The notes below the pieces were generated by a model that worked only from the letters and a program-made list of their open reading frames with translations, was not told the DNA's origin and did not search any database. Source: Tepidanaerobacter syntrophicus (lineage in GTDB: Bacteria; Bacillota; Thermosediminibacteria; Thermosediminibacterales; Tepidanaerobacteraceae). Taken from it: a DNA stretch of 64,000 nucleotides. Location of the stretch: contig NZ_DF976999.1 of assembly GCF_001485475.2 (NCBI RefSeq), forward strand, positions 1-64,000, read 5' to 3'. This document shows positions 1 through 64,000 of this stretch, in pieces. The position numbers and the translations under genes are program-made. Position 1 is the stretch's first letter. Every line of letters starts with the position of its first letter.

Positions 1-1732
1 CGAGACCACTGAAAAACTAGCCTTTTTTATCCTGGTTTCATCAAAAAATATCAAAAACCAAGATTTGCTCTGGAAAATATAGGTTTTTTAAAAAACAAAA
101 TAAAAAAAGAGGATACTATTGCTGCTATCCTCTTTATATTTACCGCTATTGCGGCTAGTTTCGATTGTATGGACACGCTTAACAGACCGTATCCCCTTGC
201 TCGATACAGCCCGTGAAATCGTTTAAGTTCGGCATTTTTGCCTTCGATAGAAGCTCTCTTTTTGTATTTTTCCTTAAACTCCTCGGTTTTTTGGTACTGC
301 GATATTTCATAAAACTCCGGTGTATTTAAACCTACATTGAGAATTTTACGCGAACTTCTTTTGCAGCATTTATCGTGTATGGGGCATGCCTTGCACTGAT
401 TTATTTCAAAATAGTATTTGTAGGTTTCTTTTTTGTCTTTTTTAGATTTAAAATGCCTCCTTTTTTCTGTTATGTTGCCTTGGCTGCACTGCCACTGGTC
501 GGAGTCTTTGTTATATGTAAATTCACTTTCATCGATTCTATAGACTGATTCGCTTACAGGTATATAGGCTTTTGCATTTATTTCTTTTATATCATCCAGT
601 ATGGGTTTTCTAAAATACGCTTTATCTGCATAAACTTCATCAATCCTTATGCCGGCTTTTTTTGTTTGTTCAAGCATTTCTTTTGTGTGGTTTCCGTCGG
701 TATATGCTCCGTTCGCTGTTCTTACGCAAGTGATGATGCGTTCATCCGTTGTCATGGCAAACTCGGTTTTATAGCCGAAATAATTATGGTTTTTACTTTT
801 ATAGCCGACTCTTGCGTCTTCGTCTATTAGCGAACGCACTCCTTTTTGATTTATAAACTTAGGGTCGTCTAATATTTCCTTAGCTTTGTTTATTGCTTCC
901 TTGGTCTTTTGTTCATTTGCGGATATATTTTCGTTTACTTTATCTATTACAGTCTCTAAGTATTCTTTCATTTCGGCCTTAGCCTCTTTATGATCTTCAA
1001 TTTCCTTGTAGGCCGGCGCTTCGGGTATATCTTCTAAGGTTTTTCCCGTTTCCTCTGTATATGTTTTAATGATCTTTTTTCCTAAATGTTTCATTAACCG
1101 TTCAGGGGTTTTTTTAATGGTATTTGCTTGTATATGGGTAGTATCTATGCTTACGCTGCCTCCTTCTATGATTCCCTTTTCTACACATTGTCTTACGATT
1201 TCTGTTATGATTTCGTCTAAGGTTGATTCCTCCAAGCGATGGGTCCTGAATTTTGAAAGCAGGCTTTTATCCGGAAGGGCATCTTCAGGATTGAGGCCTA
1301 AAAAATACAGGTAGGCAAGGTTTAAGCTTGCTTCCTCTATTACTCTTTCATCCGAAAGGTTATATAGATGCTGCAAGAAAAGCAGCTTGCACATCATTTC
1401 CGGTTCTTTTGCAGGACGGCCAAACTCTTTGCAATAGCTGCCTTTTAGCAGTTCGTTGATAAAAGAAAAATCAACCACTGAATCTATCCTTTTTAGTATG
1501 TGATTTTCCGGAATTTTGTCGTACAGCAATGAATGAAAACTCAGTTGCTTTGGCTTAAGTCGAAGCATTAGAAAAACCCCTTTTGATTGGTATTTGATCA
1601 TACTTATATTATACCATGAATAAGGGGTTTTTGGTACCTTAAAGCCAGACATTTCAAGGCTTTTAATCATTTTCTTGTGTTTAATTTTAGAATCAGATTT
1701 CTTTTATGGGGGGGACTTTTTCAGTGGTCTCG
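1..1732 (-). mobile_element. IS1182-family-like insertion sequence, probably complete
   Basis: The first 16 bases (cgagaccactgaaaaa) recur as an exact reverse complement at 1717-1732, bracketing one transposase gene on the minus strand. This is the structure of a simple insertion sequence. The left end coincides with the window edge, so a longer inverted repeat or a target duplication cannot be checked. The right end abuts a hairpin repeat next to the 3' end of purD. Confidence 0.75.
51..1568 (-). CDS. IS1182-family DDE transposase
   Basis: A transposase of 505 residues that would cut and join the IS ends. The N-terminus (LRLKPKQLSFHSLLYDKIP, then FGRPAKEPEMMCKLLFLQ and LPDKSLLSKFR) is the DUF772-type region of IS1182 and IS5-like transposases. 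The middle holds the DDE core, with SIDTTHIQANT, EVYADKAYF and a late RASIEGKNAELKR segment. Four cysteines in CKACPIHDKCC resemble the metal-binding insertion of IS1182 members. The start at 1568 (MLRLKPKQ) is chosen because AAGGGG precedes it; an in-frame ATG 34 codons further upstream encodes an atypical extension. The frame is intact, so the element may be active. Confidence 0.88.
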   Translation of the reverse strand: MLRLKPKQLSFHSLLYDKIPENHILKRIDSVVDFSFINELLKGSYCKEFGRPAKEPEMMCKLLFLQHLYNLSDERVIEEASLNLAYLYFLGLNPEDALPDKSLLSKFRTHRLEESTLDEIITEIVRQCVEKGIIEGGSVSIDTTHIQANTIKKTPERLMKHLGKKIIKTYTEETGKTLEDIPEAPAYKEIEDHKEAKAEMKEYLETVIDKVNENISANEQKTKEAINKAKEILDDPKFINQKGVRSLIDEDARVGYKSKNHNYFGYKTEFAMTTDERIITCVRTANGAYTDGNHTKEMLEQTKKAGIRIDEVYADKAYFRKPILDDIKEINAKAYIPVSESVYRIDESEFTYNKDSDQWQCSQGNITEKRRHFKSKKDKKETYKYYFEINQCKACPIHDKCCKRSSRKILNVGLNTPEFYEISQYQKTEEFKEKYKKRASIEGKNAELKRFHGLYRARGYGLLSVSIQSKLAAIAVNIKRIAAIVSSFFILFFKKPIFSRANLGF

Positions 1733-1774
1733 GACGGTTCTTTTGTGTTGTCAGACAACACAAAAGAACCGTCC
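1732..1774. repeat. 19-bp perfect inverted repeat (REP-like hairpin)
   Basis: The arms ggacggttcttttgtgttg (1732-1750) and its exact complement (1756-1774) flank a 5-base loop, tcaga. It lies between the IS end and purD. There is no T-run on the purD side, so it does not look like an ordinary intrinsic terminator. Sequences containing this GGACGGTTCTTTTGT core are, as I recall, dispersed in several Clostridia genomes; that is from memory and unchecked. Confidence 0.7.
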
Positions 1775-1810
1775 CCCTGTGTTCACCCCTGTGTACCTTG
1801 TGTACCTTGC

Positions 1811-3064
1811 TTACAAGCCGATATCTTTTCGGTAATGCATGCCCTCAAAACGTATTTTTGATACAGATTCATAAGCTAATTTTCTTGCTTCATCAACATC
1901 TTTCCCTAAAGCGGTAACTCCAAGAACCCTGCCTCCTGCAGTAATAATTTTCCTGTCTTTTTCTGCTGTTCCGGCATGAAAAACTATGCTTCCGTTCTTT
2001 TCGGCATCGTCTAAACCACTTATAACTTTACCTGTTTCATAATGGCCCGGATATCCGCCGGAGGCAATTACTACGCATACTGCAACTTCGCTTTTCCATT
2101 CTATTTTCGCATTCGTTAGATCGCCATCTATTACAGCCTGCATAACTTCCACCAAATCAGTTTTAAGTCTTGGAATTACAACTTGAGCTTCCGGATCGCC
2201 GAAGCGGCAGTTATATTCAAGAACTTTAGGGCCGTTTTTTGTAATCATGAGACCGGTATATAGAACTCCTTGAAAAGGAGCTCCTTCGCTAGCCATTGCA
2301 TCAATTGTCCGCTGTATTATATCGCGTTCTACTATTTTTGCTATTTCGGGAGTATATGCAGGGGCAGGGGAAACTGCCCCCATGCCGCCTGTATTTGGCC
2401 CTTTATTATTGTCAAAGACTCTTTTGTGGTCTCTACTGCTTACCATAGGCACCGCTCTTTTTCCGTCGCAAAAAGCCAACACTGTTACTTCGGGCCCCTC
2501 TAAATATTCTTCAAGAACTATGCAGGAGCCGGATTTGCCAAAGGCTTTATCTATCATCATGGTTTTTACCGCTTCTTTGGCAGTGCTTCTGTCAGGAGCG
2601 ATTATGACTCCTTTGCCTGCAGCTAAACCATCAGCCTTTACTACAATCGGCATCGGAGCAGTGTCAATATAGGATATGGCATCATTTGGATCCTTGAAAA
2701 CCTTGTAATCTGCTGTTGGTATATTATACTTTTTCATCAAGTTTTTAGAAAATATTTTGCTTCCTTCTATTTGAGCTGCAGCTTTGTCGGGACCAAAAAC
2801 AGTCAATCCTCTGTTTTTGAATTCATCTACAATCCCTGCTACAAGCGGCGCTTCCGGCCCTACAACGGTAAGATCTATGTTATTTTTCTTTGCAAACTCA
2901 GCAAGTCCTGGTATGTCTTCTGCAGCTATATTTACACATGTTGCCAATCGGCCGATACCGGGGTTTCCGGGCGCAGCATATATTTCGTCAATTTGGGGGC
3001 TTTTGGCAAGTTTCCACACAATCGCGTGTTCTCTGCCTCCTCCTCCCACCACTAGGACTTTCAC
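1811..3064 (-). CDS. purD: Phosphoribosylamine-glycine ligase (GAR synthetase)
   Basis: Joins 5-phosphoribosylamine and glycine using ATP, the second step of de novo purine synthesis in the cytoplasm. The 417-residue protein has the family's normal length. It starts MKVLVVGGGGREHAIVWKL, the family's first glycine-rich loop, and has the ATP-grasp core (VVKADGLAAGKGV, then YNCRFGDPEAQVV near the metal and ATP site). It is the last gene of the pur operon, 35 bp after purH. A good Shine-Dalgarno (GGAGGCGCC) lies just upstream of the ATG. Confidence 0.96.
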   Translation of the reverse strand: MKVLVVGGGGREHAIVWKLAKSPQIDEIYAAPGNPGIGRLATCVNIAAEDIPGLAEFAKKNNIDLTVVGPEAPLVAGIVDEFKNRGLTVFGPDKAAAQIEGSKIFSKNLMKKYNIPTADYKVFKDPNDAISYIDTAPMPIVVKADGLAAGKGVIIAPDRSTAKEAVKTMMIDKAFGKSGSCIVLEEYLEGPEVTVLAFCDGKRAVPMVSSRDHKRVFDNNKGPNTGGMGAVSPAPAYTPEIAKIVERDIIQRTIDAMASEGAPFQGVLYTGLMITKNGPKVLEYNCRFGDPEAQVVIPRLKTDLVEVMQAVIDGDLTNAKIEWKSEVAVCVVIASGGYPGHYETGKVISGLDDAEKNGSIVFHAGTAEKDRKIITAGGRVLGVTALGKDVDEARKLAYESVSKIRFEGMHYRKDIGL

Positions 3065-3099
3065 GCAAGGCGCCTCCTTTATTAGAATTTACTTACTTT

Positions 3100-4662
3100 T
3101 TAATGTTTGAAATGCCGCATTCCTGTAAATACCATTGCTATGTTATATTTATCGCAAACTTGTATAGAGTCTTCATCTCTTAGCGAACCACCGGGTTGGA
3201 TAATTGCCGTAACACCTGCTTTTGCCGCTGTTTCTGCAACATCCGAGAACGGGAAGAATGCATCAGAGGCCAGAACAGAGCCCTTTGCCTTGTCTTTTGC
3301 ATGAGCTATGCTTTGTTCTGTGGGCCATATCCTGTTCACCTGCCCTGCGCCTATGCCTACGGTCACAAGATCTTTGGCTAAAACTATGGCATTAGATTTT
3401 ACATGTTTTACTACTTTCCATCCGAACAGCAAGTCCTGCATTTCTTTCTCTGATGGAGCACGTTTTGTTACGACTTTCAAATCTTCCTTGTTAAAATCTT
3501 TTGTATCCAACTCCTGAACCAGCAAACCCCCGGATACTTTCTTCATGTCAAGACCGAAGTCGGTTTTGCCGTTAAAATCTACTTCAAGCAGGCGTAAATT
3601 TTTCTTAGTCTTAAGTATTTCTAAAGCTTCCGGTTCAAAAGCCGGAGCTATAACGATTTCTAAAAATATCTTTACCAGCTCTTGGGCAGTTTTCGCATCC
3701 ACAGGTCTGTTAAGGGCTACGATCCCGCCAAAAATCGACGTAGGATCGGCTGCATACGCTTTAACATATGCATCGTAGATATTATCGCTTGACGCAACAC
3801 CGCAGGGATTTGTATGTTTTAAGCCAACGGCTGTTGGTATATCAAATTCTTTAACTGCCTTTAATGCAGCATCAGCATCGTTAATATTATTAAATGAGAG
3901 CTCCTTGCCCCATAACTGCTTTGCTCCTGCAAGGGTGCCTTGATGCCTTCCAATTTCTCCATAAAAAGCAGCTTTTTGGTGTGGATTTTCACCATAACGC
4001 AAATCCTGGATTTTTTCATAAGCTAATGTAAGATCATTTGGAAATTCTATAGTTTTGCAGGTTTCTTTTTCTCCAGCCAAAAGCTGTTTCTCTAAATAAT
4101 CAGAAGTTAATGCATCGTAATGAGCTGTATGTTTAAAAACCTTGCAGGCAAGTTTCATTCTCTTGGTTATATCTATATCGCCTTTTTCTTTTAGTTCTTG
4201 GATTACCGGTTCGTAATCTGCCGGATCTACGATTACTATAACGTCTTTATGGTTTTTTGCTGCAGATCTGAGCATCGACGGGCCGCCGATATCTATATTT
4301 TCTATTGCTTCTTCTAAGGTTACGCCGGGTTTCTCTATGGTTTCTTTAAATGGGTAAAGATTGATAGCGACTAAATCAATAGGCTCAATTCCCAATTCTG
4401 CAATTTGCTGCATATGAGCTTCGCTATCTCTTTTTGCCAGGATACCGCCGTGTATTTTTGGGTGCAAGGTTTTGACTCGGCCTTCGAGAATTTCAGGAAA
4501 GCCTGTAACATCAGATACGGGTGTAACTTTTATGCCCGCATCTTGCAAGGCCTTAGCAGTACCTCCCGTCGATAGTATCTGTGTTCCTAAATCGCTAAGG
4601 CCTTTGGCAAATTCTATAAGGCCTTCTTTGTTTGAAACTGATATTAATGCTCGTTTAATCAT
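3100..4662 (-). CDS. purH: Bifunctional AICAR transformylase / IMP cyclohydrolase
   Basis: Catalyses the last two steps to IMP: formylation of AICAR by 10-formyl-THF, then ring closure. The N-terminal MGS-like cyclohydrolase domain is seen as [24 protein letters not shown] and [14 protein letters not shown]. The C-terminal transformylase domain contains [24 protein letters not shown] and [10 protein letters not shown]. The protein is 520 residues when started at 4662. An ATG two codons upstream directly abuts the AGGAGG motif, so the ATG at 4662, six bases from it, is preferred. It overlaps the 3' end of purN by 8 bp. Confidence 0.96.
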
Positions 4663-5299
4663 TGCCATCCTCCTGTTTGATTATTTTTACCCTTCGGCCT
4701 TCAACTTTCAATCTGCCTTCAGCAAATAATTTTACGGCCTCGGGGTATATCTTATGCTCCTCCTCTAAAACCCGAGCTGCCAGGGTTTCGACAGTATCAT
4801 CATCCATTACAGGTACAGCTCTTTGTAAAATTATAGGTCCTGTATCCGCACCTTCGTCAACAAAATGAACCGTCACACCGGTTATTTTGACTCCATAATC
4901 CAGGACGGCTTTGTGAACCTTCTCGCCATAAAATCCTTCACCGCAAAATGCCGGAATAAGTGAGGGATGAATGTTCATGATTCTACCGGCAAAAGCTTGA
5001 ACAAAATGTGGTGAAAGGACTTTTATAAAGCCGGCTAAGACAACTAAATCAACGTTATGGCTTTGGAGAATCTCTATTAGTTTGTCTTCGTAATCCTCCT
5101 TAGTGCTATAATTTTTCGGAGCGACTACATATGCCGGTATATTGTGGTTTTTTGCCCTTTCTATGGCATAAACACCGCTTTTGCTTGAAATTACTAATTC
5201 CACACTTCCCGGAATATAACCGGATTCTGACTTGTCGATTATCGATTGAAGGTTGGTACCTGAGCCTGATACAAGAACCCCAATCCTTAACTTCGGCAA
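4655..5299 (-). CDS. purN: Phosphoribosylglycinamide formyltransferase (folate-dependent)
   Basis: Transfers a formyl group from 10-formyl-THF to GAR. The 214-residue protein shows the GART fold: [16 protein letters not shown] at the N-terminus, [11 protein letters not shown], the catalytic Asn/His region [11 protein letters not shown], and [17 protein letters not shown]. All are expected for PurN. It overlaps the end of purM by 13 bp and the start of purH by 8 bp, consistent with translational coupling in one operon. Confidence 0.95.
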
Positions 5300-6342
5300 A
5301 ATACCACCCCGCCTTTTCCTTTAACTGCCTTGCCTATTATCCATGCTTTCTCACCATTTTTCTGCAAGACATTTAAGACCTCATTTGCCGCATCGCAAGA
5401 TACCACAACCGCGTATCCTATACCCATATTAAAGGTGCGGTACATTTCCTTATCGCTTACTTGTCCTATTTTCTGTATCAAACTAAATACCGGTGGAATT
5501 TCCCATGAACCTTTTTTGATAGAAAAATGTATGCCTTCAGGCAGTATGCGTGGCAGATTTTCTATAATGCCGCCGCCGGTGATATGGGCCATGCCGTGAA
5601 TATCGAATTCGCTAAGAGATTCCACGGTTTTTACATAAATTTTGGTAGGCTCCAAAAGTTCCTCTCCCAAGGTTCTCCCAAGTTCTTCTATATAATCTGA
5701 TGATGAAAATTTGCCAATCTCAAAAAATACCTTTCTTGCCAGAGAAAAACCATTGCTGTGCAGGCCTGATGAGGCTATTCCTATAACTACGTCATCCTTT
5801 TCTATAGCTGAACCGTCTATAACCTTGCTTTTTTCAACAGCGCCCACGGCAAAACCCGCAATGTCATATTCGTCTTCGGCATACATACCAGGCATTTCTG
5901 CCGTCTCGCCGCCGATAAGCGCACAGCCGGCCATCTTGCAGCCGGCTGATACACCCTTCACTATATCGGCAACTTTTTCAGGTATGAGTTTGCCAAGCGC
6001 AATGTAATCTAGAAAAAACAGTGGCTCTGCTCCATGAACTATAATATCGTTTACGCACATTGCTACGCCGTCAATACCTACTGTATCGTGTTTATCCATC
6101 ATAAAGGCAATTTTAAGTTTTGTACCTACTCCGTCAGTGCCAGATACTAAAACTGGTTCCTTGTATTTTTTCGTATCCAGCTGAAAAAAACCTCCAAAAC
6201 TGCCTAAGTTTCCAAGCACACCCGGTCTGTAAGTAGAACGCACATGTTCTTTCATTAGTTCTACGGCACGATTGCCCGCATCTACATCTACTCCGGCATC
6301 CCTATAAGTTGCGCGCTTTATTTTAACACACACCCTTTCCAA
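5287..6342 (-). CDS. purM: Phosphoribosylformylglycinamidine cyclo-ligase (AIR synthetase)
   Basis: Closes the imidazole ring of FGAM with ATP to give [22 protein letters not shown] opens the family domain, and [14 protein letters not shown] and [11 protein letters not shown] carry the ATP- and substrate-binding motifs. [16 protein letters not shown] is also typical. The 351-residue reading starts with TTG at 6342, two bases after the purF stop. A GTG at 6333 is an alternative, but GGAAAGG is too close to it, so the start is uncertain by a few codons. Confidence 0.94.
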
Positions 6343-6344
6343 AT

Positions 6345-7748
6345 TTACCGTTTTTCAAATAGGTAACCCTTGCCTTCTCCAGGAACATCAATAGGATATT
6401 CACCGGAAAAACACCCTAAGCAGAATTTTTCCCGAGGAAATCCCGTCGATTTTACAAGTCCATCAAGGCTCAAATAACCCAAACTGTCGGCGCCGATATA
6501 CTCCCGTATTTCTTCAACTTTTCGCTGAGCACCTATGAGTTCCTTGCGGCTAGAAGTATCAATGCCAAAATAGCAGGAGTCTGTTACCGGGGGAGAACTT
6601 ATCCGCACATGCACTTCTTTTGCTCCGGCATCTTTTAGGATTTTTACAATAAGTCCGCTGGTAGTTCCCCTTACTATTGAATCATCAACCATTACTAGAC
6701 GTTTGCCCTGAACAACTTCTTTTATTGGATTAAGCTTGAGTTTGACCCCTATGGTTCTTAAGTTTTGTGTAGATTTTATAAATGTCCTGCCCACATAGTG
6801 ATTTTTGATAAGGCCTATGCCGAAAGGTATCCCCGACGCCTGGGCATAGCCCATAGCTGATATAGTACCTGAATCCGGAACACCTATTACAAGATCAGCG
6901 TCAGCAGGATGTTCCTGAGCTAAGAGTCTTCCTGCTTCTAGCCTTGCCATATGAACGTTTGTACCATCTATCGTGCTGTCAGGTCTTGCAAAATACACAA
7001 ATTCAAAAATACAAACCGCTTTTGAAGTTTCTTTATTTTTATTTATGCTTTGCAGGCCTTTATTATTAATTATTACTATTTCTCCGGGCTCTACATCTCT
7101 GATAAATTCAGCATCTATGGTATCTAAAGCACAGCTTTCAGAGGAAAGGACATATGAATCACCTTTTTTGCCAAGACAAAGCGGCCTTATGCCATTAGGG
7201 TCTCTCATACCTATAAGTGTATCCTCTGTCATTATTACAAGCGCATAAGAACCCTTCAGTTTACCCATACAGCTTTCTACCGCTTCAGCAATGTCGCCGG
7301 AATGAGCTTGTGCTATTAAAAATGCTATTATTTCACTGTCTATTTCTGTTTGAAATGCGACACCGTTTTCTTGGAGTTCTGTTCTAAGTTCTAAAGAGTT
7401 TACTAAATTGCCGTTGTGAGCAACTGCCAAGGACCCTCTTTTATACCGCACTACCAGCGGCTGAGAATTTATCAAAGTATTAGGCTCTGTCGTAGAATAT
7501 CTGACATGTCCTATGCCTATGCGCCCGGTAAGGTCATCTAGTATTTCATCGTTAAATACTTCAGAGGCAAGGCCCATTGCTTTATGATATCTTATTCCAT
7601 TTCCTGAGCTAACCGCTATCCCCGCACTTTCCTGGCCTCTGTGCTGTAGGGCATATAAGCCGTAAAATATATCGCGCCCCAGGCCGGCATTGTTTCGATT
7701 TTCATATATGCCCAATACACCGCAGGCTTCTTTTAATTCATCGCTCAT
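6345..7748 (-). CDS. purF: Amidophosphoribosyltransferase (first committed purine step)
   Basis: Makes phosphoribosylamine from PRPP and glutamine. Residue 9 is the cysteine nucleophile ([16 protein letters not shown]), preceded by a short propeptide as in the B. subtilis enzyme, which is cleaved to expose it. The glutaminase domain has [12 protein letters not shown], and the phosphoribosyltransferase site is [14 protein letters not shown]. Cysteines in [10 protein letters not shown] and [12 protein letters not shown] match the 4Fe-4S ligands of the oxygen-sensitive Bacillus type. It overlaps purL by 4 bp (ATGA). Confidence 0.96.
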
Positions 7749-9958
7749 TTTTTCATTCTTCCTTTAATAGCATTTTTAGAGACCTCTGCCATTTTTTTCA
7801 CGGGAACTTCAATATTGCCTACTGTTTTATCCTTCTGGTTTATGGTGAGCTTTAAGCTGTCGCCTTTTACAAAGCCAATTACGCTGACCTTTACACCTAG
7901 TTCTGATGCAAGCTTATTTAAAGTAGAAAGGTTGTCTTGTTTGAGGCTCATTATAATTCTTGATTGTCCTTCTCCAAAAAGCAATGTATCAGGTCTAAGA
8001 TTGCTTTCTATTTCTCCTTCAAAACCGATGTTTCCTGCTATACAGCATTCGGCAAGCGCTATGGCAAGACCGCCCTGAACAATATCATGTGCTGAATTTA
8101 CAAGGCCAAGCTGTATTGCCTTTAAGCAGCAATCCTGAACTTTTTTCTCTTTTTCGATATCTACTTTAGGAGCAGGACCTGCAACTATATCTAGTAATTC
8201 CTGTAGGTAAATTGATCCGCCAAGTTCATCAGTATTTTCACCCAGAAGTACTACCACATCTCCATCTTGCTTAAAGTCCATAGTGCAGTGTTTTTCTACA
8301 TCTTCTAAAACTCCGAGCATGCCGACAACAGGCGATGGATAAATAGCAGTGTGTTTGCCTTCGTTGTAGAAACTGACATTTCCGCTTATAACAGGAACAC
8401 CTAGTTTTCTTGCCGCATCTGACAAACCATCAACACATTTTTCGAATTGGTAATAAACTTCAGGTTTTTCAGGATTTCCAAAATTCAATCCATCAGTAAG
8501 CGCAACAGGTTTAGCGCCACTTACAACGAGATTTCTTGCAGCTTCTGCGACTATCTGCTTTCCTCCCTCATAAGGATCCAGATAACAGTAGTAACCATTG
8601 CCATCTATTGTAACTGCAATTCCGCGTTTTGTGCCTTTTATCCTGAGCACTGCAGCATCCGAACCCGGAGTAACTACAGTATTTGTGCCTACAGTTTGAT
8701 CGAATTGGCGATAAACTATAGCCTTGCTGGCAATATTCGGTAAATCCAGTAACTTAAGAAGTATATCATTTAAATCTGAAGGCACTGGGATTTTTGAAAA
8801 ATCTGTCTGTAATTTATCCAGATATTCCGGTCTTCTGCTTTCTCTTTTAACTATTGGCACACCACCTGCTAATGAAGCTGCGGGTACCTCGCCTACTACT
8901 TTACCATTTTCAAGTATTCTCAGCATACCGTCATCAGTTACGGTGCCAAATTTCACTGCGTCTAAATCCCATTTTTCAAAGATTTTCTTAACATCATCCT
9001 CGTGGCCTTTTTCAACAATTACCAGCATGCGCTCCTGGGACTCTGAGATCATTATTTCATAAGGCTTCATATCTTTGTCTCTTTGAGGAACTAAAGCCAC
9101 ATCGATTTCTATACCATTTCCTGCGCGGGCAGCTGTTTCGCTTGTTGATGAGACTACTCCGGCAGCACCCATATCCTGAACTCCTACAACCCATTCTTTT
9201 TGGAGAAGCTCCATGCATGCTTCCATAAGCTGTTTCTCTTTAAAAGGGTCGCCGACTTGCATTGGTGATCCCTGATCCTCATTGCCTTCCGTAAGCTCTC
9301 CGGATGCAAAACTTGCACCGTGCATGCCGTCGCGCCCTGTGGCTGCGCCGACTATCATAACGGAATTGCCTACTCCTGCCGCTTTTCCTAAAACTATTTT
9401 ATCGTGAGGTACTATACCAAGACACATAGCATTTACCAAAGGATTTTCTTCATAAGAGTCATCAAAATAAACTTCTCCGCCTACCGTCGGCACTCCTATG
9501 GCATTTCCATAATCACCGATGCCTGCTACAGCTTCTCTGAACAGATATTCTGCCCTGTCATCGTCGAGCTTTCCAAACCTTAAGGAATTTAGAAGCGCAA
9601 TAGGTCTTGCGCCCATTGTAAAAATATCCCTAAGCATGCCGCCTGCACCTGTAGCCGCGCCTTGATACGGATCTACTGCCGAGGGATGGTTATGGCTTTC
9701 TGTTTTCATAGCAATCGCGAGATTATCGCCGATATCAACTATTCCCGCATTCTCTCCAGGGCCCTGCAATACCTGCGGTCCTTCTGTAGGAAATCGTTTA
9801 AGCACTGCCTTTGAATTTTTATAGCTGCAGTGTTCAGACCACATTACGCTGTACAAACTTAGTTCAAGGTAATTAGGCTCTCTTTTGAGAGTTTTAACTA
9901 TTTCGTCAAATTCTAAATCAGTTAAACCAAGGTTCTTAGCTTCTTCTCTAGCAGTCAT
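7745..9958 (-). CDS. purL: FGAM synthetase large subunit, small type
   Basis: At 737 residues this is the short PurL that works in a complex with PurS and PurQ to convert FGAR to FGAM with ATP. Seen are [45 protein letters not shown] and [16 protein letters not shown], which form the two AIRS-like halves. It needs ammonia delivered by PurQ, which is the very next gene upstream (4-bp overlap) and lacks its catalytic Cys here, so PurL may rely on free ammonia or another source. Confidence 0.96.
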
Positions 9959-10659
9959 AGCGTTTTGCCTCCTTCAAAATATTGCAAGATAGACTGAAAC
10001 ATTCTAAGGCCGTCAGTGTTGCCTAAGATTTCTTCCGCGCAGCGTTCAGGGTGAGGCATAAGGCCTAAAATATTTCCTTCTTGATTTGCTATTGCTGCTA
10101 TATTTTCCATAGAAGCTACCGGATCTTCTTCGTCACCGTTTTTTCCAAAACCGCAGTAAGTAAGAACTATTTTATTTTGACTTTTGAGCTGCTCTATAGT
10201 CTTTGCATCGGCAAAATAGCTGCCATATTTGCACGAAAGAATCAATCGGATTACCTCATCTTTTTTGTAAAGATTGGTAAATGGAGTGGCAGTATTTTCC
10301 ACCTTAACAAGCACTTCATCGGCATAAAACTTTATATCTTTATTAATGAGCATTGTCCCGGGCAAAAGGCCGGCTTCAAGTAATATTTGAAACCCATTCC
10401 CTATTCCAAGTATGAGTTTTCCGGAATTTGCCGCTTCTTTAACCGACTCCATAACCTTTGTATGTGCAGAAAGAGCTCCAGGCCTTAGATAGTCTCCATG
10501 GGATGCTCCTCCCGGCAAAACCACAATATCAAAATCCGCAGGTTTAAAGGTTTCTTTGTGAAAGACATAGTCTGCGGATTGACCTAAAATATTTTTAAAT
10601 ACATGACAACAGTCACCATCGCCGCTGCTTCCGGCAAATTGTATAACCGCACACCTCAT
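9955..10659 (-). CDS. purQ: FGAM synthetase glutaminase subunit, nucleophile Cys replaced by Gly
   Basis: By position and similarity this is PurQ, which releases ammonia from glutamine for PurL. The 234-residue protein keeps [17 protein letters not shown] and the C-terminal [11 protein letters not shown] with the triad His and Glu. The nucleophile elbow, normally G-V/I-C-N-G-F-Q, reads [10 protein letters not shown] here: residue 87 is Gly (GGG codon) where Cys is required. The conserved AHGEG stretch is also replaced ([11 protein letters not shown]). The frame is intact and sits inside a normal operon, so this looks like a diverged, possibly structural, subunit rather than decay. Reaching GGG from a Cys codon takes two base changes, which argues against a single sequencing error. 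Confidence 0.9.
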
Positions 10660-10661
10660 CT

Positions 10662-10910
10662 TTAAGCCTCCAATATTTCAAATTCATAATCTTCAACAAC
10701 CGGATTTACTAAAACCTTTGAGCACAGCTCTTGCACTGTCTTGCGCGCCTCCGCCACATCACAGGCGTCTATTTTTACCTCAAAATACTTGCCTGTTTGA
10801 ATATCTTTGACGTTCGTAAAGCCCAGATTTGAAATAACCGGCTTTATTGCACTGCCCTGAGGATCTAAAACTCCCGCCTTTGGAAAAGTAAAAATCTTTG
10901 CTACTAACAT
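10662..10910 (-). CDS. purS: FGAM synthetase subunit PurS
   Basis: The 82-residue accessory subunit bridges PurL and PurQ. It reads AKIFTFPKAGVLDPQGSAI, then LGFTNVKDIQTGKYFEV, the signature of PurS, and has the usual length. It is the first gene of the operon, so purE, purK, purB and purC, which precede purS in B. subtilis, must lie elsewhere. AAGGAGAGCTGC before the ATG supplies the ribosome-binding site. Confidence 0.95.
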   Translation of the reverse strand: MLVAKIFTFPKAGVLDPQGSAIKPVISNLGFTNVKDIQTGKYFEVKIDACDVAEARKTVQELCSKVLVNPVVEDYEFEILEA

Positions 10911-10940
10911 ATGCAGCTCTCCTTTTAAATAAAATTTTTA

Positions 10941-10973
10941 ACAGATAATACTCTGGCCAAAAGTATTATCTGT
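10941..10973 (-). other. Perfect 12-bp stem-loop in the purS leader
   Basis: Arms acagataatact (10941-10952) and agtattatctgt (10962-10973) enclose a 9-base loop. On the transcribed minus strand the stem is followed by TTAAAAATTTTATTT just before the purS ribosome-binding site. It could attenuate or stabilise the mRNA. The downstream run is not a clean U-tract, so a terminator is not certain. No purine riboswitch core was recognised around it. Confidence 0.5.
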
Positions 10974-11020
10974 CTATATAGAGAATAAATTTACTGGCAT
11001 TTTTTAATTTTAGTAAATAC

Positions 11021-11068
11021 ATATTATCACAGTAGCGAACATTAATCAATAGTTTTTACGAACATTTT
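11021..11068 (-). promoter_or_regulatory. Probable pur operon promoter with PurR-box-like repeats
   Basis: On the minus strand TTGATT (11044-11049) and TAATAT (11021-11026) are 17 bases apart. Two copies of cgaacatt, the core of the Gram-positive PurR box, occur at 11036-11043 (inside the promoter spacer) and 11059-11066. They are direct repeats 23 bp apart, whereas B. subtilis PurBoxes are inverted. A third near-match, complementary to ccgcacatt, ends at about 11093. Repression by PurR, relieved by PRPP, is the expected logic but is inferred. Confidence 0.45.
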
Positions 11069-11112
11069 ATTTCATTTTTATAATAATGTGCGGTTTTTGT
11101 TGGAAAAAATGC

Positions 11113-12276
11113 TCAAAACTTCTTTATGAAATTTCCTATTCTCTTCACTGCTTCTTCAAGATTTTCCATGGAAGTGGCATAAGCCATTCTCACGAAGCCT
11201 TCACCGTTTTCTCCGAAGGAGTTGCCAGGCACCGCAGCCACTTTTGCTTCATGAAGAAGCCTTTTGGCAAATTCCTCAGAAGAAAGTCCGGTTTTCTTTA
11301 TAGATGGAAAAACATAAAATGCTCCCTTTGGTTCGAAACTTTCCAAACCCATTTCTCTTAAGCTTTCAAATAAAAATTTCCTTCTCTTGTCATACTCGCT
11401 GCGCATTCTTTTGATATCTTCATCACCGTTTCTCAGCGCCTCTATAGCCGCATATTGACCCATAGTAGCAGCACAGGTCACGTTGTATTGATGAACTTTC
11501 AGCATTTCTTTTGTAAGGTCTTCAGGGGCAGCAATATATCCAAGCCTCCAACCGGTCATTGCGTAAGATTTGGAAAATCCGTTTATGGTAATCGTCCGTT
11601 CCCTCATGTCGGAAATTCCGGCAAAAGCCATGTAATCCGCACCATAGGTCAGCTCTGAATATATTTCATCGGCTATAACAAGAAGATCATGTTTTTTTAT
11701 CACTGGTGCAAGTTTTTCGTATGCTTCTTTTGTCATTACCGCACCGGTAGGATTGTTCGGATAAGGCAGTATTAAGACCTTTGACTTCTTGCTTATATAT
11801 TTTTCCAGTACATCCGGCCTCAGCACAAAGTCATCCTCCTGATATGTAGGCACTGATACCGGTTTTCCTCCGGCAAGAATGGTACAAGGCTTGTAAGCCA
11901 CAAAGGAAGGTTGGGGTATTAATACTTCATCTTCCGGCTCAATTAAAGTCCTTATTGCCACATCTATGGCCTGACTTGCTCCGATAGTAACAATTATTTC
12001 TGATTCCGGCTTATAATCAACTTTATGGCGGCGGCTTAAATATTTTGCTATCTCTTCTCGAAGCTCTAAAAGTCCGGCATTAGGCGTATAGAATGTATGT
12101 CCCTGATTTAGTGCTTCGACTGCAGCCTGATTTATGTGTTCGGGTGTCGTAAAATCCGGTTCGCCGATGCACAGCGATATAGCTCCTTCAACTTCATTTA
12201 CCATGTTGAAAAAATAGCGTATGGTAGAAATTTCGATATCTTTTGCCCTTTGGGCAACATATTTTTGATAATCCAT
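11113..12276 (-). CDS. PLP-dependent class I/II aminotransferase
   Basis: A 387-residue fold-type I aminotransferase of the aspartate/aromatic group (PatA/AraT-like). Seen are LCIGEPDFTTPEHI, the loop YTPNAGLLELR, YPNNPTGAVM (substrate and PLP site), IADEIYSEL with the Asp that contacts the pyridine nitrogen, and SKSYAMTGWRLGY containing the Schiff-base Lys and a cofactor-phosphate Arg. Substrate specificity cannot be read from sequence; the start and loop sequences resemble MalY/PatA-type enzymes less than AspC-like ones. It ends 202 bp upstream of purS and appears monocistronic. GGAGGTAATC precedes the ATG. Confidence 0.9.
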   Translation of the reverse strand: MDYQKYVAQRAKDIEISTIRYFFNMVNEVEGAISLCIGEPDFTTPEHINQAAVEALNQGHTFYTPNAGLLELREEIAKYLSRRHKVDYKPESEIIVTIGASQAIDVAIRTLIEPEDEVLIPQPSFVAYKPCTILAGGKPVSVPTYQEDDFVLRPDVLEKYISKKSKVLILPYPNNPTGAVMTKEAYEKLAPVIKKHDLLVIADEIYSELTYGADYMAFAGISDMRERTITINGFSKSYAMTGWRLGYIAAPEDLTKEMLKVHQYNVTCAATMGQYAAIEALRNGDEDIKRMRSEYDKRRKFLFESLREMGLESFEPKGAFYVFPSIKKTGLSSEEFAKRLLHEAKVAAVPGNSFGENGEGFVRMAYATSMENLEEAVKRIGNFIKKF

Positions 12277-12396
12277 GAGATTACCTCCTACAAAATTTAT
12301 TGACTTTTTATATGATTATATCTTTAAAGCAATCACTCGGCAAGACATTATAAAAATGCTATTATTAATTATGAAATGTGATTTTGGAGGGCAGAT

Positions 12397-13242
12397 ATGG
12401 AACTACAAGCTGAAATTATTCAATTTATTCAATCATTTAGTAATCCGTTTCTTGATATTTTCTTTATTATAATTACAAACTTTGGCAGCGCAATTTTTTA
12501 TCTTATAATGATACCTATATTTTATTGGAGCATAGATAAAAAAATCGGAATAACTTTAGTTATATCACTAATGTTTTCAATGTATCTGAATGTTACACTA
12601 AAAAATATTACAGCCATCCCGCGGCCTATCGGCAACCCAGGGATTCGGAGTTTGTTTGTATCATCAGCCGGAGGGTTTTCATTTCCCAGCGGCCATGCCC
12701 AAGGAACCGCTACTTTTTGGGGAGTTGTTATGCAGTATTACAGGAGCAGACAAATATATTTTATAGGCATTATAATGATTTTTTTGGTAAGTTTATCAAG
12801 ATTGTATTTAGGCTTGCACTGGCCTTGGGATGTGGCAGCGGGAATAATACTGGGTCTTTTAATGTCATGGATATTTACAGTAGTGCCGAAAAAATTAAAG
12901 CCTCTTCCAATGCTTTATAGCATAATACTTATGATATCGATACCTTTTGGGCTTGCATTTCTTTTTCCATATAAAGACAATTTCATATATATGGGTCTTT
13001 CAGCGGGAAGCTTTGTAGGCTACAAGTTTGAAGATTATTTGATAGGTTTTAAGCCACAGTCGAAAAATAAACTTAAAACATTGGAAAAATATGCGATAGG
13101 CTTGGGAGGATTTCTACTAATATACACCGTTTTAAAACTTATAATGCCGCAACATGGTTTCTTCTCCCTTTTAAAATACTTTGTTGTAGGAATATGGCTT
13201 ACATTTGGAGCACCGGCTATATTTTGCCGGCTAAGCTTATAA
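12397..13242 (+). CDS. PAP2-superfamily membrane phosphatase
   Basis: A 281-residue polytopic membrane protein with all three PAP2 signatures: K-x6-RP (KNITAIPRP, near residue 70), PSGH (FPSGHAQGT) and SR-x5-H-x3-D (SRLYLGLHWPWD). Several hydrophobic helices flank these motifs, which normally face outside the cell. Substrates in the family include phosphatidic acid, undecaprenyl pyrophosphate and phosphatidylglycerophosphate; which applies here is unknown. TTTGGAGGGC before the ATG decides the start. It is transcribed divergently from the aminotransferase. Confidence 0.9.
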   Translation: MELQAEIIQFIQSFSNPFLDIFFIIITNFGSAIFYLIMIPIFYWSIDKKIGITLVISLMFSMYLNVTLKNITAIPRPIGNPGIRSLFVSSAGGFSFPSGHAQGTATFWGVVMQYYRSRQIYFIGIIMIFLVSLSRLYLGLHWPWDVAAGIILGLLMSWIFTVVPKKLKPLPMLYSIILMISIPFGLAFLFPYKDNFIYMGLSAGSFVGYKFEDYLIGFKPQSKNKLKTLEKYAIGLGGFLLIYTVLKLIMPQHGFFSLLKYFVVGIWLTFGAPAIFCRLSL

Positions 13243-13286
13243 AACCGCAAAAATTTCTGGTGCAAAATATCATCCCAAACACCGGC

Positions 13287-13342
13287 GAAGAATCCTTGCC
13301 ATGGCATGAGAGCCAAGGTAGATTAAGTCTTCTGGATTCTTC
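13287..13342. repeat. Inverted-repeat element between PAP2 and rtcB
   Basis: gaagaatcc (13287-13295) and ggattcttc (13334-13342) are perfect complements enclosing a palindromic gccatggc and a second partial repeat. The sequence then runs into TTCGCTTCGTTCAGAATGACAG. This core resembles short dispersed repeats found between genes in many bacteria (from memory). It has no T-run, so it is better viewed as a MITE/REP-like relic than a terminator. The rest of the 159-bp gap shows nothing else. Confidence 0.45.
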
Positions 13343-13401
13343 GCTTCGTTCAGAATGACAGAAGGGATTATCGCTACTCATATAAGGCTTAAAAATTTAA
13401 G

Positions 13402-14841
13402 TCATGCTTCCTCGCCCTCGCCTTTTATAACTCCTAAGGGTTTAAGTCTTGCGACAGGCTTTGTAAGACCTGCTTCCACCAGTGTATAAACAACTTCATC
13501 AATATCTTTATATGCAAGGGGAGCTTCATCGAGCAAGGACTTGATGTTGCTCGTGCTGACTATCACATTGCCTACCTGCTTTCGGAAATCTTTTTTGCTA
13601 AATTCCGACCTGGCTTTCTTTCTTGACATCGATCTTCCTGCTCCGTGGTTTACTGAACAGAAGGTTTCCTCTATTTTATCTGTGCCTACCACAACATACG
13701 AAGCCGTGCCCATGCTTCCCGGAATAATGGCGGGGTGTCCTGTTTCGCTGTAACATGGCGGATTTGCCGGATGACCTTTGGGCAGAGCTCTTGTTGCTCC
13801 TTTTCTGTGAACTAAAAGTTTGATGCCTTTATGTTTTTCTATTTTTGCTATGTTGTGTGCCACATCGTAAAGCAAATCCAAACCCAACTCAGATTCCGGT
13901 TTTTTTAATACATCGACAAAGGCTTCTCTTGCTATATGCATTATTAACTGACGGTTACAAAAAGCGTAGTTTGCTGCACAAGCCATAGCTTTTAGGTAGT
14001 TTTGACCGTCTTTTGAAAGAATCGGCGCACATGCCAGACCTTTTTGCGGAGGTCTTACTCCATTTTTATCTGAATTTTTCCACATTATATTTGTGTAATC
14101 AGTGCAAATTTGATGGCCAAAACCGCGGCTGCCTGTATGAATCATTACATATAAATGTTTTTTCTTAAGCCCGAATTCTGATGCAAGCTTCTCGTCAAAA
14201 ATCTTTTCTATCTTTCCAATCTCTAAAAAGTGATTACCGCCTCCAATTGTAGCCAATTGGTCGGTTCGGTTTAAGGCCTCCTGCGGTATAGCAGAAATAT
14301 CTCCGCCTTCAATACATCCATTATCTTCAGTAGCCTCTAAATCTGTTTTTCTACCAAATCCCTTTTCGACATAGTATTTTGCGCCTTTTAATGCTATGCT
14401 CTCCATATCCGGTTTTTTAAATTCCTTTATTTCGCTGGATTTCCCGACTCCGGCTGGTACTTTCTTTGCGATTTCTTTTAAAATTTTCCCAATAATTTCT
14501 TTGTCAATTTCATCAGTTGAAATTTTTGTTGTCATCAATCTAACACCGCAATTTATATCCATGCCCACCGCTCCGGCAGAAACTACACCTCCATCGTACC
14601 GCACAGCCATGACCCCTCCTATTGGCAGTCCATAGCCTGTGTGGATGTCAGGCATGCCAATTACAGGGCTTACTATACCGGGAAGAAGTGAAGCATTGTA
14701 AAGTTGAAAAATGGATTCATCCTCGGTAAATTCATTAAAAAGTCTTTGGCTCAGATAAACTCGGATTTCTATATTGTTTCCTTTTGGTACCATTGTATAG
14801 CAATTTTTTGACACTTCTTTTAATTGTTCTTTCACTTGCAT
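13402..14841 (-). CDS. rtcB: RtcB-type RNA ligase
   Basis: Joins 2',3'-cyclic phosphate or 3'-phosphate RNA ends to 5'-OH ends through a GMP-histidine intermediate, a role in RNA repair. Diagnostic metal-binding and catalytic stretches are all present: MPDIHTGYGLPIGGV, VGMDINCGVRLM, GGNHFLEIG, HTGSRGFGHQ and CSVNHGAGRSMSRKKA with the guanylated His. At about 480 residues it is of normal length. An upstream TTG overlaps the Shine-Dalgarno, so the ATG at 14841 is used; a GTG at 14835 is better spaced from GGAGGT and is a real alternative. No archease gene is adjacent. Confidence 0.93.
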   Translation of the reverse strand: MQVKEQLKEVSKNCYTMVPKGNNIEIRVYLSQRLFNEFTEDESIFQLYNASLLPGIVSPVIGMPDIHTGYGLPIGGVMAVRYDGGVVSAGAVGMDINCGVRLMTTKISTDEIDKEIIGKILKEIAKKVPAGVGKSSEIKEFKKPDMESIALKGAKYYVEKGFGRKTDLEATEDNGCIEGGDISAIPQEALNRTDQLATIGGGNHFLEIGKIEKIFDEKLASEFGLKKKHLYVMIHTGSRGFGHQICTDYTNIMWKNSDKNGVRPPQKGLACAPILSKDGQNYLKAMACAANYAFCNRQLIMHIAREAFVDVLKKPESELGLDLLYDVAHNIAKIEKHKGIKLLVHRKGATRALPKGHPANPPCYSETGHPAIIPGSMGTASYVVVGTDKIEETFCSVNHGAGRSMSRKKARSEFSKKDFRKQVGNVIVSTSNIKSLLDEAPLAYKDIDEVVYTLVEAGLTKPVARLKPLGVIKGEGEEA

Positions 14842-14996
14842 GACCTCCAACTTTGCATTGTCGCCATTGTACCTACAGCTTATCTTATCCGATAATCATT
14901 TTCAACTGTTTCAAGGCTTTAAGTTCTATTTTAATTTCGCTTGTATATCTGATATAATTAATGCAAAATATTAATCGGTATCGGGAGGGAAAGAGC

Positions 14997-16115
14997 ATGG
15001 CAACAATCACATTTATAGCACCTGTGGTTTTTGGGGTAGAATCTGTTACAGCAAGAGAGCTGAGGAAACTAGGGTATGAAGATATATCTGTAAAAGACGG
15101 CAAAGTTGAGTTCGTAGGAAACGAGGAGGCAATTTGCCGATCAAATATCTGGCTGCGTTCTGCTGAACGGGTTTTGATAAAATTGGGAGAATTTCACGCC
15201 GACACCTACGATGAACTTTTCGAAAGAACAAAGGCTCTTCCCTGGGAAGAATGGATACCTGAAAACGGCCAATTCCCTGTAAAGGGATATTCTCTAAAAT
15301 CTCAACTTCACAGTGTGCCTGACTGTCAGTCAATTATAAAGAAGGCAATTGTTGAGAGACTGAAAATCTCTTATAAGAAGAATTGGTTTGAAGAAGACGG
15401 ACCTTTATACAGAGTTCAATTCTCCCTAATGAAAGACGAGGCTACTTTAATGATAGATACCAGTGGTGTCGGACTGCACAAAAGAGGCTACAGAGAAAAA
15501 TCCAATATTGCCCCATTGAAAGAAACTCTTGCAGCAGCCCTGGTACTTTTAACTAAATGGAAAAGCGATAAACCTTTTCTAGATCCGTTCTGCGGCTCCG
15601 GAACTATCCCAATTGAAGCTGCTCTTATAGGAACCAACACTGCGCCAGGCCTTAGAAGAAGATTTGTATCCGAAAAATGGCCGCAGATTCCAAAAAAAAT
15701 GTGGAATAGTGCAAGAACAGAAGCTCGCTCTTTGATAAAGAATGAAAAACTCGAAATTCGCGGCTCTGATATTGACAAAGATGCCGTAGCCCTTTCTGAG
15801 GAAAATTCTCGTAGAGCACAGGTAAGTGAACATATCATATTTGAGCAAGCAGATGTAAAAGACATAGAACCATTTGGCGATTACGGCTGCATCGTATGCA
15901 ACCCGCCTTACGGTGAACGTATGGGAGAGGAACATGAAGTCGAGGAGATTTACAGAAAAATGGGCAAGGCTTTTAAGCGATTCGATACATGGTCAAAATA
16001 TATATTGACCCCTCATAAAAACTTTGAATACTTTTTTGGTGAAAAGGCAGATAAAAATAGGAAATTATACAATGGCATGATAAAATGTTATTATTATCAA
16101 TATTTCAGCCGTTAA
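14997..16115 (+). CDS. THUMP-domain class I SAM rRNA guanine-N2 methyltransferase (RlmL/YpsC type)
   Basis: A 372-residue protein with an N-terminal ferredoxin-like/THUMP part (residues 1-150) that binds RNA, then a Rossmann methyltransferase with PFLDPFCGSGTIPIEAAL (motif I, SAM binding) and CNPPYGERMG (motif IV, N-methylation). This combination is the YpsC family, expected to make m2G in 23S rRNA. The start at 14997 follows GGGAGGG by seven bases; an earlier ATG at 14961 has no ribosome-binding site. A TATAAT lies at 14953-14958. Confidence 0.9.
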   Translation: MATITFIAPVVFGVESVTARELRKLGYEDISVKDGKVEFVGNEEAICRSNIWLRSAERVLIKLGEFHADTYDELFERTKALPWEEWIPENGQFPVKGYSLKSQLHSVPDCQSIIKKAIVERLKISYKKNWFEEDGPLYRVQFSLMKDEATLMIDTSGVGLHKRGYREKSNIAPLKETLAAALVLLTKWKSDKPFLDPFCGSGTIPIEAALIGTNTAPGLRRRFVSEKWPQIPKKMWNSARTEARSLIKNEKLEIRGSDIDKDAVALSEENSRRAQVSEHIIFEQADVKDIEPFGDYGCIVCNPPYGERMGEEHEVEEIYRKMGKAFKRFDTWSKYILTPHKNFEYFFGEKADKNRKLYNGMIKCYYYQYFSR

Positions 16116-16164
16116 TATTAGAAATTAATCTAATTTATAGTTTTCAGTAAACGGAGGTGACAAC

Positions 16165-16632
16165 TTGGAGAAAAAGTCCCGAGACCTTATAATTAATCGT
16201 AAGGCCAGACATGATTATCATATTTTGGAAACTTTCGAGGCGGGAATTGCTCTTTCCGGAACTGAGGTAAAATCGCTGCGAGAAGGAAAGGGAAACTTAA
16301 AAGATAGCTTTGCGCGAATTGAAAATGGAGAAATTTTTTTATACAATATGCATATAAGTCCATATGAAAAAGGAAATATTTATAACAAGGACCCATTGCG
16401 ACCTAGAAAACTGCTTATGCATAAAAAAGAAATAAATCGTCTTTTATCAAAAGTAAAGGAAAAGGGGCTTACTCTTGTGCCGCTCAGATTATATCTTAAC
16501 GAACGAGGACTTGTTAAAGTCGAGCTTGCTTTAGCTAAAGGCAAGGCTTTATATGATAAGCGGGAAGATGCGCGGCAAAAGGACGCATCTCGAGAGATAG
16601 AAAAGGCTTTTAAAGAATTTAATAAAGTATAA
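16165..16632 (+). CDS. smpB: SsrA-binding protein SmpB
   Basis: Delivers tmRNA to stalled ribosomes for trans-translation. The 155-residue protein has [40 protein letters not shown] and the C-terminal [11 protein letters not shown], all SmpB hallmarks. It starts with TTG after a near-perfect GGAGGTGA. No ssrA gene was recognised nearby. It lies between the rRNA methyltransferase and an FmdB-like gene, all on the plus strand and probably co-transcribed. Confidence 0.96.
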
Positions 16633-16658
16633 TATCAGCTTATTGAGGAAGTGAAAAA

Positions 16659-16865
16659 ATGCCAACATTTGATTTTGAATGTCAAAAATGCGGTCACCGC
16701 TTTAGTGAGTTTGTAAGCATAAAAGATAAAGAAAAAGTACGCTGTCCGATTTGCGAAGGTGAAGTAAAACAGCTTTTTACCGGATTTCTATTTACGAGAA
16801 AAAACGGCTCCGGCGGCTCATCTTGCAGCTCATGCAGCGGCAATTGCAGTTCCTGCAGCCATTGA
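16659..16865 (+). CDS. FmdB-family zinc-ribbon protein
   Basis: A 68-residue protein beginning MPTFDFECQKCGHRFSEFV with a second CPICEG, the two CxxC knuckles of the FmdB/CxxC putative regulatory family. The tail is Gly/Ser/Cys-rich (four further CxxC-like pairs) and might hold metal or be disordered. The family's function is not established. GAGGAAGTG precedes the ATG. Confidence 0.85.
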   Translation: MPTFDFECQKCGHRFSEFVSIKDKEKVRCPICEGEVKQLFTGFLFTRKNGSGGSSCSSCSGNCSSCSH

Positions 16866-16872
16866 TAGCTTA

Positions 16873-18279
16873 TTAATCTTCTTGTTTCTTTATATCCGGT
16901 TTACCTCTTACCGCCGATGTAAGGGCACACAATATATCCAGTGCCATACCGGCTAAGTAAGCTATACGTATGGCAGCCATGAATGCATCCGGCTCAGGCA
17001 GTCCCTTAGTTATAGAAAAATATTGGTTGTAATTAGAAAATACCGCACCGCCTACAGCGATTCCCATTACCATTCCTACATTTCGCATTGTGGCCAGAAA
17101 AGAAGATGCGATGCCCAGTCTGTCACGCGGCACGCTGCCCATCACTGAGCTATTATTAGGCGACTGGAAAAGGCCATTTCCTATCCCGAATACTGCTAGA
17201 ACTATCACAATATGCAAAATTGGGCTATCCAGCGTTAGTGTAGACATTAAAAATATACCTAAAGCACTTATTGCAGCGCCTAGGGTGCTAAGCCCGCGGG
17301 CGCCTATTTTATCCGATAATATGCCGCTGATAGGAGATACTATCAGCATTACCACAGGAAAAGCTGTCATAACCGCGCCTGCAGTACTTGCTGACAGTCC
17401 TTTTTGGGTAAGATAGAAAGGTGTTAAAAACGTCATTATGTATTGAGCGCTAAAATTAAGCAGTGTACTTATTGTTCCGGCTGTAAAAAGTCTGTTCTTA
17501 AACAGCGACAAATCTAACAAAGGTTCAGGATGCCGGCTCTCTATGATAATAAACGCCAATATTGAAAGCACTCCCAGGGCAAGCAGTGCTATTCCTATAG
17601 CCGATGTCCATCCCCATTGGCTTCCGCGGTTTATGTATAAAAGCAAGGAAAATAAAAATAGAAACGCCAGTAAAGCGCCTATTGTATCAAAGCGCTCATC
17701 TCTGCGATCATAAGTCTTTGGCAAAACAATTTGTGCCCATATCAGTGCTATAAAGCCTATTGGCACATTAATGAAAAAGATATATTCCCACCCAAGTGTT
17801 GATACAAGAAATCCGCCTAAACTCGGACCTATTGCAAGTCCCACCGCTACCGACATAGCATTCATTCCCAGGGCTTTACCCCGCTCTGTTGCGGGAAATA
17901 CAGCAGTCAAAATAGCAGGTGCCATGGAAAGCAGCATTCCCCCACCTATGGCTTGAAAAACTCTGCCGGCTATAAGGGCAGATATGCTGTGCGATAATCC
18001 ACACAGGGCCGATGCAACTGTGAATATTAAAAGTCCTGTTTGGTATATAGGCCTATAACCTTTTATATCGCCTAGCCTGCCGAACATAAGCAGCGTGCTG
18101 CTTACTACTAAAAGGTACGCCATAGATACCCAGCTTACAATTTCCAGCGGAGCATTAAAAACCTTCGTCAAGGTAGGCATTGCTATATTCATGATACTGC
18201 CGTCTATGGGAGCCATTATGCTTCCAAGCATTACGGCTATAAGAATAGACCATTTGCTTTTGTTTTCCCTGTTCATCAT
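16873..18279 (-). CDS. MFS drug exporter, DHA2 (EmrB/QacA) type
   Basis: A 468-residue polytopic permease with about 14 hydrophobic stretches. DHA2 signatures are SIMNIAMPTLTKVF in helix 1, LLMFGRLGDIKGYRP between helices 2 and 3, and the antiporter motif C (LGMNAMSVAVGLAIGPSLGG). It probably exports toxic compounds or antibiotics using the proton gradient; the substrate cannot be told. It converges on the FmdB gene with only 7 bp between their ends. Start at 18279 or the next ATG (18276). Confidence 0.9.
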   Translation of the reverse strand: MMNRENKSKWSILIAVMLGSIMAPIDGSIMNIAMPTLTKVFNAPLEIVSWVSMAYLLVVSSTLLMFGRLGDIKGYRPIYQTGLLIFTVASALCGLSHSISALIAGRVFQAIGGGMLLSMAPAILTAVFPATERGKALGMNAMSVAVGLAIGPSLGGFLVSTLGWEYIFFINVPIGFIALIWAQIVLPKTYDRRDERFDTIGALLAFLFLFSLLLYINRGSQWGWTSAIGIALLALGVLSILAFIIIESRHPEPLLDLSLFKNRLFTAGTISTLLNFSAQYIMTFLTPFYLTQKGLSASTAGAVMTAFPVVMLIVSPISGILSDKIGARGLSTLGAAISALGIFLMSTLTLDSPILHIVIVLAVFGIGNGLFQSPNNSSVMGSVPRDRLGIASSFLATMRNVGMVMGIAVGGAVFSNYNQYFSITKGLPEPDAFMAAIRIAYLAGMALDILCALTSAVRGKPDIKKQED

Positions 18280-18352
18280 GAAAATATTATATCACTTCAA
18301 ATATTAAAAAATCAATTTATGGAAGAATTTTATTTTTAGTCATTCGCCGCTC

Positions 18353-18381
18353 TTGACATCCATTAGCCAATCCTTTATAAT
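18353..18381 (+). promoter_or_regulatory. Consensus sigma-A promoter for tRNA-Gln/Glu
   Basis: TTGACA (18353-18358) and TATAAT (18376-18381) are exact consensus hexamers 17 bases apart, placed 27 bp before tRNA-Gln. Confidence 0.9.
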
Positions 18382-18407
18382 TTATAAATGCAGGCGTTAA
18401 AAATATT

Positions 18408-18481
18408 TGCGGGATTGTGTAACGGTAGCACTCATGACTCTGGATCATGCTGTCCAGGTTCGAATCCTGGTCCCGCAGCCA
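18408..18481 (+). tRNA. tRNA-Gln (anticodon CTG)
   Basis: A 74-base cloverleaf with encoded CCA. The acceptor stem pairs tgcggga with tcccgca, the anticodon stem catga/tcatg holds loop ctctgga with CTG, and the T-arm is ccaggttcgaatcctgg. It is first in a two-tRNA transcript. Confidence 0.95.
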
Positions 18482-18484
18482 TAT

Positions 18485-18560
18485 GGCCTTATCGTCTAGT
18501 GGTTGAGGACACCGCCCTCTCACGGCGGCGACGGGGGTTCGAATCCCCCTAAGGCTACCA
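18485..18560 (+). tRNA. tRNA-Glu (anticodon CTC)
   Basis: A 76-base cloverleaf with encoded ACCA. The acceptor pairs ggcctta with taaggct, the anticodon stem ccgcc/ggcgg holds CTC, and the T-arm is gggggttcgaatccccc. Three bases after tRNA-Gln, so co-transcribed. Confidence 0.95.
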
Positions 18561-18570
18561 AATACGAAGC

Positions 18571-18605
18571 AAAAACCTCCACTTAAAATTTTGGAGGTTT
18601 TTTTT
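18571..18605 (+). terminator. Intrinsic terminator after tRNA-Glu
   Basis: Stem aaaacctcca / tggaggtttt with an AT-rich loop, followed by an unbroken T-run (18598-18605). Confidence 0.9.
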
Positions 18606-18657
18606 CATCTTGGCCGTTATCGTGATATACATAAAACAAAAGCTAATTTTTGACCTG

Positions 18658-18686
18658 TTGACTTAAATCTTTAAACATTGTAAAAT
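18658..18686 (+). promoter_or_regulatory. Promoter of tRNA-Thr
   Basis: TTGACT (18658-18663) and TAAAAT (18681-18686) are spaced 17 bases, 10 bp before the tRNA. Confidence 0.8.
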
Positions 18687-18696
18687 AATAAGGCAA

Positions 18697-18771
18697 GCTG
18701 ATGTGGCTCAGTGGTAGAGCAGCGCACTCGTAATGCGCAGGTCGCCGGTTCGAATCCGGCCATCAGCTCCA
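18697..18771 (+). tRNA. tRNA-Thr (anticodon CGT), prophage integration target
   Basis: A 75-base cloverleaf with encoded CCA. The acceptor pairs gctgatg with catcagc, and the anticodon stem gcgca/tgcgc holds CGT (reads ACG). The 3' half from the anticodon loop onward belongs to the 48-bp att repeat. After integration, therefore, the 5' half is chromosomal and the 3' half was supplied by the phage. The T-loop has TTCGAA here and TTCAAA in the displaced copy at 61146. Confidence 0.95.
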
Positions 18772-18772
18772 T
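18725..18772. repeat. attL core of the prophage
   Basis: 48 bp from the tRNA-Thr anticodon loop to just past CCA, repeated at 61121-61168 with one mismatch (G at 18752, A at 61148). This is the classic tRNA-3'-end attachment site of tyrosine recombinases. Confidence 0.93.
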
Positions 18773-18783
18773 TATGAAAATAG

Positions 18784-18807
18784 CACCCCGCAAGGCTTTG
18801 CGGGGTT
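18784..18807 (+). terminator. Intrinsic terminator after tRNA-Thr
   Basis: accccgcaa and ttgcggggt form a perfect stem with a short loop, followed by TTTTTG. It lies on the phage side of attL, so the phage also supplies the tRNA's terminator. Confidence 0.9.
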
Positions 18808-18812
18808 TTTGT

Positions 18813-18864
18813 TTTGCAAACAAATTTATGCTTAAAGCTGTTTTGCAAACGAATCGCAAACAAA
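18813..18864. other. Candidate integrase arm-type sites beside attL
   Basis: gcaaacaaa occurs at 18816-18824 and 18856-18864, with gcaaac also at 18845-18850. The same word occurs at 60977-60985, with gcaaacata at 60988-60996, at the other prophage end. Repeats on the phage side of both cores are where arm-binding sites of lambda-type integrases sit. Confidence 0.45.
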
Positions 18865-18906
18865 GAAATCATAATTAAATATAACGCACCATTATAGAAC
18901 ATTAAG

Positions 18907-19512
18907 TCACATCTTTGATAATAATTCTTTCTTTTTAACTTCAAATTCTTCCTGAGTAATAATACCCTGCTCCTTTAGTTCAGCTAGTTTTCGAATTTGC
19001 TCCGGTATATCTATAGCCGCCGGAGCTTCTTTTGTTTCTGCTGCGGGATTTTCTTTTATATATTCCTGCCTGGCTCTTGCAAGAGCGCTGGCCAGCGCCC
19101 CGGCCTTTTGTGTTTCAAAAACAACAGTATTTTCTATCCCGTTTTCCTCGTATATCACCACAAGGTAATTCTTTTGTGTCTTTGTTTTCTTTTTCATGCC
19201 AAAAGCAAACACGCCAAACAACAGAAGCCGCCCAAGAGTCACATCCTTGTGTATCTGCTCTTCTGTTTTAAATTCGGCCTTTTTAATATTTTCTATCGAT
19301 ATAATAAGCCCAGCAAAAGGAAACATTACTTCAAAGAATATCCCAGCTTTATTAATTGTAATGACCCCATCACTTGATTGAGGTAACTCAGGATGGCCCC
19401 CTAAATATTTTCCAGCACTTACTCCATACGCTGGGCCAGCTTCTTTGAGCTTTTGCTTAAACACCTGTTTTTTATTTGGTTCACTTAAATTTTTTTTGCC
19501 AAAAATAGACAT
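18907..19512 (-). CDS. SHOCT-domain protein of unknown function
   Basis: A roughly 200-residue protein. The C-terminus (EQIRKLAELKEQGIITQEEFEVKKKELL) is a SHOCT domain, a short helical oligomerisation motif. The middle resembles a small PH/GRAM-like beta domain (KAGIFFEVMFPFAGLIISIENIKKAEF), followed by a hydrophobic LLLFGVFAFG. It is the first gene inside attL, where phages often carry non-essential cargo. Start at 19512 (MSIFGKK), following a run of Gs; an upstream codon gives only five more residues. Function unknown. Confidence 0.75.
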   Translation of the reverse strand: MSIFGKKNLSEPNKKQVFKQKLKEAGPAYGVSAGKYLGGHPELPQSSDGVITINKAGIFFEVMFPFAGLIISIENIKKAEFKTEEQIHKDVTLGRLLLFGVFAFGMKKKTKTQKNYLVVIYEENGIENTVVFETQKAGALASALARARQEYIKENPAAETKEAPAAIDIPEQIRKLAELKEQGIITQEEFEVKKKELLSKM

Positions 19513-19588
19513 ATTCAACACCCCCAAATTAATATTCTATGGATAAAAGTAATATCCTTTAAATAAACACAAAATTCAAAGTATAATA

Positions 19589-19918
19589 TTAAAATTTTTT
19601 ATTCAACTTTTTCAATACCTTTTCATACTGATAGCTTATCATATCGTGTTTGAGCCGACTATAAACTTCATGCCGCGGATCAGTATGCTTCCTGGGGCCT
19701 GTGCAAACTTCATCGTTTATGAAGTTTGCCAGCTCTTCAAACTCTTCATCGCTCAATGTCCTAATCTTTTCTTTGCATTCCAACCACAATCGTTTGCTTA
19801 TCGCATTTTGGCGGGCCAGCATCTTTCTATGTGCTGCCTGTCTCTCCTTTTGCCCTATTCTGCCTATCATTTTACCTATACTAAACCCGATACTTTTACC
19901 CATACCGGCAAATCTCAT
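19589..19918 (-). CDS. Hypothetical protein, 109 residues
   Basis: Not recognised. The N-terminus is Gly/Ser-rich (GKSIGFSIGKMIGRIG), then basic and helical with a hydrophilic C-terminus. It overlaps the replication-relaxation gene by 23 bp and is probably co-translated with it and the FtsK-like remnant. An ATG at 19903 is a less likely start. Confidence 0.6.
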   Translation of the reverse strand: MRFAGMGKSIGFSIGKMIGRIGQKERQAAHRKMLARQNAISKRLWLECKEKIRTLSDEEFEELANFINDEVCTGPRKHTDPRHEVYSRLKHDMISYQYEKVLKKLNKKF

Positions 19919-20447
19919 CGATCATCTTCTCCTCTCCCACAACCTTGATAATTTTTGATTCTTCATACTCTCCACCGGCCACCACGATCGGAAAAACTGG
20001 AAGGATATTTCCCCAGGCTCCTGACAGATATAGCCGTTCGTATTTTTTTATATCCACTCGCCCCGAAATTTGCGCCTCATAGGCTATTAAATACCTCTTT
20101 GAGTATATTTCTATCTCTGCTAAAACATCGGGCCTAATTTTGCCCAAAATCGGCTCCAAAATCCAGTTTGTGATATTTTGATAATACCTAACATAAAAAT
20201 CTGTTATTTTGAGGGTATGAGCCCAGCTTTTTTGCTTTTTGCCGATGTAATATACATACGGAGCTCCGACATGATTTCTCGTTCTTTTTACAAGGCCTTC
20301 ATCGCATAACACCTTTAGTCTGCGCCTTGCGATTTTTTCTCTTTGTTTTGCTGCTGGACAAAGTATCAAAGATGCTTGAGCTGCCGTCATTGCTCGAACC
20401 TTCTCCAAGTGCTCCAAAAGCTGGTAGTCTCTCTCGGTTATCATCAT
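19896..20447 (-). CDS. Replication-relaxation-like winged-helix protein
   Basis: A 183-residue protein starting MITERDYQLLEHLEKVRAMT, a winged-helix opening (TERD..LL..L...R..T..Q) typical of the replic_relax family of plasmids and integrative elements, followed by RRRLKVLCDEGLVKR and an alpha/beta C-terminal part. It follows an FtsK/HerA-type remnant, the usual partner of this family. It may be a leftover of an integrative or plasmid replication pair; its role in the phage is unknown. Confidence 0.65.
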   Translation of the reverse strand: MMITERDYQLLEHLEKVRAMTAAQASLILCPAAKQREKIARRRLKVLCDEGLVKRTRNHVGAPYVYYIGKKQKSWAHTLKITDFYVRYYQNITNWILEPILGKIRPDVLAEIEIYSKRYLIAYEAQISGRVDIKKYERLYLSGAWGNILPVFPIVVAGGEYEESKIIKVVGEEKMIDEICRYG

Positions 20448-20930
20448 TCTTCACCACCTTTCTATGAGGCTTCAACATTTCAATCAGTTCTTTTTCTTTC
20501 ACGTATGGCACCTGCACCGTAATACGTTTTGCAGGTGTATCCAAAATGGCCCTGCCCTTATGCTGCAAAAAAACGCCGTCATAATTACCACGGCCTAGGG
20601 CTACCTCGCTGTCAGCTTCGCTCTTTGTTGCAAAGCATACTGTAGCCGGTAGGTTGCACTTGAGTATTCCCGGCAGGTATTCATGGCTGGACCTTTGAGT
20701 TGCAATGATCAGGTGAACATCAACAGATCTGGCGGTTCTTGCAATATAGCAAAGAGTTTCGAAAGCCTCTTTTCTGAAAAGAATGTTTAGGCTATGATAT
20801 ATACCAATTGTTGCCATACCCGAAACAGCTGCAATGCATATATTGCAAAAGCTGCAAAAAATATGACAACCTCAAACAAATTAGAAGGAAAACAGAAACT
20901 GCACAGAGAATATGAATCTGTGGAGTGATG
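20299..20930 (-). pseudogene. FtsK/SpoIIIE-like DNA translocase remnant with internal deletion
   Basis: The open part (20299-20817) encodes only the C-terminal motor region: RTARSVDVHLIIATQRSS, LPATVCFATKSEADSEVALG and HKGRAILDTPAKRITVQVPYV, as in FtsK-type ATPases. No Walker A motif is present. Just upstream, about 20820-20900 in another frame, is a hydrophobic segment (NLFEVVIFFAAFAIYALQLF) that looks like the membrane anchor of the same protein. An internal deletion therefore probably fused the two ends out of frame. The 3' end overlaps the replic_relax gene by 149 bp. Confidence 0.65.
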
Positions 20931-20933
20931 TGC

Positions 20934-21134
20934 ATGAAACTGCGACCGCTGATAAGAGAAAGACGAATGGAAAAGCACCTAACGCAGAAGCAGTTCGCGG
21001 AGCTGCTGGGCACGCGGCAGGGTGTGGTGTCGAGATGGGAAAACGGGCATGATTACCCTTCGCTGCCATACCTGATAAAAATAGAAAAAATCCTGGATTG
21101 CACTCTCCAGGATTTGTTTGAAGCGGAAGAATAA
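20934..21134 (+). CDS. Small XRE-family HTH regulator
   Basis: About 66 residues that are almost entirely a helix-turn-helix: MKLRPLIRERRMEKHLTQKQ, FAELLGTRQGVVSRWENG and LIKIEKILDCTLQDLFEAE. The Start at 20934 is eight bases after GGAG; an ATG two codons earlier is too close. It is divergent from the FtsK remnant and may regulate the cargo genes at this end. Two gtacaaa words downstream are possible operator-like sites. Confidence 0.8.
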   Translation: MKLRPLIRERRMEKHLTQKQFAELLGTRQGVVSRWENGHDYPSLPYLIKIEKILDCTLQDLFEAEE

Positions 21135-21166
21135 ACGCTCTAAGATAAACTTAGGGCGTCTTTTTT
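21135..21166 (+). terminator. Intrinsic terminator after the XRE gene
   Basis: acgctctaag pairs with cttagggcgt (one G-U pair), then TTTTTT. Confidence 0.85.
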
Positions 21167-21412
21167 ATTGCATTCGCACAGTTTTGTACAAAGATACATA
21201 TGTTATGTACAAAAACGCCCCCCAGCCTAGGCTGTACAAAATCCATAGGTTGCAGACAGCCCTTTATCCTTTGCTATGCATGGCTTAGACGCCATTGCTG
21301 CACCTATATACAGTAGTGGGTGTGGATTTTTTGCCCTTCTATCCACACTTTTTGGGGCCTTTTTTCGGCCACTTTTATTCACAGTTCTGAATATATAAAA
21401 GCAAAAAAATAA
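21167..21412. other. Intergenic region with gtacaaa repeats and DnaA-box-like words
   Basis: No gene is seen. gtacaaa occurs at about 21187, 21218 and 21235. tgtggattt (21321-21329), ctatccaca (21339-21347) and ttattcaca (21375-21383) match the DnaA box at 7, 8 and 8 of 9 bases, the first two inverted to each other. A cluster like this can mark a replication origin, but short AT-rich matches also arise by chance. Confidence 0.35.
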
Positions 21413-21465
21413 AGGCTCCCGAAGGAGCCTGGGAAAATAAAAAATCCCCCGGCATTAACCGGGGG
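21413..21465 (-). terminator. Tandem intrinsic terminators at the end of the late operon
   Basis: Read on the minus strand, the stem cccccgg/ccggggg (21446-21465) is followed by a T-run, then a second stem aggctcc/ggagcct with a four-base loop (21413-21430) is followed by TTTATTTTTTTG. Together they end transcription of the lysis genes. Confidence 0.9.
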
Positions 21466-21471
21466 TGTCTT

Positions 21472-21828
21472 TCATGATATAGATTTTGCCCATTCTTCTC
21501 CAAAAGCATCTTTTAATTCTCTCAGGGCTGCTTCAATTAGTCCTTTCACCTCATCGGTTGTAAGTTTTAAACCGACTTTTTCTGCCTGCGCTACTAACCA
21601 CTCTGCTGCCTTCTGATACTTTTCTTCTCCCTTTAGGTCCTTATAGACCTGCTCTACAAAACGCACTGCCAGGGTAGCGAGTTCCTGTTTTGTTGCCAGC
21701 TCGCCCTGGATTCTTTTTATAGTCTCAACGCCCAGCTTTTTCTTAAGCCAGCTAACAAACATCGCGACGGCCAAAGTAATCAGGATTACCAAAACATCAT
21801 AGGTAAGATTTAAAATCAGTTCTTTCAT
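21472..21828 (-). CDS. Phage holin, LLH family
   Basis: 118 residues: one N-terminal membrane helix (LTYDVLVILITLAVAMFVSWL) then a long helical, charged cytoplasmic part (ELATLAVRFVEQVYKDL, AALRELKDAFGEEW). This is the layout of phage LL-H type holins, which open the membrane to release endolysin. It is last in the late operon, directly after the amidase gene. Confidence 0.8.
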   Translation of the reverse strand: MKELILNLTYDVLVILITLAVAMFVSWLKKKLGVETIKRIQGELATKQELATLAVRFVEQVYKDLKGEEKYQKAAEWLVAQAEKVGLKLTTDEVKGLIEAALRELKDAFGEEWAKSIS

Positions 21829-21841
21829 TTTTCTGTTCCTC

Positions 21842-22882
21842 CTATCCCACGACTTCTATGTCGCTTGTGTTTACCCAGCTTACAATCTCTTTGAGCAGAA
21901 CCTTTCCGTTGCCGACTTGCTGCACGGTGTAAGTGTTGCCTTTAACCCAGTTTGGTATCGTCTGGCCAGTGCTGTATTTTGTGGCCGTGCTTTTTATCTT
22001 AACCTTGGATCCTACTTTAAGCGTAGGGGCCGGATCCTGTGCCTGCCCTGCCGGCGTTCCTGCCTCGGTTGTTATAAAGCAGTCAAAGCCGTCAGATTTA
22101 AGCTTCCTGGCCATGGCTTCGGCATTTGCTCTTTGGCTATATGCTCCTACTTGCACCTTAAAAAGGCCTCCGGCCATAATGATATAAGTGTCATATCCTT
22201 TGGCCTTCAGTTTGGATGCTTGTGCATCCGCGTTTGCTTTTTGGCTGTACGCTCCTACCTGCACCCTATAAAGAGTGCTGGGTTTTGGTGCCGGTGTAAC
22301 TGGAGCTGCAGTTCCTTGGGCCAGTTTCTTCGCCACGTCAGCACGGAACGTGTCCATATTCTTACCATGCTTTGGGAACCAGTGCATGACGTCTCCGTGA
22401 TTGCTAGCTATGCCTAATTTAGCCCCTTCACTGTGACAAATGAGCCAAGGTTTCTCAGGTTTTATATTATATAGCTTGCAAAGATAGGCGCAAAATTCTA
22501 CGGCCTCCTGGTATACTTTATTGAAATATACCGGATCTGTCAGCCCATCCTCGCAGATCTCAAAGCCGATGTGTGTATCATTAGCCTTGCCTCCAGCGTG
22601 CCAGCCCCGATGGTCCCAGGGCAAAGTCTGATATGTGGCAATGCTACCATCTGCCAATTTTCCTATGAAGGCATGAACACACTTCTGTTGTCCATCTGGT
22701 CGCGGCTGGTTCCAATGGTTGTTATACGAATTATGGCCCAGGAGCCCATCATCAGGCCCTACATAACGTCTTAGATTAGGATTGTTGGCTCCGGTGCTGT
22801 GCACCATGATACCCTGCACCTTGATTTTTTGCCCTGCTTTATAGCACTCGTTGTTTGTGAGAAACAATTTGCGAAGGTTCAT
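21842..22882 (-). CDS. N-acetylmuramoyl-L-alanine amidase endolysin with two SPOR repeats
   Basis: A 346-residue lysin. The N-terminal amidase_2 domain (residues 1-190) has GIMVHSTGANNPNLRR with the first Zn-ligand His, then WDHRGWHAGG and a later ICHSEGAKLGIASNHGDVMHWF. Two SPOR-like repeats follow (LYRVQVGAYSQKANADAQAS and LFKVQVGAYSQRANAEAMAR), which usually bind denuded glycan. An SH3-like C-terminus (LKVGSKVKIKSTATKYSTGQ) ends the protein. It cleaves the host wall at the end of the lytic cycle; no signal peptide, so it depends on the holin. Confidence 0.93.
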   Translation of the reverse strand: MNLRKLFLTNNECYKAGQKIKVQGIMVHSTGANNPNLRRYVGPDDGLLGHNSYNNHWNQPRPDGQQKCVHAFIGKLADGSIATYQTLPWDHRGWHAGGKANDTHIGFEICEDGLTDPVYFNKVYQEAVEFCAYLCKLYNIKPEKPWLICHSEGAKLGIASNHGDVMHWFPKHGKNMDTFRADVAKKLAQGTAAPVTPAPKPSTLYRVQVGAYSQKANADAQASKLKAKGYDTYIIMAGGLFKVQVGAYSQRANAEAMARKLKSDGFDCFITTEAGTPAGQAQDPAPTLKVGSKVKIKSTATKYSTGQTIPNWVKGNTYTVQQVGNGKVLLKEIVSWVNTSDIEVVG

Positions 22883-23146
22883 TTACATCCCTCCTTCCCC
22901 GTTACTCTCTTTTTGCGTCATAACCGAGTCATATACTATTCCGCCTTTTGTATTTTCCCGCTCCGCCTTGCGGTAGTAAAAGGCCGTCGCTGTTGCAAGT
23001 TCTGTAAAAACGGCGGGGATTAAATAGGCCAGGGGCGAGAGATCTCCTGTCCTGTAGATCATTGCGCATGAAAAAATGACCACGCTTATGGTCATTATGG
23101 AAACACCGATGAATAAAATTTTGGAGAACTCAATCCTCTTTTTCAT
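22883..23146 (-). CDS. Small phage membrane protein (holin-like)
   Basis: 87 residues with two hydrophobic stretches (ILFIGVSIMTISVVIFSCAMI and LAYLIPAVFTELATATAFYY) and a charged C-terminus. Size, topology and position immediately before the endolysin gene (with no gap) suggest a second holin or antiholin. No specific family recognised. Confidence 0.65.
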   Translation of the reverse strand: MKKRIEFSKILFIGVSIMTISVVIFSCAMIYRTGDLSPLAYLIPAVFTELATATAFYYRKAERENTKGGIVYDSVMTQKESNGEGGM

Positions 23147-23148
23147 GT

Positions 23149-23370
23149 TTATCGCCTTGCTCGTTCCAACAATTCATCAATTTTGGCTTCTTGCCGAGTC
23201 AGGTTAACCTGTATCAATGTCGTAAGATTTTCTAATGCTTTTGTGTTATTCTTAACTACCTCGGTAAGCTCGTTTTCTGATTTATTCTTCATCCATCGAT
23301 CCACTAAATAAATTAAACCCGCCACCGCAAATATGGCGAGGCCATATTGAGCAATTTCAGGTCCTGGCAT
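23149..23370 (-). CDS. Small one-helix phage protein (BhlA/holin-like)
   Basis: 73 residues: a short N-terminus, one membrane helix (GLAIFAVAGLIYLVDRW) and a hydrophilic coiled-coil-like tail (VVKNNTKALENLTTLIQ). The start MPGPEIAQ at 23370 follows GGAGAGG; an upstream in-frame start would add 13 unlikely residues. It may be a bacteriocin-like or pinholin-type lysis protein. Confidence 0.6.
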   Translation of the reverse strand: MPGPEIAQYGLAIFAVAGLIYLVDRWMKNKSENELTEVVKNNTKALENLTTLIQVNLTRQEAKIDELLERARR

Positions 23371-23404
23371 TGTATCCTCTCCTTCCATGACTAGGCATAA
23401 AAAT

Positions 23405-23422
23405 AACACCTTTTAAGGTGTT
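23405..23422 (-). terminator. Hairpin terminator before the lysis genes
   Basis: aacacctt/aaggtgtt with a two-base loop, followed on the minus strand by ATTTTTAT. It lies within the 3' end of a decayed gene. Confidence 0.6.
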
Positions 23423-23719
23423 TGATGAGAATGTTCTTGTATTAATGCATTGATCATATTCTCTTTTTCTAAGTTTTCATTGACGAGTCTGGCAATTATT
23501 TCATTCTGCTTATTAATCACTTTGCTTTGGTCTTCTATTAATTCAAGTTATGATGTCTAAAAATGCAGCGCCTAAAACGGCCATAAGGGATAAGAAATAT
23601 ACTCTTTCCGGAAACATGATATATCCTATCTAGCTAGCGATAAGCCCTAGAAAAGGTTTTGCTCCAGTGAATGCTTTGCTAATGTATTCAGCTATACTTT
23701 TTAACTCTTCTGTATTCAC
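23413..23719 (-). pseudogene. Decayed small phage membrane/coiled-coil gene
   Basis: A GTG start at 23719 with a run of Gs before it opens NTEELKSIAEYISKAFTGAK, then reaches TAG after 30 codons. The same frame continues through a membrane helix (YFLSLMAVLGAAFLDIIT) to TGA. Removing one T restores ELIEDQSKVINKQNEIIARL and the C-terminal coiled coil to a stop at 23413. So one nonsense codon and one frameshift separate three parts of what was a gene of about 100 codons. It resembles small holin-region proteins; ancestral function unknown. Confidence 0.6.
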
Positions 23720-23748
23720 CTCTTTACCCCCAATAAAAAATATAAAAA

Positions 23749-23770
23749 GAAGGGCGATGATCAGCCCCTC
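23749..23770 (-). terminator. Probable terminator after the tail module
   Basis: On the minus strand gaggggc and gcccttc pair with one mismatch around an eight-base loop, followed by TTTTTATATTTTTT. Confidence 0.6.
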
Positions 23771-23908
23771 TTATTGCTCTCCTTCAACTTCTGCAGCTAG
23801 ATATTCTGCAACTGGTATTTGATATATTTCTGGTATTTCCTCAATCGTTCTTCTTTTAGCTTTAATTAAAAGTGCATACACTGGAATCATGTACTCTCTA
23901 ACTTTCAT
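23771..23908 (-). CDS. CD1375-like small phage protein, 45 residues
   Basis: MKVREYMIPVYALLIKAKRR, TIEEIPEIYQIPV, then AEYLAAEVEGEQ. This resembles the tiny CD1375-type proteins found after tail-fibre genes in Clostridia phages (AILVK..RTI.EVPE pattern). Its ATG overlaps the stop of the preceding gene (TAATG). Role unknown. Confidence 0.7.
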   Translation of the reverse strand: MKVREYMIPVYALLIKAKRRTIEEIPEIYQIPVAEYLAAEVEGEQ

Positions 23909-24096
23909 TATTTAGCACCCCCTTCTAATGCTTCCACTCTAGCTCTTAATTCTTCCACTTCCCCTGCAAGCTTTTCCATGTCTTCATAAAGCATAGCTAT
24001 GACTTCTAGTGTATCTGCCTGTATTTCTATTTTCTTTTTTTCTTCCTCTTCTTTTATCTCGCTGATTGGTTTCTCATTAATTATCTTAACAGCCAT
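23908..24096 (-). CDS. Short coiled-coil protein downstream of the DGR target
   Basis: 62 residues, acidic/lysine-rich (ISEIKEEEEKKKIEI), ending in a leucine-heptad stretch (MEKLAGEVEELRARVEALEG). Its ATG overlaps the target gene's stop (TAATG), implying coupled translation. Position suggests a tail-fibre assembly chaperone or a small structural part. No family recognised. Confidence 0.65.
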   Translation of the reverse strand: MAVKIINEKPISEIKEEEEKKKIEIQADTLEVIAMLYEDMEKLAGEVEELRARVEALEGGAK

Positions 24097-26342
24097 TATT
24101 TAAAAGCACCTCCATATCCACTTAAGTAGCTTTTTTCTGTTGCAGTTCCTCTTTCTATTATTACTTGTATTCCTACTCCCCATTTATTTGCAGTTTTTGT
24201 TTCATTTAAGAAATTGTGATGTCTGCCTATTAATACCTGATCAGTTGCGTCTTCCCAAGTAGGCTCATCATCAAATACATTGTTGCATACAAGGACCTTA
24301 AATATTGCTCCTTCAGCTAGTTTATAGGTTGGTGTCACCAGCACTTGGGTGCACATGTCGTCTGTTTCCTTTGCAAATAGGTGCATTAGTCTTGTTACTA
24401 CCCTGGTAAAGGTATAGTTTCTAATGGCCGTAGCTCCATCATCATCTGTTACTTCAATTCTAATATTGTGTTTTGTGCTATCTAGCTGTAGCCAGTCTAG
24501 TTTTTCCATTGTGTAATCATAAGTTTGGCCAGCAATTATTGGATAGGTTTCTTTTAGTTTGTCATCCAGGAATATTTTTGCTGTCATTTGACTTCCTTCA
24601 ATGTCCGTTGCACTGAACGATACTGTGAATGGTTCTGTTTTTTCTCCTAGATCCTGGTCGCTTCCTGAAATTACTGGAGCACTGTTGGTCCTCCTGAAAG
24701 TGTATCTTCTGTATGATATGCCACCTTTACCATCATCAGCGCGTATTTCTATAGTGTTTACTTCATTTAATGGTAGCTCATATAAAGTTTCACTGGATAT
24801 TTCCATGATTATATCCTCATTTTGTGGAGCATTGGATAGGTTCTTAATAGTGTTTCCATTCAGTTTTTCTGTAATTGTTACATTGTCTCCATCTGGATCA
24901 TGTACCTGATATACAACTGTAAAGCCTTCGTTTTTATCCCCTATACTGCCATCCACGCCACTAATTATAGGAGCTGCGTTCACTCTCTTGAATGTATATT
25001 TTCTTGTTGCGGCTCCCCCTTTATTGTCCATGACTGTAATAGTTATTGTGTTGGTTGCTCCCATTGTAAGTCGTGATAGTGTTTCAGTGTCAATTTCTAT
25101 ATTATAGGTAAAATTCCTTTCAGCATTATTGATTGTTCTTATTGTTTCATTATTTAATTTCTCTACAACTGTTAATATATCGTCTTCATCTGTGTCGTTT
25201 ACTTGGTATGAAATTTTAAATGGTTCCGTCTTGTCTCCAAGGTCCTGGTCTGTGCCAGAAATCAGAGGAGCAGAATTCAGAACTACAAAGCAGGTGCGGA
25301 ACCCGTAGGTGCTGAGGGCATTACCCGTATTGCTGTCGAAGTAAGCAAGGCCAGCATTGCCGTAGTCACAGTCGCCGCCACGACGGAACACAGGACCGGA
25401 AGAGCTGGGAAAGCCGGAGACCGCACTGTTACCCTGCCAGTTTTTCCATGATGTTGTTCCTTCCCCTTGCTGTGATGTTTCGTGGATCATCATTCCATCT
25501 GTTAGTCCTTTAGCTGCATTGTAGTTATTTGGTCTATCGTCAGTAGATCCTACTGGAAATACGTCTTTGTATTTGCTTTCTGCATCAACTAAAGCTTTGC
25601 AATATGTGTTTAGGTTTGCATGGCCATTGTTTACATAGCTGGCTACATACTCGTAAGTGTTACCTACCATGTCAAAAATACCTGTCATGTTTCCTGTAGT
25701 GGAGCTAGCTCCTGTATTATCTATTCCATTGAGTCCATATCCTGTCTTGTAGTCGCTGTTACTATTTCTATCTGGTCTTTGGTTGCCTATAGCCTTGGCC
25801 AGCATTGCTGCAGCTCCCCACTCGGAGTTCTTCATCATATGGGAATCTACTCCATCAGCGTTAGTGGTCAGCTGATTCTTTAAGTCTAGACAGTTAATGA
25901 ATATATCGTTTACGGTTATACTTCTCCATGCTACCTTATCTGGTTTAAATCCTGGTATACCACCATTGTCTAGGTCCTTATGGGCTGCATATTTTGCTAC
26001 CCAAATACCTGACAATTCTTGATCTCCGAATGTAAATGCAGGATGTTTTTTGCATGCTCTGCCGTCAATTGTATTGGTATTGTCGTTTATTCCATCGGAA
26101 AATCTTATTTTAATTTCTGGATCATCTGCGTATTGAATTGCCCTATAGGTAAACCTCGGTATCCATACCCAAAGGTTGCCCTTAGTGTCTTTTGCATTGG
26201 CCCATTTCTTCATGCTAGGGTTGTAGTTGTAATCCCAGTTTTCAACCGTTGTTTCCTGGAAAGTGTGTCCTGAAACATGGTTGACTGGTACCCAGCCAGG
26301 CGGTAAAATGGGCCTATTTGCTAGTCCTGAAACTAATGCCAT
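24096..26342 (-). CDS. DGR target: tail protein with FGE/C-type-lectin-like variable domain and three Ig-like domains
   Basis: About 748 residues. Residues 1-352 resemble the formylglycine-generating-enzyme/sulfatase-modifying fold, a C-type-lectin scaffold of many DGR targets: WVWIPRFTYRAIQY, MMKNSEWGAAAMLAKAI, FDMVGNTYEYVASYV and ending GFRTCFVV. The variable repeat covers about residues 304-352. Then come three tandem repeats of about 98 residues, each opening AP-x-ISG-x-D-x-x-x-G-x-K and closing Y-T-F-x-R, like Ig/cadherin-type tail domains (about 358-650), and a 100-residue C-terminal part. The start is the ATG at 26342, preceded by TTGGAGGG; a TTG five codons earlier overlaps that motif. 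It lies just after the tail-fibre genes, so it is probably the host-binding adhesin. Confidence 0.9.
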   Translation of the reverse strand: MALVSGLANRPILPPGWVPVNHVSGHTFQETTVENWDYNYNPSMKKWANAKDTKGNLWVWIPRFTYRAIQYADDPEIKIRFSDGINDNTNTIDGRACKKHPAFTFGDQELSGIWVAKYAAHKDLDNGGIPGFKPDKVAWRSITVNDIFINCLDLKNQLTTNADGVDSHMMKNSEWGAAAMLAKAIGNQRPDRNSNSDYKTGYGLNGIDNTGASSTTGNMTGIFDMVGNTYEYVASYVNNGHANLNTYCKALVDAESKYKDVFPVGSTDDRPNNYNAAKGLTDGMMIHETSQQGEGTTSWKNWQGNSAVSGFPSSSGPVFRRGGDCDYGNAGLAYFDSNTGNALSTYGFRTCFVVLNSAPLISGTDQDLGDKTEPFKISYQVNDTDEDDILTVVEKLNNETIRTINNAERNFTYNIEIDTETLSRLTMGATNTITITVMDNKGGAATRKYTFKRVNAAPIISGVDGSIGDKNEGFTVVYQVHDPDGDNVTITEKLNGNTIKNLSNAPQNEDIIMEISSETLYELPLNEVNTIEIRADDGKGGISYRRYTFRRTNSAPVISGSDQDLGEKTEPFTVSFSATDIEGSQMTAKIFLDDKLKETYPIIAGQTYDYTMEKLDWLQLDSTKHNIRIEVTDDDGATAIRNYTFTRVVTRLMHLFAKETDDMCTQVLVTPTYKLAEGAIFKVLVCNNVFDDEPTWEDATDQVLIGRHHNFLNETKTANKWGVGIQVIIERGTATEKSYLSGYGGAFK
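25289..25432 (-). repeat. DGR variable repeat (VR)
   Basis: 144 bp aligned without gaps to the template repeat. It differs at 19 positions, every one A in the coding strand of the template: 13 A-to-G, 4 A-to-T, 2 A-to-C. The 104 non-A positions are identical. All 19 changes fall in codon positions 1 or 2 and alter 15 residues (for example Asn to Val, Gly, Ser, Asp, Tyr, Leu, Thr). The unchanged GC-rich coding 3' end (GGGTTCCGCACCTGCT) is where the initiation-of-mutagenic-homology site is expected. Confidence 0.97.
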
Positions 26343-26378
26343 ATATAATCCCTCCAAGCTTCGTATATTTTAAATAAT

Positions 26379-26416
26379 AAAAGGCATCTTTCACCTAAAG
26401 CTACTAAATGCCTTTT
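26379..26416 (-). terminator. Hairpin between the template repeat and the target gene
   Basis: aaaaggcat (26379-26387) and atgcctttt (26408-26416) form a perfect 9-bp stem; the loop contains a small nested cttt/aaag hairpin. On the minus strand it is followed by ATTATTT. It may end the RT-TR transcript or process it before the target gene. A structural role in DGR function is also possible. Confidence 0.5.
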
Positions 26417-26526
26417 ACTGATTTTGTTTTTACCTCTTTATTATCTGAGGAAGGAATAGAGCTCCTTTGGTCTGGTAGCACCGTATAAAAGTCCGTAAAC
26501 CTTTATAATCTCGCTTAATTGACCAG

Positions 26527-26670
26527 AGCAGGTGCGGAACCCGTTGTTGCTGTTGGCATTACCCGTATTGTTGTTGAAGTAAGCAAGGCCAGCATTGTCG
26601 TTGTTATAGTTGCCGCCACGATGGAACACAGGATTGGAAGAGTTGGGAAAGTTGGAGTTCGCACTGTTAC
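26527..26670 (-). repeat. DGR template repeat (TR)
   Basis: 144 bp, starting 19 bases after the reverse transcriptase stop codon on the same strand. It contains 40 template-strand adenines, concentrated in AAC/AAT codons when read in the frame of the target (for example FNNNTGNANSNNGFRTC), so A mutagenesis gives wide residue choice without stop codons. It is transcribed into the RNA that is copied with adenine errors and used to rewrite the VR. A short open frame across it is not a gene. Confidence 0.97.
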
Positions 26671-26688
26671 AGCTCTATCCCTACTAGT

Positions 26689-27714
26689 TTATTTGTTTTT
26701 TACTAATACAAAATTCTTAAACATATGATCTATAAGTAAATAGCTGTCGGCATGCTTTGCATACCCTTTCCAGCTATTTATAGACCTTTTTATCTCCTCT
26801 AATGTCATTTCTCCATTAGCATATTTCCTTTGATATGCTTTCAATTTTCTTTTCATTTTCTTTTTACTGCAATCTCTTATTTTCATATGAGTTGACCATA
26901 TTTTGTAACCACAAAAATTGACTCCATTTTTAACCGGAAATATTTGCGTCTTTTTATTTAGTTTAAGTTTCAGCCTCTCATCTAAAAATATTATAATCTC
27001 CTTTAGGGCCTGTTGGGCCTCTTCTTTGTTTTTAAATATTAGGACCCAGTCATCCATATATCTAACATACATCTTTACTTTCAGTTTGTGTTTTATGAAC
27101 ATATCTAACTGATGTAGATATAAATTAGCAAACCATTGGGATGTATATGATCCTACTGGTATTCCTGGATCCTCTGTTGTGTCTAATATAACTTTTGTAA
27201 GCCACAAAACTTCTGGATCTTTTATTTTACTGGCCACAATGTTATAAAGTATTGTATGGTCTATGCTGAAGAAGTAGCTCTTAATGTCGCCTTTAAGAAT
27301 ATAAGGTCTTTCCCATTTTGCTTCTGCAGTTTTTAAGAATTTTTGCACTCTATATGCTGCTCCATGCATTCCTTTGCCTTCAATACATGCATAGGAGTCA
27401 TATATGAATGCTTTCCCAAATATAGGGATGATAAAATTCTTTACATACCACTGGTGAATTACTCTATCTCTATAAGGGGCTGCCTTAATAAGTCTTTTCT
27501 TAGGCTCGTAAATAGTAAACTCCAAGTATTCTCCTGGAGCATATGTTTTATTTTTTAATTCGTTATACAGTTTTATGATATTGCCTTCTAGATTCATTTC
27601 AAATTCAATTACATCTTTTCTAAATCTTTTCCCCTTTTTAGCGCTCTGATGGGCATTTAATAAGCTGGAGAATGTTAATGCTGATTCGAATAAATTCTTA
27701 TATGTTTTTGCCAT
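26689..27714 (-). CDS. DGR reverse transcriptase
   Basis: 341 residues with the RT palm and fingers: ILKGDIKSYFFSID (first catalytic Asp, about 143), GIPVGSYTSQWFANLYLHQLD (about 184-204) and VRYMDDWVLIF with YMDD at 219-222. The stretch GSYTSQ in motif 4, where retroviruses and group II introns have a QG, is a recognised mark of DGR reverse transcriptases. There is no maturase or endonuclease domain. Copies TR RNA with random bases opposite adenines. It overlaps avd by 17 bp, so the two are coupled. Confidence 0.96.
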   Translation of the reverse strand: MAKTYKNLFESALTFSSLLNAHQSAKKGKRFRKDVIEFEMNLEGNIIKLYNELKNKTYAPGEYLEFTIYEPKKRLIKAAPYRDRVIHQWYVKNFIIPIFGKAFIYDSYACIEGKGMHGAAYRVQKFLKTAEAKWERPYILKGDIKSYFFSIDHTILYNIVASKIKDPEVLWLTKVILDTTEDPGIPVGSYTSQWFANLYLHQLDMFIKHKLKVKMYVRYMDDWVLIFKNKEEAQQALKEIIIFLDERLKLKLNKKTQIFPVKNGVNFCGYKIWSTHMKIRDCSKKKMKRKLKAYQRKYANGEMTLEEIKRSINSWKGYAKHADSYLLIDHMFKNFVLVKNK

Positions 27715-28072
27715 TCCTAGTTGATTTTATCCATCCACCTAATATTTTTCCTATTTCATCCAGCCTCCTAGCCCATTCGATATAGTTTTTATTAGATATA
27801 TACTTATATTTATGAGCTAATCTTACTAAGACTTTTTGTAGCTGCACTTCTGCATCTATCATATTGAGCATTTCTAATCTTTTCTGACTATTTCCATATA
27901 TTTTATTAGCTCTTAAAATATATTTAAGTGTATCAAACATGCTGTTTTTAAAACTAGCTGCCATAGCATACTTTTCACTTTTGGGGAATTTCCTTATTCT
28001 ATCATAGGCGTATTCAATCAAATCTACATACTTTTGGTAGATTAGGAGCTCTTTCCTCTGTGTCTGACCCAT
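27698..28072 (-). CDS. avd: DGR accessory variability determinant (Avd), four-helix bundle
   Basis: 124 residues, basic and all-helical: MGQTQRKELLIYQKYVDLIE, FPKSEKYAMAASFKNSMFDT, LNMIDAEVQLQKVLVRLAHK and WARRLDEIGKILGGWIKS. This matches the S23-like four-helix bundle of Avd proteins, which form a pentamer and bind the RT and template RNA. Start ATG at 28072 follows AGGGGTG; a GTG three codons upstream overlaps it. Placed directly before the RT. Confidence 0.88.
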   Translation of the reverse strand: MGQTQRKELLIYQKYVDLIEYAYDRIRKFPKSEKYAMAASFKNSMFDTLKYILRANKIYGNSQKRLEMLNMIDAEVQLQKVLVRLAHKYKYISNKNYIEWARRLDEIGKILGGWIKSTRNGKNI

Positions 28073-28091
28073 GATGAACACCCCTTCTGTC

Positions 28092-28316
28092 TTAGCGAAT
28101 GCATCTCTTGTTTCTTATCTCGTCTATTGTTTCTCTTTGGCCAGAATACTCAAAGCCAAAATCATTTATAATAATGTATTCCTCTTTTCCTTCATAAGTA
28201 GTCCCTTTGATGACTAATTTATCCTGATTGCATAGTTCGCATACAGGCAATAACTCTACAAATAGATTGGATATTATGCATGAAAGTTGGTCTTTTGTGC
28301 AAGCGAACTTCTCCAT
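28092..28316 (-). CDS. Hypothetical 74-residue protein between the collar fibre and avd
   Basis: Not recognised. It has a CELC pair (LLPVCELCNQDKLVIKG) and a beta-rich C-terminal half (KEEYIIINDFGFEYSG). It sits 2 bp after the collar-fibre gene and 20 bp before avd, so it may belong to the tail module or be a DGR accessory. The frame is coding-like and cleanly packed between neighbours. Confidence 0.55.
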   Translation of the reverse strand: MEKFACTKDQLSCIISNLFVELLPVCELCNQDKLVIKGTTYEGKEEYIIINDFGFEYSGQRETIDEIRNKRCIR

Positions 28317-28318
28317 GT

Positions 28319-28996
28319 TTATATTGCTAGTCTTTTCCCTGCTTTATCCCATATTCCTTCTACAACTTCATCCTCTGTAATGTCATCAAAGTTGACTACA
28401 AATATATTGCTTGTAAAGTTGTTTAATGCTGCATTTTTCAGTATTGCTACTTCTACCCCCAGCATTAATATATCGTCAGCATTTTTCTTTACTGTCTCGT
28501 CTGTTCTTCCTTCTCCGGCTAGATCATTGAAATCTTCTCTTGTTGCGTATACAAGTGAGTCATCTACCTCTATTACAAGGTTTTCAGCATTACCTACAAC
28601 TGTAATTAGCTGCAATAATATATCTACTGAATTTAATGTTTTAGGTGGTAAGAAATCTGCGTACATTCCTGTGTTAGTTACGCAATAAAGTATTTCTCCT
28701 TTATCTGGATCCTCTGCATAGATTCCTATTTCTCTAAGGAAAAATCCTTCTTCTATGTCTTTGTTTGTAATTACAGTTTGGATTATAGAAGTGCCATCGC
28801 CTTGAGTTTTGATGTCATTTATCGGGAATGATGTTTTGTAGTTTATTAAATTTGTTAGAGTGTTTAAATGTTGGCCTTCCCTTAATGCTCCATCTCCTAC
28901 ACCTACTCTTGTAAATTTCAGTAAAGTTCCTGATTGTACTTTTGCTTGTAGCTCTATACCATCCCTCGTTAAAACTAATTGACTGAAGTTAGACAT
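28319..28996 (-). CDS. Tail-collar fibre protein (P2 gpH N-terminal type)
   Basis: 225 residues. The N-terminus NFSQLVLTRDGIELQAKVQ, GTLLKFTRVGVGDGAL and FFLREIGIYAEDPDKGEILY is the phage tail-collar fibre domain (DUF3751) that attaches fibres to P2-like baseplates. The usual long fibre shaft is missing; the protein ends after a short helical part. Distal binding may be carried by the DGR target. ATG overlaps the stop of tail protein I. Confidence 0.85.
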   Translation of the reverse strand: MSNFSQLVLTRDGIELQAKVQSGTLLKFTRVGVGDGALREGQHLNTLTNLINYKTSFPINDIKTQGDGTSIIQTVITNKDIEEGFFLREIGIYAEDPDKGEILYCVTNTGMYADFLPPKTLNSVDILLQLITVVGNAENLVIEVDDSLVYATREDFNDLAGEGRTDETVKKNADDILMLGVEVAILKNAALNNFTSNIFVVNFDDITEDEVVEGIWDKAGKRLAI

Positions 28997-29733
28997 TATT
29001 TCACCTCCGAAGTAATTGTTTTCTTGCTAACTCTCTTATTGGCTCCAGCTATATTTATATTGCCTTTAACTGTTATACTCTCATTTATTATCGCCGGCTT
29101 AATGGTCATGACTTTACTTTGTCTATAAGTTATTCCTGCGTATATTCTTCCGGATACGGTTATATCTTCTATCTTGTATGGGTTGAAGATCATTGTCTTA
29201 AGTTTCCTGGACCCAACTCCAATCCTAAAATCCATGACCCGGTCATGTTCTATTACTATTTTTTCTAGCCATGACCTAGTGTTTTTTACTGTATTGATTG
29301 CGTCAATAATTTTAGTATATTTTTCTTCGCTATCTATTAAATCTCTTGTGTGTATCTTGAACATGTAAGGTTTTCCATCATATTCGAACCATTCTTCGAC
29401 CTGTCCTTTTCCGAATATCTCTGTCACAATTTCTTCTACGGCTGCTGGAGTGCCTTTTCTTTTGTGCCATCTTATTGAGTTTTTAACAAGCGTTCTTCTT
29501 ATTTCAAGAGGTAAGCTTGTATCATAGAAATCGACATGTCGTTCCCATGCCAGAAGATCCACCAGGTCGCTCTCCAGTTCGTCTATTCTAGGCATTATTA
29601 TGCAGTGTTTGGCCTCATTTACAACTAGCAAAAATTCATCGTCTACTGCCTTTGAGGCTGCTATTATATCCGGGTCGTGCCGTAAGTTTGGCGGCAAGAG
29701 ATCTAGGAGCTTGACTTCATATATATCAATCAT
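28996..29733 (-). CDS. Phage tail protein I (P2 gpI-like baseplate)
   Basis: 245 residues with LLPPNLRHDPDIIAASKAVD, WERHVDFYDTSLPLEIRRTL and RWHKRKGTPAAVEEIVTEIF, the signature of P2 gpI baseplate proteins. The C-terminal extension is beta-rich. The start at 29733 (MIDIYEV) follows GGAGGG; five codons upstream an ATG lies inside that motif. Confidence 0.9.
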   Translation of the reverse strand: MIDIYEVKLLDLLPPNLRHDPDIIAASKAVDDEFLLVVNEAKHCIIMPRIDELESDLVDLLAWERHVDFYDTSLPLEIRRTLVKNSIRWHKRKGTPAAVEEIVTEIFGKGQVEEWFEYDGKPYMFKIHTRDLIDSEEKYTKIIDAINTVKNTRSWLEKIVIEHDRVMDFRIGVGSRKLKTMIFNPYKIEDITVSGRIYAGITYRQSKVMTIKPAIINESITVKGNINIAGANKRVSKKTITSEVK

Positions 29734-30862
29734 CTTCAAGCCCTCCATAAGTTACGGATACATTTTCAGCGACCGCAACCTGGTTTTTCTCTAGTTTTGC
29801 GAACACTGGTTCTACTATTTCAATCCTTTTTGCCCCAGCCTGAATAATTCTTGCGATAAGTTCAGACGGATTTATATCTCGTCCTATCTTTGATCTTTGC
29901 CATATTTGAAATTGAGATATCGCATTATCTACCCTTTGCCTTATAGATGTTTCTGCGGTCTCATCTTGGGTTCGAATATAATAGGTTAAGTTAATATTAT
30001 AGCTTACTATATCCGGAGCACCTACCAACACATGGTCAGTTAATGGTCTTTTGTCTTTAGCAGATAAGTATTCTTTTAATCCATCTAAAAACGCTTGGCC
30101 AGGTATTTCTCCATTTTTAAGAAGAACTCTTATATCTACAGTGCCAGGGCCTGGTGAAGACACTGCAACATCTTCTATAAGCTGGCTGTATTTTTTTGCA
30201 AAAAACACATATCCTAGTTCTGATCCAGCTGTGCTATATCCTTCAGGGGCTAAGTTTATCTTTTCCCTGTAACTCTCATCGTCTTCCTCGTCGGCGCCAC
30301 CCTGACTTGTGTCTGTGTTCACTACACTGGCAATCCATGGGAGAGGGTCGACGAGTATATTTATCTGCCCGGGCGTAAAGCCATTTCCTATTTCGCCGGC
30401 TACGGTGCACTCATTGACAGCTATAACTTCCGTTGCTCCAGCCGGCACTTCGATTGTTTCTAGAGTTTGAAAATATACATCTTTTTTTGACCTTACCCGA
30501 GTGCCGGCGGGGATATATTGTATTGTTGGCAAAGGTGTGCTTAAAATATATTTCATGGTTACGGTTGCCTTTTTTGCATCAGCTCGCGGAACATCATGAT
30601 CTGCGCCCTTATGATCAAGAAATGGCCCTTTTGCATACTTTAGCAGATTTTGTTTTGCTGAGTAATCTATTAGCTGACGAAGTTGAAACTCGCGAAGTGC
30701 CTGGCTGTATAGCCATATTCTTATCGGGTCTCCTGGGAATAGCTTTTTAACTTCTCCGGTCTGCTCATAATATGCCTTTTCATAACCGGAAATAGTATCC
30801 GCCAATATTTCTTCAATGCTTTTTTGTGCAAAACTGACATCAGGGAGCTTATCGAGGTGCAT
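29726..30862 (-). CDS. Baseplate J family protein
   Basis: 378 residues of the P2 gpJ / baseplate_J family, which forms the wedge of contractile tails: YIPAGTRVRSKKDVYFQTLE, GQINILVDPLPWIASVVNTD, QGGADEEDDESYREKI and the C-terminal GRDINPSELIARIIQAGAKRIE. Directly follows the gp25-like gene (2-bp gap) and overlaps tail protein I by 8 bp. Confidence 0.93.
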   Translation of the reverse strand: MHLDKLPDVSFAQKSIEEILADTISGYEKAYYEQTGEVKKLFPGDPIRIWLYSQALREFQLRQLIDYSAKQNLLKYAKGPFLDHKGADHDVPRADAKKATVTMKYILSTPLPTIQYIPAGTRVRSKKDVYFQTLETIEVPAGATEVIAVNECTVAGEIGNGFTPGQINILVDPLPWIASVVNTDTSQGGADEEDDESYREKINLAPEGYSTAGSELGYVFFAKKYSQLIEDVAVSSPGPGTVDIRVLLKNGEIPGQAFLDGLKEYLSAKDKRPLTDHVLVGAPDIVSYNINLTYYIRTQDETAETSIRQRVDNAISQFQIWQRSKIGRDINPSELIARIIQAGAKRIEIVEPVFAKLEKNQVAVAENVSVTYGGLEDD

Positions 30863-30863
30863 C

Positions 30864-31190
30864 TTATGCCACCCCCTCTTTAAGTGTAAAAGTGACCACT
30901 GGAATAATCACTCCATCCTCATTATTCCTGGCCGTCTCGATGAAATCTACTTTGGTAACGGTTACACGCGGTTCGTTCCTATGGATAGCCTCAATTACTT
31001 CCGTTGATGTTCTGGCTTTTGCTATTGGCAAAGGCTCATCAAGAGGTGGAGTAATGCCAAATTCCCTATCAAGTGGCACTGAATATTTCGGAGTTGTAAG
31101 GATTGTATATATATTTTGCTTGATCTCATCTAGGCCGGTGGCACCAAAATTTATGCGAAATTGCGAATTTGAGCTTACGGTATATTCCAC
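30864..31190 (-). CDS. GPW/gp25 baseplate wedge protein
   Basis: 108 residues. NIYTILTTPKYSVPLDREFG followed by PPLDEPLPIAKA is the gp25-like lysozyme-fold wedge protein (P2 gpW, T4 gp25) that contacts the sheath and baseplate. It is normal length for this family and lies in the P2 order. Confidence 0.92.
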   Translation of the reverse strand: MEYTVSSNSQFRINFGATGLDEIKQNIYTILTTPKYSVPLDREFGITPPLDEPLPIAKARTSTEVIEAIHRNEPRVTVTKVDFIETARNNEDGVIIPVVTFTLKEGVA

Positions 31191-31203
31191 AGCACCACCA
31201 CCT

Positions 31204-31593
31204 TTAAATATACTCTTCCAGTGTTAATTCCACCGAACTAATTAACACATTGCCTCTATTATCAATATGAGTCCATTTTTGAACCTGAGATTTTATAACC
31301 CATTTATTCACTCCTATGCCTTTTCCACCAATAACAAGCGGAACGGCTTCTCCTGAACGTGCAAGTGCTATCAATTCATCCATCTCTTTTCTAGGATTAA
31401 TTCCGTATGCTACATCAAAGCGTATCTCAAAAGTTATCACATCCAGATCCGGGCCTAAAAACTCAGATTTAGGTTTTTGCAAATGTATTTCATGTTTTGC
31501 CCATCTACCTTCGGATGACCTTTCAAATTTGTCGAATGTGCGAACCGTCTCAGCCGATACAACAAAAACTACATTCCCTAAAGCTCCAATCAT
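31204..31593 (-). CDS. Tail protein U-like (P2 gpU)
   Basis: 129 residues. It reads IGALGNVVFVVSAETVRTFD, ARWA-like KHEIHLQKPKSEFLGPDLD and GVNKWVIKSQVQKWTHID, as in gpU/Phage_P2_GpU domains that terminate or cap the tail tube. It sits between the V spike and gp25 genes. Confidence 0.85.
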   Translation of the reverse strand: MIGALGNVVFVVSAETVRTFDKFERSSEGRWAKHEIHLQKPKSEFLGPDLDVITFEIRFDVAYGINPRKEMDELIALARSGEAVPLVIGGKGIGVNKWVIKSQVQKWTHIDNRGNVLISSVELTLEEYI

Positions 31594-31606
31594 GAAATCA
31601 CCGCCT

Positions 31607-32080
31607 TTATTGTGGCTTACCTAGCAATGGGTGCGTGTGATTCTTTAGACTTATTCCGTCTGCTATTACATCACCGGTTACGTTTACATCTTTATTTGCC
31701 ACGATATTAATTGGCCCTGTTGCATTAATAGTAAGGGTGCTCTTTGAGCTGTCGTATTCTATTTTTGTTCCATCCTTGAAAACTACCATTCTTTTGTTAC
31801 GGTCATCAGTAGGAGGCCTATCTTCATCGTTATACACGGACCCTATGATAAATCCTTCGGCATTTCCGGTGGGCAAAAATATGCATACTACCTGTTCACC
31901 AACATCCGGCATGTAGTAATCTTTGTTATTGCGCGTTTGGCGTTGTAAAACTACTAGGTTATGTGATACTACATTTTGAGCTCCAAAAACCACTCTCGCA
32001 GTAGATTTTGAAGGGTTAACCGAAGAAACTACACCGACCTTTATTATGTTTTTTAGCAATTTTAATAAATGGACGTTCAT
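31607..32080 (-). CDS. Baseplate assembly/spike protein V
   Basis: 157 residues of the gpV family: an OB-fold (VGVVSSVNPSKSTARVVF, YYMPDVGEQVVCIFLP, GFIIGSVYNDEDRPP) followed by a beta-helical spike (TLTINATGPINIVANKDVNV) and a C-terminal HTHP. Forms the membrane-piercing tip of the tail. TAATG overlap with the D gene. Confidence 0.9.
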   Translation of the reverse strand: MNVHLLKLLKNIIKVGVVSSVNPSKSTARVVFGAQNVVSHNLVVLQRQTRNNKDYYMPDVGEQVVCIFLPTGNAEGFIIGSVYNDEDRPPTDDRNKRMVVFKDGTKIEYDSSKSTLTINATGPINIVANKDVNVTGDVIADGISLKNHTHPLLGKPQ

Positions 32081-33102
32081 TAATACCCCTCCAATACTCT
32101 TCGAAGCTCAAGCTCTGTAGTATAACCCGCGCTCCCGCCTTCGTGTTTAGCCTCAGTTATAAAATATTTGCCATCAAATCTTCCCCAGCCTTTTAGATTA
32201 ACCGTCACGCCGCTTACAAACCGAACATCCCCTGATAATTTAACATTGAAGGTGGTTTCTTCCTTGTTTTTTTCTCGCAAGCTTTTCTTCGCCAGCCGTT
32301 CAGCCTCGCTATAACTTGAAACCCTTTCGTTAATGACAAGGGTCCTCCCAACCTTTGGGCCATTGGGCGGGGTGTAAGTATATATGATGGGCTCTTTCTT
32401 ATCTGACGCTTGATATTCAACCCGGCAAGCTGAATATATATCCCGAGTCTTAGAATTTCCACTATAGCTGATTACATTAGAGGATCCACGGGTAATAGTT
32501 GCAACCGGTTCCTGTTGCTCATATTTGCTGTCGTCAAAAATGATTATCGTTTTATTGGTAACTTTCAGCGATAGCCCGGCTTCTTCGCAAAGCCTTTGAA
32601 GAAATGCAATATCAGTTTCTTCTGTCTGCTCAATCCTGTCATATTCGGCATCATATTCAGTATCAAAAAACAGCTCCAGGCCGGATCCGCTAGCAATGTC
32701 GCTTGCCACGATAGATAGTCTTGTATTTTCCCACGCCCTATTCTTGTCTTCATCCCAAAGGGACGATGATACCGGCACCGAGACGCCTTTTATAGTCACA
32801 ACATCTGGAGGGCCCTGCAGGTCAATATCGTCTATTTCAAACTGGCCCAGAGGCAGTCTTTGAACCTCTCCCTCGTAATTCCAGTTTCTGGTTATTATTT
32901 CGGCTGTAAGTGTAGCGCCCTTTTCGGGGAACCAGCTGGCTTTCCAAAGATCTTCTTTATCGTCAAGATTGATTTGCAAGTCATCAGCCTTACCATTTGC
33001 ATAGTCGCTATATGAAAATCCAATAAGAAACCTCCTCAGGTCTGCACTGATGTTCTTGTTGTTGTAATTCACATTAAGTGTTGCTGTCCTCGCCTGAGCC
33101 AC
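32080..33102 (-). CDS. Tail hub protein D (late control D/gp27-like)
   Basis: 340 residues of the phage late control D / VgrG-N family. Recognisable: the ADLRRFLIGFSYSDYANGKADDLQINLDD start, DIAFLQRLCEEAGLSLKV and GWGRFDGKYFITEAKHEGG. It forms the baseplate hub that holds the spike. Confidence 0.88.
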   Translation of the reverse strand: MAQARTATLNVNYNNKNISADLRRFLIGFSYSDYANGKADDLQINLDDKEDLWKASWFPEKGATLTAEIITRNWNYEGEVQRLPLGQFEIDDIDLQGPPDVVTIKGVSVPVSSSLWDEDKNRAWENTRLSIVASDIASGSGLELFFDTEYDAEYDRIEQTEETDIAFLQRLCEEAGLSLKVTNKTIIIFDDSKYEQQEPVATITRGSSNVISYSGNSKTRDIYSACRVEYQASDKKEPIIYTYTPPNGPKVGRTLVINERVSSYSEAERLAKKSLREKNKEETTFNVKLSGDVRFVSGVTVNLKGWGRFDGKYFITEAKHEGGSAGYTTELELRRVLEGY

Positions 33103-33106
33103 TAGA

Positions 33107-33307
33107 TCACCTCTTCCAGGGCGGTAAAGTCTCCGGTGAAGGAATCTCTATATCTGGAATTCTTAATTTGATTCCTGCATCGAAAATTACAGTTTTAAGA
33201 TGCTCTGGGTTGGCTTCAATAAGTTTATCAGCATATATCTCTGTTCCGTATACTTTGTATGAAATCATATCCCACGTATCACCTTGTATCGTTGTATATA
33301 TACTCAT
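33107..33307 (-). CDS. Tail protein X (LysM-like)
   Basis: 66 residues, MSIYTTIQGDTWDMISYKVY, IYADKLIEANPEHL and KLRIPDIEIP. This is the P2 gpX/LysM-type small hub protein. It overlaps the 3' end of the tape-measure gene by 4 bp (ATGA). Confidence 0.9.
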   Translation of the reverse strand: MSIYTTIQGDTWDMISYKVYGTEIYADKLIEANPEHLKTVIFDAGIKLRIPDIEIPSPETLPPWKR

Positions 33308-35547
33308 CGAAACGCCAACCTCTCTTCCTGTCGTTTTAACATTTTTAATTGCTCAATAAGGCTTCTATTGCTAGTTTCAAGAGCCATTTCAACTTGCGGC
33401 CTGACGTTCTCACCGCCGGTAACATATATTTTGGGTGAGTTTTGGATTTGAAATATTACATCACCCCTGCCGGTTTTGGCGGTTTTTATGCCTAATAATT
33501 CACCAGTCTTCGCCCATAAAGACATGGCTTTTGATGATCCATCTATCGGAATTACCGCTTCAGGCCCTTTTTCAGCAAACCACGCTAAATGAGGCTTTGA
33601 AAATATGCCGCCTTCAGCATGGCCAGGAATCTCAATCGATACATTTCCACTTTTGCCCTTGCCTTTACCGAAATTAAAGAGGTTTTTGAACCAGTTTGCC
33701 TTGTCTCCAAGCCATTTGAATATTCCTGAAAACTTTTCCCTTATCGAATCTATAAAGCGTTGCAATGCTTCCAATGGTGAGTTCCATATAGTGGAGAACC
33801 ATTCTCTGACAGTATCCCAGTTTTTGATAAGTGCATAACCTGCTGCTATTAGCCCCGCAATTGCCAATATTACAAGCCCGATTGGGTTTGCGCTCATAGC
33901 CGTATTTAAGAGCCATTGGGCAGCTGTCCAGGCTTTCGTTGCTATAGAAATGGCCATTATTTTAGCATGATAAAGAATAAGTCCGCCTACGTTCAAAAGG
34001 CCTCTTCCAAGGCTCATGGCCGTATTCCATAGCCACTGGGCACCTGTCCAGGCTTTTGTCGCTATAGTAGCAGCTTTTTGAGCAACTTCAGCTTTTTTGG
34101 TCCAGGAATAAAACTTTACAAACGGCGTTATAACTATCCCGGCAACATATCCTAGGCCTGTTATTGCAACGCTCATTCCTAACACTGCTGCGGTTCCTGT
34201 TACTATTAACCTTGTGAGCTCCGGATGTTTTTCCGACCATTTCGTAATCCGGTCAATTACTACCATGCCTTTTTCCGCAAGTGCAGAAACATGAGGCAAA
34301 AGTATACTTCCGATATTGATGCCGAATGCCCTTGCATAGTTCTTCAGTAGCTGCAATTGGTTTGCAGTAGTTTCAGATCTGGCCTCAAATTCCGCTAACA
34401 TACTTCCAGTATATAATGTGGCATCGCCGACTTTGTTGAAGTTTTCTTCTAGTGCCTCAAGATTTGTAAGTAAGGGTGCTAATGCTCCTATGCTTTCTTT
34501 GCCAAAGAGTTCCCTCATGACCGCAGCTTGTCTTTCTTTAGGAAGTTTTTGCAAAGCTCTTAAAACCTGCATTATTGCACCTTCGGCATCTTCCTGCATT
34601 GCTATGGCCATTTTCTTGGCATCAAGACCAAGTGTCTTGAATGCTTCAGCCTGCTTCTTTGTTGCGCTTTCACCGGCCGTTAATGACAATATAAGATTTT
34701 TGATTCCGGTTGCTGCGACTTCTTCTGAAATACCCGTAGCAACCATTGTGGCACCAAGAGCAGCTATTTGTGCTGCAGCCGCACCCCCTACATCTCCCAA
34801 GGGACCTATTCTTTGAACAACTTCAGATATTTGAGGAGCTGAAGCTGCAGTTGTGTTGCCAAGATAGTTTATTTGGTCCGCCAGCACATTCACTTCATCC
34901 TGGGTCATTTTAAAAGCTGACCGCCATTCTGCCATAGTTTGGCCGGCCTCTTCAGCGGTAATATCAAACGCGACTCCCATAATAGCAGCACTTTCCGCAA
35001 ACTTTACAAGTTCGTCTCTTGCTATTCCCGCTTGTCCTCCAGAGGCAACTATTTCAGCAAGGCCCTCAACGGTCATGGGAATGCGCCTTGATAACTCCAG
35101 TATGTCTTGTTCCATTTCTTTAAATTGCTGCGGTGTGTCAAAGTCTACTACTTTTCTTACATCAGCCATACTTGATTCAAAATCCATTGCGAATTTAACC
35201 GGAATACCTACTGTTAAAGCAGTTTCAATTGCCCCTAACATTCTTGAGCGCATCTCTTTTCTGAAAGTATCTACTCTTTTATCAAGCTCAATGGCCCTGG
35301 CAAGGTTTTTCTGCGCTCTTTCGGCACGCTCAAGCTCTGCAGAAAGCTTTTTATGGGCCGCCGCATATTCTTCAGTGCTAATTTTCCCATTTTTTTGGGC
35401 CCTTTCCAGCTCCCGGATTTGGGATCTGATGTTTGATATGTTTTGGTTCATTTTTTGCAATCGGTCGCTGGCGGTCATAAAAGCACTGTTCAGGGAGGAA
35501 TTCACTCTTCCTGCTAGCTCAAATGCTATTTCAAATACCTTGGCCAT
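33304..35547 (-). CDS. Tail tape-measure protein (TP901 type)
   Basis: 747 residues. An N-terminal coiled coil (LQKMNQNISNIRSQIRELER) leads to the TP901 core (ADVRKVVDFDTPQQFKEMEQ, IPMTVEGLAEIVASGGQAGI, AEWRSAFKMTQDEVNVLADQ). Then come hydrophobic helices and a C-terminal GHAEGGIFSKPHLAWFAEKG. The hydrophobic part includes a duplicated block (KAWTGAQWLWNTAMS and KAWTAAQWLLNTAMS) also visible in the DNA at 33899-33955 and 34020-34075. It sets tail length and forms the ejection channel. Confidence 0.93.
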   Translation of the reverse strand: MAKVFEIAFELAGRVNSSLNSAFMTASDRLQKMNQNISNIRSQIRELERAQKNGKISTEEYAAAHKKLSAELERAERAQKNLARAIELDKRVDTFRKEMRSRMLGAIETALTVGIPVKFAMDFESSMADVRKVVDFDTPQQFKEMEQDILELSRRIPMTVEGLAEIVASGGQAGIARDELVKFAESAAIMGVAFDITAEEAGQTMAEWRSAFKMTQDEVNVLADQINYLGNTTAASAPQISEVVQRIGPLGDVGGAAAAQIAALGATMVATGISEEVAATGIKNLILSLTAGESATKKQAEAFKTLGLDAKKMAIAMQEDAEGAIMQVLRALQKLPKERQAAVMRELFGKESIGALAPLLTNLEALEENFNKVGDATLYTGSMLAEFEARSETTANQLQLLKNYARAFGINIGSILLPHVSALAEKGMVVIDRITKWSEKHPELTRLIVTGTAAVLGMSVAITGLGYVAGIVITPFVKFYSWTKKAEVAQKAATIATKAWTGAQWLWNTAMSLGRGLLNVGGLILYHAKIMAISIATKAWTAAQWLLNTAMSANPIGLVILAIAGLIAAGYALIKNWDTVREWFSTIWNSPLEALQRFIDSIREKFSGIFKWLGDKANWFKNLFNFGKGKGKSGNVSIEIPGHAEGGIFSKPHLAWFAEKGPEAVIPIDGSSKAMSLWAKTGELLGIKTAKTGRGDVIFQIQNSPKIYVTGGENVRPQVEMALETSNRSLIEQLKMLKRQEERLAFR

Positions 35548-35550
35548 CCG

Positions 35551-36053
35551 TTAACCTCCCTTCTTCCTCAACTCAAGCAATGTGCCAACCCACATGTCGA
35601 GTTCAGTAATAGGCCTTGATATCCAAAACTCTGCTGATGTAGCAGTGTTATATGACATGATCAGTGAAGTTTGCATGATGGCTTTAACAGGATTTTTACC
35701 TATTACTGAAATAAAAAATCCTGCACCACCATCGTTACTAAGGTGAAATCCTTAGCCGATAACTGCAGGATTAATTCTGTTGGAACTTTGGCCGCTTTTG
35801 CAGCCAGAACTGCAAGATATGTTTTTGACATTTCGGAAACCGGGTAAGTATCTCCCATGAGCTTAGATTCGTTTGACGCGGCGATAATATCTTCACCATT
35901 TAAGGATTCTAAATCCAGCTTTAATTCCTTATATTCTTTGTCTTCAAATTTAATGGGCCTGCTTAAAGGAACTCTCATATTATACTTGCTTTTGACATGG
36001 TTATACAGTTGCCCTAATTGGTTTTGGGCTTGCATTGGCATCGAATTGCTCAT
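35551..36053 (-). CDS. Tail assembly chaperone fusion made by -1 frameshift (gpE-E' type)
   Basis: A T TTT TTA slippery heptamer (35712-35718) lies three codons before the stop of the upstream frame and is in the correct phase. After a -1 shift the frame stays open from FFISVIGKNPVKAIMQ to ELDMWVGTLLELRKKGG, ending 3 bp before the tape-measure ATG. This is the layout of gpE/E+E' in P2 and gpG/GT in lambda, where the fusion loads the tape measure. The product would have about 167 residues. Confidence 0.8.
35703..36053 (-). CDS. Tail assembly chaperone, unshifted product (gpE-like)
   Basis: 116 residues: YNMRVPLSRPIKFEDKEYKE, LKLDLESLNGEDIIAASNES and ILQLSAKDFTLVTMVVQDF, as in the phage tail assembly chaperone family downstream of sheath and tube genes. 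It lies between the tube and the tape measure, as in P2-like phages. GAAAGGAGAAAT precedes the ATG. Confidence 0.85.
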   Translation of the reverse strand: MSNSMPMQAQNQLGQLYNHVKSKYNMRVPLSRPIKFEDKEYKELKLDLESLNGEDIIAASNESKLMGDTYPVSEMSKTYLAVLAAKAAKVPTELILQLSAKDFTLVTMVVQDFLFQ

Positions 36054-36082
36054 AATATTTCTCCTTTCGATTATAAAGAATT

Positions 36083-36104
36083 AACCCACCTTTTCAGGTG
36101 GGTT
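36083..36104 (-). terminator. Intercistronic hairpin between tube and chaperone genes
   Basis: aacccacct and aggtgggtt form a 9-bp stem with a GAAA loop on the transcribed strand. The downstream sequence is AATTC, so termination would be partial. It may reduce expression of downstream genes relative to the abundant tube and sheath. Confidence 0.45.
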
Positions 36105-36110
36105 TTACTA

Positions 36111-36629
36111 TTAAAGGCCAAGGGCCGTCCTGACATCCTTTAGGTAGTCCTTGCCGTTAATTTTGCAGATGTAGTTATATTTATCAATTTCTAGCACTTC
36201 TTTACCGTCAATTGTCATGTTTATATAGATTACTTCAAACTCGTTTGCAGCATCGCCCGTTGTGCCGACATCAAACTTTCCGAGTTCTGTAGTCTTTGGT
36301 ATACATCTGAGCGTTACCTTAGTTGATGCAACTTTGTATTCACCTGTTCCGGCATTATATACCTGGTTTGCTCCGCGAAGGGTTAGATTGTGCGTCTTTG
36401 GCTGCGCTAGGTGAACAGTAGATTTTACCACTGTCCTCCAGTTCAGTTTTACCGTCATGCTTTCATAGTGCCCCAGAACAGGGCTGTCTACCTCGCCGGC
36501 AATACCTGCACCTTTTACAGTATCGGTCATGGCCTCAAGGCTCGGAAGTTCCACGTCTGCAACACCGAGAAGGTCATTTCCATCTTCGTATACACGAAAA
36601 GAGATTAACTTTTCTGGAACCTGATTCAT
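36111..36629 (-). CDS. Major tail tube protein (P2 gpFII)
   Basis: 172 residues: VPEKLISFRVYEDGNDLLGV, ADVELPSLEAMTDTVKGAGI and a C-terminal NYICKINGKDYLKDVR. This is the tube protein family of contractile tails. It immediately follows the sheath gene. Confidence 0.93.
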   Translation of the reverse strand: MNQVPEKLISFRVYEDGNDLLGVADVELPSLEAMTDTVKGAGIAGEVDSPVLGHYESMTVKLNWRTVVKSTVHLAQPKTHNLTLRGANQVYNAGTGEYKVASTKVTLRCIPKTTELGKFDVGTTGDAANEFEVIYINMTIDGKEVLEIDKYNYICKINGKDYLKDVRTALGL

Positions 36630-36642
36630 CCCTTATCCCCCC

Positions 36643-38091
36643 TTACGCGAATAATGTCTGGAAGTATCCAGGATCGATTTCAACTATAAACTCTATCACC
36701 CTATTAGGTGCTGGCGGTGTTACATATACGTGGAACCTATGGATTCCATCCATTAAGTCAGTAACAGGGTTTTCGATGTCTAAAAACTCTACCCTACCAC
36801 CAAGCAGGTATCCTCTGGCAACTAAGCCATTCAGCCATATATTTGCCGAATCTACAACATTTTCAATGGCTCGCCTTGACGGCGGATCATCTACCTTCTG
36901 CCAATATGTGAGCACTAAAGTGTTTGATATCCAGTCAATCATTCTCCGCACAGGTATAAAGCTGTCTTTTGGATCCGTTACTGATGGATAGGCTCCCGTT
37001 CTATTGCCCCAGGCTTTCCATCCGCTGATGAAATTCAAACAAGTTACAATGCCCTGGCCATTTAAGTATGATGCCTGATCAGGGCCCAGAGCGATGACTT
37101 TGTCTCCTGCTACGGCGCCGTTGGCCTGTAAGTTCTTATTCGAAGGGCTTACGTATGGTATATCGTCGTTCTCTGCATCGGTCCGGCACATTACACCTGA
37201 TATTTGCGTAGAAAGATGATATACCTCATCCCCCAGTTTTATCTGTGGCCAACAAACTACCTGTCTTGCAGATGTATAGTTGTTTGTGTTTTTCCACTCT
37301 GATACATCCGTGTATTTTTGAACCTCATCGGTTGGAATGTCTACCACTGCAATACATTTGAAGTGTCCATTAATATTGCTTACCTTTGCCGTCATTACAG
37401 CTGCTACAACCGGATCCTTTGACCATTTTGGAGCAAGCACCATACCGGGAACTAGGCCAAAAAGAGGGAATACCTTATTCAGGGTTTCAAGGCCAGTGTA
37501 ATCCCCAGTATCAATATCAATACCGCCAATGATATCATCGACTGTAACCAAAGATGCATCAACTTTGTCATATCCAATATAAAGCTCGGCTTGGTCTTTC
37601 GGAACACTACCGCCTTCGAGAATGGTTATAACTACATTGCCGTCTTTATCAAAAGCTGCTGCATAATCCGTATCGCGGATTAAATCGGCTCCGCCTGCTT
37701 CGAGCTTTGCAGTAATAGTATTCAGTAAAACTCCATCATCTGTTATCAGGATTTCACCAGCTTCAATCGCCATTGAAATTGGCTCAACCGTCTTTGTATG
37801 TTTTACTGGGTCCAATACATTGACAAAGACTACAGGAGAACAGGCATATTTGCCAAAGTGCGAGTCCATAAACTCACATAGAGTGTATTTTTCCCAGTCT
37901 TTGCTGTATCCTAGCTGCTCGACTGCTTCAGCGTAAGTATAGCACAAAGTAGGCTTATGAGTAGGCGCCGGGTCTCTGGCCAAGTGAATTGGTGCTGTTC
38001 CGAAAACTACCGGTAGACCTGCGGTTGTTGAAACGGCAGGAGTTATTGAAGTATCCACTTCAGATATATATACGCCATGTCTATAGGCCAT
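36643..38091 (-). CDS. Tail sheath protein (P2 gpFI)
   Basis: 482 residues. The start AYRHGVYISEVDTSITPAVS (N-terminal handshake arm) and C-terminal half (RRMIDWISNTLVLTYWQKVD, RAIENVVDSANIWLNGLVAR) are typical of contractile sheath proteins. It is the main evidence that the phage is a myovirus. Confidence 0.95.
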   Translation of the reverse strand: MAYRHGVYISEVDTSITPAVSTTAGLPVVFGTAPIHLARDPAPTHKPTLCYTYAEAVEQLGYSKDWEKYTLCEFMDSHFGKYACSPVVFVNVLDPVKHTKTVEPISMAIEAGEILITDDGVLLNTITAKLEAGGADLIRDTDYAAAFDKDGNVVITILEGGSVPKDQAELYIGYDKVDASLVTVDDIIGGIDIDTGDYTGLETLNKVFPLFGLVPGMVLAPKWSKDPVVAAVMTAKVSNINGHFKCIAVVDIPTDEVQKYTDVSEWKNTNNYTSARQVVCWPQIKLGDEVYHLSTQISGVMCRTDAENDDIPYVSPSNKNLQANGAVAGDKVIALGPDQASYLNGQGIVTCLNFISGWKAWGNRTGAYPSVTDPKDSFIPVRRMIDWISNTLVLTYWQKVDDPPSRRAIENVVDSANIWLNGLVARGYLLGGRVEFLDIENPVTDLMDGIHRFHVYVTPPAPNRVIEFIVEIDPGYFQTLFA

Positions 38092-38093
38092 TA

Positions 38094-38396
38094 TTAATTC
38101 ACCGCCCTTCCATGTTCTTTTATAAACCTGCTAATTTGAGCAAAATATGTGTTTTCCGGTGTTCCTGCAATCCCTATTTTCCTTTCCGTTTCAGTAAACT
38201 TATCCACGGGAACAATCAAGTGTTTAATTGCCGGGCACTGGCTAATCAATGGGTCAAGATGTTCGGGTATTCCACCATTATAAACTGTATACCGAAGCAT
38301 GGCCCCTCCCGGCAGATTAGGGCCACAGTAAATTACTCGGTTCGGTATATCAACATTTGTAGTATTACTTGTTTTCTTTTTCTTGCTCAAGATCAT
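38094..38396 (-). CDS. Hypothetical protein upstream of the sheath
   Basis: 100 residues. It reads NRVIYCGPNLPGGAMLRYTV and GGIPEHLDPLISQCPAIKHLIV. Similar small proteins are common just before the sheath gene in Clostridia and Bacillus myoviruses, but their function is unknown. ATGA overlap with the previous gene. Confidence 0.75.
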   Translation of the reverse strand: MILSKKKKTSNTTNVDIPNRVIYCGPNLPGGAMLRYTVYNGGIPEHLDPLISQCPAIKHLIVPVDKFTETERKIGIAGTPENTYFAQISRFIKEHGRAVN

Positions 38397-38881
38397 CCCT
38401 CCTCAAAAAGATCCACCTCGGGAATAACTTGAGCAACCACCCATGTGGTCGTCATTATGCCTATCCACTGTGGAAATGGCTGCTCTTCGGGCATTTCCCA
38501 TTGTATTGGCTTTTCAAGCTGGTATCGCTTTCCGATGATATATTTCTTACAAAGTTCTTGACGGATACGTTCTATAATGCTGGCCACGTCTTTCCAGCCC
38601 TCCGTCGTTTCTTCACTATATGTCCCGATTATGAATTTGACAACGGCAGTTGCACTTTGCTGCGCATCCGTCCCTTTGACTAGTCTCACTATAACAAATG
38701 GGAAATCGAGTATTTCATCGTCACTATCGCCTTTGTATCTTGGCTGTTTTGGCGGCAAATACCCGGTTACCACTTGAGGCGGTTTTCGAAAATTCTCTTT
38801 TTTGGTTTCAAGGAAGTAATTTTTTACTACTTTTTCCGCAAGATTTTTTAACTCTTCCACCAAATAAACCGGGGTTATCAT
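38393..38881 (-). CDS. Probable tail terminator/completion protein
   Basis: 162 residues without a clear family: VYLVEELKNLAEKVVKNYFL and TEGWKDVASIIERIRQELCK, in the place where lambda has gpU and P2-like phages have tail completion genes (after Z, before the sheath). Role inferred from position. ATGA-type overlap at both ends. Confidence 0.65.
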   Translation of the reverse strand: MITPVYLVEELKNLAEKVVKNYFLETKKENFRKPPQVVTGYLPPKQPRYKGDSDDEILDFPFVIVRLVKGTDAQQSATAVVKFIIGTYSEETTEGWKDVASIIERIRQELCKKYIIGKRYQLEKPIQWEMPEEQPFPQWIGIMTTTWVVAQVIPEVDLFEEG

Positions 38882-39441
38882 TTACCTACCCCTTTCAATA
38901 GCCTGTTTATTTCGTGCTCAAGCCTTTTTTCAACTCTTTCCCTTGCCTGTTCTTCAACATACTCAGTGACAGACTCATGGCCGAGCATTTGCGGAACCGA
39001 AGGACCATATAGTTGTTTTATCGGTAGCCGAGCTTTTCCGACCCGTTCAAACACTCCTACATGGCCAGATTCCATCTTTGCTACAAATGCCCCAGGAATC
39101 GGGCCTCCTCCACCTCTTGTTACCCTGGCTATAATCGGTTTTTTCCTTCGCGTCTTTGGCGGACTTGACGGTGTTATTTTGAATTTCGATAGCGCTACAG
39201 GGCTACCGGATGCTTTTACTATTGCAGTTAGATCATCGTATGTCGCTTTTTTAATTTGAATAGTATCACTTACATCTTTGGCTTTGATGATATATCTTTC
39301 TCGCACCTTTTTTACTGCATCGGTCCTGGCGCCTTCAACCGAACGATTCAACGCATTTACGATGGCTTTTGAGGCCCCATTCGGTATATCTTTTAGCAGT
39401 ATTTCTGCCCTTTCAATTTGCTTTGGATCAATTTGTATCAC
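38878..39441 (-). CDS. Minor tail protein Z-like
   Basis: 187 residues. IPNGASKAIVNALNRSVEGA, KVRERYIIKAKDVSDTIQI and the C-terminal QMLGHESVTEYVEEQARERV match the lambda gpZ/prophage minor tail Z family that completes the tail-head junction. Starts with GTG overlapping the previous stop (GTGA). Confidence 0.85.
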   Translation of the reverse strand: MIQIDPKQIERAEILLKDIPNGASKAIVNALNRSVEGARTDAVKKVRERYIIKAKDVSDTIQIKKATYDDLTAIVKASGSPVALSKFKITPSSPPKTRRKKPIIARVTRGGGGPIPGAFVAKMESGHVGVFERVGKARLPIKQLYGPSVPQMLGHESVTEYVEEQARERVEKRLEHEINRLLKGVGK

Positions 39442-39761
39442 GATTCATCAGCTCCAAGAGTAATTTCCAGCACTCCCATATCCTCGGAGCACTCAACGAC
39501 AAAATATAGCTTTCCATCCAGTCGTAAATCTTGGCCATAAACAGGTCGAAAGGGGAGATCTTTCGACTTTACATACACTACAATCTCCCCTTTATATATG
39601 CCATCGAATCGTTCACTTTTGTTCTGGCTCCTTATTTTTACTATGTCACTGTCAATTACCGCAGGAGCTTTATATCCGCCAATCTCGTGAATTTCGGCAA
39701 ACTCATCTAGGTTGAAGAATGTATCTAAATCTGTTTTTGTGTAATCTTTAAACCTCATCAT
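39438..39761 (-). CDS. Head-tail joining protein (lambda FII-like position)
   Basis: 107 residues: KTDLDTFFNLDEFAEIHEIG, YVKSKDLPFRPVYGQDLRLD and LYFVVECSEDMGVLEITLGA. The length, beta-rich pattern and position between FI-like and Z genes fit a head-tail stopper. The family assignment is tentative. Confidence 0.7.
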   Translation of the reverse strand: MMRFKDYTKTDLDTFFNLDEFAEIHEIGGYKAPAVIDSDIVKIRSQNKSERFDGIYKGEIVVYVKSKDLPFRPVYGQDLRLDGKLYFVVECSEDMGVLEITLGADES

Positions 39762-40038
39762 TTTTCAACTGCTCCTTAATAGCAGCTCTGATTTCTTTGA
39801 CGGTCATTCTTTCATTCAATTTCATACCAAGTTCTGTACTGTAAGCTAATAGCTCTTTTTTGGTCATTGATTCAATGTTCGGCTGCGGATTATCAATCTC
39901 TTGAATATCCTCTATAGGTTCGGCATCACCCAAGCTAATAAGCCTGGATTCATCTCTTGAGTTTATATCTTCAATGATTTCTCCAGGCTTATATAGCTTA
40001 CCGTTATGCCTTATTGTAGTTTTAGCTTTGACCGCCAT
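39748..40038 (-). CDS. Small head protein (FI-like position) with Rho-N/SAP-like C-terminus
   Basis: 96 residues. The N-terminal half is KTTIRHNGKLYKPGEIIEDI, and the C-terminal MTKKELLAYSTELGMKLNER, MTVKEIRAAI resembles the Rho-N/HeH helix-extended-helix motif seen in small head-joining genes. It lies in the lambda FI position. Overlaps the next gene by 14 bp. Confidence 0.7.
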   Translation of the reverse strand: MAVKAKTTIRHNGKLYKPGEIIEDINSRDESRLISLGDAEPIEDIQEIDNPQPNIESMTKKELLAYSTELGMKLNERMTVKEIRAAIKEQLKNDEV

Positions 40039-41082
40039 TTACATCACCTTTGCAACAAACCAAGAATCCACCTCGTGAGGTATGGGCAAGGGTTTTGAAT
40101 TGAGCTGTACAAACCTTCTTGATGGTTTTTTCTCCACCCAGGAATCAGGCACTCTGGGCCCTTCGACAGTGTAGAAATTACCGTCTTCATCTATAAGGGT
40201 TATACCTGCATAGGCCATAGTATAATTTGCCCTGGTGCTAAGCAATAAAACAGTTCCATTAGGCACCAAGGGTTTTGTTTCAGGTTTATCTGGATCTGTC
40301 CAATCGTCTAAATACCACTCATTGTATTGATAAATATCAAGGCCTAGTTGATTAATGGTTCCAACATAGGTTACGCCGTTTGGAAGCTGTCTGGGTGCAA
40401 TAATGGCAAGTTCATAATTTTTCACGTCAAGAACATCTTTTACCTTTGGATGCTGTGTGAATCTATTTGCAACATCGCCGGCCATAACGCATATGTCGGG
40501 ATTTACAAGACCTTTTTTCTGGACCTGTTCATACCAGTTTTTGAGGTCTAGTAATGGATCAGATGCATCGTTGGACCATTGGTCATCTCCGGAAAGTGTT
40601 TCCTTGTTTGTAAACTGAAAATCTATTTCATAATCGAGCCCTTCACCTTTTACCGGTATTTTCCCGGTTATCAGGGCTTGTGCACACATCCACTCTTCTC
40701 TTCTGGTGATCATTTCATCCAATTTCGCAAGGTCTTGGCCAAGTTTTATTGCAGCTCTCTCGGCCGGAGTCATCCCACCGTAAAGAGGTTCTCCCGGAAG
40801 CCTGTTCATCAAATCATCAGCGGTAGTAATTGTGTCCGGTGCAACAAGTGCAGGTTCAAAAATATTGGTTGTATAGCCGGTGTTTTCTACCGTTTTTCCG
40901 CCAATTTTAGGATGCACAAACGGAGCTAATTTGCGGTTTCCTTTGACAAAATCAGCCTGCACGGTTTTGGTTGGGAAGGTCTCAATGTTCTTGAAAAACG
41001 TGGTTTTAAAAAAGGTGTGGACTGGTGCCATCCTTTCGACGGCCTTCATCATTGTTCTTGGTTCAAAAAGATTGATAAGCAT
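40039..41082 (-). CDS. Major capsid protein (lambda gpE family)
   Basis: 347 residues of the lambda E-type HK97-fold capsid family: YTTNIFEPALVAPDTITTAD, DDLMNRLPGEPLYGGMTPAE, ELAIIAPRQLPNGVTYVGTI and the C-terminal PRVPDSWVEKKPSRRFVQLN. It forms the icosahedral head, stabilised by the D protein encoded just upstream. Confidence 0.95.
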   Translation of the reverse strand: MLINLFEPRTMMKAVERMAPVHTFFKTTFFKNIETFPTKTVQADFVKGNRKLAPFVHPKIGGKTVENTGYTTNIFEPALVAPDTITTADDLMNRLPGEPLYGGMTPAERAAIKLGQDLAKLDEMITRREEWMCAQALITGKIPVKGEGLDYEIDFQFTNKETLSGDDQWSNDASDPLLDLKNWYEQVQKKGLVNPDICVMAGDVANRFTQHPKVKDVLDVKNYELAIIAPRQLPNGVTYVGTINQLGLDIYQYNEWYLDDWTDPDKPETKPLVPNGTVLLLSTRANYTMAYAGITLIDEDGNFYTVEGPRVPDSWVEKKPSRRFVQLNSKPLPIPHEVDSWFVAKVM

Positions 41083-41103
41083 TATCTATTCCCCCTTCTA
41101 TGC

Positions 41104-41454
41104 TCATACTGTGGGCTTTAAAAAGATGCCCAGTTTTCTTAAAGCTACTTTGTAATCAGATACGGTTTTGCCTTCTGGTGCCACAATTTTGTTTTCGTTA
41201 AACTCACCAGTCATGTAAAGCACTATCTTTTTGGTTTCTTCAGCTTTTGTTGTTACGGCTTCTGCCGCTATTGCATAAGCTTTATTGACATCTATTTCTT
41301 CTCCAGCAGGAGCTACTACAAAACCATTTGCATCAAGCTCAACTATTGCAAACTGCTGAATCTCCTGTTTCTCAGCTACAGTTCCTGTTTCTGTTACCAC
41401 CGGCATTACATTGCCGGCAAAGATGTTTTCATATACAAAAGTTTCCTGGATCAT
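41104..41454 (-). CDS. Head decoration protein D
   Basis: 116 residues matching the lambda gpD trimeric stabiliser: FAGNVMPVVTETGTVAEKQE, VDVNKAYAIAAEAVTTKAEE-type central part and FNENKIVAPEGKTVSDYKVA. Between protease and capsid genes, as in lambda. Confidence 0.88.
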   Translation of the reverse strand: MIQETFVYENIFAGNVMPVVTETGTVAEKQEIQQFAIVELDANGFVVAPAGEEIDVNKAYAIAAEAVTTKAEETKKIVLYMTGEFNENKIVAPEGKTVSDYKVALRKLGIFLKPTV

Positions 41455-41822
41455 TATTTATTCATCCTCCCTCTTTTGGTATTTGCTCCTTCAACCACCT
41501 TGTTGACGATCTTCTCCTCCTCGTCTTCACTTTCAATTGGTGCTGCAACTCCATCTACATTGTTAACTTTTGAGCTTTCCACATCCTGTTTCCTTTGCTC
41601 TAGAAAATCTTTTCCCCTTTGTTTTTCAGCCTTAATTAGCTCTACTGCGAGCTTTTCAGCCGTAATTCCTGTTTCATATTTTGCTTTATTGACGATATCG
41701 TCATAACCAGGGATAGATAGCTCATCAATGGCCTTCATTCTTTCTCTTTCAGCCATTACGCCCAGGTTAAAGACTTCGTCATAAATCTCCGGATATTTTT
41801 CCTTCAGTTCCTTTAAATCCAT
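41454..41822 (-). CDS. Nested in-frame scaffold protein (Nu3-like)
   Basis: Inside the protease gene an AAGGAGG (41831-41837) stands eight bases before an in-frame ATG at 41822. That would give a 122-residue scaffold (MDLKELKEKYPEIYDE to the shared C-terminus). The Shine-Dalgarno is stronger than those of many phage genes and is itself part of the codons for a Glu/Lys stretch. Confidence 0.65.
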   Translation of the reverse strand: MDLKELKEKYPEIYDEVFNLGVMAERERMKAIDELSIPGYDDIVNKAKYETGITAEKLAVELIKAEKQRGKDFLEQRKQDVESSKVNNVDGVAAPIESEDEEEKIVNKVVEGANTKRGRMNK

Positions 41823-42575
41823 TATCTTTTCCTCCTTTTCATATGCTAGGCCCGGCACATTTACCGAAGCCGCCACAGTTAAATTTGGTTTATTGATAAA
41901 TTGCGGAACATTTTTGTATCGTGATAAATCATGCTCAATGCCATTGATAACTATTATTTTTCCATTTTGAACTGTTTCCACTGGCTCATCGTTTTCAATT
42001 TCATCTGCGAATCCCAGCTCGATGGCATCATTTGCCGTCATCCACGTTTCGGCATCCATCATTTTCTTTATTTCATCCTCGGTTTTGGTGGTTTTTGTTT
42101 TATACACTGCTATGATTGTATCCCTGACCTTGGCCAGCATTTCTGCGGTTTTCCGCATTTCATTTTCATCGCCCCAAGCTAGTGTCACAGGATTGTGAAT
42201 CATCATCATTGAGCCGATAGGCATGATAATTTTATCACCGGCCATGGCTACTACAGATGCAGCTGAAGCCGCCAAGCCGTCAATATATACATGTTTTATA
42301 GCAGGATGACGTTTTAGCATCGAATACATGGCCTGGGCCTCGAAAATATCTCCGCCGCCGCTGTTAATGCGAACATTTAATAGGTCAACATCTCCAAGGG
42401 CTTTGAGTTCTTGATCAAGCTCTTTTGAAGTTATATCTTCGTCTTCATCCCACCATTTATAGGCCACAATATAGCCATATATCAATATTTCAGCTTCAAC
42501 GAGGCCAGTTTCATTTTTTACCGCTGGTTTGATGTTCCAAAATTTCCTAAACGTCTGTTTTACTGTTTTGCTCAT
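41454..42575 (-). CDS. ClpP-like (S14) head maturation protease with C-terminal scaffold
   Basis: 373 residues. The N-terminal ClpP fold has VRINSGGGDIFEAQAMYSML, the catalytic Ser in GLAASAASVVAMAG and the catalytic His in GSMMMIHNPVTLAWG. From about residue 250 (MDLKELKEKYPEIYDEVFNL) the sequence becomes helical and charged like phage scaffolds. This is the lambda C/Nu3 arrangement. It overlaps the portal gene by 29 bp. Confidence 0.92.
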   Translation of the reverse strand: MSKTVKQTFRKFWNIKPAVKNETGLVEAEILIYGYIVAYKWWDEDEDITSKELDQELKALGDVDLLNVRINSGGGDIFEAQAMYSMLKRHPAIKHVYIDGLAASAASVVAMAGDKIIMPIGSMMMIHNPVTLAWGDENEMRKTAEMLAKVRDTIIAVYKTKTTKTEDEIKKMMDAETWMTANDAIELGFADEIENDEPVETVQNGKIIVINGIEHDLSRYKNVPQFINKPNLTVAASVNVPGLAYEKEEKIMDLKELKEKYPEIYDEVFNLGVMAERERMKAIDELSIPGYDDIVNKAKYETGITAEKLAVELIKAEKQRGKDFLEQRKQDVESSKVNNVDGVAAPIESEDEEEKIVNKVVEGANTKRGRMNK

Positions 42576-44088
42576 CTTTCACCAACCCCCCTTCCCTGCG
42601 CAATTTTTCTTCCCTGACTCTTTGTCTGTGGTTTTTATAGAAATCTCCTCCAGTAAGTTCAACGGTTTCTTTCGCTCTTGTGCTAAATCCTTCACTTACA
42701 CGCTGAGCTGCTGCTTTTACTTCCTTCAATGGATCTATCTGACCCTGAGATGGGCCATTCCATTCGGCTTCACTGTATGCTTTTCTAATAATTGGATCGG
42801 AAAAGAATCCCGGCGCCGGCACTCTCCCTTTCGCCACTGCTTCAGCTAGCCATTCTTCGTATATTGGTTGGCAAAAATCTGATGCAAGCCAGGATCTTCT
42901 CATCCTGAACATCTTCCAAGCTTCCAGTAAAGCAGCCCTGCTTGCCGAATATGATGCAGTAAATTGTTTTACAAGTAGCTCATATGGGATTTCAAGTGCT
43001 GCCCCAATTTGTCTGCAAACGGCCACCACAAATCCATCGAATGCTGAGTTTGGCCTTCCGGGGTTGGCTTCCTTTATGGTTTCACCCTCTCCAAGAGCTA
43101 TTATGGCCCCGTTTCCGAGTTCATAGGTGTTTTCATCTTCAATATCTACTTGATATTCTTCTGGAACTGACTCTCCAAGAGGAATTTCTGTAGTAGGGCT
43201 TTTTGTTTCGATGAAAACTGTATACATCCCGCTTACTACCGCTGCCATTAATTCGGCCTCAGTATATCGACTCAGCTGTTTTAAGCTTTCAATAACCGGG
43301 GCAAGTATTGGTACACCTCTTCGCTGTTCGGGTCTTTCAGCCTCCATTAGATGTAGTATGTTTGGCCGACCAGTGACTCTACCAAAAGCCTCAACTCTGA
43401 CCCATTCATTTTGACCTATATCTGCAGATAAAGGGTGTTTTTGTGCAATGTAATAGGCCACCACTTCGCCGTTTTTGCCTATTTCAACACCGCCACTTAT
43501 ATCCTTATCTGGCGGTTTAGGCTGTGGATCGCAAACTCTATCAGCTTCTATAAGTTGTATCCGCAAGTCGTATGGCATCCCTGGCCTCGGTATGACTGGT
43601 AGCAGTGCAAAACAATCTCCTGACATCAATTGTGATAAAAAAGCCAATTGCTGCAGCTCATAAAAGTTATTCATGCGCTGAGCATCGCAAGAAACACTGC
43701 TGGCCCAGAGAGAAAATTCTCTTTCCACGAGCTCCTCCCAGGCTTCAGCCTCCTCATCGCTCATGCCTAAAAAATCAGCATCAATCTGTGCTTTTAGCTG
43801 CAAGCCTGCGCCTACAACATTGGTTCTCATTGTTTTTAAAGCGCCGGTAGCCAGTGGCGCTCCCATGTAAAGATCCCTTGAGCGCTCTCTAAGGATTGGG
43901 AGGTTTTTGTCGATATCTTCCTTGGGTGATCCTCCTTTGCTTATCCAGCCAACCAGACTTTTTTTGGTCCTACTCGCTCCATGATGGCCATATCCGCTAT
44001 TGAGTATATCGAGCTGTTTTCTTGCTACTGCCCGTTTTAGTGCTCTTTCCGGTGAAAATACCGCAATTGCTCTATCCAGTATATTCAT
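42547..44088 (-). CDS. Portal protein (lambda gpB family)
   Basis: 513 residues: ARTKKSLVGWISKGGSPKED, GAPLATGALKTMRTNVVGAG, VRVEAFGRVTGRPNILHLME and QIGAALEIPYELLVKQFTAS. These are diagnostic of lambda-type portals. It forms the dodecameric DNA entry ring. The last residues overlap the protease start. Confidence 0.95.
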   Translation of the reverse strand: MNILDRAIAVFSPERALKRAVARKQLDILNSGYGHHGASRTKKSLVGWISKGGSPKEDIDKNLPILRERSRDLYMGAPLATGALKTMRTNVVGAGLQLKAQIDADFLGMSDEEAEAWEELVEREFSLWASSVSCDAQRMNNFYELQQLAFLSQLMSGDCFALLPVIPRPGMPYDLRIQLIEADRVCDPQPKPPDKDISGGVEIGKNGEVVAYYIAQKHPLSADIGQNEWVRVEAFGRVTGRPNILHLMEAERPEQRRGVPILAPVIESLKQLSRYTEAELMAAVVSGMYTVFIETKSPTTEIPLGESVPEEYQVDIEDENTYELGNGAIIALGEGETIKEANPGRPNSAFDGFVVAVCRQIGAALEIPYELLVKQFTASYSASRAALLEAWKMFRMRRSWLASDFCQPIYEEWLAEAVAKGRVPAPGFFSDPIIRKAYSEAEWNGPSQGQIDPLKEVKAAAQRVSEGFSTRAKETVELTGGDFYKNHRQRVREEKLRREGGLVKDEQNSKTDV

Positions 44089-44112
44089 GTATCCATCTCA
44101 CCACCTCCTATT

Positions 44113-44343
44113 TTACAGATCTCGTGGGACCACGCGGAAAACTCTACGAGGCCCGTTTATGCCAGCTGAAAGTCTTTCTACTTCGTTTCTCCAAAATTTT
44201 ATTTGCTCTCTTACTTCGCTCAAATCAGCTCTAGTAATCCTTTTGGTGCCTATTTGATACGATTGACCTGTTGAAATTGCAAGTTCCGCCTGCAGCCATG
44301 CTTCTAGATGCTTTTTTGCTGTTTCTAAATCCCATGCCGGCAA
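44113..44343 (-). CDS. gpW-like head-tail joining protein
   Basis: 76 residues starting with TTG at 44343, six bases after GGAGGTGA: PAWDLETAKKHLEAWLQAEL, AISTGQSYQIGTKRITRADL. This matches the small gpW-like/DUF6148 family found between terminase and portal. A longer frame upstream would run through the terminator hairpin and is rejected. Confidence 0.85.
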   Translation of the reverse strand: MPAWDLETAKKHLEAWLQAELAISTGQSYQIGTKRITRADLSEVREQIKFWRNEVERLSAGINGPRRVFRVVPRDL

Positions 44344-44364
44344 TTTATCACCTCCAAAGAAAAA

Positions 44365-44385
44365 TAGCACCTTAAATAGGTGCTA
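44365..44385 (-). terminator. Terminator-like hairpin between gpW and terminase
   Basis: tagcacct/aggtgcta (8 bp, loop of five) followed on the minus strand by TTTTTCTTT. It lies at the end of the terminase gene and could partially separate packaging from head transcription. Confidence 0.6.
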
Positions 44386-46188
44386 TAATCCTTTTGATAT
44401 AACTCTTCTCCTCCTCGGTCTTGGGGGACCGGTCATTTTTTTATGTTGTGTATACATTTTACCTGTTTCTTTCATTTCTTTTAAAGCCTCTAGGTTTGGA
44501 TTCAGTATCTCTAAAGCAGCTGTTGCATAGTTTCTAACATCAAGAGGTTCATTACTTACTCCTGATTTTTTTATCCACTCAATCTTGGGCCTGCCTTTTC
44601 TATACTTTATAATTCTCTTTTCACTTGCCAGGCCCTCAAAATATGTTTCATCGTATCCCTTCTCAGCATTGATTGGGAAATGACAGTATCCTGGCCCCTC
44701 AAATTCGATTTTAAGCCTAGTAAGTATCGTATCTTTTCCATTGTCTACGCCGAGAGTAAATAAAGCAGCCCTTTCTCTATTGTTCCTGCTGACTTTTCCC
44801 ACAAACGGTATACCCATACCACCGCGGCCTTTGACGGCAAATATCCTGCGATGCTCTCTGGGTTTACAAAATTTATACACTTCCGTTGTAAAGTGTCCGC
44901 CTGAGTCAATACAAGCACAGGATATATTGATCTTTTCGCCATTTTTAAATGACCATTCTTGGTTTAAATACTGGTCTAGCTGATCCCATATGGCCTGCTG
45001 GCCAGGGTCTCCATAAAAAATCTTATATTCTATGCCCCAAGATTCTTTGCCTATTCCCCATCCTACTACTTCTACTTCAAGCCTATCATCCTGGACGTCT
45101 ACACCTGCAGTGAGCACCAATACATCATCAGGAACCTCAGCGTCATAGCGCTCTCTTCGCTTCATCAATGTTTTTACTTCCAGGTCCCCTGCATGGTCTT
45201 CCCAGGTTTCCCCAAGCGCGGTGTTTACCCAAACCTTTAGCACTTCAGGGCCTTTTTCTTTGGCCTCTTTGAAGTCTTCTATGATTTCCTCCCATCGTTT
45301 CCACGGTGAAGCCAGCTCACATAAGTGAAAACCTCTTTTGTTGGGATGCTTTTTCCTAGCTATCCACTTCCCATTTTGGCTCTTCCATTCAAATTCGGTA
45401 TGTCTTTCTTTGCATTTCTCACATTCCATTGTTGCGTCTTCAAACCTGATTTGTGCCCATCTTAGGGGTTGATAATGGCCACAGCTTGGGCATGGCAGGC
45501 ACCATTGTTCCATGGTTGAATCCTCATATTCTGCCTCGATCCTGGATGCATCTTTGATAGTAGGTGTTGAAACATATACTTTCTTTTTATTCCAGAAAGT
45601 CGTTGTTCTTTTTGCAGCCAAAGAAAGGGGATCCCCTTCTGTTCCTGCACTAAGCGGAAAACGGTCAACCTCATCAGCTAGTAGTATTCTTACAGGCCTG
45701 CTCGAGAGCCCAGCCGGAGAGTTTGCGCCAATAAGTGTAATATGGCCACCGGGGAATTTTTTGTGCAGTAAAGTATTGTCAGAGTCTCGAGATTTAGCAT
45801 CCTTTATCTTGCCGCGCAATACTGGGGTATCCCTTATCATGGGCGCAAGCCTGTCTTTTGAAAAAGCTTCAGCTATTTCCTTTGTAGGCAGCATGTATAT
45901 CATTGGAGCCGGATCATAATCAATAAAATAACCGATTGTATTGAGTAATATCTCAGTTTTGCCTACTTGCGCCGATGACATGACCACTACAGTTTCAACT
46001 TCTGGATCGTTTATCGCATCCATAATTTCCCTTTGATAAGGTGCTCTGTCTGTTCTCCATTGACCACTTTCTGCGGATGATTCAGGAGAAAGTCGTCTGT
46101 ATTTATCAGCCCATTGTGAAACCGTTAATTTTGGTGGTGGGGCAAGGATTTTGGCTATTTTTTTAAATAGAGCAACGGTCTTATTCAT
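44383..46188 (-). CDS. Terminase large subunit (lambda gpA family)
   Basis: About 601 residues. It has LTVSQWADKYRRLSPESSAE, the Walker A-like MSSAQVGKTEILLNTIGYF, ILLADEVDRFPLS (Walker B) and PCPSCGHYQPLRWAQI zinc-knuckle. The nuclease part includes LTAGVDVQDDRLEVEVVGWG and ACIDSGGHFTTEVYKF. It packages DNA from cos. The ATG at 46188 overlaps the small-subunit stop by 8 bp; longer frames run into that gene. Confidence 0.93.
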   Translation of the reverse strand: MNKTVALFKKIAKILAPPPKLTVSQWADKYRRLSPESSAESGQWRTDRAPYQREIMDAINDPEVETVVVMSSAQVGKTEILLNTIGYFIDYDPAPMIYMLPTKEIAEAFSKDRLAPMIRDTPVLRGKIKDAKSRDSDNTLLHKKFPGGHITLIGANSPAGLSSRPVRILLADEVDRFPLSAGTEGDPLSLAAKRTTTFWNKKKVYVSTPTIKDASRIEAEYEDSTMEQWCLPCPSCGHYQPLRWAQIRFEDATMECEKCKERHTEFEWKSQNGKWIARKKHPNKRGFHLCELASPWKRWEEIIEDFKEAKEKGPEVLKVWVNTALGETWEDHAGDLEVKTLMKRRERYDAEVPDDVLVLTAGVDVQDDRLEVEVVGWGIGKESWGIEYKIFYGDPGQQAIWDQLDQYLNQEWSFKNGEKINISCACIDSGGHFTTEVYKFCKPREHRRIFAVKGRGGMGIPFVGKVSRNNRERAALFTLGVDNGKDTILTRLKIEFEGPGYCHFPINAEKGYDETYFEGLASEKRIIKYRKGRPKIEWIKKSGVSNEPLDVRNYATAALEILNPNLEALKEMKETGKMYTQHKKMTGPPRPRRRRVISKGL

Positions 46189-46732
46189 CGTCATCGTCAT
46201 CGCTCTCAATATCTTGCAAATACTTCGGACCGTAAAAAAGTTCTGGGTCATAATTAGATAGTTCTTTCAAAGCTTCGTATATCTCATTTTGTAACATGTC
46301 TTGTATCGTGGCTACGGTGTTTTGAGCAATTAGCATCGGTGCCAATTTTGCCGGCAATGCCAATAGCTTTGATCTAAAAGCCCCCAACATATCATTCATA
46401 ACTTTTTCAACATCTGCAGAATGATGTAATTCGCCTTTTAGATGTGCAAGTTCCAGCTCTGCTTTTTCTCGTTTTGCTCTTTCATGAAGGAATTTTTCAT
46501 AGTCCAGGTTTTCTTTAACTTTGCTACTATCCACTTCCGCTGAAGCAGCCGCTCTTAAAAAAGCTATATATTTTTTAAGTGAATCTTGTAAATCGTATCT
46601 GCCATGCCCTATTCTATCAATCACACCCTCCTCGACCAGCTGCCTGACTCGCCTTTCAGTGAGCCCGAAAATATTTGCAAGAACTTTTGTATTCACGACA
46701 AGGCCATCTATGCTTTTTAATTTCTTCGACAT
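46181..46732 (-). CDS. Terminase small subunit (Nu1-like)
   Basis: 183 residues starting MSKKLKSIDGLVVNTKVLAN, FGLTERRVRQLVEEGVIDRI, a winged-HTH opening as in lambda Nu1. A helical KFLHERAKREKAELELAHLK follows, then an acidic tail (ESDDDDE). The start at 46732 follows AGGTGATATC; a longer frame upstream has no Shine-Dalgarno. Recognises cos and loads the large subunit. Confidence 0.88.
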   Translation of the reverse strand: MSKKLKSIDGLVVNTKVLANIFGLTERRVRQLVEEGVIDRIGHGRYDLQDSLKKYIAFLRAAASAEVDSSKVKENLDYEKFLHERAKREKAELELAHLKGELHHSADVEKVMNDMLGAFRSKLLALPAKLAPMLIAQNTVATIQDMLQNEIYEALKELSNYDPELFYGPKYLQDIESDDDDDE

Positions 46733-46795
46733 GATATCACCTACATTTGCGGAAGGAAAAGTCGATAAAAAATTTCTGAAACTAGACAAATTTTG

Positions 46796-46810
46796 GGGTC
46801 GCGAGCACCC
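46796..46810. other. Candidate cos site
   Basis: gggt-cgcgagc-accc is a GC-rich imperfect palindrome in AT-rich sequence, 64 bp upstream of the terminase small subunit gene and downstream of nothing else. Lambda cosN lies in the same place, beside nu1. The nick positions cannot be told. No other candidate was seen in this 173-bp gap. Confidence 0.4.
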
Positions 46811-46905
46811 GTAACTTGCTTGATTCTTCAGAAGAACCTATTTTCTTTTACATTTCATCCAAAAAATGTTATTATAATAGCAAAAGCACATAAGGGGTGA
46901 TGTCA

Positions 46906-47376
46906 GTGTATAGGAGTGTGAGGTGTAAGGGTATAGTGATAGCAGCCGTAGTGTTGCTGACAGTGGTCTTGGCTATTGTAGGTTGTAGCTCCAAACCTGA
47001 TACATCTAGTCCCGAAGCTCTACTAGAGTCTATATTCACATCTCCGAGAGATGATAAAAGTAGCGGCATGACAAATTATCAAATCAATGGCTCCGAGGCC
47101 ACAATCGAATATAATTATTTTCCAGTCGGGATATCTCCTTTTGACGAAGAACTAGGAGTGCATTTATCTTCAAAAATCAAAGATTTATTTGAGCAAGATT
47201 ATTTTGATAAAATTACTATAATTGCCAAAGGCCCATTTGATGACGGATATGGTAATTATAATTGGGTGCCTCTGATATCCTTCGAATTCACCAGGGAAAT
47301 TTACGACAAAATAAATTGGGATAACTTCATATCGCAAAACTTAGTGAAGATATCCCAAAATGTTAAATTTTATTAA
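46906..47376 (+). CDS. Prophage-encoded lipoprotein (moron)
   Basis: About 156 residues. A signal peptide (IVIAAVVLLTVVLAIVGC) ends in the lipobox AIVGC, so the protein would be lipid-anchored outside the membrane. The rest is unrecognised (TNYQINGSEATIEYNYFPVG). It is a single plus-strand gene between two minus-strand operons, with its own TATAAT (46873-46878) and a terminator after the stop. These features mark a lysogenic-conversion moron. The GTG at 46906 is best spaced from AAGGGGTGA. Confidence 0.8.
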   Translation: MYRSVRCKGIVIAAVVLLTVVLAIVGCSSKPDTSSPEALLESIFTSPRDDKSSGMTNYQINGSEATIEYNYFPVGISPFDEELGVHLSSKIKDLFEQDYFDKITIIAKGPFDDGYGNYNWVPLISFEFTREIYDKINWDNFISQNLVKISQNVKFY

Positions 47377-47582
47377 TGCCCATCAAGGGCTTTTTTATTT
47401 TTCGCCCTGGCCCCAGCTATAAGGCCTTCTATGAATGGATAAAAAAGATACGGCGCCCAAAAGACAATAAAAAGGCCGGCTACCGCAACACGCTTCCATA
47501 TCGGATCTTTTTTAGCTCTATTTATAATTCTTAAGCCAAAAAGAAGGCCAATTAATAAATAGGCGATAATAATGTATCTCAT
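47373..47582 (-). CDS. Small two-helix membrane protein
   Basis: 69 residues: helix IIIAYLLIGLLFGLRIINRA and helix VAGLFIVFWAPYLFYPFIEG with basic loops. It ends in the terminator of the converging moron gene. Unknown function; possibly a superinfection-exclusion type protein, which is only a guess from size and topology. Confidence 0.6.
   Translation of the reverse strand: MRYIIIAYLLIGLLFGLRIINRAKKDPIWKRVAVAGLFIVFWAPYLFYPFIEGLIAGARAKNKKALDGH
47376..47397 (+). terminator. Terminator of the moron lipoprotein gene
   Basis: gccc-atcaa-gggc followed by TTTTTTATTTTT, right at the stop codon. Confidence 0.8.
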
Positions 47583-47614
47583 TAAACCACCCTCACATGT
47601 CTTTTTATATAAAA

Positions 47615-47637
47615 AGCACCGGGGGATACCCGGTGCT
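47615..47637 (-). terminator. Terminator at the end of the early operon
   Basis: agcaccggg/cccggtgct with a five-base loop, followed on the minus strand by TTTTTATA. It separates the early genes from the small membrane gene. Confidence 0.85.
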
Positions 47638-47675
47638 GATTTTACACATTTTCACTTACTATCATAATACCATGT

Positions 47676-48125
47676 CTATTTCGGATTTTTCGGATTGTGG
47701 TCAAATATTCCTTCTAAGTATTTATCATGAATAACTTTTCTGGGATAGCTCTCATCATGTTTTCCTATTTTCCTTGCTATTTGCAGCCAAGAAAGGCCAT
47801 CTATGTATCTGTATTGAAATACTCTCCGGGTTCGGCTATCTGGAATTGTATCTATGAATTCCTCTATCTGCAGTTTTAGCTCCTCGCATGTATCTTTTCT
47901 TTTAGTCAGTAGTTTTTTCAGTCGTTTTAACCTTTTTTGCTTTTTCACATTAACCCCCTGAATATGGAATTGACGTTGGGTATAAGGGAATTCACTATGG
48001 GAGCCCCTAACACTATCATGTTCAATTCTATCGACTTGTGCTTCGAGTTTTTTAATACGTTTTTCAAGGTCTCGGATCTCGGCTTGCAGATCCGTATATT
48101 GCTGTAAAAGTTCTTTGTAGTTCAA
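47676..48125 (-). CDS. Sigma-70 region 4-like late regulator (ArpU/RinA/DUF1492 type)
   Basis: 149 residues. An N-terminal coiled coil (LQQYTDLQAEIRDLEKRIKK) is followed by a C-terminal HTH: IPDSRTRRVFQYRYIDGLSW, LQIARKIGKHDES. Such proteins sit last in the early operon and turn on phage late genes. It starts with TTG overlapping the previous stop (TTGA), eight bases after GGGGAGG. Confidence 0.8.
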   Translation of the reverse strand: MNYKELLQQYTDLQAEIRDLEKRIKKLEAQVDRIEHDSVRGSHSEFPYTQRQFHIQGVNVKKQKRLKRLKKLLTKRKDTCEELKLQIEEFIDTIPDSRTRRVFQYRYIDGLSWLQIARKIGKHDESYPRKVIHDKYLEGIFDHNPKNPK

Positions 48126-48376
48126 AGCGCATCCTCCCCTTCCCATGGCAACAATCCCCCGCGGCCGCCTTTTGGCCGTTCAGTCATGACCGCTGCATAC
48201 AGCTTGTCCTTGCCCGAAATATCTGCTGCGGCTGTAACCAGTTCCGTAACATCTTTGACGTATAGCCGATATTCCCAATACAGCCTTCTGAAGATATTTG
48301 GCTGCAATTGCCGGATATATTCCCCGATTGTGATAAAATCCGCGGTTGTTCTCCGCTGCATATGTATATATTTCAT
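48122..48376 (-). CDS. Hypothetical early protein
   Basis: 84 residues, MKYIHMQRRTTADFITIGEY, RQLQPNIFRRLYWEYRLYVK, VTELVTAAADISGKDKL. Not recognised; basic N-terminal half, Gly/Pro-rich end. Coupled to the late regulator by a TTGA overlap. Confidence 0.65.
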   Translation of the reverse strand: MKYIHMQRRTTADFITIGEYIRQLQPNIFRRLYWEYRLYVKDVTELVTAAADISGKDKLYAAVMTERPKGGRGGLLPWEGEDAL

Positions 48377-48399
48377 ACCTCTTCCTCCTCGGTGTGGCC

Positions 48400-48729
48400 T
48401 TAAAGTTCAATTGTAATTCTGGCTTTGCCGGCCCTTCGAATCACCTTCATTTTCTGGTCATCCTGTAAGGGCTCCATGATCGTGTCCATTGTTTTAAATA
48501 TAAACGTCAAGGCGCTTTTGGCCCATTTTATCTGGTCTGTTGGCCGGTCTAGCTCTTGCCAGCGCAGGATCATCTCCTGCCACTCGGCAACAAATGCCGC
48601 GATTATTATTATTTCTTTTTGCTCCTGTTGATTTAAGTATGTTTTTTCCGGCTTAGATTTCTTTATTTTTGGTTTGCGTTTTGGCTTGTTCAATTCTTTG
48701 TGTTTTATAAGTTCAGCAACGGATATCAA
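48400..48729 (-). CDS. Hypothetical lysine-rich early protein
   Basis: 109 residues. A strongly basic N-terminus (NKPKRKPKIKKSKPEKTYLN) precedes a helical, Trp-containing C-terminus (EWQEMILRWQELDRPTDQIK). Possible nucleic-acid binding; no family recognised. Confidence 0.6.
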   Translation of the reverse strand: MISVAELIKHKELNKPKRKPKIKKSKPEKTYLNQQEQKEIIIIAAFVAEWQEMILRWQELDRPTDQIKWAKSALTFIFKTMDTIMEPLQDDQKMKVIRRAGKARITIEL

Positions 48730-48779
48730 TTCAGAGCCTCCTCTTTACTATAGGTCCTGTCCTTTTCATGGAATGTTCA

Positions 48780-49118
48780 TTAATCTTTATCTTTAACCCA
48801 TTTGATATAATTGTCCCTAATTACCTGCTCAGTCTTTTTTGATATAGCTTGGGCTAATCCGTCCATTACTTCTTCTACTGCATTTATTGCTTTTTCTTTC
48901 AATCTTCTTTGCACATCTGGCTTTTGCATATACTCTTTGGCAAACTTTATAGCTTCATCTTCAATTGTTTTTTCTAATTGATACCCGATTCGGAAATCTC
49001 TTAAAATATTCTCGACTGCATTGGTTAAAATTGCTTCTTTGTTATCTGCACTCAGATTGTTTATAATTTTTGAGGCCGTTTCGGCAATCATGGCCTTTAA
49101 TAAAGTATCATTATCCAT
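48780..49118 (-). CDS. Hypothetical helical early protein
   Basis: 112 residues, almost wholly helical and charged (SADNKEAILTNAVENILRDF, EKTIEDEAIKFAKEYMQKPD). No family recognised. GGAGGGAGATAA precedes the ATG. Confidence 0.65.
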   Translation of the reverse strand: MDNDTLLKAMIAETASKIINNLSADNKEAILTNAVENILRDFRIGYQLEKTIEDEAIKFAKEYMQKPDVQRRLKEKAINAVEEVMDGLAQAISKKTEQVIRDNYIKWVKDKD

Positions 49119-49156
49119 TTATCTCCCTCCATTTTTTTATATAAATTGCTGGTTGT

Positions 49157-49318
49157 CTATTTTACTTCAGTCTTTACCGCTTGTATCTCGGATTTTAAAC
49201 CCCACCCTATATATGCCAGTTGCACTTTTTCACCTTCTATTTTTAAAACTTTGCCCCACCTGCACCATATATTGTCAGGATTGTCAAAGGTCGCAATATC
49301 ACCTATTTTTATTTCCAT
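49157..49318 (-). CDS. Small hypothetical protein, 53 residues
   Basis: MEIKIGDIATFDNPDNIWCR, WGKVLKIEGEKVQLAYIGWG, ends VKTEVK. A beta-rich SH3/KOW-like pattern (GD.A.F...W.KV..IEG..V). GGAGTGAAATCAG lies before the ATG. A short early-phage gene of unknown role. Confidence 0.65.
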   Translation of the reverse strand: MEIKIGDIATFDNPDNIWCRWGKVLKIEGEKVQLAYIGWGLKSEIQAVKTEVK

Positions 49319-49372
49319 TCTGATTTCACTCCTTCACATAAATATGAACCATTTACCCCTCCGTAATCATTT

Positions 49373-49549
49373 TTATTTGTCACGCACTCGCCTCCAATTC
49401 CCCCAGGGAGCAACTATGAACTGCCCATCATCCATCTTCACCAATAGGTTCCTTGGCCCCGGCCCCTTGCCTTTTACAAGGCAAGTGCCAGTTTTCCCGT
49501 ATAGTAGATGGTTATGATCCTTGTTGACATATTTTAGCTTAATTGACAT
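49373..49549 (-). CDS. Small hypothetical protein, 58 residues
   Basis: MSIKLKYVNKDHNHLLYGKT, GTCLVKGKGPGPRNLLVKMD and GQFIVAPWGNWRRVRDK. A basic beta-rich protein with the pattern of small early phage proteins that bind or sense nucleic acid; family unknown. Confidence 0.65.
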   Translation of the reverse strand: MSIKLKYVNKDHNHLLYGKTGTCLVKGKGPGPRNLLVKMDDGQFIVAPWGNWRRVRDK

Positions 49550-49565
49550 TTATACCGCCTACCAT

Positions 49566-49781
49566 TCACCCGAAGAACGGGTCTGCCACTTTTCTTACCT
49601 CTGGTTCTCCTCCCGGGTCGCAGCTTATGACAATAAAGTGTTTGATTCTTGGCTGAATTCTTGGGATTTTGTTCCCGTTGTTTCTGCTGCAATCATGGCC
49701 CCATAGAGGATCGCACCTATTCAAATATGGGCACTTTATTTCAAGGCAAAATTGTGCCCTTTCATCCTCGAGCTTGGCCAT
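49566..49781 (-). CDS. Small cysteine-containing protein
   Basis: 71 residues, AKLEDERAQFCLEIKCPYLN, RCDPLWGHDCSRNNG, then HFIVISCDPGGEPE. Five cysteines suggest a zinc or metal site. The start at 49781 follows GGAGGTGG. Unknown function. Confidence 0.65.
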   Translation of the reverse strand: MAKLEDERAQFCLEIKCPYLNRCDPLWGHDCSRNNGNKIPRIQPRIKHFIVISCDPGGEPEVRKVADPFFG

Positions 49782-49783
49782 TT

Positions 49784-49987
49784 TTATCCACCTCCACAAG
49801 TGGTCGCTTTTTTAAAGGCCTCTCTTAGTTTCCGCAAGTAGAAGTTGTATCTTTCTTCCCAACTCTTCTGCTCGTAGATTGCAGCATCTATGAGCTCTTT
49901 GTCTGTAGTATGGTCAAGCTTTATTTCAGCCTGGAACAGCTGCTCTCTGGCATGTTCCAGAGCTTCCTGAAGTTCAAGAATGTTCAT
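49784..49987 (-). CDS. Small coiled-coil protein
   Basis: 67 residues: MNILELQEALEHAREQLFQA, DKELIDAAIYEQKSWEERYN. Helical throughout with heptad leucines. The ATG at 49987 overlaps the stop of the 37-residue gene upstream. Confidence 0.6.
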   Translation of the reverse strand: MNILELQEALEHAREQLFQAEIKLDHTTDKELIDAAIYEQKSWEERYNFYLRKLREAFKKATTCGGG

Positions 49988-50097
49988 TTCTGCACTTCTA
50001 TTATGATGTCGCCTATGGCCACAAATTTTTTGTTCAAGCACTCTCGATAACCCCTTTCAGTTTGTATCAAATAGAAATGTTCATACTCTTTTATCAC
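49984..50097 (-). CDS. Small hypothetical protein, 37 residues
   Basis: Starts with GTG after GGGGGAAG: IKEYEHFYLIQTERGYRECL, NKKFVAIGDIIIEVQK. The clean Shine-Dalgarno and the stop/start overlap with the following gene support it as real. Function unknown. Confidence 0.55.
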   Translation of the reverse strand: MIKEYEHFYLIQTERGYRECLNKKFVAIGDIIIEVQK

Positions 50098-50156
50098 CTT
50101 CCCCCTTTTTATAAAGGCCAGGTCTGCTATTTCCTTTTACTTATGTGTTCCCGGCT

Positions 50157-50252
50157 TCATTGGTCCTCCTTTGACGCTTGCATCAAAGCAGCTATTATAA
50201 TTCCGAAAAATACCCCCGCGTAAAAACTTCCGATGGTTATTAGCCAGTTCAT
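50157..50252 (-). CDS. Single-helix membrane peptide, 31 residues
   Basis: MNWLITIGSFYAGVFFGIII, AALMQASKEDQ. One membrane helix with a short polar tail. Located 2 bp after the RecU gene, likely co-transcribed. Tentative because of its size. Confidence 0.5.
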   Translation of the reverse strand: MNWLITIGSFYAGVFFGIIIAALMQASKEDQ

Positions 50253-50254
50253 TC

Positions 50255-50767
50255 TTACACCCCACATAAGTAATCCAATACAATCCCGTTTCTAGGCTCC
50301 ACTAATGTCGCACTTCTTTCAAATTCCAACATTGGAATCGATGCAAAGCCAGGCCTACCTCGGTTCTTTTGCCATGTTTCCCAGTAATCCTTAATTGTTT
50401 TATAATTTAGCCGATATATTTTATCTAATTTTACAAAGCTGATAATCAGAAAGGCTTGTCCTCCATTTTTGGTCCATTGCTCCATGAAATCAATCTGATG
50501 ATCTTGGATGTTTTTGAGCGGAAATTTGTCTATTTCCCGGGTTTCTTTCGCATCAAAGGCTATAGGTATTCCTTTGTATACACCAATGTAATCCAATGCG
50601 GATTTTTCTTCGAAGAATCCCTCTATTCTGCTCCCTTTTATCTTTAGTGGCTTTATAGGCGTGGGAAATTTTTTCACGAATGCTATCCCTTTGGCCCTGT
50701 ATTGATTGTTGGCCCAATTAATCCATTCTTCCAACACTCTGCCTCTATTTGCTTGGCCAATTCTCAA
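50255..50767 (-). CDS. recU: Holliday-junction resolvase RecU
   Basis: 170 residues. Family motifs: NRGRVLEEWINWANNQYRAK, ALDYIGVYKGIPIAFDAKET (catalytic Asp and Lys of the nuclease core) and FPLKNIQDHQIDFMEQWTKN. Resolves recombination intermediates during phage DNA replication. Overlaps the next upstream gene by 4 bp. Confidence 0.93.
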   Translation of the reverse strand: MRIGQANRGRVLEEWINWANNQYRAKGIAFVKKFPTPIKPLKIKGSRIEGFFEEKSALDYIGVYKGIPIAFDAKETREIDKFPLKNIQDHQIDFMEQWTKNGGQAFLIISFVKLDKIYRLNYKTIKDYWETWQKNRGRPGFASIPMLEFERSATLVEPRNGIVLDYLCGV

Positions 50768-51012
50768 TTTCCCAAAACCCCCATTCTCCTTCTCCTGATC
50801 CTCCCTTGACGAGCCAGGTGCATTATCAGCACTGCGACTTCATCCGGATCCCGTTTCATATGTTTTGCTATGTCCGCAATATGCCAGCCGAAACTCCAAA
50901 GCTTTTTAACTTTATTGACTTCAACAGGGAACCATGAGAAGTCTAAATCATCAAGCGCAACGATAAGTTCTTCCTGTGGCCGGAGCTTGTAACGGTCATA
51001 ATGTTTTGTCAT
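50764..51012 (-). CDS. Small HTH-like early protein
   Basis: 82 residues with SFGWHIADIAKHMKRDPDEV, AVLIMHLARQGRIRRRR, an HTH-like core with basic end. Reminiscent of small phage DNA-binding proteins in this position. Family not assigned. Confidence 0.65.
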   Translation of the reverse strand: MTKHYDRYKLRPQEELIVALDDLDFSWFPVEVNKVKKLWSFGWHIADIAKHMKRDPDEVAVLIMHLARQGRIRRRRMGVLGN

Positions 51013-51322
51013 CTTGCGGCACCTCCAGGCCCAGCTGTTTCGTTGCCTCGAGAAAACCTTTTTTGTTTTTGTTTTGCTTTATCCAGTTTCGAAGGTTTTC
51101 GGCTGCTATGCTTTCGTGATCTAGTTCTGCTGCTATTGAAGGTATGTAGTATGGGCTTTTTTTCTTCTCACACCGGGTTCCATCGTAGGAGTATTGCTCG
51201 CCGGCCTGGCAAACACAATGGGCAATGTATTCGCCCTCAAGCTCTCTAACTTTTTTTCGGTAGAGGATAAAACCCTCATCCATGCAAATAAAGCATTTTG
51301 GCATTGATATCTTTTCTTTCAT
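50996..51322 (-). CDS. Cysteine-knuckle protein after the helicase loader
   Basis: 108 residues. SMPKCFICMDEGFILYRKKV and IAHCVCQAGEQYSYDGTRCE contain two CxxC/CxC pairs like a zinc ribbon. The ATG at 51322 overlaps the helicase-loader stop (ATGA) and follows GGAG. Possible helper of replication; unproven. Confidence 0.65.
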   Translation of the reverse strand: MKEKISMPKCFICMDEGFILYRKKVRELEGEYIAHCVCQAGEQYSYDGTRCEKKKSPYYIPSIAAELDHESIAAENLRNWIKQNKNKKGFLEATKQLGLEVPQDDKTL

Positions 51323-51981
51323 GATTTCAGTCTCCAATCTTCACCGCAAGTTCTAACCGGCTCGCACATCTCGGTTAGCCTGGATACTATAGACTGGCCA
51401 CGTTCCCCGAGTTTTTCCGCAAGCGTTACGCTTGTGAAATTCGTTGTAACCACAATTGGCCTTTCATCGTTGTATAGCCTATTTATGATCTGATATAGGA
51501 GAGTGTTTGTATTTTCTGAAGCCCTCTCTTTTCCAAGGTCGTCAATTACTAATAGATCCACTTCCGTGGTAAGTATATCAACTATCTCCCACTCTTCCAG
51601 TTCGGTCTTCTGGCCATATGTAGATTTAATCAGTGATATGATGTCTGTGATGTTTCTGCAAATGACAGTGTAAAGTCTGCCGATTAGGTCGTTTGTAACG
51701 GCGCTGGCCAGGTGTGTTTTCCCGGTGCCCACTGGCCCTGTGATAAGTAGGCCGCGCTTGGTGTTAGGAAAGTTTGCACAAAACTCCTTTGCCTGATAAA
51801 AGGCCGCTCTGTTTGCATCGGTAATCTGGAAATTCTCAAAAGTTTTTTTCTGAAATCTTTTGCCGAGTCCGCTTTTTTGGAGCAATTCTGAAATCCTGTC
51901 TTGTTTTTTTCTCATCATGAGTTTTTTTAATTCTTCCTCATTTTTCCTAATACTTTCGCGAATGAAGTCATCTATATTCAA
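51319..51981 (-). CDS. DnaC/IstB-like helicase loader ATPase
   Basis: About 220 residues of the DnaC/DnaI AAA+ family: KRFQKKTFENFQITDANRAA, Walker A LLITGPVGTGKTHLASAV, Walker B EVDLLVIDDLGKERASENT and sensor VTTNFTSVTLAEKLGE. Loads the replicative helicase on phage DNA. A TTG at 51981 is eight bases after AGGTGG; a GTG at 51993 is an alternative. Confidence 0.92.
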   Translation of the reverse strand: MNIDDFIRESIRKNEEELKKLMMRKKQDRISELLQKSGLGKRFQKKTFENFQITDANRAAFYQAKEFCANFPNTKRGLLITGPVGTGKTHLASAVTNDLIGRLYTVICRNITDIISLIKSTYGQKTELEEWEIVDILTTEVDLLVIDDLGKERASENTNTLLYQIINRLYNDERPIVVTTNFTSVTLAEKLGERGQSIVSRLTEMCEPVRTCGEDWRLKS

Positions 51982-51986
51982 AAACC

Positions 51987-52799
51987 TCACCACCTATATT
52001 TAGATTTGGCTGCCTCCTCATAATCAATCTTTCTCGAGTTCTCGTCATTACTTAATCTCATTCCGCCGGATGTTTTCCAATTCTGCAGTATTCCCTCGAT
52101 ATATTTCTTATTTCGCTTACCTCGTTTCTCTGCTTCAAGCATTGCATTTTTGCACCATTGGAAACCATAGTCTCTTAAAATGTCTTGCAACCATTCCGAA
52201 GTCAAAGAATTGATTGGGCCTATTACTTGTTGATAGAGATTTACGAGCTCGATAAATTCATTTTCAGAATATGAACTACTACTACCACCATTACTACCCC
52301 TATCAAGCCCCTTAGAAAGGGCTTCTATTTCTTCTTGTTCTTGTTCTTCTTCTTGTTCTTGTTCTTCTTCTTGTTCTTTTTCTTCCCCCAAGTCTATGGA
52401 TAGTCTATCGATAGGGTATCCATATTGTATGCATAGATCATAAAATACCTTGAGAAAAGCCTTATTCTTCACGTTTTTGAGCTCTTTTTCAACACATGAC
52501 ATAACCTTTGGAGATTTTATGGAATTATACTTGAGCCAATTGAGCAAAAATACCTCATTTGTATCCTTTGAATATAATATTTTTCCCCTATCAATAAACC
52601 TTTGAAGTAGTATATATACTGTATCTATAGGGTATCCAAGCTCTATTGACATCAGTTTTGGTGAAATTTCATATACACCACACTGCGTGGTATGTGGGTT
52701 CGTCATGAGGTATAAGTAAAAATATTTTTCCTCCGGCTCATATTCAATCATCTCTGGGTCCTGCCAGAAAGTCGTGTGAACCTGCCTGAAAACCGCCAT
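51987..52799 (-). CDS. DnaD-domain replication initiation protein
   Basis: 270 residues. The N-terminal half is a winged helix (FRQVHTTFWQDPEMIEYEPE, EKYFYLYLMTNPHTTQCGVY, EISPKLMSIELGY). The C-terminal DnaD domain reads FIELVNLYQQVIGPINSLTS, EWLQDILRDYGFQWCKNAML. They are separated by a Glu/Gln-repeat linker (about residues 138-156) encoded by a near-tandem repeat. It likely recognises the phage origin and recruits DnaC. Confidence 0.9.
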   Translation of the reverse strand: MAVFRQVHTTFWQDPEMIEYEPEEKYFYLYLMTNPHTTQCGVYEISPKLMSIELGYPIDTVYILLQRFIDRGKILYSKDTNEVFLLNWLKYNSIKSPKVMSCVEKELKNVKNKAFLKVFYDLCIQYGYPIDRLSIDLGEEKEQEEEQEQEEEQEQEEIEALSKGLDRGSNGGSSSSYSENEFIELVNLYQQVIGPINSLTSEWLQDILRDYGFQWCKNAMLEAEKRGKRNKKYIEGILQNWKTSGGMRLSNDENSRKIDYEEAAKSKYRW

Positions 52800-52802
52800 T
52801 TT

Positions 52803-53096
52803 TCACTTCCTCTCCTGCATCAGGTCAATGATATTTATCTGGCCTGTTGGATATCTCATTGGGCATTTCTCCGGCATCGATATCACAAAATCTTCATCCG
52901 GTTTTGGGATTGGCGGCTCCATGTATATTTCTGTCTTAAGATAATCGCAAAATATAAATGATCTTTCGCTCCATCCACCACCTTCTTGCCATCCTCCCAT
53001 GTGCTTACAGCAACTTCCGTACGGGCCCGCATTGCAGCAATGGATGTTTTTTAGACCATTTATATAATTTTGACTTAAGACTCTGATGAAACTCAT
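52803..53096 (-). CDS. Cysteine-rich hypothetical early protein
   Basis: 97 residues: [40 protein letters not shown]. The C-terminus is [17 protein letters not shown]. Six cysteines suggest metal binding. ATG at 53096 overlaps the end of the DUF5131 gene (ATGA). Not recognised. Confidence 0.6.
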
Positions 53097-54019
53097 GAGC
53101 CCCACCCTTCCCAGCGATAGATGGGAAACTGGTCCAATATTCTACCATCTAATTCCGGCATCTTGACTATTCTTTTATTTACTTCCATTTGTTTTAAAAA
53201 AAACGGAACGCCGAAGTAAATACACTGATTTCTCAAGCTTCTTATCCATTCGATTTTAGCAGGCCTTCGATTTGGCCCTGATTCAGAGCCACAGATAACC
53301 CAATCTAACTTTGGCCCCACGTGTCCTACGCCATGTCCATGCCAATCATACGTAAAATCATCCTCGGTAAGCGCATTAATTCTGCGCTCCGTTGGTGGTG
53401 CACATGGCTGTGATGAGCCAGGGCCAGTTATAGGGATTACAATTTCGGTCAGATCTACCGGCCCAAGCATCGGTTCCACGCTCACAAACCGCTTGGCTGC
53501 TGGTAGCTGCAGTAGTATCGGTATACGTTCTTCGGCTCGCTGCTGATTTTCGGCAGTGACACCAAGCCAGACATTTTTATGGGTATACCAGCCAAGCCTT
53601 GCTAAAAAGTCTTTCATACGCTGCGGTCTTTTTGTCAGAACCAAGAACGTATGATGACTCGCGTTGTTCATAACTTCCCATGCCCTAGCAATAAACTCAA
53701 ACGGAACATCCTCATGAAACAGGTCATTCCAAATAGCATAAACTGTCGGTTTCTTTTTCTTGAGCGGCTTATCTAAAAAATCACGATTCAATCTGATTCG
53801 ACCATTAAATCGTGTGGATAGTCTGCCGGCCTCAGTCAATCCTTTGTTTCTGGCTTTTATCTTTTCATTGGGATGTTCTGCCCTCATATGTGTTTCCCTG
53901 GCACTCCAGCAATTTTGGCAGCCTTCTGATATTGGAGTGCATCCACTTACTAGGCTCCAGGCTTCATCCCAATACAAGCCTTTTTCAACTCTGCTTTTAC
54001 ATACATTCATTAACAACAC
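53093..54019 (-). CDS. Gp37/Gp68-like DUF5131 protein
   Basis: 308 residues of the phage Gp37/Gp68 (DUF5131) family. The N-terminal [19 protein letters not shown] has a Cys-x6-Cys-x2-Cys set reminiscent of an iron-sulfur cluster site. Later [40 protein letters not shown] and [29 protein letters not shown] mark the family. Activity is not settled; a radical-SAM relation has been suggested for the Cys triad, so I infer only a metal cofactor. Confidence 0.8.
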
Positions 54020-54077
54020 CTCTAGACCATGTATTTCGGCGGCATATGCTTTTCACCAAATACCCTCCTTGGCCATC

Positions 54078-54689
54078 TCACCGTTTCTTGTTTTTCCTTT
54101 TTAGCTCTCCGATCTTGTTGTAAATGTCAGCTATTATTACACCTGTTTTGGTTAGCTCTGCATCATTTTGAATCAGGCCTTTTTGGTTCATCCTGGCCAG
54201 CTGTGACCGTGACACCAAAATCAGATTTTCCGGGTCAAAATTCCGCTTGTTGCCGTCACCGAATATGACGGCATGGCCCGGGGGAACCGGCCGGCCATGG
54301 TGTTTTTCCCATATAAAACGATGTTTATATGCCCATTTGTTCGGGTCAGCTATCTTTACTTTTAAGTAACCATCACGGTCCACAGTTTCGCTGCCAACCG
54401 GCACCCAGTTTTTGGGTAGGTTGCCTTTTTTAAATTGTGTCTGCTCGGATCCAGGCGCTTGCCAACCCTTCAGGCCCTTATTCCAAGGAATGTTATCCTT
54501 GGGAAAACATCCTGTCCTGCCGCTTTTGATTTTGTATCTTTTGCCTGTTGCTGCTAAAGCTTTTACGCTCAAATTAGTGCCAAAAGTTTTGTTGAAAAGC
54601 TTTGTCAACTCTTTCCATGTCATTATTTTGATGTTTTTGCGGATGAAATCGAGTTGCTCGGGTGTGTATTTGTGAATTTTCCTGGCCAT
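54078..54689 (-). CDS. HNH endonuclease (phage type)
   Basis: 203 residues. The first half is a helical DNA-binding segment (QLDFIRKNIKIMTWKELTKL, FNKTFGTNLSVKALAATGKR). The HNH core is YLKVKIADPNKWAYKHRFIW, EKHHGRPVPPGHAVIFGDGN, KRNFDPENLILVSR. A free-standing nuclease in the early operon, probably homing-type; may have been inserted between genes. Confidence 0.88.
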   Translation of the reverse strand: MARKIHKYTPEQLDFIRKNIKIMTWKELTKLFNKTFGTNLSVKALAATGKRYKIKSGRTGCFPKDNIPWNKGLKGWQAPGSEQTQFKKGNLPKNWVPVGSETVDRDGYLKVKIADPNKWAYKHRFIWEKHHGRPVPPGHAVIFGDGNKRNFDPENLILVSRSQLARMNQKGLIQNDAELTKTGVIIADIYNKIGELKRKNKKR

Positions 54690-54692
54690 CGA

Positions 54693-54956
54693 TTACTCTC
54701 CTAGCAGCTCAGCCCGGAGCATAGGAGGAATTTGTTTCTTGTCTTTCTTGCCTTCTAAACCGTATTCATGCATAAATGTTTTGGCCCGTAAAACCAATGA
54801 ACCGTTTGCAATGATCTGGCTTGCAATGTCAGATATAGCTTTTGCTCTGTTTATTTCCTCCTGAAGAGCTTCCCCCTTAATTTCTTCATCACCTAATCGC
54901 TCTAACTGGGCAAATAAGTGATTATTTAAATCGGTAAGCGTGTTTCTCACACCCAT
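54693..54956 (-). CDS. Conserved small phage protein
   Basis: 87 residues: GVRNTLTDLNNHLFAQLERL, GDEEIKGEALQEEINRAKAI, SDIASQIIANGSLVLRAKTF. Proteins of this pattern are common in early regions of Clostridia phages; function unknown. Confidence 0.75.
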   Translation of the reverse strand: MGVRNTLTDLNNHLFAQLERLGDEEIKGEALQEEINRAKAISDIASQIIANGSLVLRAKTFMHEYGLEGKKDKKQIPPMLRAELLGE

Positions 54957-54981
54957 TTATCAAGTCTCCTTTCTTTTTCCT

Positions 54982-55133
54982 CTAAATTGGCCCGCCTCCA
55001 GGGCCCCCGAAGGCCCCCGATGGCAGTCTCCATTTCTCAACAAGGATATCCTCCGGTTCTATTTGCCTATCCAGAGCTATCCTCACCCACTTTTTTGCGT
55101 CCATTCAGCTGGGCCATATTGTTTTCTGCCCAT
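54982..55133 (-). pseudogene. Small gene with a frameshift at an A-run
   Basis: ATG at 55133 after AGGAGGTATAGC starts MGRKQYGPAEWTQK and reaches a stop after 16 codons. Reading one base back at CAAAAAAG gives KKWVRIALDRQIEPEDILVE, KWRLPSGAFGGPGGGPI to a TAG at 54982, about 50 residues in all. Either decay, a sequencing slip in the A-run, or -1 frameshifting. The 3' part is unusually GC-rich for this window. Confidence 0.45.
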
Positions 55134-55183
55134 TGCTATACCTCCTGGGTTAGCCTAATCCCGCTATTCCTCCCTTTCGTTGG

Positions 55184-56098
55184 CTATTGTTCCACTGTTG
55201 ACTTTTTGTTTCTCTGCCTGACCTCAGTTTGACAGTCCATACAAAGTTGTTTCTTGAAAAATTTTTCGCTGTATTCCTTTTCAGATTTGGAAATCATTTT
55301 GCCGCAATCTGAACATGTTAGGATTGCTGGCTCCGACTCTGGTTCCACATCTTCAGGGTCTCCGTCAACTTCGAAAGCCTCTGAAATACTGGGTTCTCCT
55401 GTATCTCCTTCTTTGCTCTGTTCTGGCTCCTGATGTGCTCCCGAATTCTCTGTATCTCCTCCGCCATCTTCCCGCGGAAAAAACCCTGAATCTTCCTCTT
55501 CAAAAGCAGCCACGTCTTCAGCCTCTTCCTCACGGATCATATTCTCGACATCAAGGAAGCCATTTGCCGTTATATATCTTACACACCGGTTGAAAGCCCT
55601 TGTCTGAGCCATTACATCTGCATGTGGTTTTATGGTAGACATCTGGATATTGTCCAGGCTTGCTGTGGCTTTTGCCTCGACTTTGAGCCCATCTCCAAAA
55701 ATGATGATGCATTTTGCCACAGCGGTCCCTTTCGGCGCCGTGAACATTTCGGCCATGTTGTCACGTTCCTTACACATCTGTTCGATTATGGGTGCAGGTA
55801 ATGTTTTTGCAAGTTGCAGCATTTCCTGCGGAGCCTCATGTGCATAGCTTCCCATGATGGTTAGTATGCTTTTGATGCCTTTACGTTTATTTGCGACCTC
55901 TTGGAGCTTGAGCTTCAGGCCACCCGTGTCAACATATGGCTTACCGCCCATGTTGACGAGAAAGGGAGCCATGCCTTTGAGATCGAGCTTGCCTTTCAGG
56001 TTCGTGATTTCTTTCAGGGCCTTTATGGCCTCTGGGTCCTTATTTATCGGCACTTGATTAGCTTGGTTCACCGGAACTTGTGATTTTTGATTTGCCAT
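55184..56098 (-). CDS. Phage recombination/annealing-type protein with C-terminal zinc ribbon
   Basis: 304 residues. The conserved half has LDLKGMAPFLVNMGGKPYVD, TGGLKLKLQEVA, ASLDNIQMSTIKPHADVMAQ and TRAFNRCVRYITANGF. It resembles phage single-strand-annealing or related DNA-binding proteins, without a firm family. A long acidic linker (about 200-265) leads to CSDCGKMISKSEKEYSEKFF and CMDCQ, a zinc ribbon. Beside Gam, it fits a recombination module. Confidence 0.6.
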   Translation of the reverse strand: MANQKSQVPVNQANQVPINKDPEAIKALKEITNLKGKLDLKGMAPFLVNMGGKPYVDTGGLKLKLQEVANKRKGIKSILTIMGSYAHEAPQEMLQLAKTLPAPIIEQMCKERDNMAEMFTAPKGTAVAKCIIIFGDGLKVEAKATASLDNIQMSTIKPHADVMAQTRAFNRCVRYITANGFLDVENMIREEEAEDVAAFEEEDSGFFPREDGGGDTENSGAHQEPEQSKEGDTGEPSISEAFEVDGDPEDVEPESEPAILTCSDCGKMISKSEKEYSEKFFKKQLCMDCQTEVRQRNKKSTVEQ

Positions 56099-56101
56099 AT
56101 A

Positions 56102-56656
56102 TTACACCTCCACCTTGAATTCTGGAGCTTGCTCTATTACTGTAATACCATCGATAACTTCCCCTGTAGTTTTTGATACAACTTTGTCTCCAACGATTTC
56201 AGTATCTTTTTTGAAAGTAGCCCAGTCTGGAGACTTCTGAATCTTCACCAGTTCTGTCATACCATTTTGCTCAAGCCATTTGACCAGCTTTTCATCATCC
56301 CTAACTATCTTCGGTTGTCTGTATTTTTTTACTAGCCTACCGCTTGGGAGCTTGTACGTTTCTTGAGTCTTGCTTTTCCTTTTCGGAACCGTTTCAAAAT
56401 ATTGTGCAAGTTTAAAACTGAAGAATTCAACCTCTTTTACTATGCGCTCTTTTTCTTTTTCAAGAACTGCCTGTAGTTGAGCTATTTTGTCATTTACCAC
56501 CATTTCGAAACGTCTGTATTCAGCTTGGGCCTCCCTAATTTTATCCAGAGCCCAATCAGCCTGGCTGTCATTTTGAATTTTCCAACTTTCCCTTTGCTGT
56601 TCATCCTCCATGTCTACGCCAAGATTTTGCATAGCCAAATTTTCAATTATGTTCAT
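56102..56656 (-). CDS. Gam-like host-nuclease inhibitor
   Basis: 184 residues. ADWALDKIREAQAEYRRFEM, VVNDKIAQLQAVLEKEKERI and SKTQETYKLPSGRLVKKYRQ match the Mu Gam-like family, which binds double-strand ends and protects phage DNA from RecBCD/AddAB-type nucleases. Next to the recombination gene. Confidence 0.9.
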   Translation of the reverse strand: MNIIENLAMQNLGVDMEDEQQRESWKIQNDSQADWALDKIREAQAEYRRFEMVVNDKIAQLQAVLEKEKERIVKEVEFFSFKLAQYFETVPKRKSKTQETYKLPSGRLVKKYRQPKIVRDDEKLVKWLEQNGMTELVKIQKSPDWATFKKDTEIVGDKVVSKTTGEVIDGITVIEQAPEFKVEV

Positions 56657-56688
56657 AATGGCCTCCTTGCAACCCTCATTCTGTTATG

Positions 56689-56967
56689 TTAGAATGAAGG
56701 TGGATTGTATTTTTGTGCCTTCTCAAGCTCCTGCTGGAGTGCCTTGAGAAGGTTTTTTGTTTTGCCGTTATATACAAATATTGCTTTGTGTGCCTCTGTT
56801 TTTTCTCGAAAACATTCTGCCTGATATTCAAAAAGGAGTTCCTGCAGTTTTTGCCGCAGCTCGTCCCTTTTTTGAATATGCTTACGTGCTTCAGCTATCT
56901 TTTGGTTTAGAATTTCTATATCACCGGCTACAGCAGCGATTTTCCCTTCCAGCTCTTCCCTCGTCAA
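56689..56967 (-). CDS. Hypothetical coiled-coil early protein
   Basis: 92 residues, KIAAVAGDIEILNQKIAEAR, KHIQKRDELRQKLQELLFEY. Helical throughout. ATGA overlap with the antirepressor. Function unknown. Confidence 0.65.
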   Translation of the reverse strand: MTREELEGKIAAVAGDIEILNQKIAEARKHIQKRDELRQKLQELLFEYQAECFREKTEAHKAIFVYNGKTKNLLKALQQELEKAQKYNPPSF

Positions 56968-57782
56968 TTCGCCATCTCCCTCGTTTTGTATTTTTCCTTA
57001 AATTTGTTGATAAAGTAAATTTGACCTCTCCCCGTTACTTTTGGGGTTTTGCAAATGCTAATATGACCGTCTGAATGGGTTATTGTGGTTTCCTTCACTT
57101 CGAACAACCCCAGCTCCATGCTGTATTGTGTAGGCATGTTGTAGTCGGTTCCCCTACGTTTAATTAAATATCCATTTTGTCGTAGCCACTCAAAGAGTCG
57201 GTTTTGACCTATGTCGATGCCATTTTGCCGGAGAAGCTTTGCCAGCTCACCAACGAGGATCGAGGTTTTTGATGCAGTCACGGCCTCAGCAAATACCACC
57301 TTCGGCCTGTCTAATTCAATCTTTTTCTCTGCCTCTATTCTGGCCTGACGTTCCTCTTTTAGTTGCGTTGCAAGTTTTATTATGAAATCTGGATCGCTGA
57401 GGGTTCTTTCGATGACTTCTGGTGTCATATAGGCTCCGTGTTTGCGAATGCTCTCAACAATGTCCCATACCCAATCCATAAAAGCATCTGCTTTAGGTTG
57501 GCGACTATATCTGCAAATCTCATATACACCTTTGGCACTATACAACTTTGTATCGTATAGCTTTCCATCAGTAGCCCTCAATTTGAGGGTAACTGAAAAT
57601 TTATCTAGTCTATCTTTGTTGCGTATGTGTAAATTATCTATAGCCTTTTGTGGATTTGAATATTCTAATGCCCGGCCTATTTGCTCTCTTGTCATCCATA
57701 TCTCTCTATTATCTCTGTCACTATAAAAATCACACTTGACAACTCCAAAGTTAGCTGATTTTACTAATTGCATATCATTCAT
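56964..57782 (-). CDS. Phage antirepressor (BRO-N plus KilAC)
   Basis: 272 residues. BRO-N domain (REIWMTREQIGRALEYSNPQ, KAIDNLHIRNKDRLDKFSVT, SRQPKADAFMDWVWDIVESI) and a C-terminal ANT/KilAC domain (LAKLLRQNGIDIGQNRLFEW, LRQNGYLIKRRGTDYNMPTQ). Antirepressors of this type release lytic genes from CI control or modulate host state. Confidence 0.92.
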   Translation of the reverse strand: MNDMQLVKSANFGVVKCDFYSDRDNREIWMTREQIGRALEYSNPQKAIDNLHIRNKDRLDKFSVTLKLRATDGKLYDTKLYSAKGVYEICRYSRQPKADAFMDWVWDIVESIRKHGAYMTPEVIERTLSDPDFIIKLATQLKEERQARIEAEKKIELDRPKVVFAEAVTASKTSILVGELAKLLRQNGIDIGQNRLFEWLRQNGYLIKRRGTDYNMPTQYSMELGLFEVKETTITHSDGHISICKTPKVTGRGQIYFINKFKEKYKTREMAN

Positions 57783-58012
57783 GAAGTCATCTCCTTCCTG
57801 TTTTTAACTAGTTTTAGTTCAGGCTTTTCTTTCTCTACCCAGCAATCATTCAGCCACTTTTCGAAACCCTCTCTTGGTATTCGTATTGATCTACCAATTC
57901 TTTTTGCAGGAAAACCGGGCGTATTGACTATTTCGTAAGCCGCGCATCTTCCAATTCTCAGAATTCTTTGCACATCGGCTACAGTTAGCACTGTTGGATA
58001 CTCGTCAAGCAT
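57779..58012 (-). CDS. Excisionase/MerR-like HTH protein
   Basis: 77 residues: EYPTVLTVADVQRILRIGRC, AAYEIVNTPGFPAKRIGRSI, RIPREGFEKWLND, the helix-turn-helix layout of excisionase-like proteins. It may help excise the prophage or act in early regulation. Overlaps the antirepressor by 4 bp. Confidence 0.85.
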   Translation of the reverse strand: MLDEYPTVLTVADVQRILRIGRCAAYEIVNTPGFPAKRIGRSIRIPREGFEKWLNDCWVEKEKPELKLVKNRKEMTS

Positions 58013-58013
58013 T

Positions 58014-58229
58014 TCAAAAACTCACACCCCTTTTATCCGGAAAAAATATTTCCGCTACTGTTTGCTCTAATGCTGCTGATATTTTCTCCATTACTTCCTT
58101 GCTGGGATTCTTTTTTGAATCCCTGTCATTCTCCAATTCACTTATGTAACCTGCCGCAACACCTGACTTTTTGGATAATTCCCTAATAGTTAGGCCCTGC
58201 TTTAGCCTGTAGAATTTAATATTATTCAT
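58014..58229 (-). CDS. Cro-like XRE regulator
   Basis: 71 residues with NIKFYRLKQGLTIRELSKKS, GVAAGYISELENDRDSKKNP, an XRE helix-turn-helix. First gene of the early operon, divergent from the CI-like repressor, so it is probably the lytic-side Cro. Confidence 0.88.
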   Translation of the reverse strand: MNNIKFYRLKQGLTIRELSKKSGVAAGYISELENDRDSKKNPSKEVMEKISAALEQTVAEIFFPDKRGVSF

Positions 58230-58444
58230 AACCTACCCTCCTGGTATAATATTAAGTTCGTTTGCATAGAATATATCATATTCGTTAATATCGAACAAAC
58301 TTTATATTATACCATATTGGACTAATATATTAAAATACTTTTCGCTATCACCGAATACCTCAAATTTTCTTAAATTTTCGTTGACATTGAATTTTTTTAG
58401 TGTATAATGTTCTTTAGTAGAGAACATAGAAAAGGAGGGATACT
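58230..58444. promoter_or_regulatory. Lysogeny switch: divergent promoters and operators
   Basis: On the plus strand TTGACA (58381-58386) and TATAAT (58403-58408), 16 apart, drive the CI-like gene. The inverted repeat tgttct-ttagtag-agaaca (58408-58426) overlaps the start point and suits CI autoregulation. Toward the Cro side are gttcg (about 58256) and cgaac (about 58293) in inverted order plus the internal TTCG/CGAA palindrome near 58280, and TATAAT on the minus strand near 58305. These look like operators OL/OR-like. Confidence 0.7.
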
Positions 58445-58798
58445 GTGTTAGGCGACAACATACGAAAAATAAGGAAATCGTTAGGTATAAGCATAAATAA
58501 GTTGTCTAAGCTGTCTGGATTATCATTAGGATATCTTAGCGATTTGGAAAATAATAAGAGCTTAAATCCAACTAAAGAGACATTAGATAAAATAGCAAAG
58601 GCTTTAGGTGTTCCTACAGAGAAGCTCTTAACAAATGATTCAACCAACGAAATAAGTTATGACGATATAAAAATAACCAACCCCGATATAAGAGCTATTG
58701 CTCGTGCAGGAGAAAAACTCACCCCTAAAGAAGCTGAGGATCTCAGGCGTTTAGCAGAAAGGCTGTTTCCAAATGCATTCAAACACACAACTAAATGA
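58445..58798 (+). CDS. CI-like XRE repressor
   Basis: 117 residues starting with GTG after AAAGGAGGGATACT. The HTH is NIRKIRKSLGISINKLSKLS, GLSLGYLSDLENNKSLNPTK, and a helical C-terminal part includes LTPKEAEDLRRLAERLF. It lacks a LexA-type peptidase domain; control by the ImmA metallopeptidase that follows is the expected logic. It maintains lysogeny. Confidence 0.9.
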   Translation: MLGDNIRKIRKSLGISINKLSKLSGLSLGYLSDLENNKSLNPTKETLDKIAKALGVPTEKLLTNDSTNEISYDDIKITNPDIRAIARAGEKLTPKEAEDLRRLAERLFPNAFKHTTK

Positions 58799-59816
58799 GC
58801 CTAGATTTGATTGGGTCGCAAGTATAGCTCGCAAATTTATGCTTTCTCAAAATATATGCAAATTGCCTGTAGATCCTTTTAGCATAGCAAGAAAACAGGG
58901 GTGGCCTATTGAGAAAGCAAGTATTGTAGCAAAAGATATAGGTGTATCGGTGGAATATTTAATGATGAACATAATCAAAAGTAAAGATGGTGCCGCAATA
59001 TACTGCGGTATTACTGATGAATATAAAATTGTTTATAATGATGAAATTAGAAGTATAGGCAGGATTAGATGGACTATCATGCATGAAATAGGTCATATTG
59101 TTCTAAATCACTTAAAAGACTATACCCAAACAATATTAACTAGAGGTGGCTTATCTGAGGAGAACTATAGAATACTCGAAGAAGAAGCCGATTTTTTTGC
59201 CGGACAAATTCTTGCCCCACCAATTATTTTGAGCGGATTAAAAATAAAAAGCTCACAAGATATTGCAAAAGTATGTAAGCTTTCTAAAGAAGCATCTATT
59301 TATCGATACAAATACTATAAAAAATGGAAGTCTATGGGGATAGTATCTCCAGAAGAAATATTAATAAGATTAAATTTTGATGATTTTATAAATACTAAGC
59401 ACTGTTATACTTGTGGTGCTTATTTTGTCAGCAAGGATGCACATTATTGTCCTTTTTGTGGTAATGATAAGTTGATATGGGGAGATGGAGAAATGCAATA
59501 TAAAAAAGGTGTGCCTTTAGACGAAAATGGAGTTGCTCAAATATGCCCAAGATGTGAAAATCAGGATATAGAACCAGGTGATATATTTTGTAAAATCTGT
59601 GGAATGTATTTGATTCAAGAGTGTACTGAGGTTATTGGATATAATGATTGGGGACAGCCTTATGTTGAAAAAGAGAGTTGCGGGTACAAACCTGCCAGCA
59701 ATGCCAGATTTTGCCCAAGATGTGGAAATCCAACAACATTTTATCAAGAAGGTGTATTGAAAGATTGGAAAGAAGAAAAAGAAGAATTGGAAATGGAAGA
59801 GAGTGTACCTTTTTAA
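58773..59816 (+). CDS. ImmA/IrrE-type metallopeptidase with appended zinc ribbons
   Basis: 347 residues. The catalytic RWTIMHEIGHIVLNH holds the HExxH zinc motif at 104-108, with a helper Glu in ILEEEADFFAGQILAP. It likely cleaves the CI-like repressor, as ImmA does for ImmR. The C-terminal 140 residues add cysteine pairs: HCYTCGAYFVSKDAHYCPFC, CPRCENQDIEPGDIFCKICG and CGYKPASNARFCPRCGN, three zinc ribbons rarely attached to this family. It overlaps CI by 26 bp, so both are made together. Confidence 0.9.
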   Translation: MHSNTQLNEPRFDWVASIARKFMLSQNICKLPVDPFSIARKQGWPIEKASIVAKDIGVSVEYLMMNIIKSKDGAAIYCGITDEYKIVYNDEIRSIGRIRWTIMHEIGHIVLNHLKDYTQTILTRGGLSEENYRILEEEADFFAGQILAPPIILSGLKIKSSQDIAKVCKLSKEASIYRYKYYKKWKSMGIVSPEEILIRLNFDDFINTKHCYTCGAYFVSKDAHYCPFCGNDKLIWGDGEMQYKKGVPLDENGVAQICPRCENQDIEPGDIFCKICGMYLIQECTEVIGYNDWGQPYVEKESCGYKPASNARFCPRCGNPTTFYQEGVLKDWKEEKEELEMEESVPF

Positions 59817-59845
59817 GTAATTAAATCATTAAGGAGTGAGTTTTT

Positions 59846-60997
59846 TTGCGTGGGCATATCAGAAAAAGAGGCAAAAAATGGTGCGCTATAGTAGATGTAG
59901 GCAATGATCCAGTAACCGGTAAACGAAAGCAAAAATGGTTAAGCGGCTTCAATACAAAAAAAGAAGCCGAAGCTGCTTTGGCAGAATTTATACAGCAATA
60001 TAATTCTGGGAGCTATATCGACCATAAAGGTATTACTGTTTCCGATTATTTGGACAAGTGGTTCCATGACTATGTAGAGATTAAACTTGCTCCTAGGACA
60101 CAAAGTCGATATTTAGGAATAATTAATAATTATTTTATCCCTGAGTTTGGGCATATAAAATTAAGCGATTTAAAGCCATTCCACATTCAGAACCATTATT
60201 CAAAGGCAATAGAAAATCTTTCCCATGCTACAGTTCTATATCATCATCGGGTTATACATAAAGCTCTAAAAATGGCCGTTAAATGGCAATATCTTGTGCA
60301 TAATCCCGCTGATAATGTTGAGCCACCCAGTGCTAAAAGAAAAGATTTTACCATATTATCTATAGAACAAATTGATACACTTTTACAATATTTAAAAGAA
60401 AAAAATCATGTTTTATATATACCCATTGTTTTAGCAATAATGACAGGCATGAGGCGTGGAGAAATATGCGGACTCCAATGGCAAGATGTTGACCTAGATT
60501 CAGGGCTAATCCAAATCAAACACCAATTACAGAGAATTAATGGTGAGTTAATCCTAAGAGAGACAAAAACGGCCGGCAGTCGCCGACCAATCGCATTGGA
60601 TGATATCACTATATCACTTTTAAAAGCTCATAGACAAGAGCAAAGAGAAAACAGAATTTTTTTTGGCCCCGCATATCAAATTGAAAATTTTGACTACGTT
60701 TGCACCTGGCCAGATGGCAAACTTATTGACCCAGACTATATAACCCATTCTTTCTCCAAGATATTAAAAACATTGAACTTGCCGTCCGTTCGTTTTCATG
60801 ATTTGAGGCACACCAGTGCAACTATGCTTTTAAAAGCCGGTATAAATCCGAAAGTCGTGAGTGAGCGCCTAGGCCACACAGATATTAGAATTACCCTCAA
60901 TACTTATTCTCATGTTTTGCCAAATATGCAAAAAGAGGCTGCGCAAAAACTTGCCGAGAATGTCTTTATAAAAACTGCAAACAAATTGCAAACATAA
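59846..60997 (+). CDS. Tyrosine recombinase integrase
   Basis: 383 residues, starting with TTG. An AP2-like arm-binding N-terminus (GHIRKRGKKWCAIVDVGN, WLSGFNTKKEAEAALAEFIQ), SAM-like core (ITVSDYLDKWFHDYVEIKLA) and catalytic domain: Arg in MTGMRRGEICGLQW (203/204), Lys in ETKTAGSRRP (241), His/Arg in FHDLRHTSATML (318, 321), His in GHTDIRITLNTYSH (344) and the nucleophile Tyr354. Located 124 bp from attR, as expected. Confidence 0.96.
   Translation: MRGHIRKRGKKWCAIVDVGNDPVTGKRKQKWLSGFNTKKEAEAALAEFIQQYNSGSYIDHKGITVSDYLDKWFHDYVEIKLAPRTQSRYLGIINNYFIPEFGHIKLSDLKPFHIQNHYSKAIENLSHATVLYHHRVIHKALKMAVKWQYLVHNPADNVEPPSAKRKDFTILSIEQIDTLLQYLKEKNHVLYIPIVLAIMTGMRRGEICGLQWQDVDLDSGLIQIKHQLQRINGELILRETKTAGSRRPIALDDITISLLKAHRQEQRENRIFFGPAYQIENFDYVCTWPDGKLIDPDYITHSFSKILKTLNLPSVRFHDLRHTSATMLLKAGINPKVVSERLGHTDIRITLNTYSHVLPNMQKEAAQKLAENVFIKTANKLQT
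60977..60996. other. Candidate integrase arm-type sites beside attR
   Basis: gcaaacaaa (60977-60985) and gcaaacata (60988-60996), the same word as at 18816 and 18856. They lie inside the final integrase codons and just before attR. Confidence 0.45.
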
Positions 60998-61120
60998 AAT
61001 TCATAATGAGATAAAATTAAGTATAATGGAAAATAATAACAAAACCTGCGAAGCCTCGATATTCAAGACTTTAATGGACATGGCATAATTATATAACACT
61101 GTCTAGATTATACCTAAACA

Positions 61121-61168
61121 CACTCGTAATGCGCAGGTCGCCGGTTCAAATCCGGCCATCAGCTCCAT
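61121..61168. repeat. attR core (displaced 3' half of tRNA-Thr)
   Basis: 48 bp identical to attL except A for G at 61148. The 5' half of a tRNA is absent (tacctaaaca precedes it), so this is not a functional gene. It marks the right end of the prophage and is the former chromosomal 3' part of the tRNA gene. Confidence 0.93.
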
Positions 61169-61530
61169 GTGAATACTATGGCCTAAGTATTTGCAAAAGA
61201 TTTTGTTTATAGGCAAATCGCAAGCAAACTTATTGGCACTAAACATAATGAATAATCCCCCGGCATCAGTCGGGGGTATCTTTATGTTCCCTATCTTTTC
61301 CTTTATGCTCAATACTACCGGATATTTTTCCCATTGCCCCAACGGCCAACGCTCAAGTAATATAGAGTCTATCGCCATGAAGCCAGCAAGTATTCATATG
61401 GCACTGTCCGTCTGTCAAATAGAAAATAGTGGATTAAAATCAGGTAGCATAAAGCGAATACTTAAGATAATTAAAATCGTTGAGAATGAAAATTTCGCGT
61501 CGCAATTATAATCGCTCAATTGACAATAGA
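61169..61530. other. Flank beyond attR with remnants resembling phage end sequences
   Basis: No confident gene is seen. tttgcaaaag and aatcgcaagcaaac at about 61190-61225 recall the arm-type words of the prophage, and atcccccggcatcagtcggg (61257-61280) recalls the tandem terminator at 21445. This could be debris of a related element inserted earlier at the same tRNA. Other parts hold only short, non-coding-looking frames. Confidence 0.4.
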
Positions 61531-61558
61531 CAGCCTTTAAAGAACTATAATATAATAG

Positions 61559-61810
61559 TTAAAGAGAATATTTACAGGCAGTGTTGCGGCTGTTGCCGGT
61601 AACACATCATCTGCCGGCGGCCTTGGCGCATTCTGAGTTATATGCATATTTATTCTTGGTATATTGATTCTTGTCGACCTATTTACCTTGCCTAAACAAG
61701 TTAGAAAGACATATGAGAAAGCTGAAAGCAAAATTATAGACGAGCTATTGCTGCCGTCAAGCCACCGACCATCAAACATAAACGATGAGAAGGAGCTAAA
61801 AGGCATATAA
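61559..61810 (+). pseudogene. Broken membrane-protein gene fragment
   Basis: In one frame, KRIFTGSVAAVAGNTSSAGG, LGAF is followed by TGA (61634-61636), then VICIFILGILILVDLFTLPK, QVRKTYEKAESKIIDELLLP and a stop at 61810. No start codon precedes the first part. The hydrophobic then charged pattern looks like the end of a small membrane protein. Family unknown. Confidence 0.4.
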
Positions 61811-61855
61811 ATATTTTATTTCATTAAAATATTGTGAACATCATGGAAATTTTAG

Positions 61856-61885
61856 TTGACAAAAACAATTGAATATTGTTATAAT
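61856..61885 (+). promoter_or_regulatory. Consensus promoter of the HAD phosphatase gene
   Basis: TTGACA (61856-61861) and TATAAT (61880-61885), 18 bases apart; 179 bp of leader follow. Confidence 0.8.
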
Positions 61886-61924
61886 TACATTGCTGCTATA
61901 CATTGGAGTATCGGCAGATTAGCA

Positions 61925-61980
61925 AAGATGCTTTTACAAGGAAAGTTAAAACTTGTCCTTGGGTAAAGCATCTTATTTTT
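61925..61980 (+). promoter_or_regulatory. Terminator-like hairpin in the 5' leader
   Basis: aagatgctttt...caagga pairs with tccttgggtaaagcatctt (61956-61974) with small bulges, then ATTTTTATG. It lies between the promoter and the gene, so it may be an attenuator or a riboswitch expression platform. The roughly 40-base upstream part matches no riboswitch class I recognise. Confidence 0.5.
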
Positions 61981-62064
61981 ATGGGGGGAATGTGTCAAAT
62001 AACTGATAAGCTTTACAAACGGCAGATGTAAATAATATTTTATTTATGAAAGGATGAGTTTGAA

Positions 62065-63558
62065 ATGAATTTTAAGAAAAAAACAAGAATTGCAATAGTT
62101 CTCTTAGCTTTGTTTGCTCTATTATTGCCTAGCCTTTCTTTGGCTGACACTGCTCCAAAAACGTTACAAGCAGTTTTCAGTGAAATGCAGCTTGTTATTA
62201 ATGGACAAGAAAGTACTAAAATTACTCCCATTGTATACAAGGACAGAACGTATCTGCCTGTTCGCTATTTTAGTGAAAAGTTAGGATATAAAGTTGATTG
62301 GGATGAGACTACATCTACAATCTTTGTAACATCAACGCCGGAAGAGATTTCTAAAAATATACCAATAATGGATACCGGTAAATGGGCACCTGCCACATTA
62401 AACAGATTGCAAAAATTTATTGATGAAAATGGTATTAAAAGCCCAAATTACGATCCAAAACATAAACCTTATGCAGTGTTTGACTGGGATCAAACATGTA
62501 TTTTTAATGACACCCAGGAGGAATTATTTAGATATCAAATTAAAAATTTAGTGTTTAACATGACTCCTGAAGAATTTGCAACAGCTATAAGATATGATGT
62601 ACCAAAAGATGATTTTAGCTCAGAATACAATAATTTAGAAGGACAGCCCGTCAATATAGAAAAAATCGGTGCAGACTTGGATGAACGATATAAATTTCTT
62701 TATGACAATTATATTTTTTTAAAAGACAAAGACGCTGCAAAACTCGCAAAAATTCAAGAAACTGAAGAATTTAAGGATTTTCAAGCAAAACTTGCTTATT
62801 TATATGAAGCAATTGGAGGGACTTTCAGCGCCAACGTAAGTTATCCTTGGGTTTTGTATTTGTTTACCGGCATGACGACCCAAGAAGCGCAAGCACTAAC
62901 AGAGGAATCTAACGATGTTGCTTTAGGCGAAAAAATCGAGTATTATACTCTTACTAGCTCCTCGAAGCTTCCTGGAAAAGCCGGCGTTGTGACAGGGGAA
63001 TACAAAAGAGGGCTTCGTATTGCTCCGGAAATGTCTAATCTGATGAATGTATTGAGAGGAAATGGAATTGATGTATACATTTGCTCTGCATCTTTGGAAG
63101 ATGTAGTTGAAGTTTTTGCCGGTTTACCTAAATATGGCTACAATGTCCCGCCCGAAAATGTTATAGGCATGAGATTGGAAAAAGACACCGATGGGAAATT
63201 TAAAACCGAGTACAAGAAAGACTATCCTCAAACTCAGCAAGAGGGAAAAACTGCAGCTATCCAGCAGATACTCGTTTCAAAGTACGGTTATGGACCGGCG
63301 TTTGTTGCCGGCGATAGCCAAGGTGACTATAATATGGCTACCGATTTTGAAGAAACCCAATTGGTCCTGATAATTAATAGAGTGAGGAAGCTTTCAGACA
63401 AAATTACTATACTTGCACAAAAAGCCATTGAATCCTTGAACGATCCTAATGCAAAATATGTATTACAAGGTAGAAACGAGAATTATGGTTTATTCATACC
63501 TCAGGAATCCACTATTAGATATGGCAATAAAGAAGCCGAACTTATACGCAGCAACTAA
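62065..63558 (+). CDS. Secreted HAD-family phosphatase with N-terminal copper-amine-oxidase-like stalk domain
   Basis: 497 residues. A signal peptide (residues 1-27, IAIVLLALFALLLPSLSLA) directs export. A stalk domain common in Clostridia (TKITPIVYKDRTYLPVRYFS, EKLGYKVDWDETTSTIFVTS, about 45-92) follows. The phosphatase domain has motif I AVFDWDQTCIFND (nucleophile Asp140), motif II VYICSASLEDVVEVF and motif IV FVAGDSQGDYNMATDF. It resembles phosphorylcholine or phosphoserine phosphatases; substrate unknown. AAAGGATGAG precedes the ATG. Confidence 0.88.
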   Translation: MNFKKKTRIAIVLLALFALLLPSLSLADTAPKTLQAVFSEMQLVINGQESTKITPIVYKDRTYLPVRYFSEKLGYKVDWDETTSTIFVTSTPEEISKNIPIMDTGKWAPATLNRLQKFIDENGIKSPNYDPKHKPYAVFDWDQTCIFNDTQEELFRYQIKNLVFNMTPEEFATAIRYDVPKDDFSSEYNNLEGQPVNIEKIGADLDERYKFLYDNYIFLKDKDAAKLAKIQETEEFKDFQAKLAYLYEAIGGTFSANVSYPWVLYLFTGMTTQEAQALTEESNDVALGEKIEYYTLTSSSKLPGKAGVVTGEYKRGLRIAPEMSNLMNVLRGNGIDVYICSASLEDVVEVFAGLPKYGYNVPPENVIGMRLEKDTDGKFKTEYKKDYPQTQQEGKTAAIQQILVSKYGYGPAFVAGDSQGDYNMATDFEETQLVLIINRVRKLSDKITILAQKAIESLNDPNAKYVLQGRNENYGLFIPQESTIRYGNKEAELIRSN

Positions 63559-63565
63559 AGCTTTA

Positions 63566-63603
63566 AAGGCCTTAAATAAAGCACTCTACTTATTTAAGGC
63601 CTT
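63566..63603. terminator. Bidirectional terminator between the HAD gene and the Mrp gene
   Basis: A perfect 14-bp stem, aaggccttaaataa (63566-63579) and ttatttaaggcctt (63590-63603), with a 10-base loop and AT-rich sides, between two converging genes. Confidence 0.7.
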
Positions 63604-63627
63604 ATAAAGTAATTTTTAGTATAATTT

Positions 63628-64000
63628 TTATTTTAGGCTCTCACTTATCTTTTCGATTCCTGCGCTTTCATACTCTTCAATTTTGCCTTCATCGCAAAAA
63701 TTGGCGAGTTTGGGGTCCAGGGGGAGTGAACCTAAATAAGGTATATTTGCTTCTTTAGCTCCTTCTTCGCCTCTTGCTTTACCAAAAACTTCTATTTTTT
63801 CTCCACATTTAGGACAAGCTACATAGCTATAGTTTTCTATAAGCCCTATCACAGTCAGGTTCATCATGTTTGCCATCTTAACCGCCTTTTTTACTACCAT
63901 GCCTACCAGCTCCTGAGGTGATGAAACTATTACAATACCATCCAGCGGCAGCGATTGCATTACAGTAAGAGGCGCATCACTGGTTCCCGGTGGCAAGTCC
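63628..64000 (-). CDS. Mrp/NBP35-type P-loop ATPase, C-terminal part
   Basis: The reading frame runs to the window edge, so the N-terminal part, including the Walker A loop, is missing. The visible part reads DLPPGTSDAPLTVMQSLPLD, QELVGMVVKKAVKMANMMNL, ENYSYVACPKCGEKIEVFGK and IPYLGSLPLDPKL. The CPKC pair fits Mrp proteins that carry iron-sulfur clusters for target assembly. It ends converging on the HAD gene. Confidence 0.9.
   Translation of the reverse strand, partial: DLPPGTSDAPLTVMQSLPLDGIVIVSSPQELVGMVVKKAVKMANMMNLTVIGLIENYSYVACPKCGEKIEVFGKARGEEGAKEANIPYLGSLPLDPKLANFCDEGKIEEYESAGIEKISESLK

What the first reader, a model, noticed from the sequence alone, without database searches (positions are those of the whole stretch)
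24096..28072. Complete diversity-generating retroelement in a P2-like tail locus
The TR (26527-26670) and VR (25289-25432) align without gaps over 144 bp and differ only at TR coding-strand adenines: 19 of 40 A positions and 0 of 104 others. The changes are 13 A-to-G, 4 A-to-T and 2 A-to-C. An RT with YMDD and the DGR-type GSYTSQ motif, and an Avd-like four-helix protein, are adjacent. All 19 changes are in codon positions 1-2 and alter 15 residues, none creating a stop. Zero non-A differences suggests recent retrohoming.
Basis: partly seen in the sequence, partly recalled or inferred. Interest (0 to 1): 0.95.

Follow-up and report, generated by a model that had tools for sequence, protein, structure and literature searches.

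The report
Phage hypermutation cassette with unusual layout
An intact prophage carries a working-looking cassette that rewrites part of one of its own adhesin genes at random; the cassette is a known kind, but its target segment lies in the middle of the gene, and comparing it with relatives exposed a regularly spaced DNA signal beside the rewritten segment that probably marks which copy gets rewritten.

Summary
RT, Avd and a C-type-lectin target are confirmed, so this is a complete phage DGR inside an intact ~42-kb prophage integrated in tRNA-Thr. As a DGR it is ordinary.

(1) A structured RNA, Rfam RT-14, starts exactly at the TR 3' end here and within 4 nt of it in 13 further loci with a measurable TR/VR pair, so RT-14 is very probably the DGR priming/recruitment ("Sp") RNA. 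(2) The layout is unusual: Avd-RT-TR-RT-14-target, with the VR internal and about 390 residues of Ig-like tail after it. (3) Directly 3' of the VR lies an array of CTG/TTG triplets every 7-8 nt. The array follows 64 of 86 distinct Avd-type VRs, 0 of 80 Avd-less ones, and 1 of 86 TRs. Here it is kept inside the reading frame by codon choice, while the usual GRNA-loop hairpin is missing. I propose it marks the recipient in Avd-type DGRs; I found no description of it in the papers I could search.

The parts
27698..28072 (-). Avd, accessory variability determinant (124 aa from the ATG at 28072; GTG start possible at 28081)
   Evidence: NCBIfam NF033474 97.9 bits over cut-off 80; Pfam bAvd; PHROG 3206 'Avd protein of DGR'
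26689..27714 (-). DGR reverse transcriptase, 341 aa, GSYTSQ and YMDD motifs
   Evidence: Best solved relative BPP-1 bRT 8ub7 E 1e-57; RVT_1; PHROG 1423
26527..26670 (-). Template repeat (TR), intergenic, just after the RT stop
   Evidence: 19/40 A and 0/104 non-A differences from the VR
26376..26528 (-). RT-14 structured RNA (Rfam RF02921), proposed DGR spacer (Sp) RNA for RT/Avd recruitment and cDNA priming
   Evidence: 85.3 bits, gathering score 48.1, full model; starts at the TR 3' end in 14 loci; 21 of 26 predicted pairs show compensatory changes in 16 sequences
24096..26342 (-). Target gene, 748 aa: N-terminal FGE/C-type-lectin domain (about 1-352) holding the VR, then Ig-like repeats and a C-terminal anchor-like domain
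   Evidence: Foldseek of the N-terminal model hits only DGR variable protein TaqVP 5vf4 (E 3e-4; low-confidence model); Big_9; 33% identity over 277 aa to the C-terminal part of the nd12 tentaclin
25289..25432 (-). Variable repeat (VR), codons ~304-352 of 748, internal
25256..25288 (-). YTG heptad array (TTG-CTG-CTG-CTG-CTG, spacings 8-7-8-7), inside the ORF, immediately 3' of the VR; proposed recipient mark
   Evidence: codon identity with relatives in codons 352-364 49/55 against 0.33-0.44 in the parts of the gene outside the VR
18725..61168 (.). Prophage that carries the DGR, bounded by 48-bp att repeats (18725-18772 and 61121-61168), integrase 59846-60997

Best explanation
This is a complete Avd-type diversity-generating retroelement of an intact contractile-tailed prophage; it diversifies the lectin domain of a tentaclin-like adhesin. 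The TR and the RT-14 RNA form one RNA module: RT-14 recruits RT and Avd and primes cDNA synthesis back into the TR (inferred from its position, as for the BPP-1 Sp RNA). The cDNA carries random bases opposite TR adenines (shown by the substitution pattern) and replaces the VR. Direction is set because only the VR copy is followed by an array of YTG triplets every 7-8 nt. In most relatives this array is followed by a GRNA-loop hairpin and both are non-coding; here the array sits in the ORF and is kept by codon choice, and the hairpin is absent. What reads the array is unknown; a ring such as the Avd pentamer, one triplet per subunit, is my preferred guess and is only inferred.
For: A-only TR/VR differences, P 5e-13. 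RT and Avd identity. Independent relatives with the same layout and A-only or nearly A-only pairs: L007 20/33 A and 0 others, L015 18/34 and 1, L016 13/31 and 1. RT-14 starts within 4 nt of the TR 3' end in 14 loci, most of them found by searching for RT-14 alone, and in phage BalMu-1. Array: chains of 3 or more YTG at 7-8 nt after 64 of 86 Avd+ VRs, 1 of 86 TRs, 0 of 86 VR upstream flanks, 0 of 86 reverse complements, against 3.5% in shuffles; CTG pairs at lag 7/8 151 against 4.7 at other lags. In this gene: codon identity 0.89 in the 13 codons after the VR against 0.33-0.44 elsewhere outside the VR, and two other Ig repeats with nearly the same peptide have no array.
Against: No activity was measured, and no second strain was available to show VR variation with a constant TR. 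The GRNA hairpin that BPP-1 needs (PMC3240598) is missing here. BPP-1 itself shows only a CTG-TTG pair, not a full array. The link of array and Avd rests on two independent contrasts in the RT tree. 22 of 86 Avd+ flanks fall below the array threshold, though several of these show degenerate heptads. The N-terminal structure model is weak (mean pLDDT 55).
Confidence: 0.85

Rival explanations
1. The DGR is real but inactive: the VR was written long ago and is now fixed, the lack of the GRNA hairpin having stopped retrohoming.
For: No canonical hairpin after the VR. In the relative L014 the VR no longer matches its own TR (18 non-A of 28 mismatches), so stale pairs do occur in this clade.
Against: Zero non-A differences over 104 positions, intact RT, Avd and target ORFs, intact prophage. 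L007, L015 and L016 share the layout without the GRNA hairpin and still have nearly A-only differences.
Confidence: 0.12
2. The CTG array after the VR is only a by-product of the peptide LNSAPLIS at the start of an Ig domain, or of common descent, and has no role as DNA.
For: Nearly the same peptide recurs at the start of the other Ig repeats (aa 455, 553), so the protein itself favours the residues.
Against: Those two other repeats have no array; codon identity in the 13 codons is 0.89 against 0.33-0.44 outside the VR; in other DGRs the array has the same spacing but lies after the stop codon; it is VR-specific and strand-specific.
Confidence: 0.07
3. The array is real, but read by something outside retrohoming, for example a transcription or mRNA signal of phage tail genes.
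For: Its reader is not known. Tandem TAACTGA heptamers, with the same 7-nt CTG period, occur between genes in Beggiatoaceae without a known function (PMC4679880).
Against: It sits at a fixed place between VR end and hairpin, usually 2-3 nt before the stem, follows VRs but not TRs, and here lies within a gene rather than at its end.
Confidence: 0.1
4. The RT belongs to a group II intron or a defence RT and the TR/VR pair is a chance or gene-conversion duplicate.
For: It matches group_II_RT_mat with 133.9 bits, and PADLOC RT models.
Against: That score is far below the cut-off of 300; best solved relative is the BPP-1 DGR RT; Avd is adjacent; a 19-of-19 adenine bias is not produced by conversion.
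Confidence: 0.01

Closest known systems
Bordetella phage BPP-1 DGR (mtd-avd-TR-brt)
   Same: RT (36% identity), Avd, TR/VR with adenine bias, structured RNA directly 3' of the TR, phage surface lectin as target.
   Different: Gene order (here Avd-RT-TR-RNA-target); VR internal instead of at the gene end; RNA of another Rfam family (RT-14, not RF03022 Phage_DGR); YTG array instead of the IMH-hairpin pair; no GRNA hairpin.
Tentaclins (phage nd4/nd12; PMC10743442)
   Same: N-terminal lectin domain with the VR, chain of Ig-like domains, related C-terminal anchor (33% over 277 aa), VR internal, target downstream of RT.
   Different: FGE-type lectin domain instead of DUF6273; 748 aa here (966-968 aa in the complete relatives) against 313-649 aa reported; nd12 array is CTT-CTT-CTT-CTG.
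RT-14 RNA (Rfam RF02921)
   Same: Full-length match above gathering score; next to an RT gene.
   Different: Not a difference of sequence but of reading: the Rfam record shown here names it only RT-14 RNA, with no DGR label; here it abuts the TR of a DGR in every locus with a measurable pair except L014 and L040.
FGE/SUMF1-type C-lectin DGR targets with terminal VR (e.g. phage BalMu-1, VP58.5, YPCBV-1; TaqVP structure 5vf4)
   Same: Homologous lectin domain and VR at its end.
   Different: In those the gene stops 2-5 codons after the VR; here Ig domains follow it.

Membership tests
Diversity-generating retroelement | RT of the DGR clade with GxxxSQ motif | tested here: met
   GSYTSQ, YMDD; BPP-1 bRT is the best solved relative, E 1e-57 against 3e-14 for the next
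Diversity-generating retroelement | TR and VR near the RT with differences at TR adenines only | tested here: met
   19 of 19 at A
Diversity-generating retroelement | Accessory protein Avd (most phage DGRs) | tested here: met
   NF033474 above cut-off
Diversity-generating retroelement | VR in a C-type-lectin-fold domain | tested here: met
   Homologous to FGE-sulfatase-domain DGR targets; Foldseek hit to TaqVP only; own Pfam score below cut-off (14.3 of 23.3)
Diversity-generating retroelement | VR at the C-terminus of the target (near-universal, not strictly defining; PMC8144416) | tested here: not met
   VR codons ~304-352 of 748
Diversity-generating retroelement | GC-rich hairpin with GRNA loop 3' of the VR (common in phage DGRs, not strictly defining; PMC3240598) | tested here: not met
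   None with stem 6 or more in 70 nt after the VR; present after 49 of 86 Avd+ VRs
Diversity-generating retroelement | Mutagenic retrohoming observed | not testable with these tools
   needs culture sequencing
Tentaclin | N-terminal C-lectin domain with VR followed by Ig-like domains | tested here: met
   Big_9 repeats 356-451 and on; Ig-like strands modelled mostly at pLDDT 70-90
Tentaclin | C-terminal Ig anchor with the seven-residue consensus | tested here: inconclusive
   33% identity to the nd12 tentaclin C-terminus; the consensus itself is in a figure not held
RT-14 RNA (RF02921) | Covariance model score above gathering | tested here: met
   85.3 against 48.1 bits
Phage_DGR RNA (RF03022, BPP-1 type) | Covariance model score above gathering | tested here: not met
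   Hits the BPP-1 spacer but not this window
Group II intron RT/maturase | Score above the NCBIfam cut-off | tested here: not met
   133.9 of 300 bits

The most novel reading that the evidence does not exclude
The YTG heptad array is an undescribed, general target-recognition element of Avd-type DGRs. It is read as a row of 4-5 equally spaced triplets by a ring protein, most likely the Avd pentamer (comparable to TRAP reading spaced triplets). It marks the recipient copy and suffices without the hairpin, which lets an internal gene segment be hypermutated.
Probability: 0.3. Interest if true: 0.82.

Novelty: new variant of a known kind. Interest (0 to 1): 0.6.

Why it matters
How the DGR machinery finds its target and why information flows only from TR to VR is an open question (PMC12875486 calls the integration process incompletely understood). 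The array gives a concrete, strand-specific sequence element present after VRs and absent after TRs, and the window offers a natural test case in which it occurs without the hairpin and inside a gene. Roux et al. (PMC8144416) proposed that VRs sit at gene ends because cis elements need non-coding DNA; here such an element appears to be written in codons. If confirmed, it would say what must follow an internal gene segment to make it a DGR target. Assigning RT-14 to DGRs also gives a searchable RNA handle for Firmicute DGRs.

Tried and rejected
Chance repeat or gene conversion: rejected by the 19-of-19 adenine bias. Group II or defence RT: rejected. A second VR elsewhere in the genome: none. 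A canonical hairpin after the VR: not found in the window; a 6-bp inverted repeat in relatives is not kept in the window, and 11% of random windows have one as good. Homology of RT-14 to the BPP-1 spacer by covariance model: the BPP-1 spacer hits RF03022 and not RT-14 even at E 10, so only position and context support a common role. Search of phage records with the TR-RT-14 DNA: no match. Structure of the full target: good for the Ig domains, useless for the lectin domain with 6 sequences; with 18 sequences the first 186 residues became usable but not the VR. Counting Avd and array as many independent co-occurrences: rejected, the tree gives only two contrasts. Direct evidence of VR variation between copies of the same phage: L008 and L009 are identical over their overlap and truncated. 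Papers by Handa (2018, 2025) and Weinberg (2017) were sought by id and are not held.

Full report
Observation. The claim is right to the base. TR 26527-26670 and VR 25289-25432 (coding strand minus) align over 144 bp with 19 differences, all at the 40 TR adenines; the chance probability is 5e-13. The differences change 15 residues and make no stop. That all changes are in codon positions 1 and 2 says nothing further, since the unchanged adenines are there too. The genome holds one TR and one VR.

Identity. The RT is a DGR RT: best solved relative the BPP-1 bRT, E 1e-57, against 3e-14 for the best group II RT. Avd is above the curated cut-offs. The element lies in an intact prophage: integrase at 59846-60997, terminase, portal, head, sheath, tape measure and baseplate genes, bounded by 48-bp repeats 18725-18772 and 61121-61168 in the 3' half of tRNA-Thr.

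The RNA. Rfam RT-14 matches 26376-26528 at 85 bits, starting at the TR 3' end. I searched 60 relatives and then about 400 genomes of the phylum for RT-14 alone and fetched the surroundings. Where a TR/VR pair could be measured, RT-14 started 0-1 nt from the TR end (4 nt in L041) in 14 loci including the window. The exceptions are L014, whose VR does not fit its TR, and L040, with two tandem RT-14 copies and no RT in the stretch. In L043 and L008 no pair could be measured. In most of these loci the RT motif lies about 740-800 nt downstream of the RT-14 start, but in the window's clade it lies about 620 nt upstream, so RT-14 goes with the TR and not with the RT. 21 of 26 predicted pairs show compensatory changes. 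Phage BalMu-1 has the same TR-RT-14 arrangement. In BPP-1 the spacer at this place recruits RT-Avd and holds the priming adenine (PMC12875486) and is Rfam RF03022. I infer the same role for RT-14; the covariance models do not show homology.

The layout. Among the loci examined the VR normally ends 2-5 codons before the stop in Avd+ DGRs, as described (PMC8144416). In the window clade (window, L007, L014, L015, L016, L024) it is followed by at least 178 (L007, cut by the contig end) to about 600 residues of Ig-like domains, 396 here. The only other clear internal case met is the tentaclin of phage nd12, whose C-terminal part is related to that of the window protein (33% over 277 aa). The target is thus tentaclin-like, with an FGE-type lectin domain.

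The array. Comparing the DNA after the VRs showed CTG triplets every 7-8 nt, usually followed 2-3 nt later by the GRNA-loop hairpin known from Guo et al. 2011 (PMC3240598). I formed the idea on the first loci and then tested it on loci fetched afterwards as well. Of 86 distinct Avd+ VR flanks 64 have a chain of three or more CTG/TTG at 7-8 nt and 53 have four or more (shuffles 3.5% and 0.3%); of 80 Avd-less flanks none has. The chain is all but absent downstream of the TR (1 of 86), upstream of the VR (0), on the other strand (0) and 100 nt further on (1). TG spacing peaks at 7, 8, 14, 15 and 22 nt in Avd+ flanks. Clustering RTs at 60% identity leaves 22 groups, 16 with the array, so it is not one recent copy. 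Several flanks below threshold carry degenerate heptads, for example L086 with CCG every 7 nt and phage 1F273 with TTG/TAG/CTG. BPP-1 has only CTG-N4-TTG in the VR copy of the IMH; the TR copy lacks that CTG.

In the window gene the array is TTG-CTG-CTG-CTG-CTG at 25288-25256, inside the ORF. In codons 352-364 codons for conserved residues are identical in 49 of 55 comparisons with relatives, against 0.33-0.44 in other parts of the gene outside the VR (0.54 across codons 291-351); two other Ig repeats of the same protein begin with nearly the same peptide and lack the array. The canonical hairpin is missing. So the proposed cis element is kept as DNA within a coding sequence, and the hairpin seems dispensable in this clade.

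How it probably works. Shown by sequence: adenine-directed writing of the VR from the TR; the anatomy; the VR- and strand-specific array. Inferred: RT-14 as recruiting and priming RNA; the array as the mark of the recipient. Guess: Avd, a pentamer in BPP-1 (own knowledge of the published structures), reads 4-5 triplets with flexible spacers, as the TRAP ring reads spaced triplets (own knowledge). Avd and array go together, but the RT tree offers only two independent contrasts, both in agreement.

Known or new. The DGR is a new member of a known kind; its layout makes it a variant. I did not find the array or the RT-14 assignment in the open library, and Guo et al. do not mention direct repeats there. 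The main subscription papers could not be read, so novelty of both points is provisional.

Noticed in passing
window 18725-18772 and 61121-61168: 48-bp att direct repeats (47 of 48 identical) in the 3' half of tRNA-Thr delimit a ~42.4-kb prophage with head, tail, lysis and integration genes.
   Followed up: partly
L014 7047-7188 (TR) and 8315-8456 (VR), Desulfotomaculum copahuensis: The VR does not derive from the TR beside it (18 of 28 mismatches at non-A); it fits the TR of L015 somewhat better. The TR seems to have been exchanged after the last retrohoming.
   Followed up: partly
L040 (about 5495-5643 and 6088-6236): Two tandem RT-14 copies about 590 nt apart with TR-like sequence before each, and no RT recognised in the 12 kb stretch.
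   Followed up: no
L161-L229 (Avd-less DGRs): Many Avd-less DGR targets end about 22-26 residues after the VR, often with a similar tail, and lack both array and GRNA hairpin; they may use another recipient mark.
   Followed up: no
PMC4679880 (Beggiatoaceae, Cyanobacteria, Bacteroidetes genomes): Published tandem TAACTGA repeats of unknown function have the same 7-nt CTG period as the array; whether they are related is open.
   Followed up: no
window 28092-28316, and L062 5059-5442 of phage nd12: A small protein of PHROG 21058 (unknown function) lies just upstream of Avd here and is also next to the nd12 DGR.
   Followed up: no
window 24096-26342: PHROGs label relatives of the target 'Hoc-like head decoration', so its place on the virion (tail or head) is not settled although it follows the tail fibre genes.
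   Followed up: no

What the first reader, a model, noticed from the sequence alone, without database searches (positions are those of the whole stretch)
25289..26342. Variable repeat sits in the middle of its target protein, before three Ig-like domains
DGR variable repeats normally end at or near the C-terminus of a C-type-lectin domain. Here the VR encodes about residues 304-352 of 748. About 290 residues of tandem repeats of about 98 residues and a 100-residue tail follow. The hypervariable face would lie on an internal domain of an elongated tail protein. The other DGR targets I know have the VR last, so this layout deserves attention.
Basis: partly seen in the sequence, partly recalled or inferred. 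Interest (0 to 1): 0.75.

Follow-up and report, generated by a model that had tools for sequence, protein, structure and literature searches.

The report
Mid-protein hypervariable site on phage fibre
A prophage gene's self-mutating stretch lies mid-gene, at the end of the binding domain and before a shaft of immunoglobulin-like domains; this layout is already known ('tentaclins'), but the DNA just after such stretches carries an evenly spaced TCTG signal, found in most of the related elements checked, which here is also read as protein.

Summary
A 748-residue prophage protein carries a DGR variable repeat (VR) at residues 304-352; all 19 TR/VR differences fall on template adenines. About 396 residues follow: three Big_9-type repeats and a ~98-residue tail. 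The layout is not new: it fits the 2023 'tentaclin' family (N-terminal C-type lectin, Ig-like shaft, conserved C-terminal domain). By domain the VR is where it always is, at the end of a formylglycine-generating-enzyme-type lectin; the shaft is added behind it. This is a new branch: Mushu-like shaft (45% identity), a different head, relatives in a geothermal Desulfotomaculum and a Dethiobacter MAG. Following the layout led to something I found described nowhere in the searched library. A block just after the VR is conserved at synonymous sites and carries TCTG/YTG cores every 7-8 nt. Of 63 deduplicated, RT-selected viral VRs, 40 have four or more phased YTG directly after the VR; none of the 63 template ends do. 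Terminal VRs carry it in non-coding DNA, often before a hairpin; in tentaclins it is translated (LNSAPLISG) and the hairpin is missing. I read it as a cis-acting homing signal.

The parts
24096..26342 (-). DGR target gene, 748-aa tentaclin-type protein
   Evidence: open frame, homologous to the FP_Mushu DGR target from residue 338 to 748
25284..26342 (-). N-terminal FGE-type C-lectin head, residues 1-353, with the VR at its C-terminal edge
   Evidence: hhalign with terminal-VR FGE targets: 97.3%, E 2.7e-11, 237 columns ending at the last residues of both; those targets match TaqVP 5vf4, E 2e-98; weak direct match to 5vf4, E 0.004
25289..25432 (-). Variable repeat, residues 304-352
   Evidence: 19 differences to TR, all at TR adenines
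25256..25288 (-). Phased YTG element right after the VR: TTG 25288, CTG 25280, 25273, 25265, 25258 (spacing 8, 7, 8, 7); translated as (F)VVLNSAPLISG
   Evidence: synonymous-site conservation; only CTG chain of 4 or more on either strand of the window; same element at most VRs of related DGRs
24987..25274 (-). Ig-like repeat 1, about residues 357-452
   Evidence: Pfam Big_9, two stretches, whole-protein E 1.1e-9
24690..24977 (-). Ig-like repeat 2, about residues 456-551 (boundaries by repeat spacing)
   Evidence: Big_9; residues 454-639 match a solved phage tail fibre, 31he, E 1.5e-9
24393..24680 (-). Ig-like repeat 3, about residues 555-650 (boundaries by repeat spacing)
   Evidence: 31he match covers it
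24099..24392 (-). C-terminal conserved domain, about residues 651-748; the putative virion anchor of tentaclins
   Evidence: 13 invariant columns in the 8-phage alignment A1; 266 relatives in viral contigs
26527..26670 (-). Template repeat, between RT and target gene; no phased element after it
26689..27714 (-). DGR reverse transcriptase (341 aa)
   Evidence: Pfam RVT_1 E 7.5e-20; PHROG reverse transcriptase E 5e-131
27698..28081 (-). avd accessory protein (bAvd)
   Evidence: Pfam bAvd E 1.7e-26
23908..24096 (-). 62-aa coiled-coil-like ORF touching the target stop codon; possible partner, unproven
   Evidence: weak coiled-coil matches only

Best explanation
This is a phage DGR that diversifies a tentaclin-type receptor-binding fibre. 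The N-terminal FGE-type C-lectin carries the hypervariable face; three Ig-like domains form a shaft; the C-terminal domain probably anchors the fibre to the virion. Mutagenic homing into a VR that is followed by about 1.2 kb of coding DNA is possible because the target-site signal next to the VR does not have to be intergenic: a run of TCTG/YTG cores spaced 7-8 nt lies directly after the VR and is simply translated as the head-shaft linker, and the hairpin used at many terminal VRs is dispensed with. Shown: the DGR, the layout, the family relationship, and the conservation, phasing and VR-specificity of the element. Inferred: that the element acts in homing, that the lectin is distal, and that the ligand is on a bacterial host.
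For: DGR. Tentaclin relationship. Head swapping on a conserved shaft and anchor. Synonymous conservation of the block after the VR: window vs L096 11/12 codons against 76/200 in the head; Mushu group rank 1 of 605 12-codon windows; nd12 group rank 1 of 570; no such signal in four non-DGR tentaclins with a homologous head end. In three two-target phages the second VR, in another gene, carries the same ~30-nt block (21-24/30), falling to 9/30 beyond it, with only 4-10/30 identity to TR. Phased YTG: 40/63 deduplicated VRs against 0/63 TR ends; 173 of 220 spacings between neighbouring YTG are 7 or 8 nt. Coding versions beat synonymous shuffles in the FGE and Mushu groups (CTG cores) and in nd12 and Brigit (TCT cores).
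Against: No homing experiment. BPP-1 itself, the only DGR dissected at this level, has just two phased YTG, and there the 4-bp VR-hairpin spacer can be complemented without loss (PMC3240598). 23 of 63 VRs lack a chain of four. The Toutatis group shows no phasing and no conservation peak. The two VRs of one phage also share the encoded peptide, so part of the conservation could be protein-level. The TCT test for the nd12 and Brigit groups was chosen after seeing the sequences.
Confidence: 0.75

Rival explanations
1. The block after the VR is conserved for protein or recombination reasons (last lectin strand and linker, or a junction where heads are swapped), not for homing.
For: The peptide is also conserved (LNSAPLISG, NLKSxILVS), and two VRs of one phage share it. 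Heads are swapped near this point.
Against: Synonymous sites are conserved there and not in non-DGR homologues. The same phased cores occur after terminal VRs in non-coding DNA. The cores exceed synonymous shuffles.
Confidence: 0.17
2. [quoted passage not shown]
For: Relatives are annotated Hoc-like, and mucus binding was proposed for Mushu and Brigit (PMC5883640); PHROG 10993 'Hoc-like' matches.
Against: The gene follows baseplate J, Tail_P2_I, tail-collar fibre, avd and RT; the Ig part matches a solved tail fibre, 31he. Relatives of this branch lie in a geothermal Desulfotomaculum and a Dethiobacter MAG, where gut mucus is not an option.
Confidence: 0.12
3. The DGR is a relic: the VR was mutated once and the cassette no longer homes.
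For: Only one VR sequence is available here; no population data.
Against: RT, avd, TR and target are intact; all 19 changes are at A with no other decay in the repeat; siblings carry different VRs. In the homologous Mushu system VR reads are variable (PMC5883640).
Confidence: 0.08
4. The layout is an assembly or frame artefact.
For: None found.
Against: Residues 338-748 align without a break to Mushu; siblings L096 and L103-L105 have the same layout.
Confidence: 0.01

Closest known systems
Tentaclins (Baykov et al. 2023, PMC10743442; phages nd4, nd12, FP_Mushu, FP_Brigit)
   Same: N-terminal C-lectin with the VR, Ig-like domains behind it, conserved C-terminal ~100 aa, gene inside a DGR cassette. 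Residues 338-748 are about 45% identical to the Mushu target.
   Different: The head is FGE-type and about 353 aa, with no sequence match to the heads of the other tentaclin loci fetched up. The RT is only 35-41% identical to those of Mushu and nd12. TR lies after RT. At 748 aa (966 in siblings) it exceeds the 649-aa maximum reported for ordinary phage tentaclins (an 830-aa tentaclin-like protein is also reported there). Close relatives are environmental, not gut.
TaqVP / Mtd / TvpA class of FGE-type C-lectin variable proteins
   Same: VR is the last part of an FGE-type C-lectin domain (PMC6328139).
   Different: There the VR ends the protein; here an Ig shaft and a C-terminal domain follow.
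BPP-1 DGR target site: IMH plus hairpin (Guo et al. 2011, PMC3240598)
   Same: A short DNA region directly downstream of VR that is absent at TR.
   Different: No GRNA-loop hairpin in 67 tentaclins, against 31 of 63 RT-selected VRs. Instead a run of phased YTG/TCTG cores, inside the coding sequence.
T4 Hoc-like decoration proteins
   Same: Tandem Ig-like domains.
   Different: According to PMC10743442, T4 Hoc has no N-terminal lectin and a different C-terminal domain. Gene context here is the tail module.

Membership tests
Diversity-generating retroelement | TR/VR pair differing at TR adenines, with a DGR-type RT nearby | tested here: met
   19/19 differences at A; RVT_1 and bAvd; RT has YMDD and GSYTSQ
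Diversity-generating retroelement | Active mutagenic homing | not testable with these tools
   No read data or bench assay; Mushu is reported active in PMC5883640
Tentaclin | N-terminal C-lectin domain carrying the VR | tested here: met
   By profile only: hhalign 97.3% to FGE-type DGR targets, which match TaqVP. No model
Tentaclin | Beta-hairpin formed by the VR on the lectin surface | not testable with these tools
[quoted passage not shown]
   Big_9, 31he match
Tentaclin | C-terminal ~100-aa domain with conserved residues | tested here: met
   Alignment A1 with Mushu, Brigit, nd4, nd12 and others: 13 invariant columns including NN, D..P.W.D.T, F.N. The paper's own seven positions (a figure) were not available to me
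Tentaclin | Size up to 649 aa in ordinary phage members (a description, not a definition) | tested here: not met
   748 aa here, 966 aa in siblings; the authors report larger tentaclin-like variants, so I do not treat this as a defining feature
BPP-1-type hairpin target site | 7-10 bp GC-rich stem with 4-nt GRNA loop within 4-34 bp of VR | tested here: not met
   Best perfect stem after the window VR is 4 bp, no excess over synonymous shuffles; 0 of 67 tentaclins
Phased YTG element seen at related VRs | Four or more YTG cores at 7-8 nt spacing directly after VR, absent after TR | tested here: met
   Five YTG at 8/7/8/7; TR end lacks it

The most novel reading that the evidence does not exclude
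A run of TCTG/YTG cores at 7-8 nt spacing directly after VR is an undescribed, widespread homing signal of phage DGRs. It is non-coding at terminal VRs but fully translated in tentaclins, so a DGR can target the middle of a gene; the usual C-terminal position of VRs then reflects the hairpin and stop codon, not an absolute need for intergenic DNA.
Probability: 0.55. Interest if true: 0.8.

Novelty: new variant of a known kind. Interest (0 to 1): 0.62.

Why it matters
Roux et al. 2021 explain C-terminal VRs by saying that only there can the cis-acting homing elements be intergenic (PMC8144416). Tentaclins break that rule, and the element found here shows how: the signal is read as protein. If confirmed, it gives a concrete DNA signal to test and to use when pointing a DGR at the interior of a gene, and a way to find VR targets without alignment to a TR. 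The environmental relatives of this branch also weigh against gut epithelium or immune cells as the general ligand of tentaclins, two of the hypotheses in the 2023 paper.

Tried and rejected
(1) A BPP-1-like hairpin inside the coding block: no excess over synonymous shuffles, 0 of 67 with a GRNA loop. (2) Base pairing between DGR spacer RNA and the block after VR: seen only in the Mushu group (ACTTCAAGG with CCTTGAAGT), own-versus-permuted p 0.007 but driven by two related loci, and the arm also pairs inside the spacer; not claimed. (3) Close relatives of the whole protein in viral contigs: none; in 60 related genomes: none. (5) Second-VR search within 5-6 kb flanks found nothing; whole phage records were needed. 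(6) Two apparent internal VRs in the RT-selected set were set aside: L234 was a wrong frame, and L229's VR lies at the contig edge so its frame could not be settled. (7) L104 and L105 were found by searching for the element itself, so they do not count as evidence for its conservation; L096 (found via RT) and L103 (also found via the head protein) do.

Full report
OBSERVATION. The target gene runs 26342-24096 on the - strand (748 aa). VR (25289-25432) and TR (26527-26670) are 144 nt and differ at 19 positions, all TR adenines. The VR covers residues 304-352. avd and a reverse transcriptase precede it in a tail module: baseplate J, Tail_P2_I, tail-collar fibre, small ORF, avd, RT, TR, target ('baseplate J' for 29726-30862 is my reading of the translation). 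The frame is sound: residues 338-748 align to the FP_Mushu DGR target without a break at about 45% identity. This RT is the only RVT_1 match in the 2.43-Mb genome, and no second VR was found.

WHAT THE DOMAINS ARE. Residues 1-353 match terminal-VR FGE-type DGR targets by profile comparison (hhalign 97.3%, E 2.7e-11, ending at the last residues of both). Those targets in turn match the solved variable protein TaqVP (5vf4, E 2e-98). So the VR is at the end of its lectin domain as usual; what is unusual is that a shaft follows. Big_9-type repeats start at 357, and residues 454-639 match a solved phage tail fibre, 31he. The last ~98 residues are a conserved domain shared by 266 viral loci. Most of the 80 loci kept have other N-terminal heads and no RT; where an RT is next to the gene, a VR is usually found in the middle of it. 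That pattern, constant tail and exchanged heads, suggests that the tail attaches to the virion and the head faces outward.

KNOWN OR NOT. Baykov et al. 2023 (PMC10743442) named this architecture 'tentaclin' and noted the 5'-located VR in nd4 and nd12. Cornuault et al. 2018 (PMC5883640) had reported Mushu and Brigit as Hoc-like DGR targets, but wrote that the VRs lie at the 3' end; my detector places Mushu's VR at residues 192-224 of a 618-aa frame and Brigit's at 173-217 of 628. Over 67 tentaclin sequences (not all independent) the complete ones have 203 to 600 residues after the VR. Internal VRs are otherwise rare: in 66 VRs drawn by RT similarity alone, 62 lie within 10 residues of the C-terminus, and the one confirmed internal case (L238) is again a tentaclin.

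A NEW BRANCH. The FGE head has no sequence match to the heads of the other tentaclin loci fetched up to then, and the RT is 35-41% identical to those of Mushu and nd12. Its relatives are L096 and L103 (metagenomes), L104 (a Dethiobacter MAG) and L105 (Desulfotomaculum copahuensis, a species from the Copahue geothermal area). Further RT relatives L099-L101 have FGE targets with ordinary terminal VRs. The simplest reading is that a canonical FGE-VR head was joined to a tentaclin shaft. The host of the window itself was not identified by name.

THE ELEMENT AFTER THE VR. Comparing the window with L096 (found through its RT, not through this DNA), codons 351-363 keep 11 of 12 synonymous choices, against 76 of 200 in the head. 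In groups selected by the C-terminal domain, the first codons after the VR have the highest synonymous identity of the whole gene in the Mushu group (0.82 vs mean 0.44, rank 1 of 605) and the nd12 group (0.79 vs 0.47, rank 1 of 570). The peak is weaker in Brigit (rank 11 of 613) and absent in Toutatis (rank 86 of 414). Four non-DGR tentaclins with a homologous head end show nothing (0.54 vs 0.53; small sample). In three two-target phages (nd12, nd4, Lelie), the second VR, in a gene about 10-14 kb away, carries the same block: 23, 24 and 21 of 30 nt identical, then 9/30 beyond; identity to TR 4-10/30; best match elsewhere in each genome 17-19/30. The block therefore travels with the VR, not with the shaft. 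The encoded peptide is shared as well, which limits this test.

PHASING. The non-coding DNA after the terminal VRs of L099-L101 holds CTG four times at 7-8 nt spacing, the same pattern as in the coding block of the window and Mushu. I tested this on a set chosen by RT similarity only (it overlaps the discovery set in one contig, L260 = L099). Of 63 deduplicated VRs, 40 have four or more YTG at 7-8 nt steps within -3..+45, against 0 of 63 TR ends and about 0.3% of background windows. CTG at 7-8 nt is the best of all trinucleotide and spacing combinations tried, and 173 of 220 spacings between neighbouring YTG are 7 or 8 nt. In tentaclins the cores exceed synonymous shuffles: FGE 5/5 and Mushu 11/12 with CTG x4; nd12 26/32 with TCT x4; Brigit 10/13 with TCT x3 (the TCT test is post hoc). 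In the window the five cores are at 25288, 25280, 25273, 25265 and 25258, and this is the only CTG chain of four or more on either strand of the 64 kb. Of the 63 RT-selected VRs, 31 also have a GRNA-loop hairpin; 0 of 67 tentaclins do. As a control, the detector recovers the BPP-1 VR and its GAAA hairpin, but BPP-1 has only two phased YTG.

MECHANISM. In BPP-1 the region right after VR is needed for efficient homing (PMC3240598; PMC12875486). I propose that in this broader RT clade the phased YTG run is part of that recognition region and that it tolerates translation, while the hairpin is lost when the site is internal. What reads the cores (Avd, RT, or the RNA) is unknown.

LITERATURE LIMIT. 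None of the papers found mentions such a run, but subscription papers were not available and some known DGR surveys were not held, so 'undescribed' is provisional.

VERDICT.

Noticed in passing
L004, L020-L025, L036, L048, L093 (Mushu group), 47-57 nt after TR: A spacer-RNA arm (ACTTCAAGG and variants) is complementary to the VR-side IMH (CCTTGAAGT); in L021/L022 both sides differ together. The arm also pairs within the spacer, so this may be coincidence.
   Followed up: partly
L009 (Dulem virus 33) 5500-6600: Lectin-like end and Ig/anchor part appear to be split into separate ORFs, and no TR/VR pair was found.
   Followed up: no
L103, L105 targets, about residues 640-755: The 966-aa siblings carry an insert in the shaft; in L105 it matches carbohydrate-binding module CBM_4_9 (E 1.4e-5).
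   Followed up: no
window 23908-24096: 62-aa coiled-coil-like ORF touching the target stop codon; several tentaclin phages also have a small ORF there.
   Followed up: no
window 28092-28316: 74-aa ORF matching phrog_21058 (unknown function), between the tail-collar fibre and avd.
   Followed up: no
L189 (nd12) 31922-32178, L190 (nd4) 31369-31669, L191 (Lelie) 37029-37271: Second VRs are not strictly terminal either: 39-68 residues follow.
   Followed up: partly
G379, four loci (L195, L199-L201): One genome of the phylum carries four identical-scoring copies of the tentaclin C-terminal domain, perhaps a multicopy transposable prophage.
   Followed up: no
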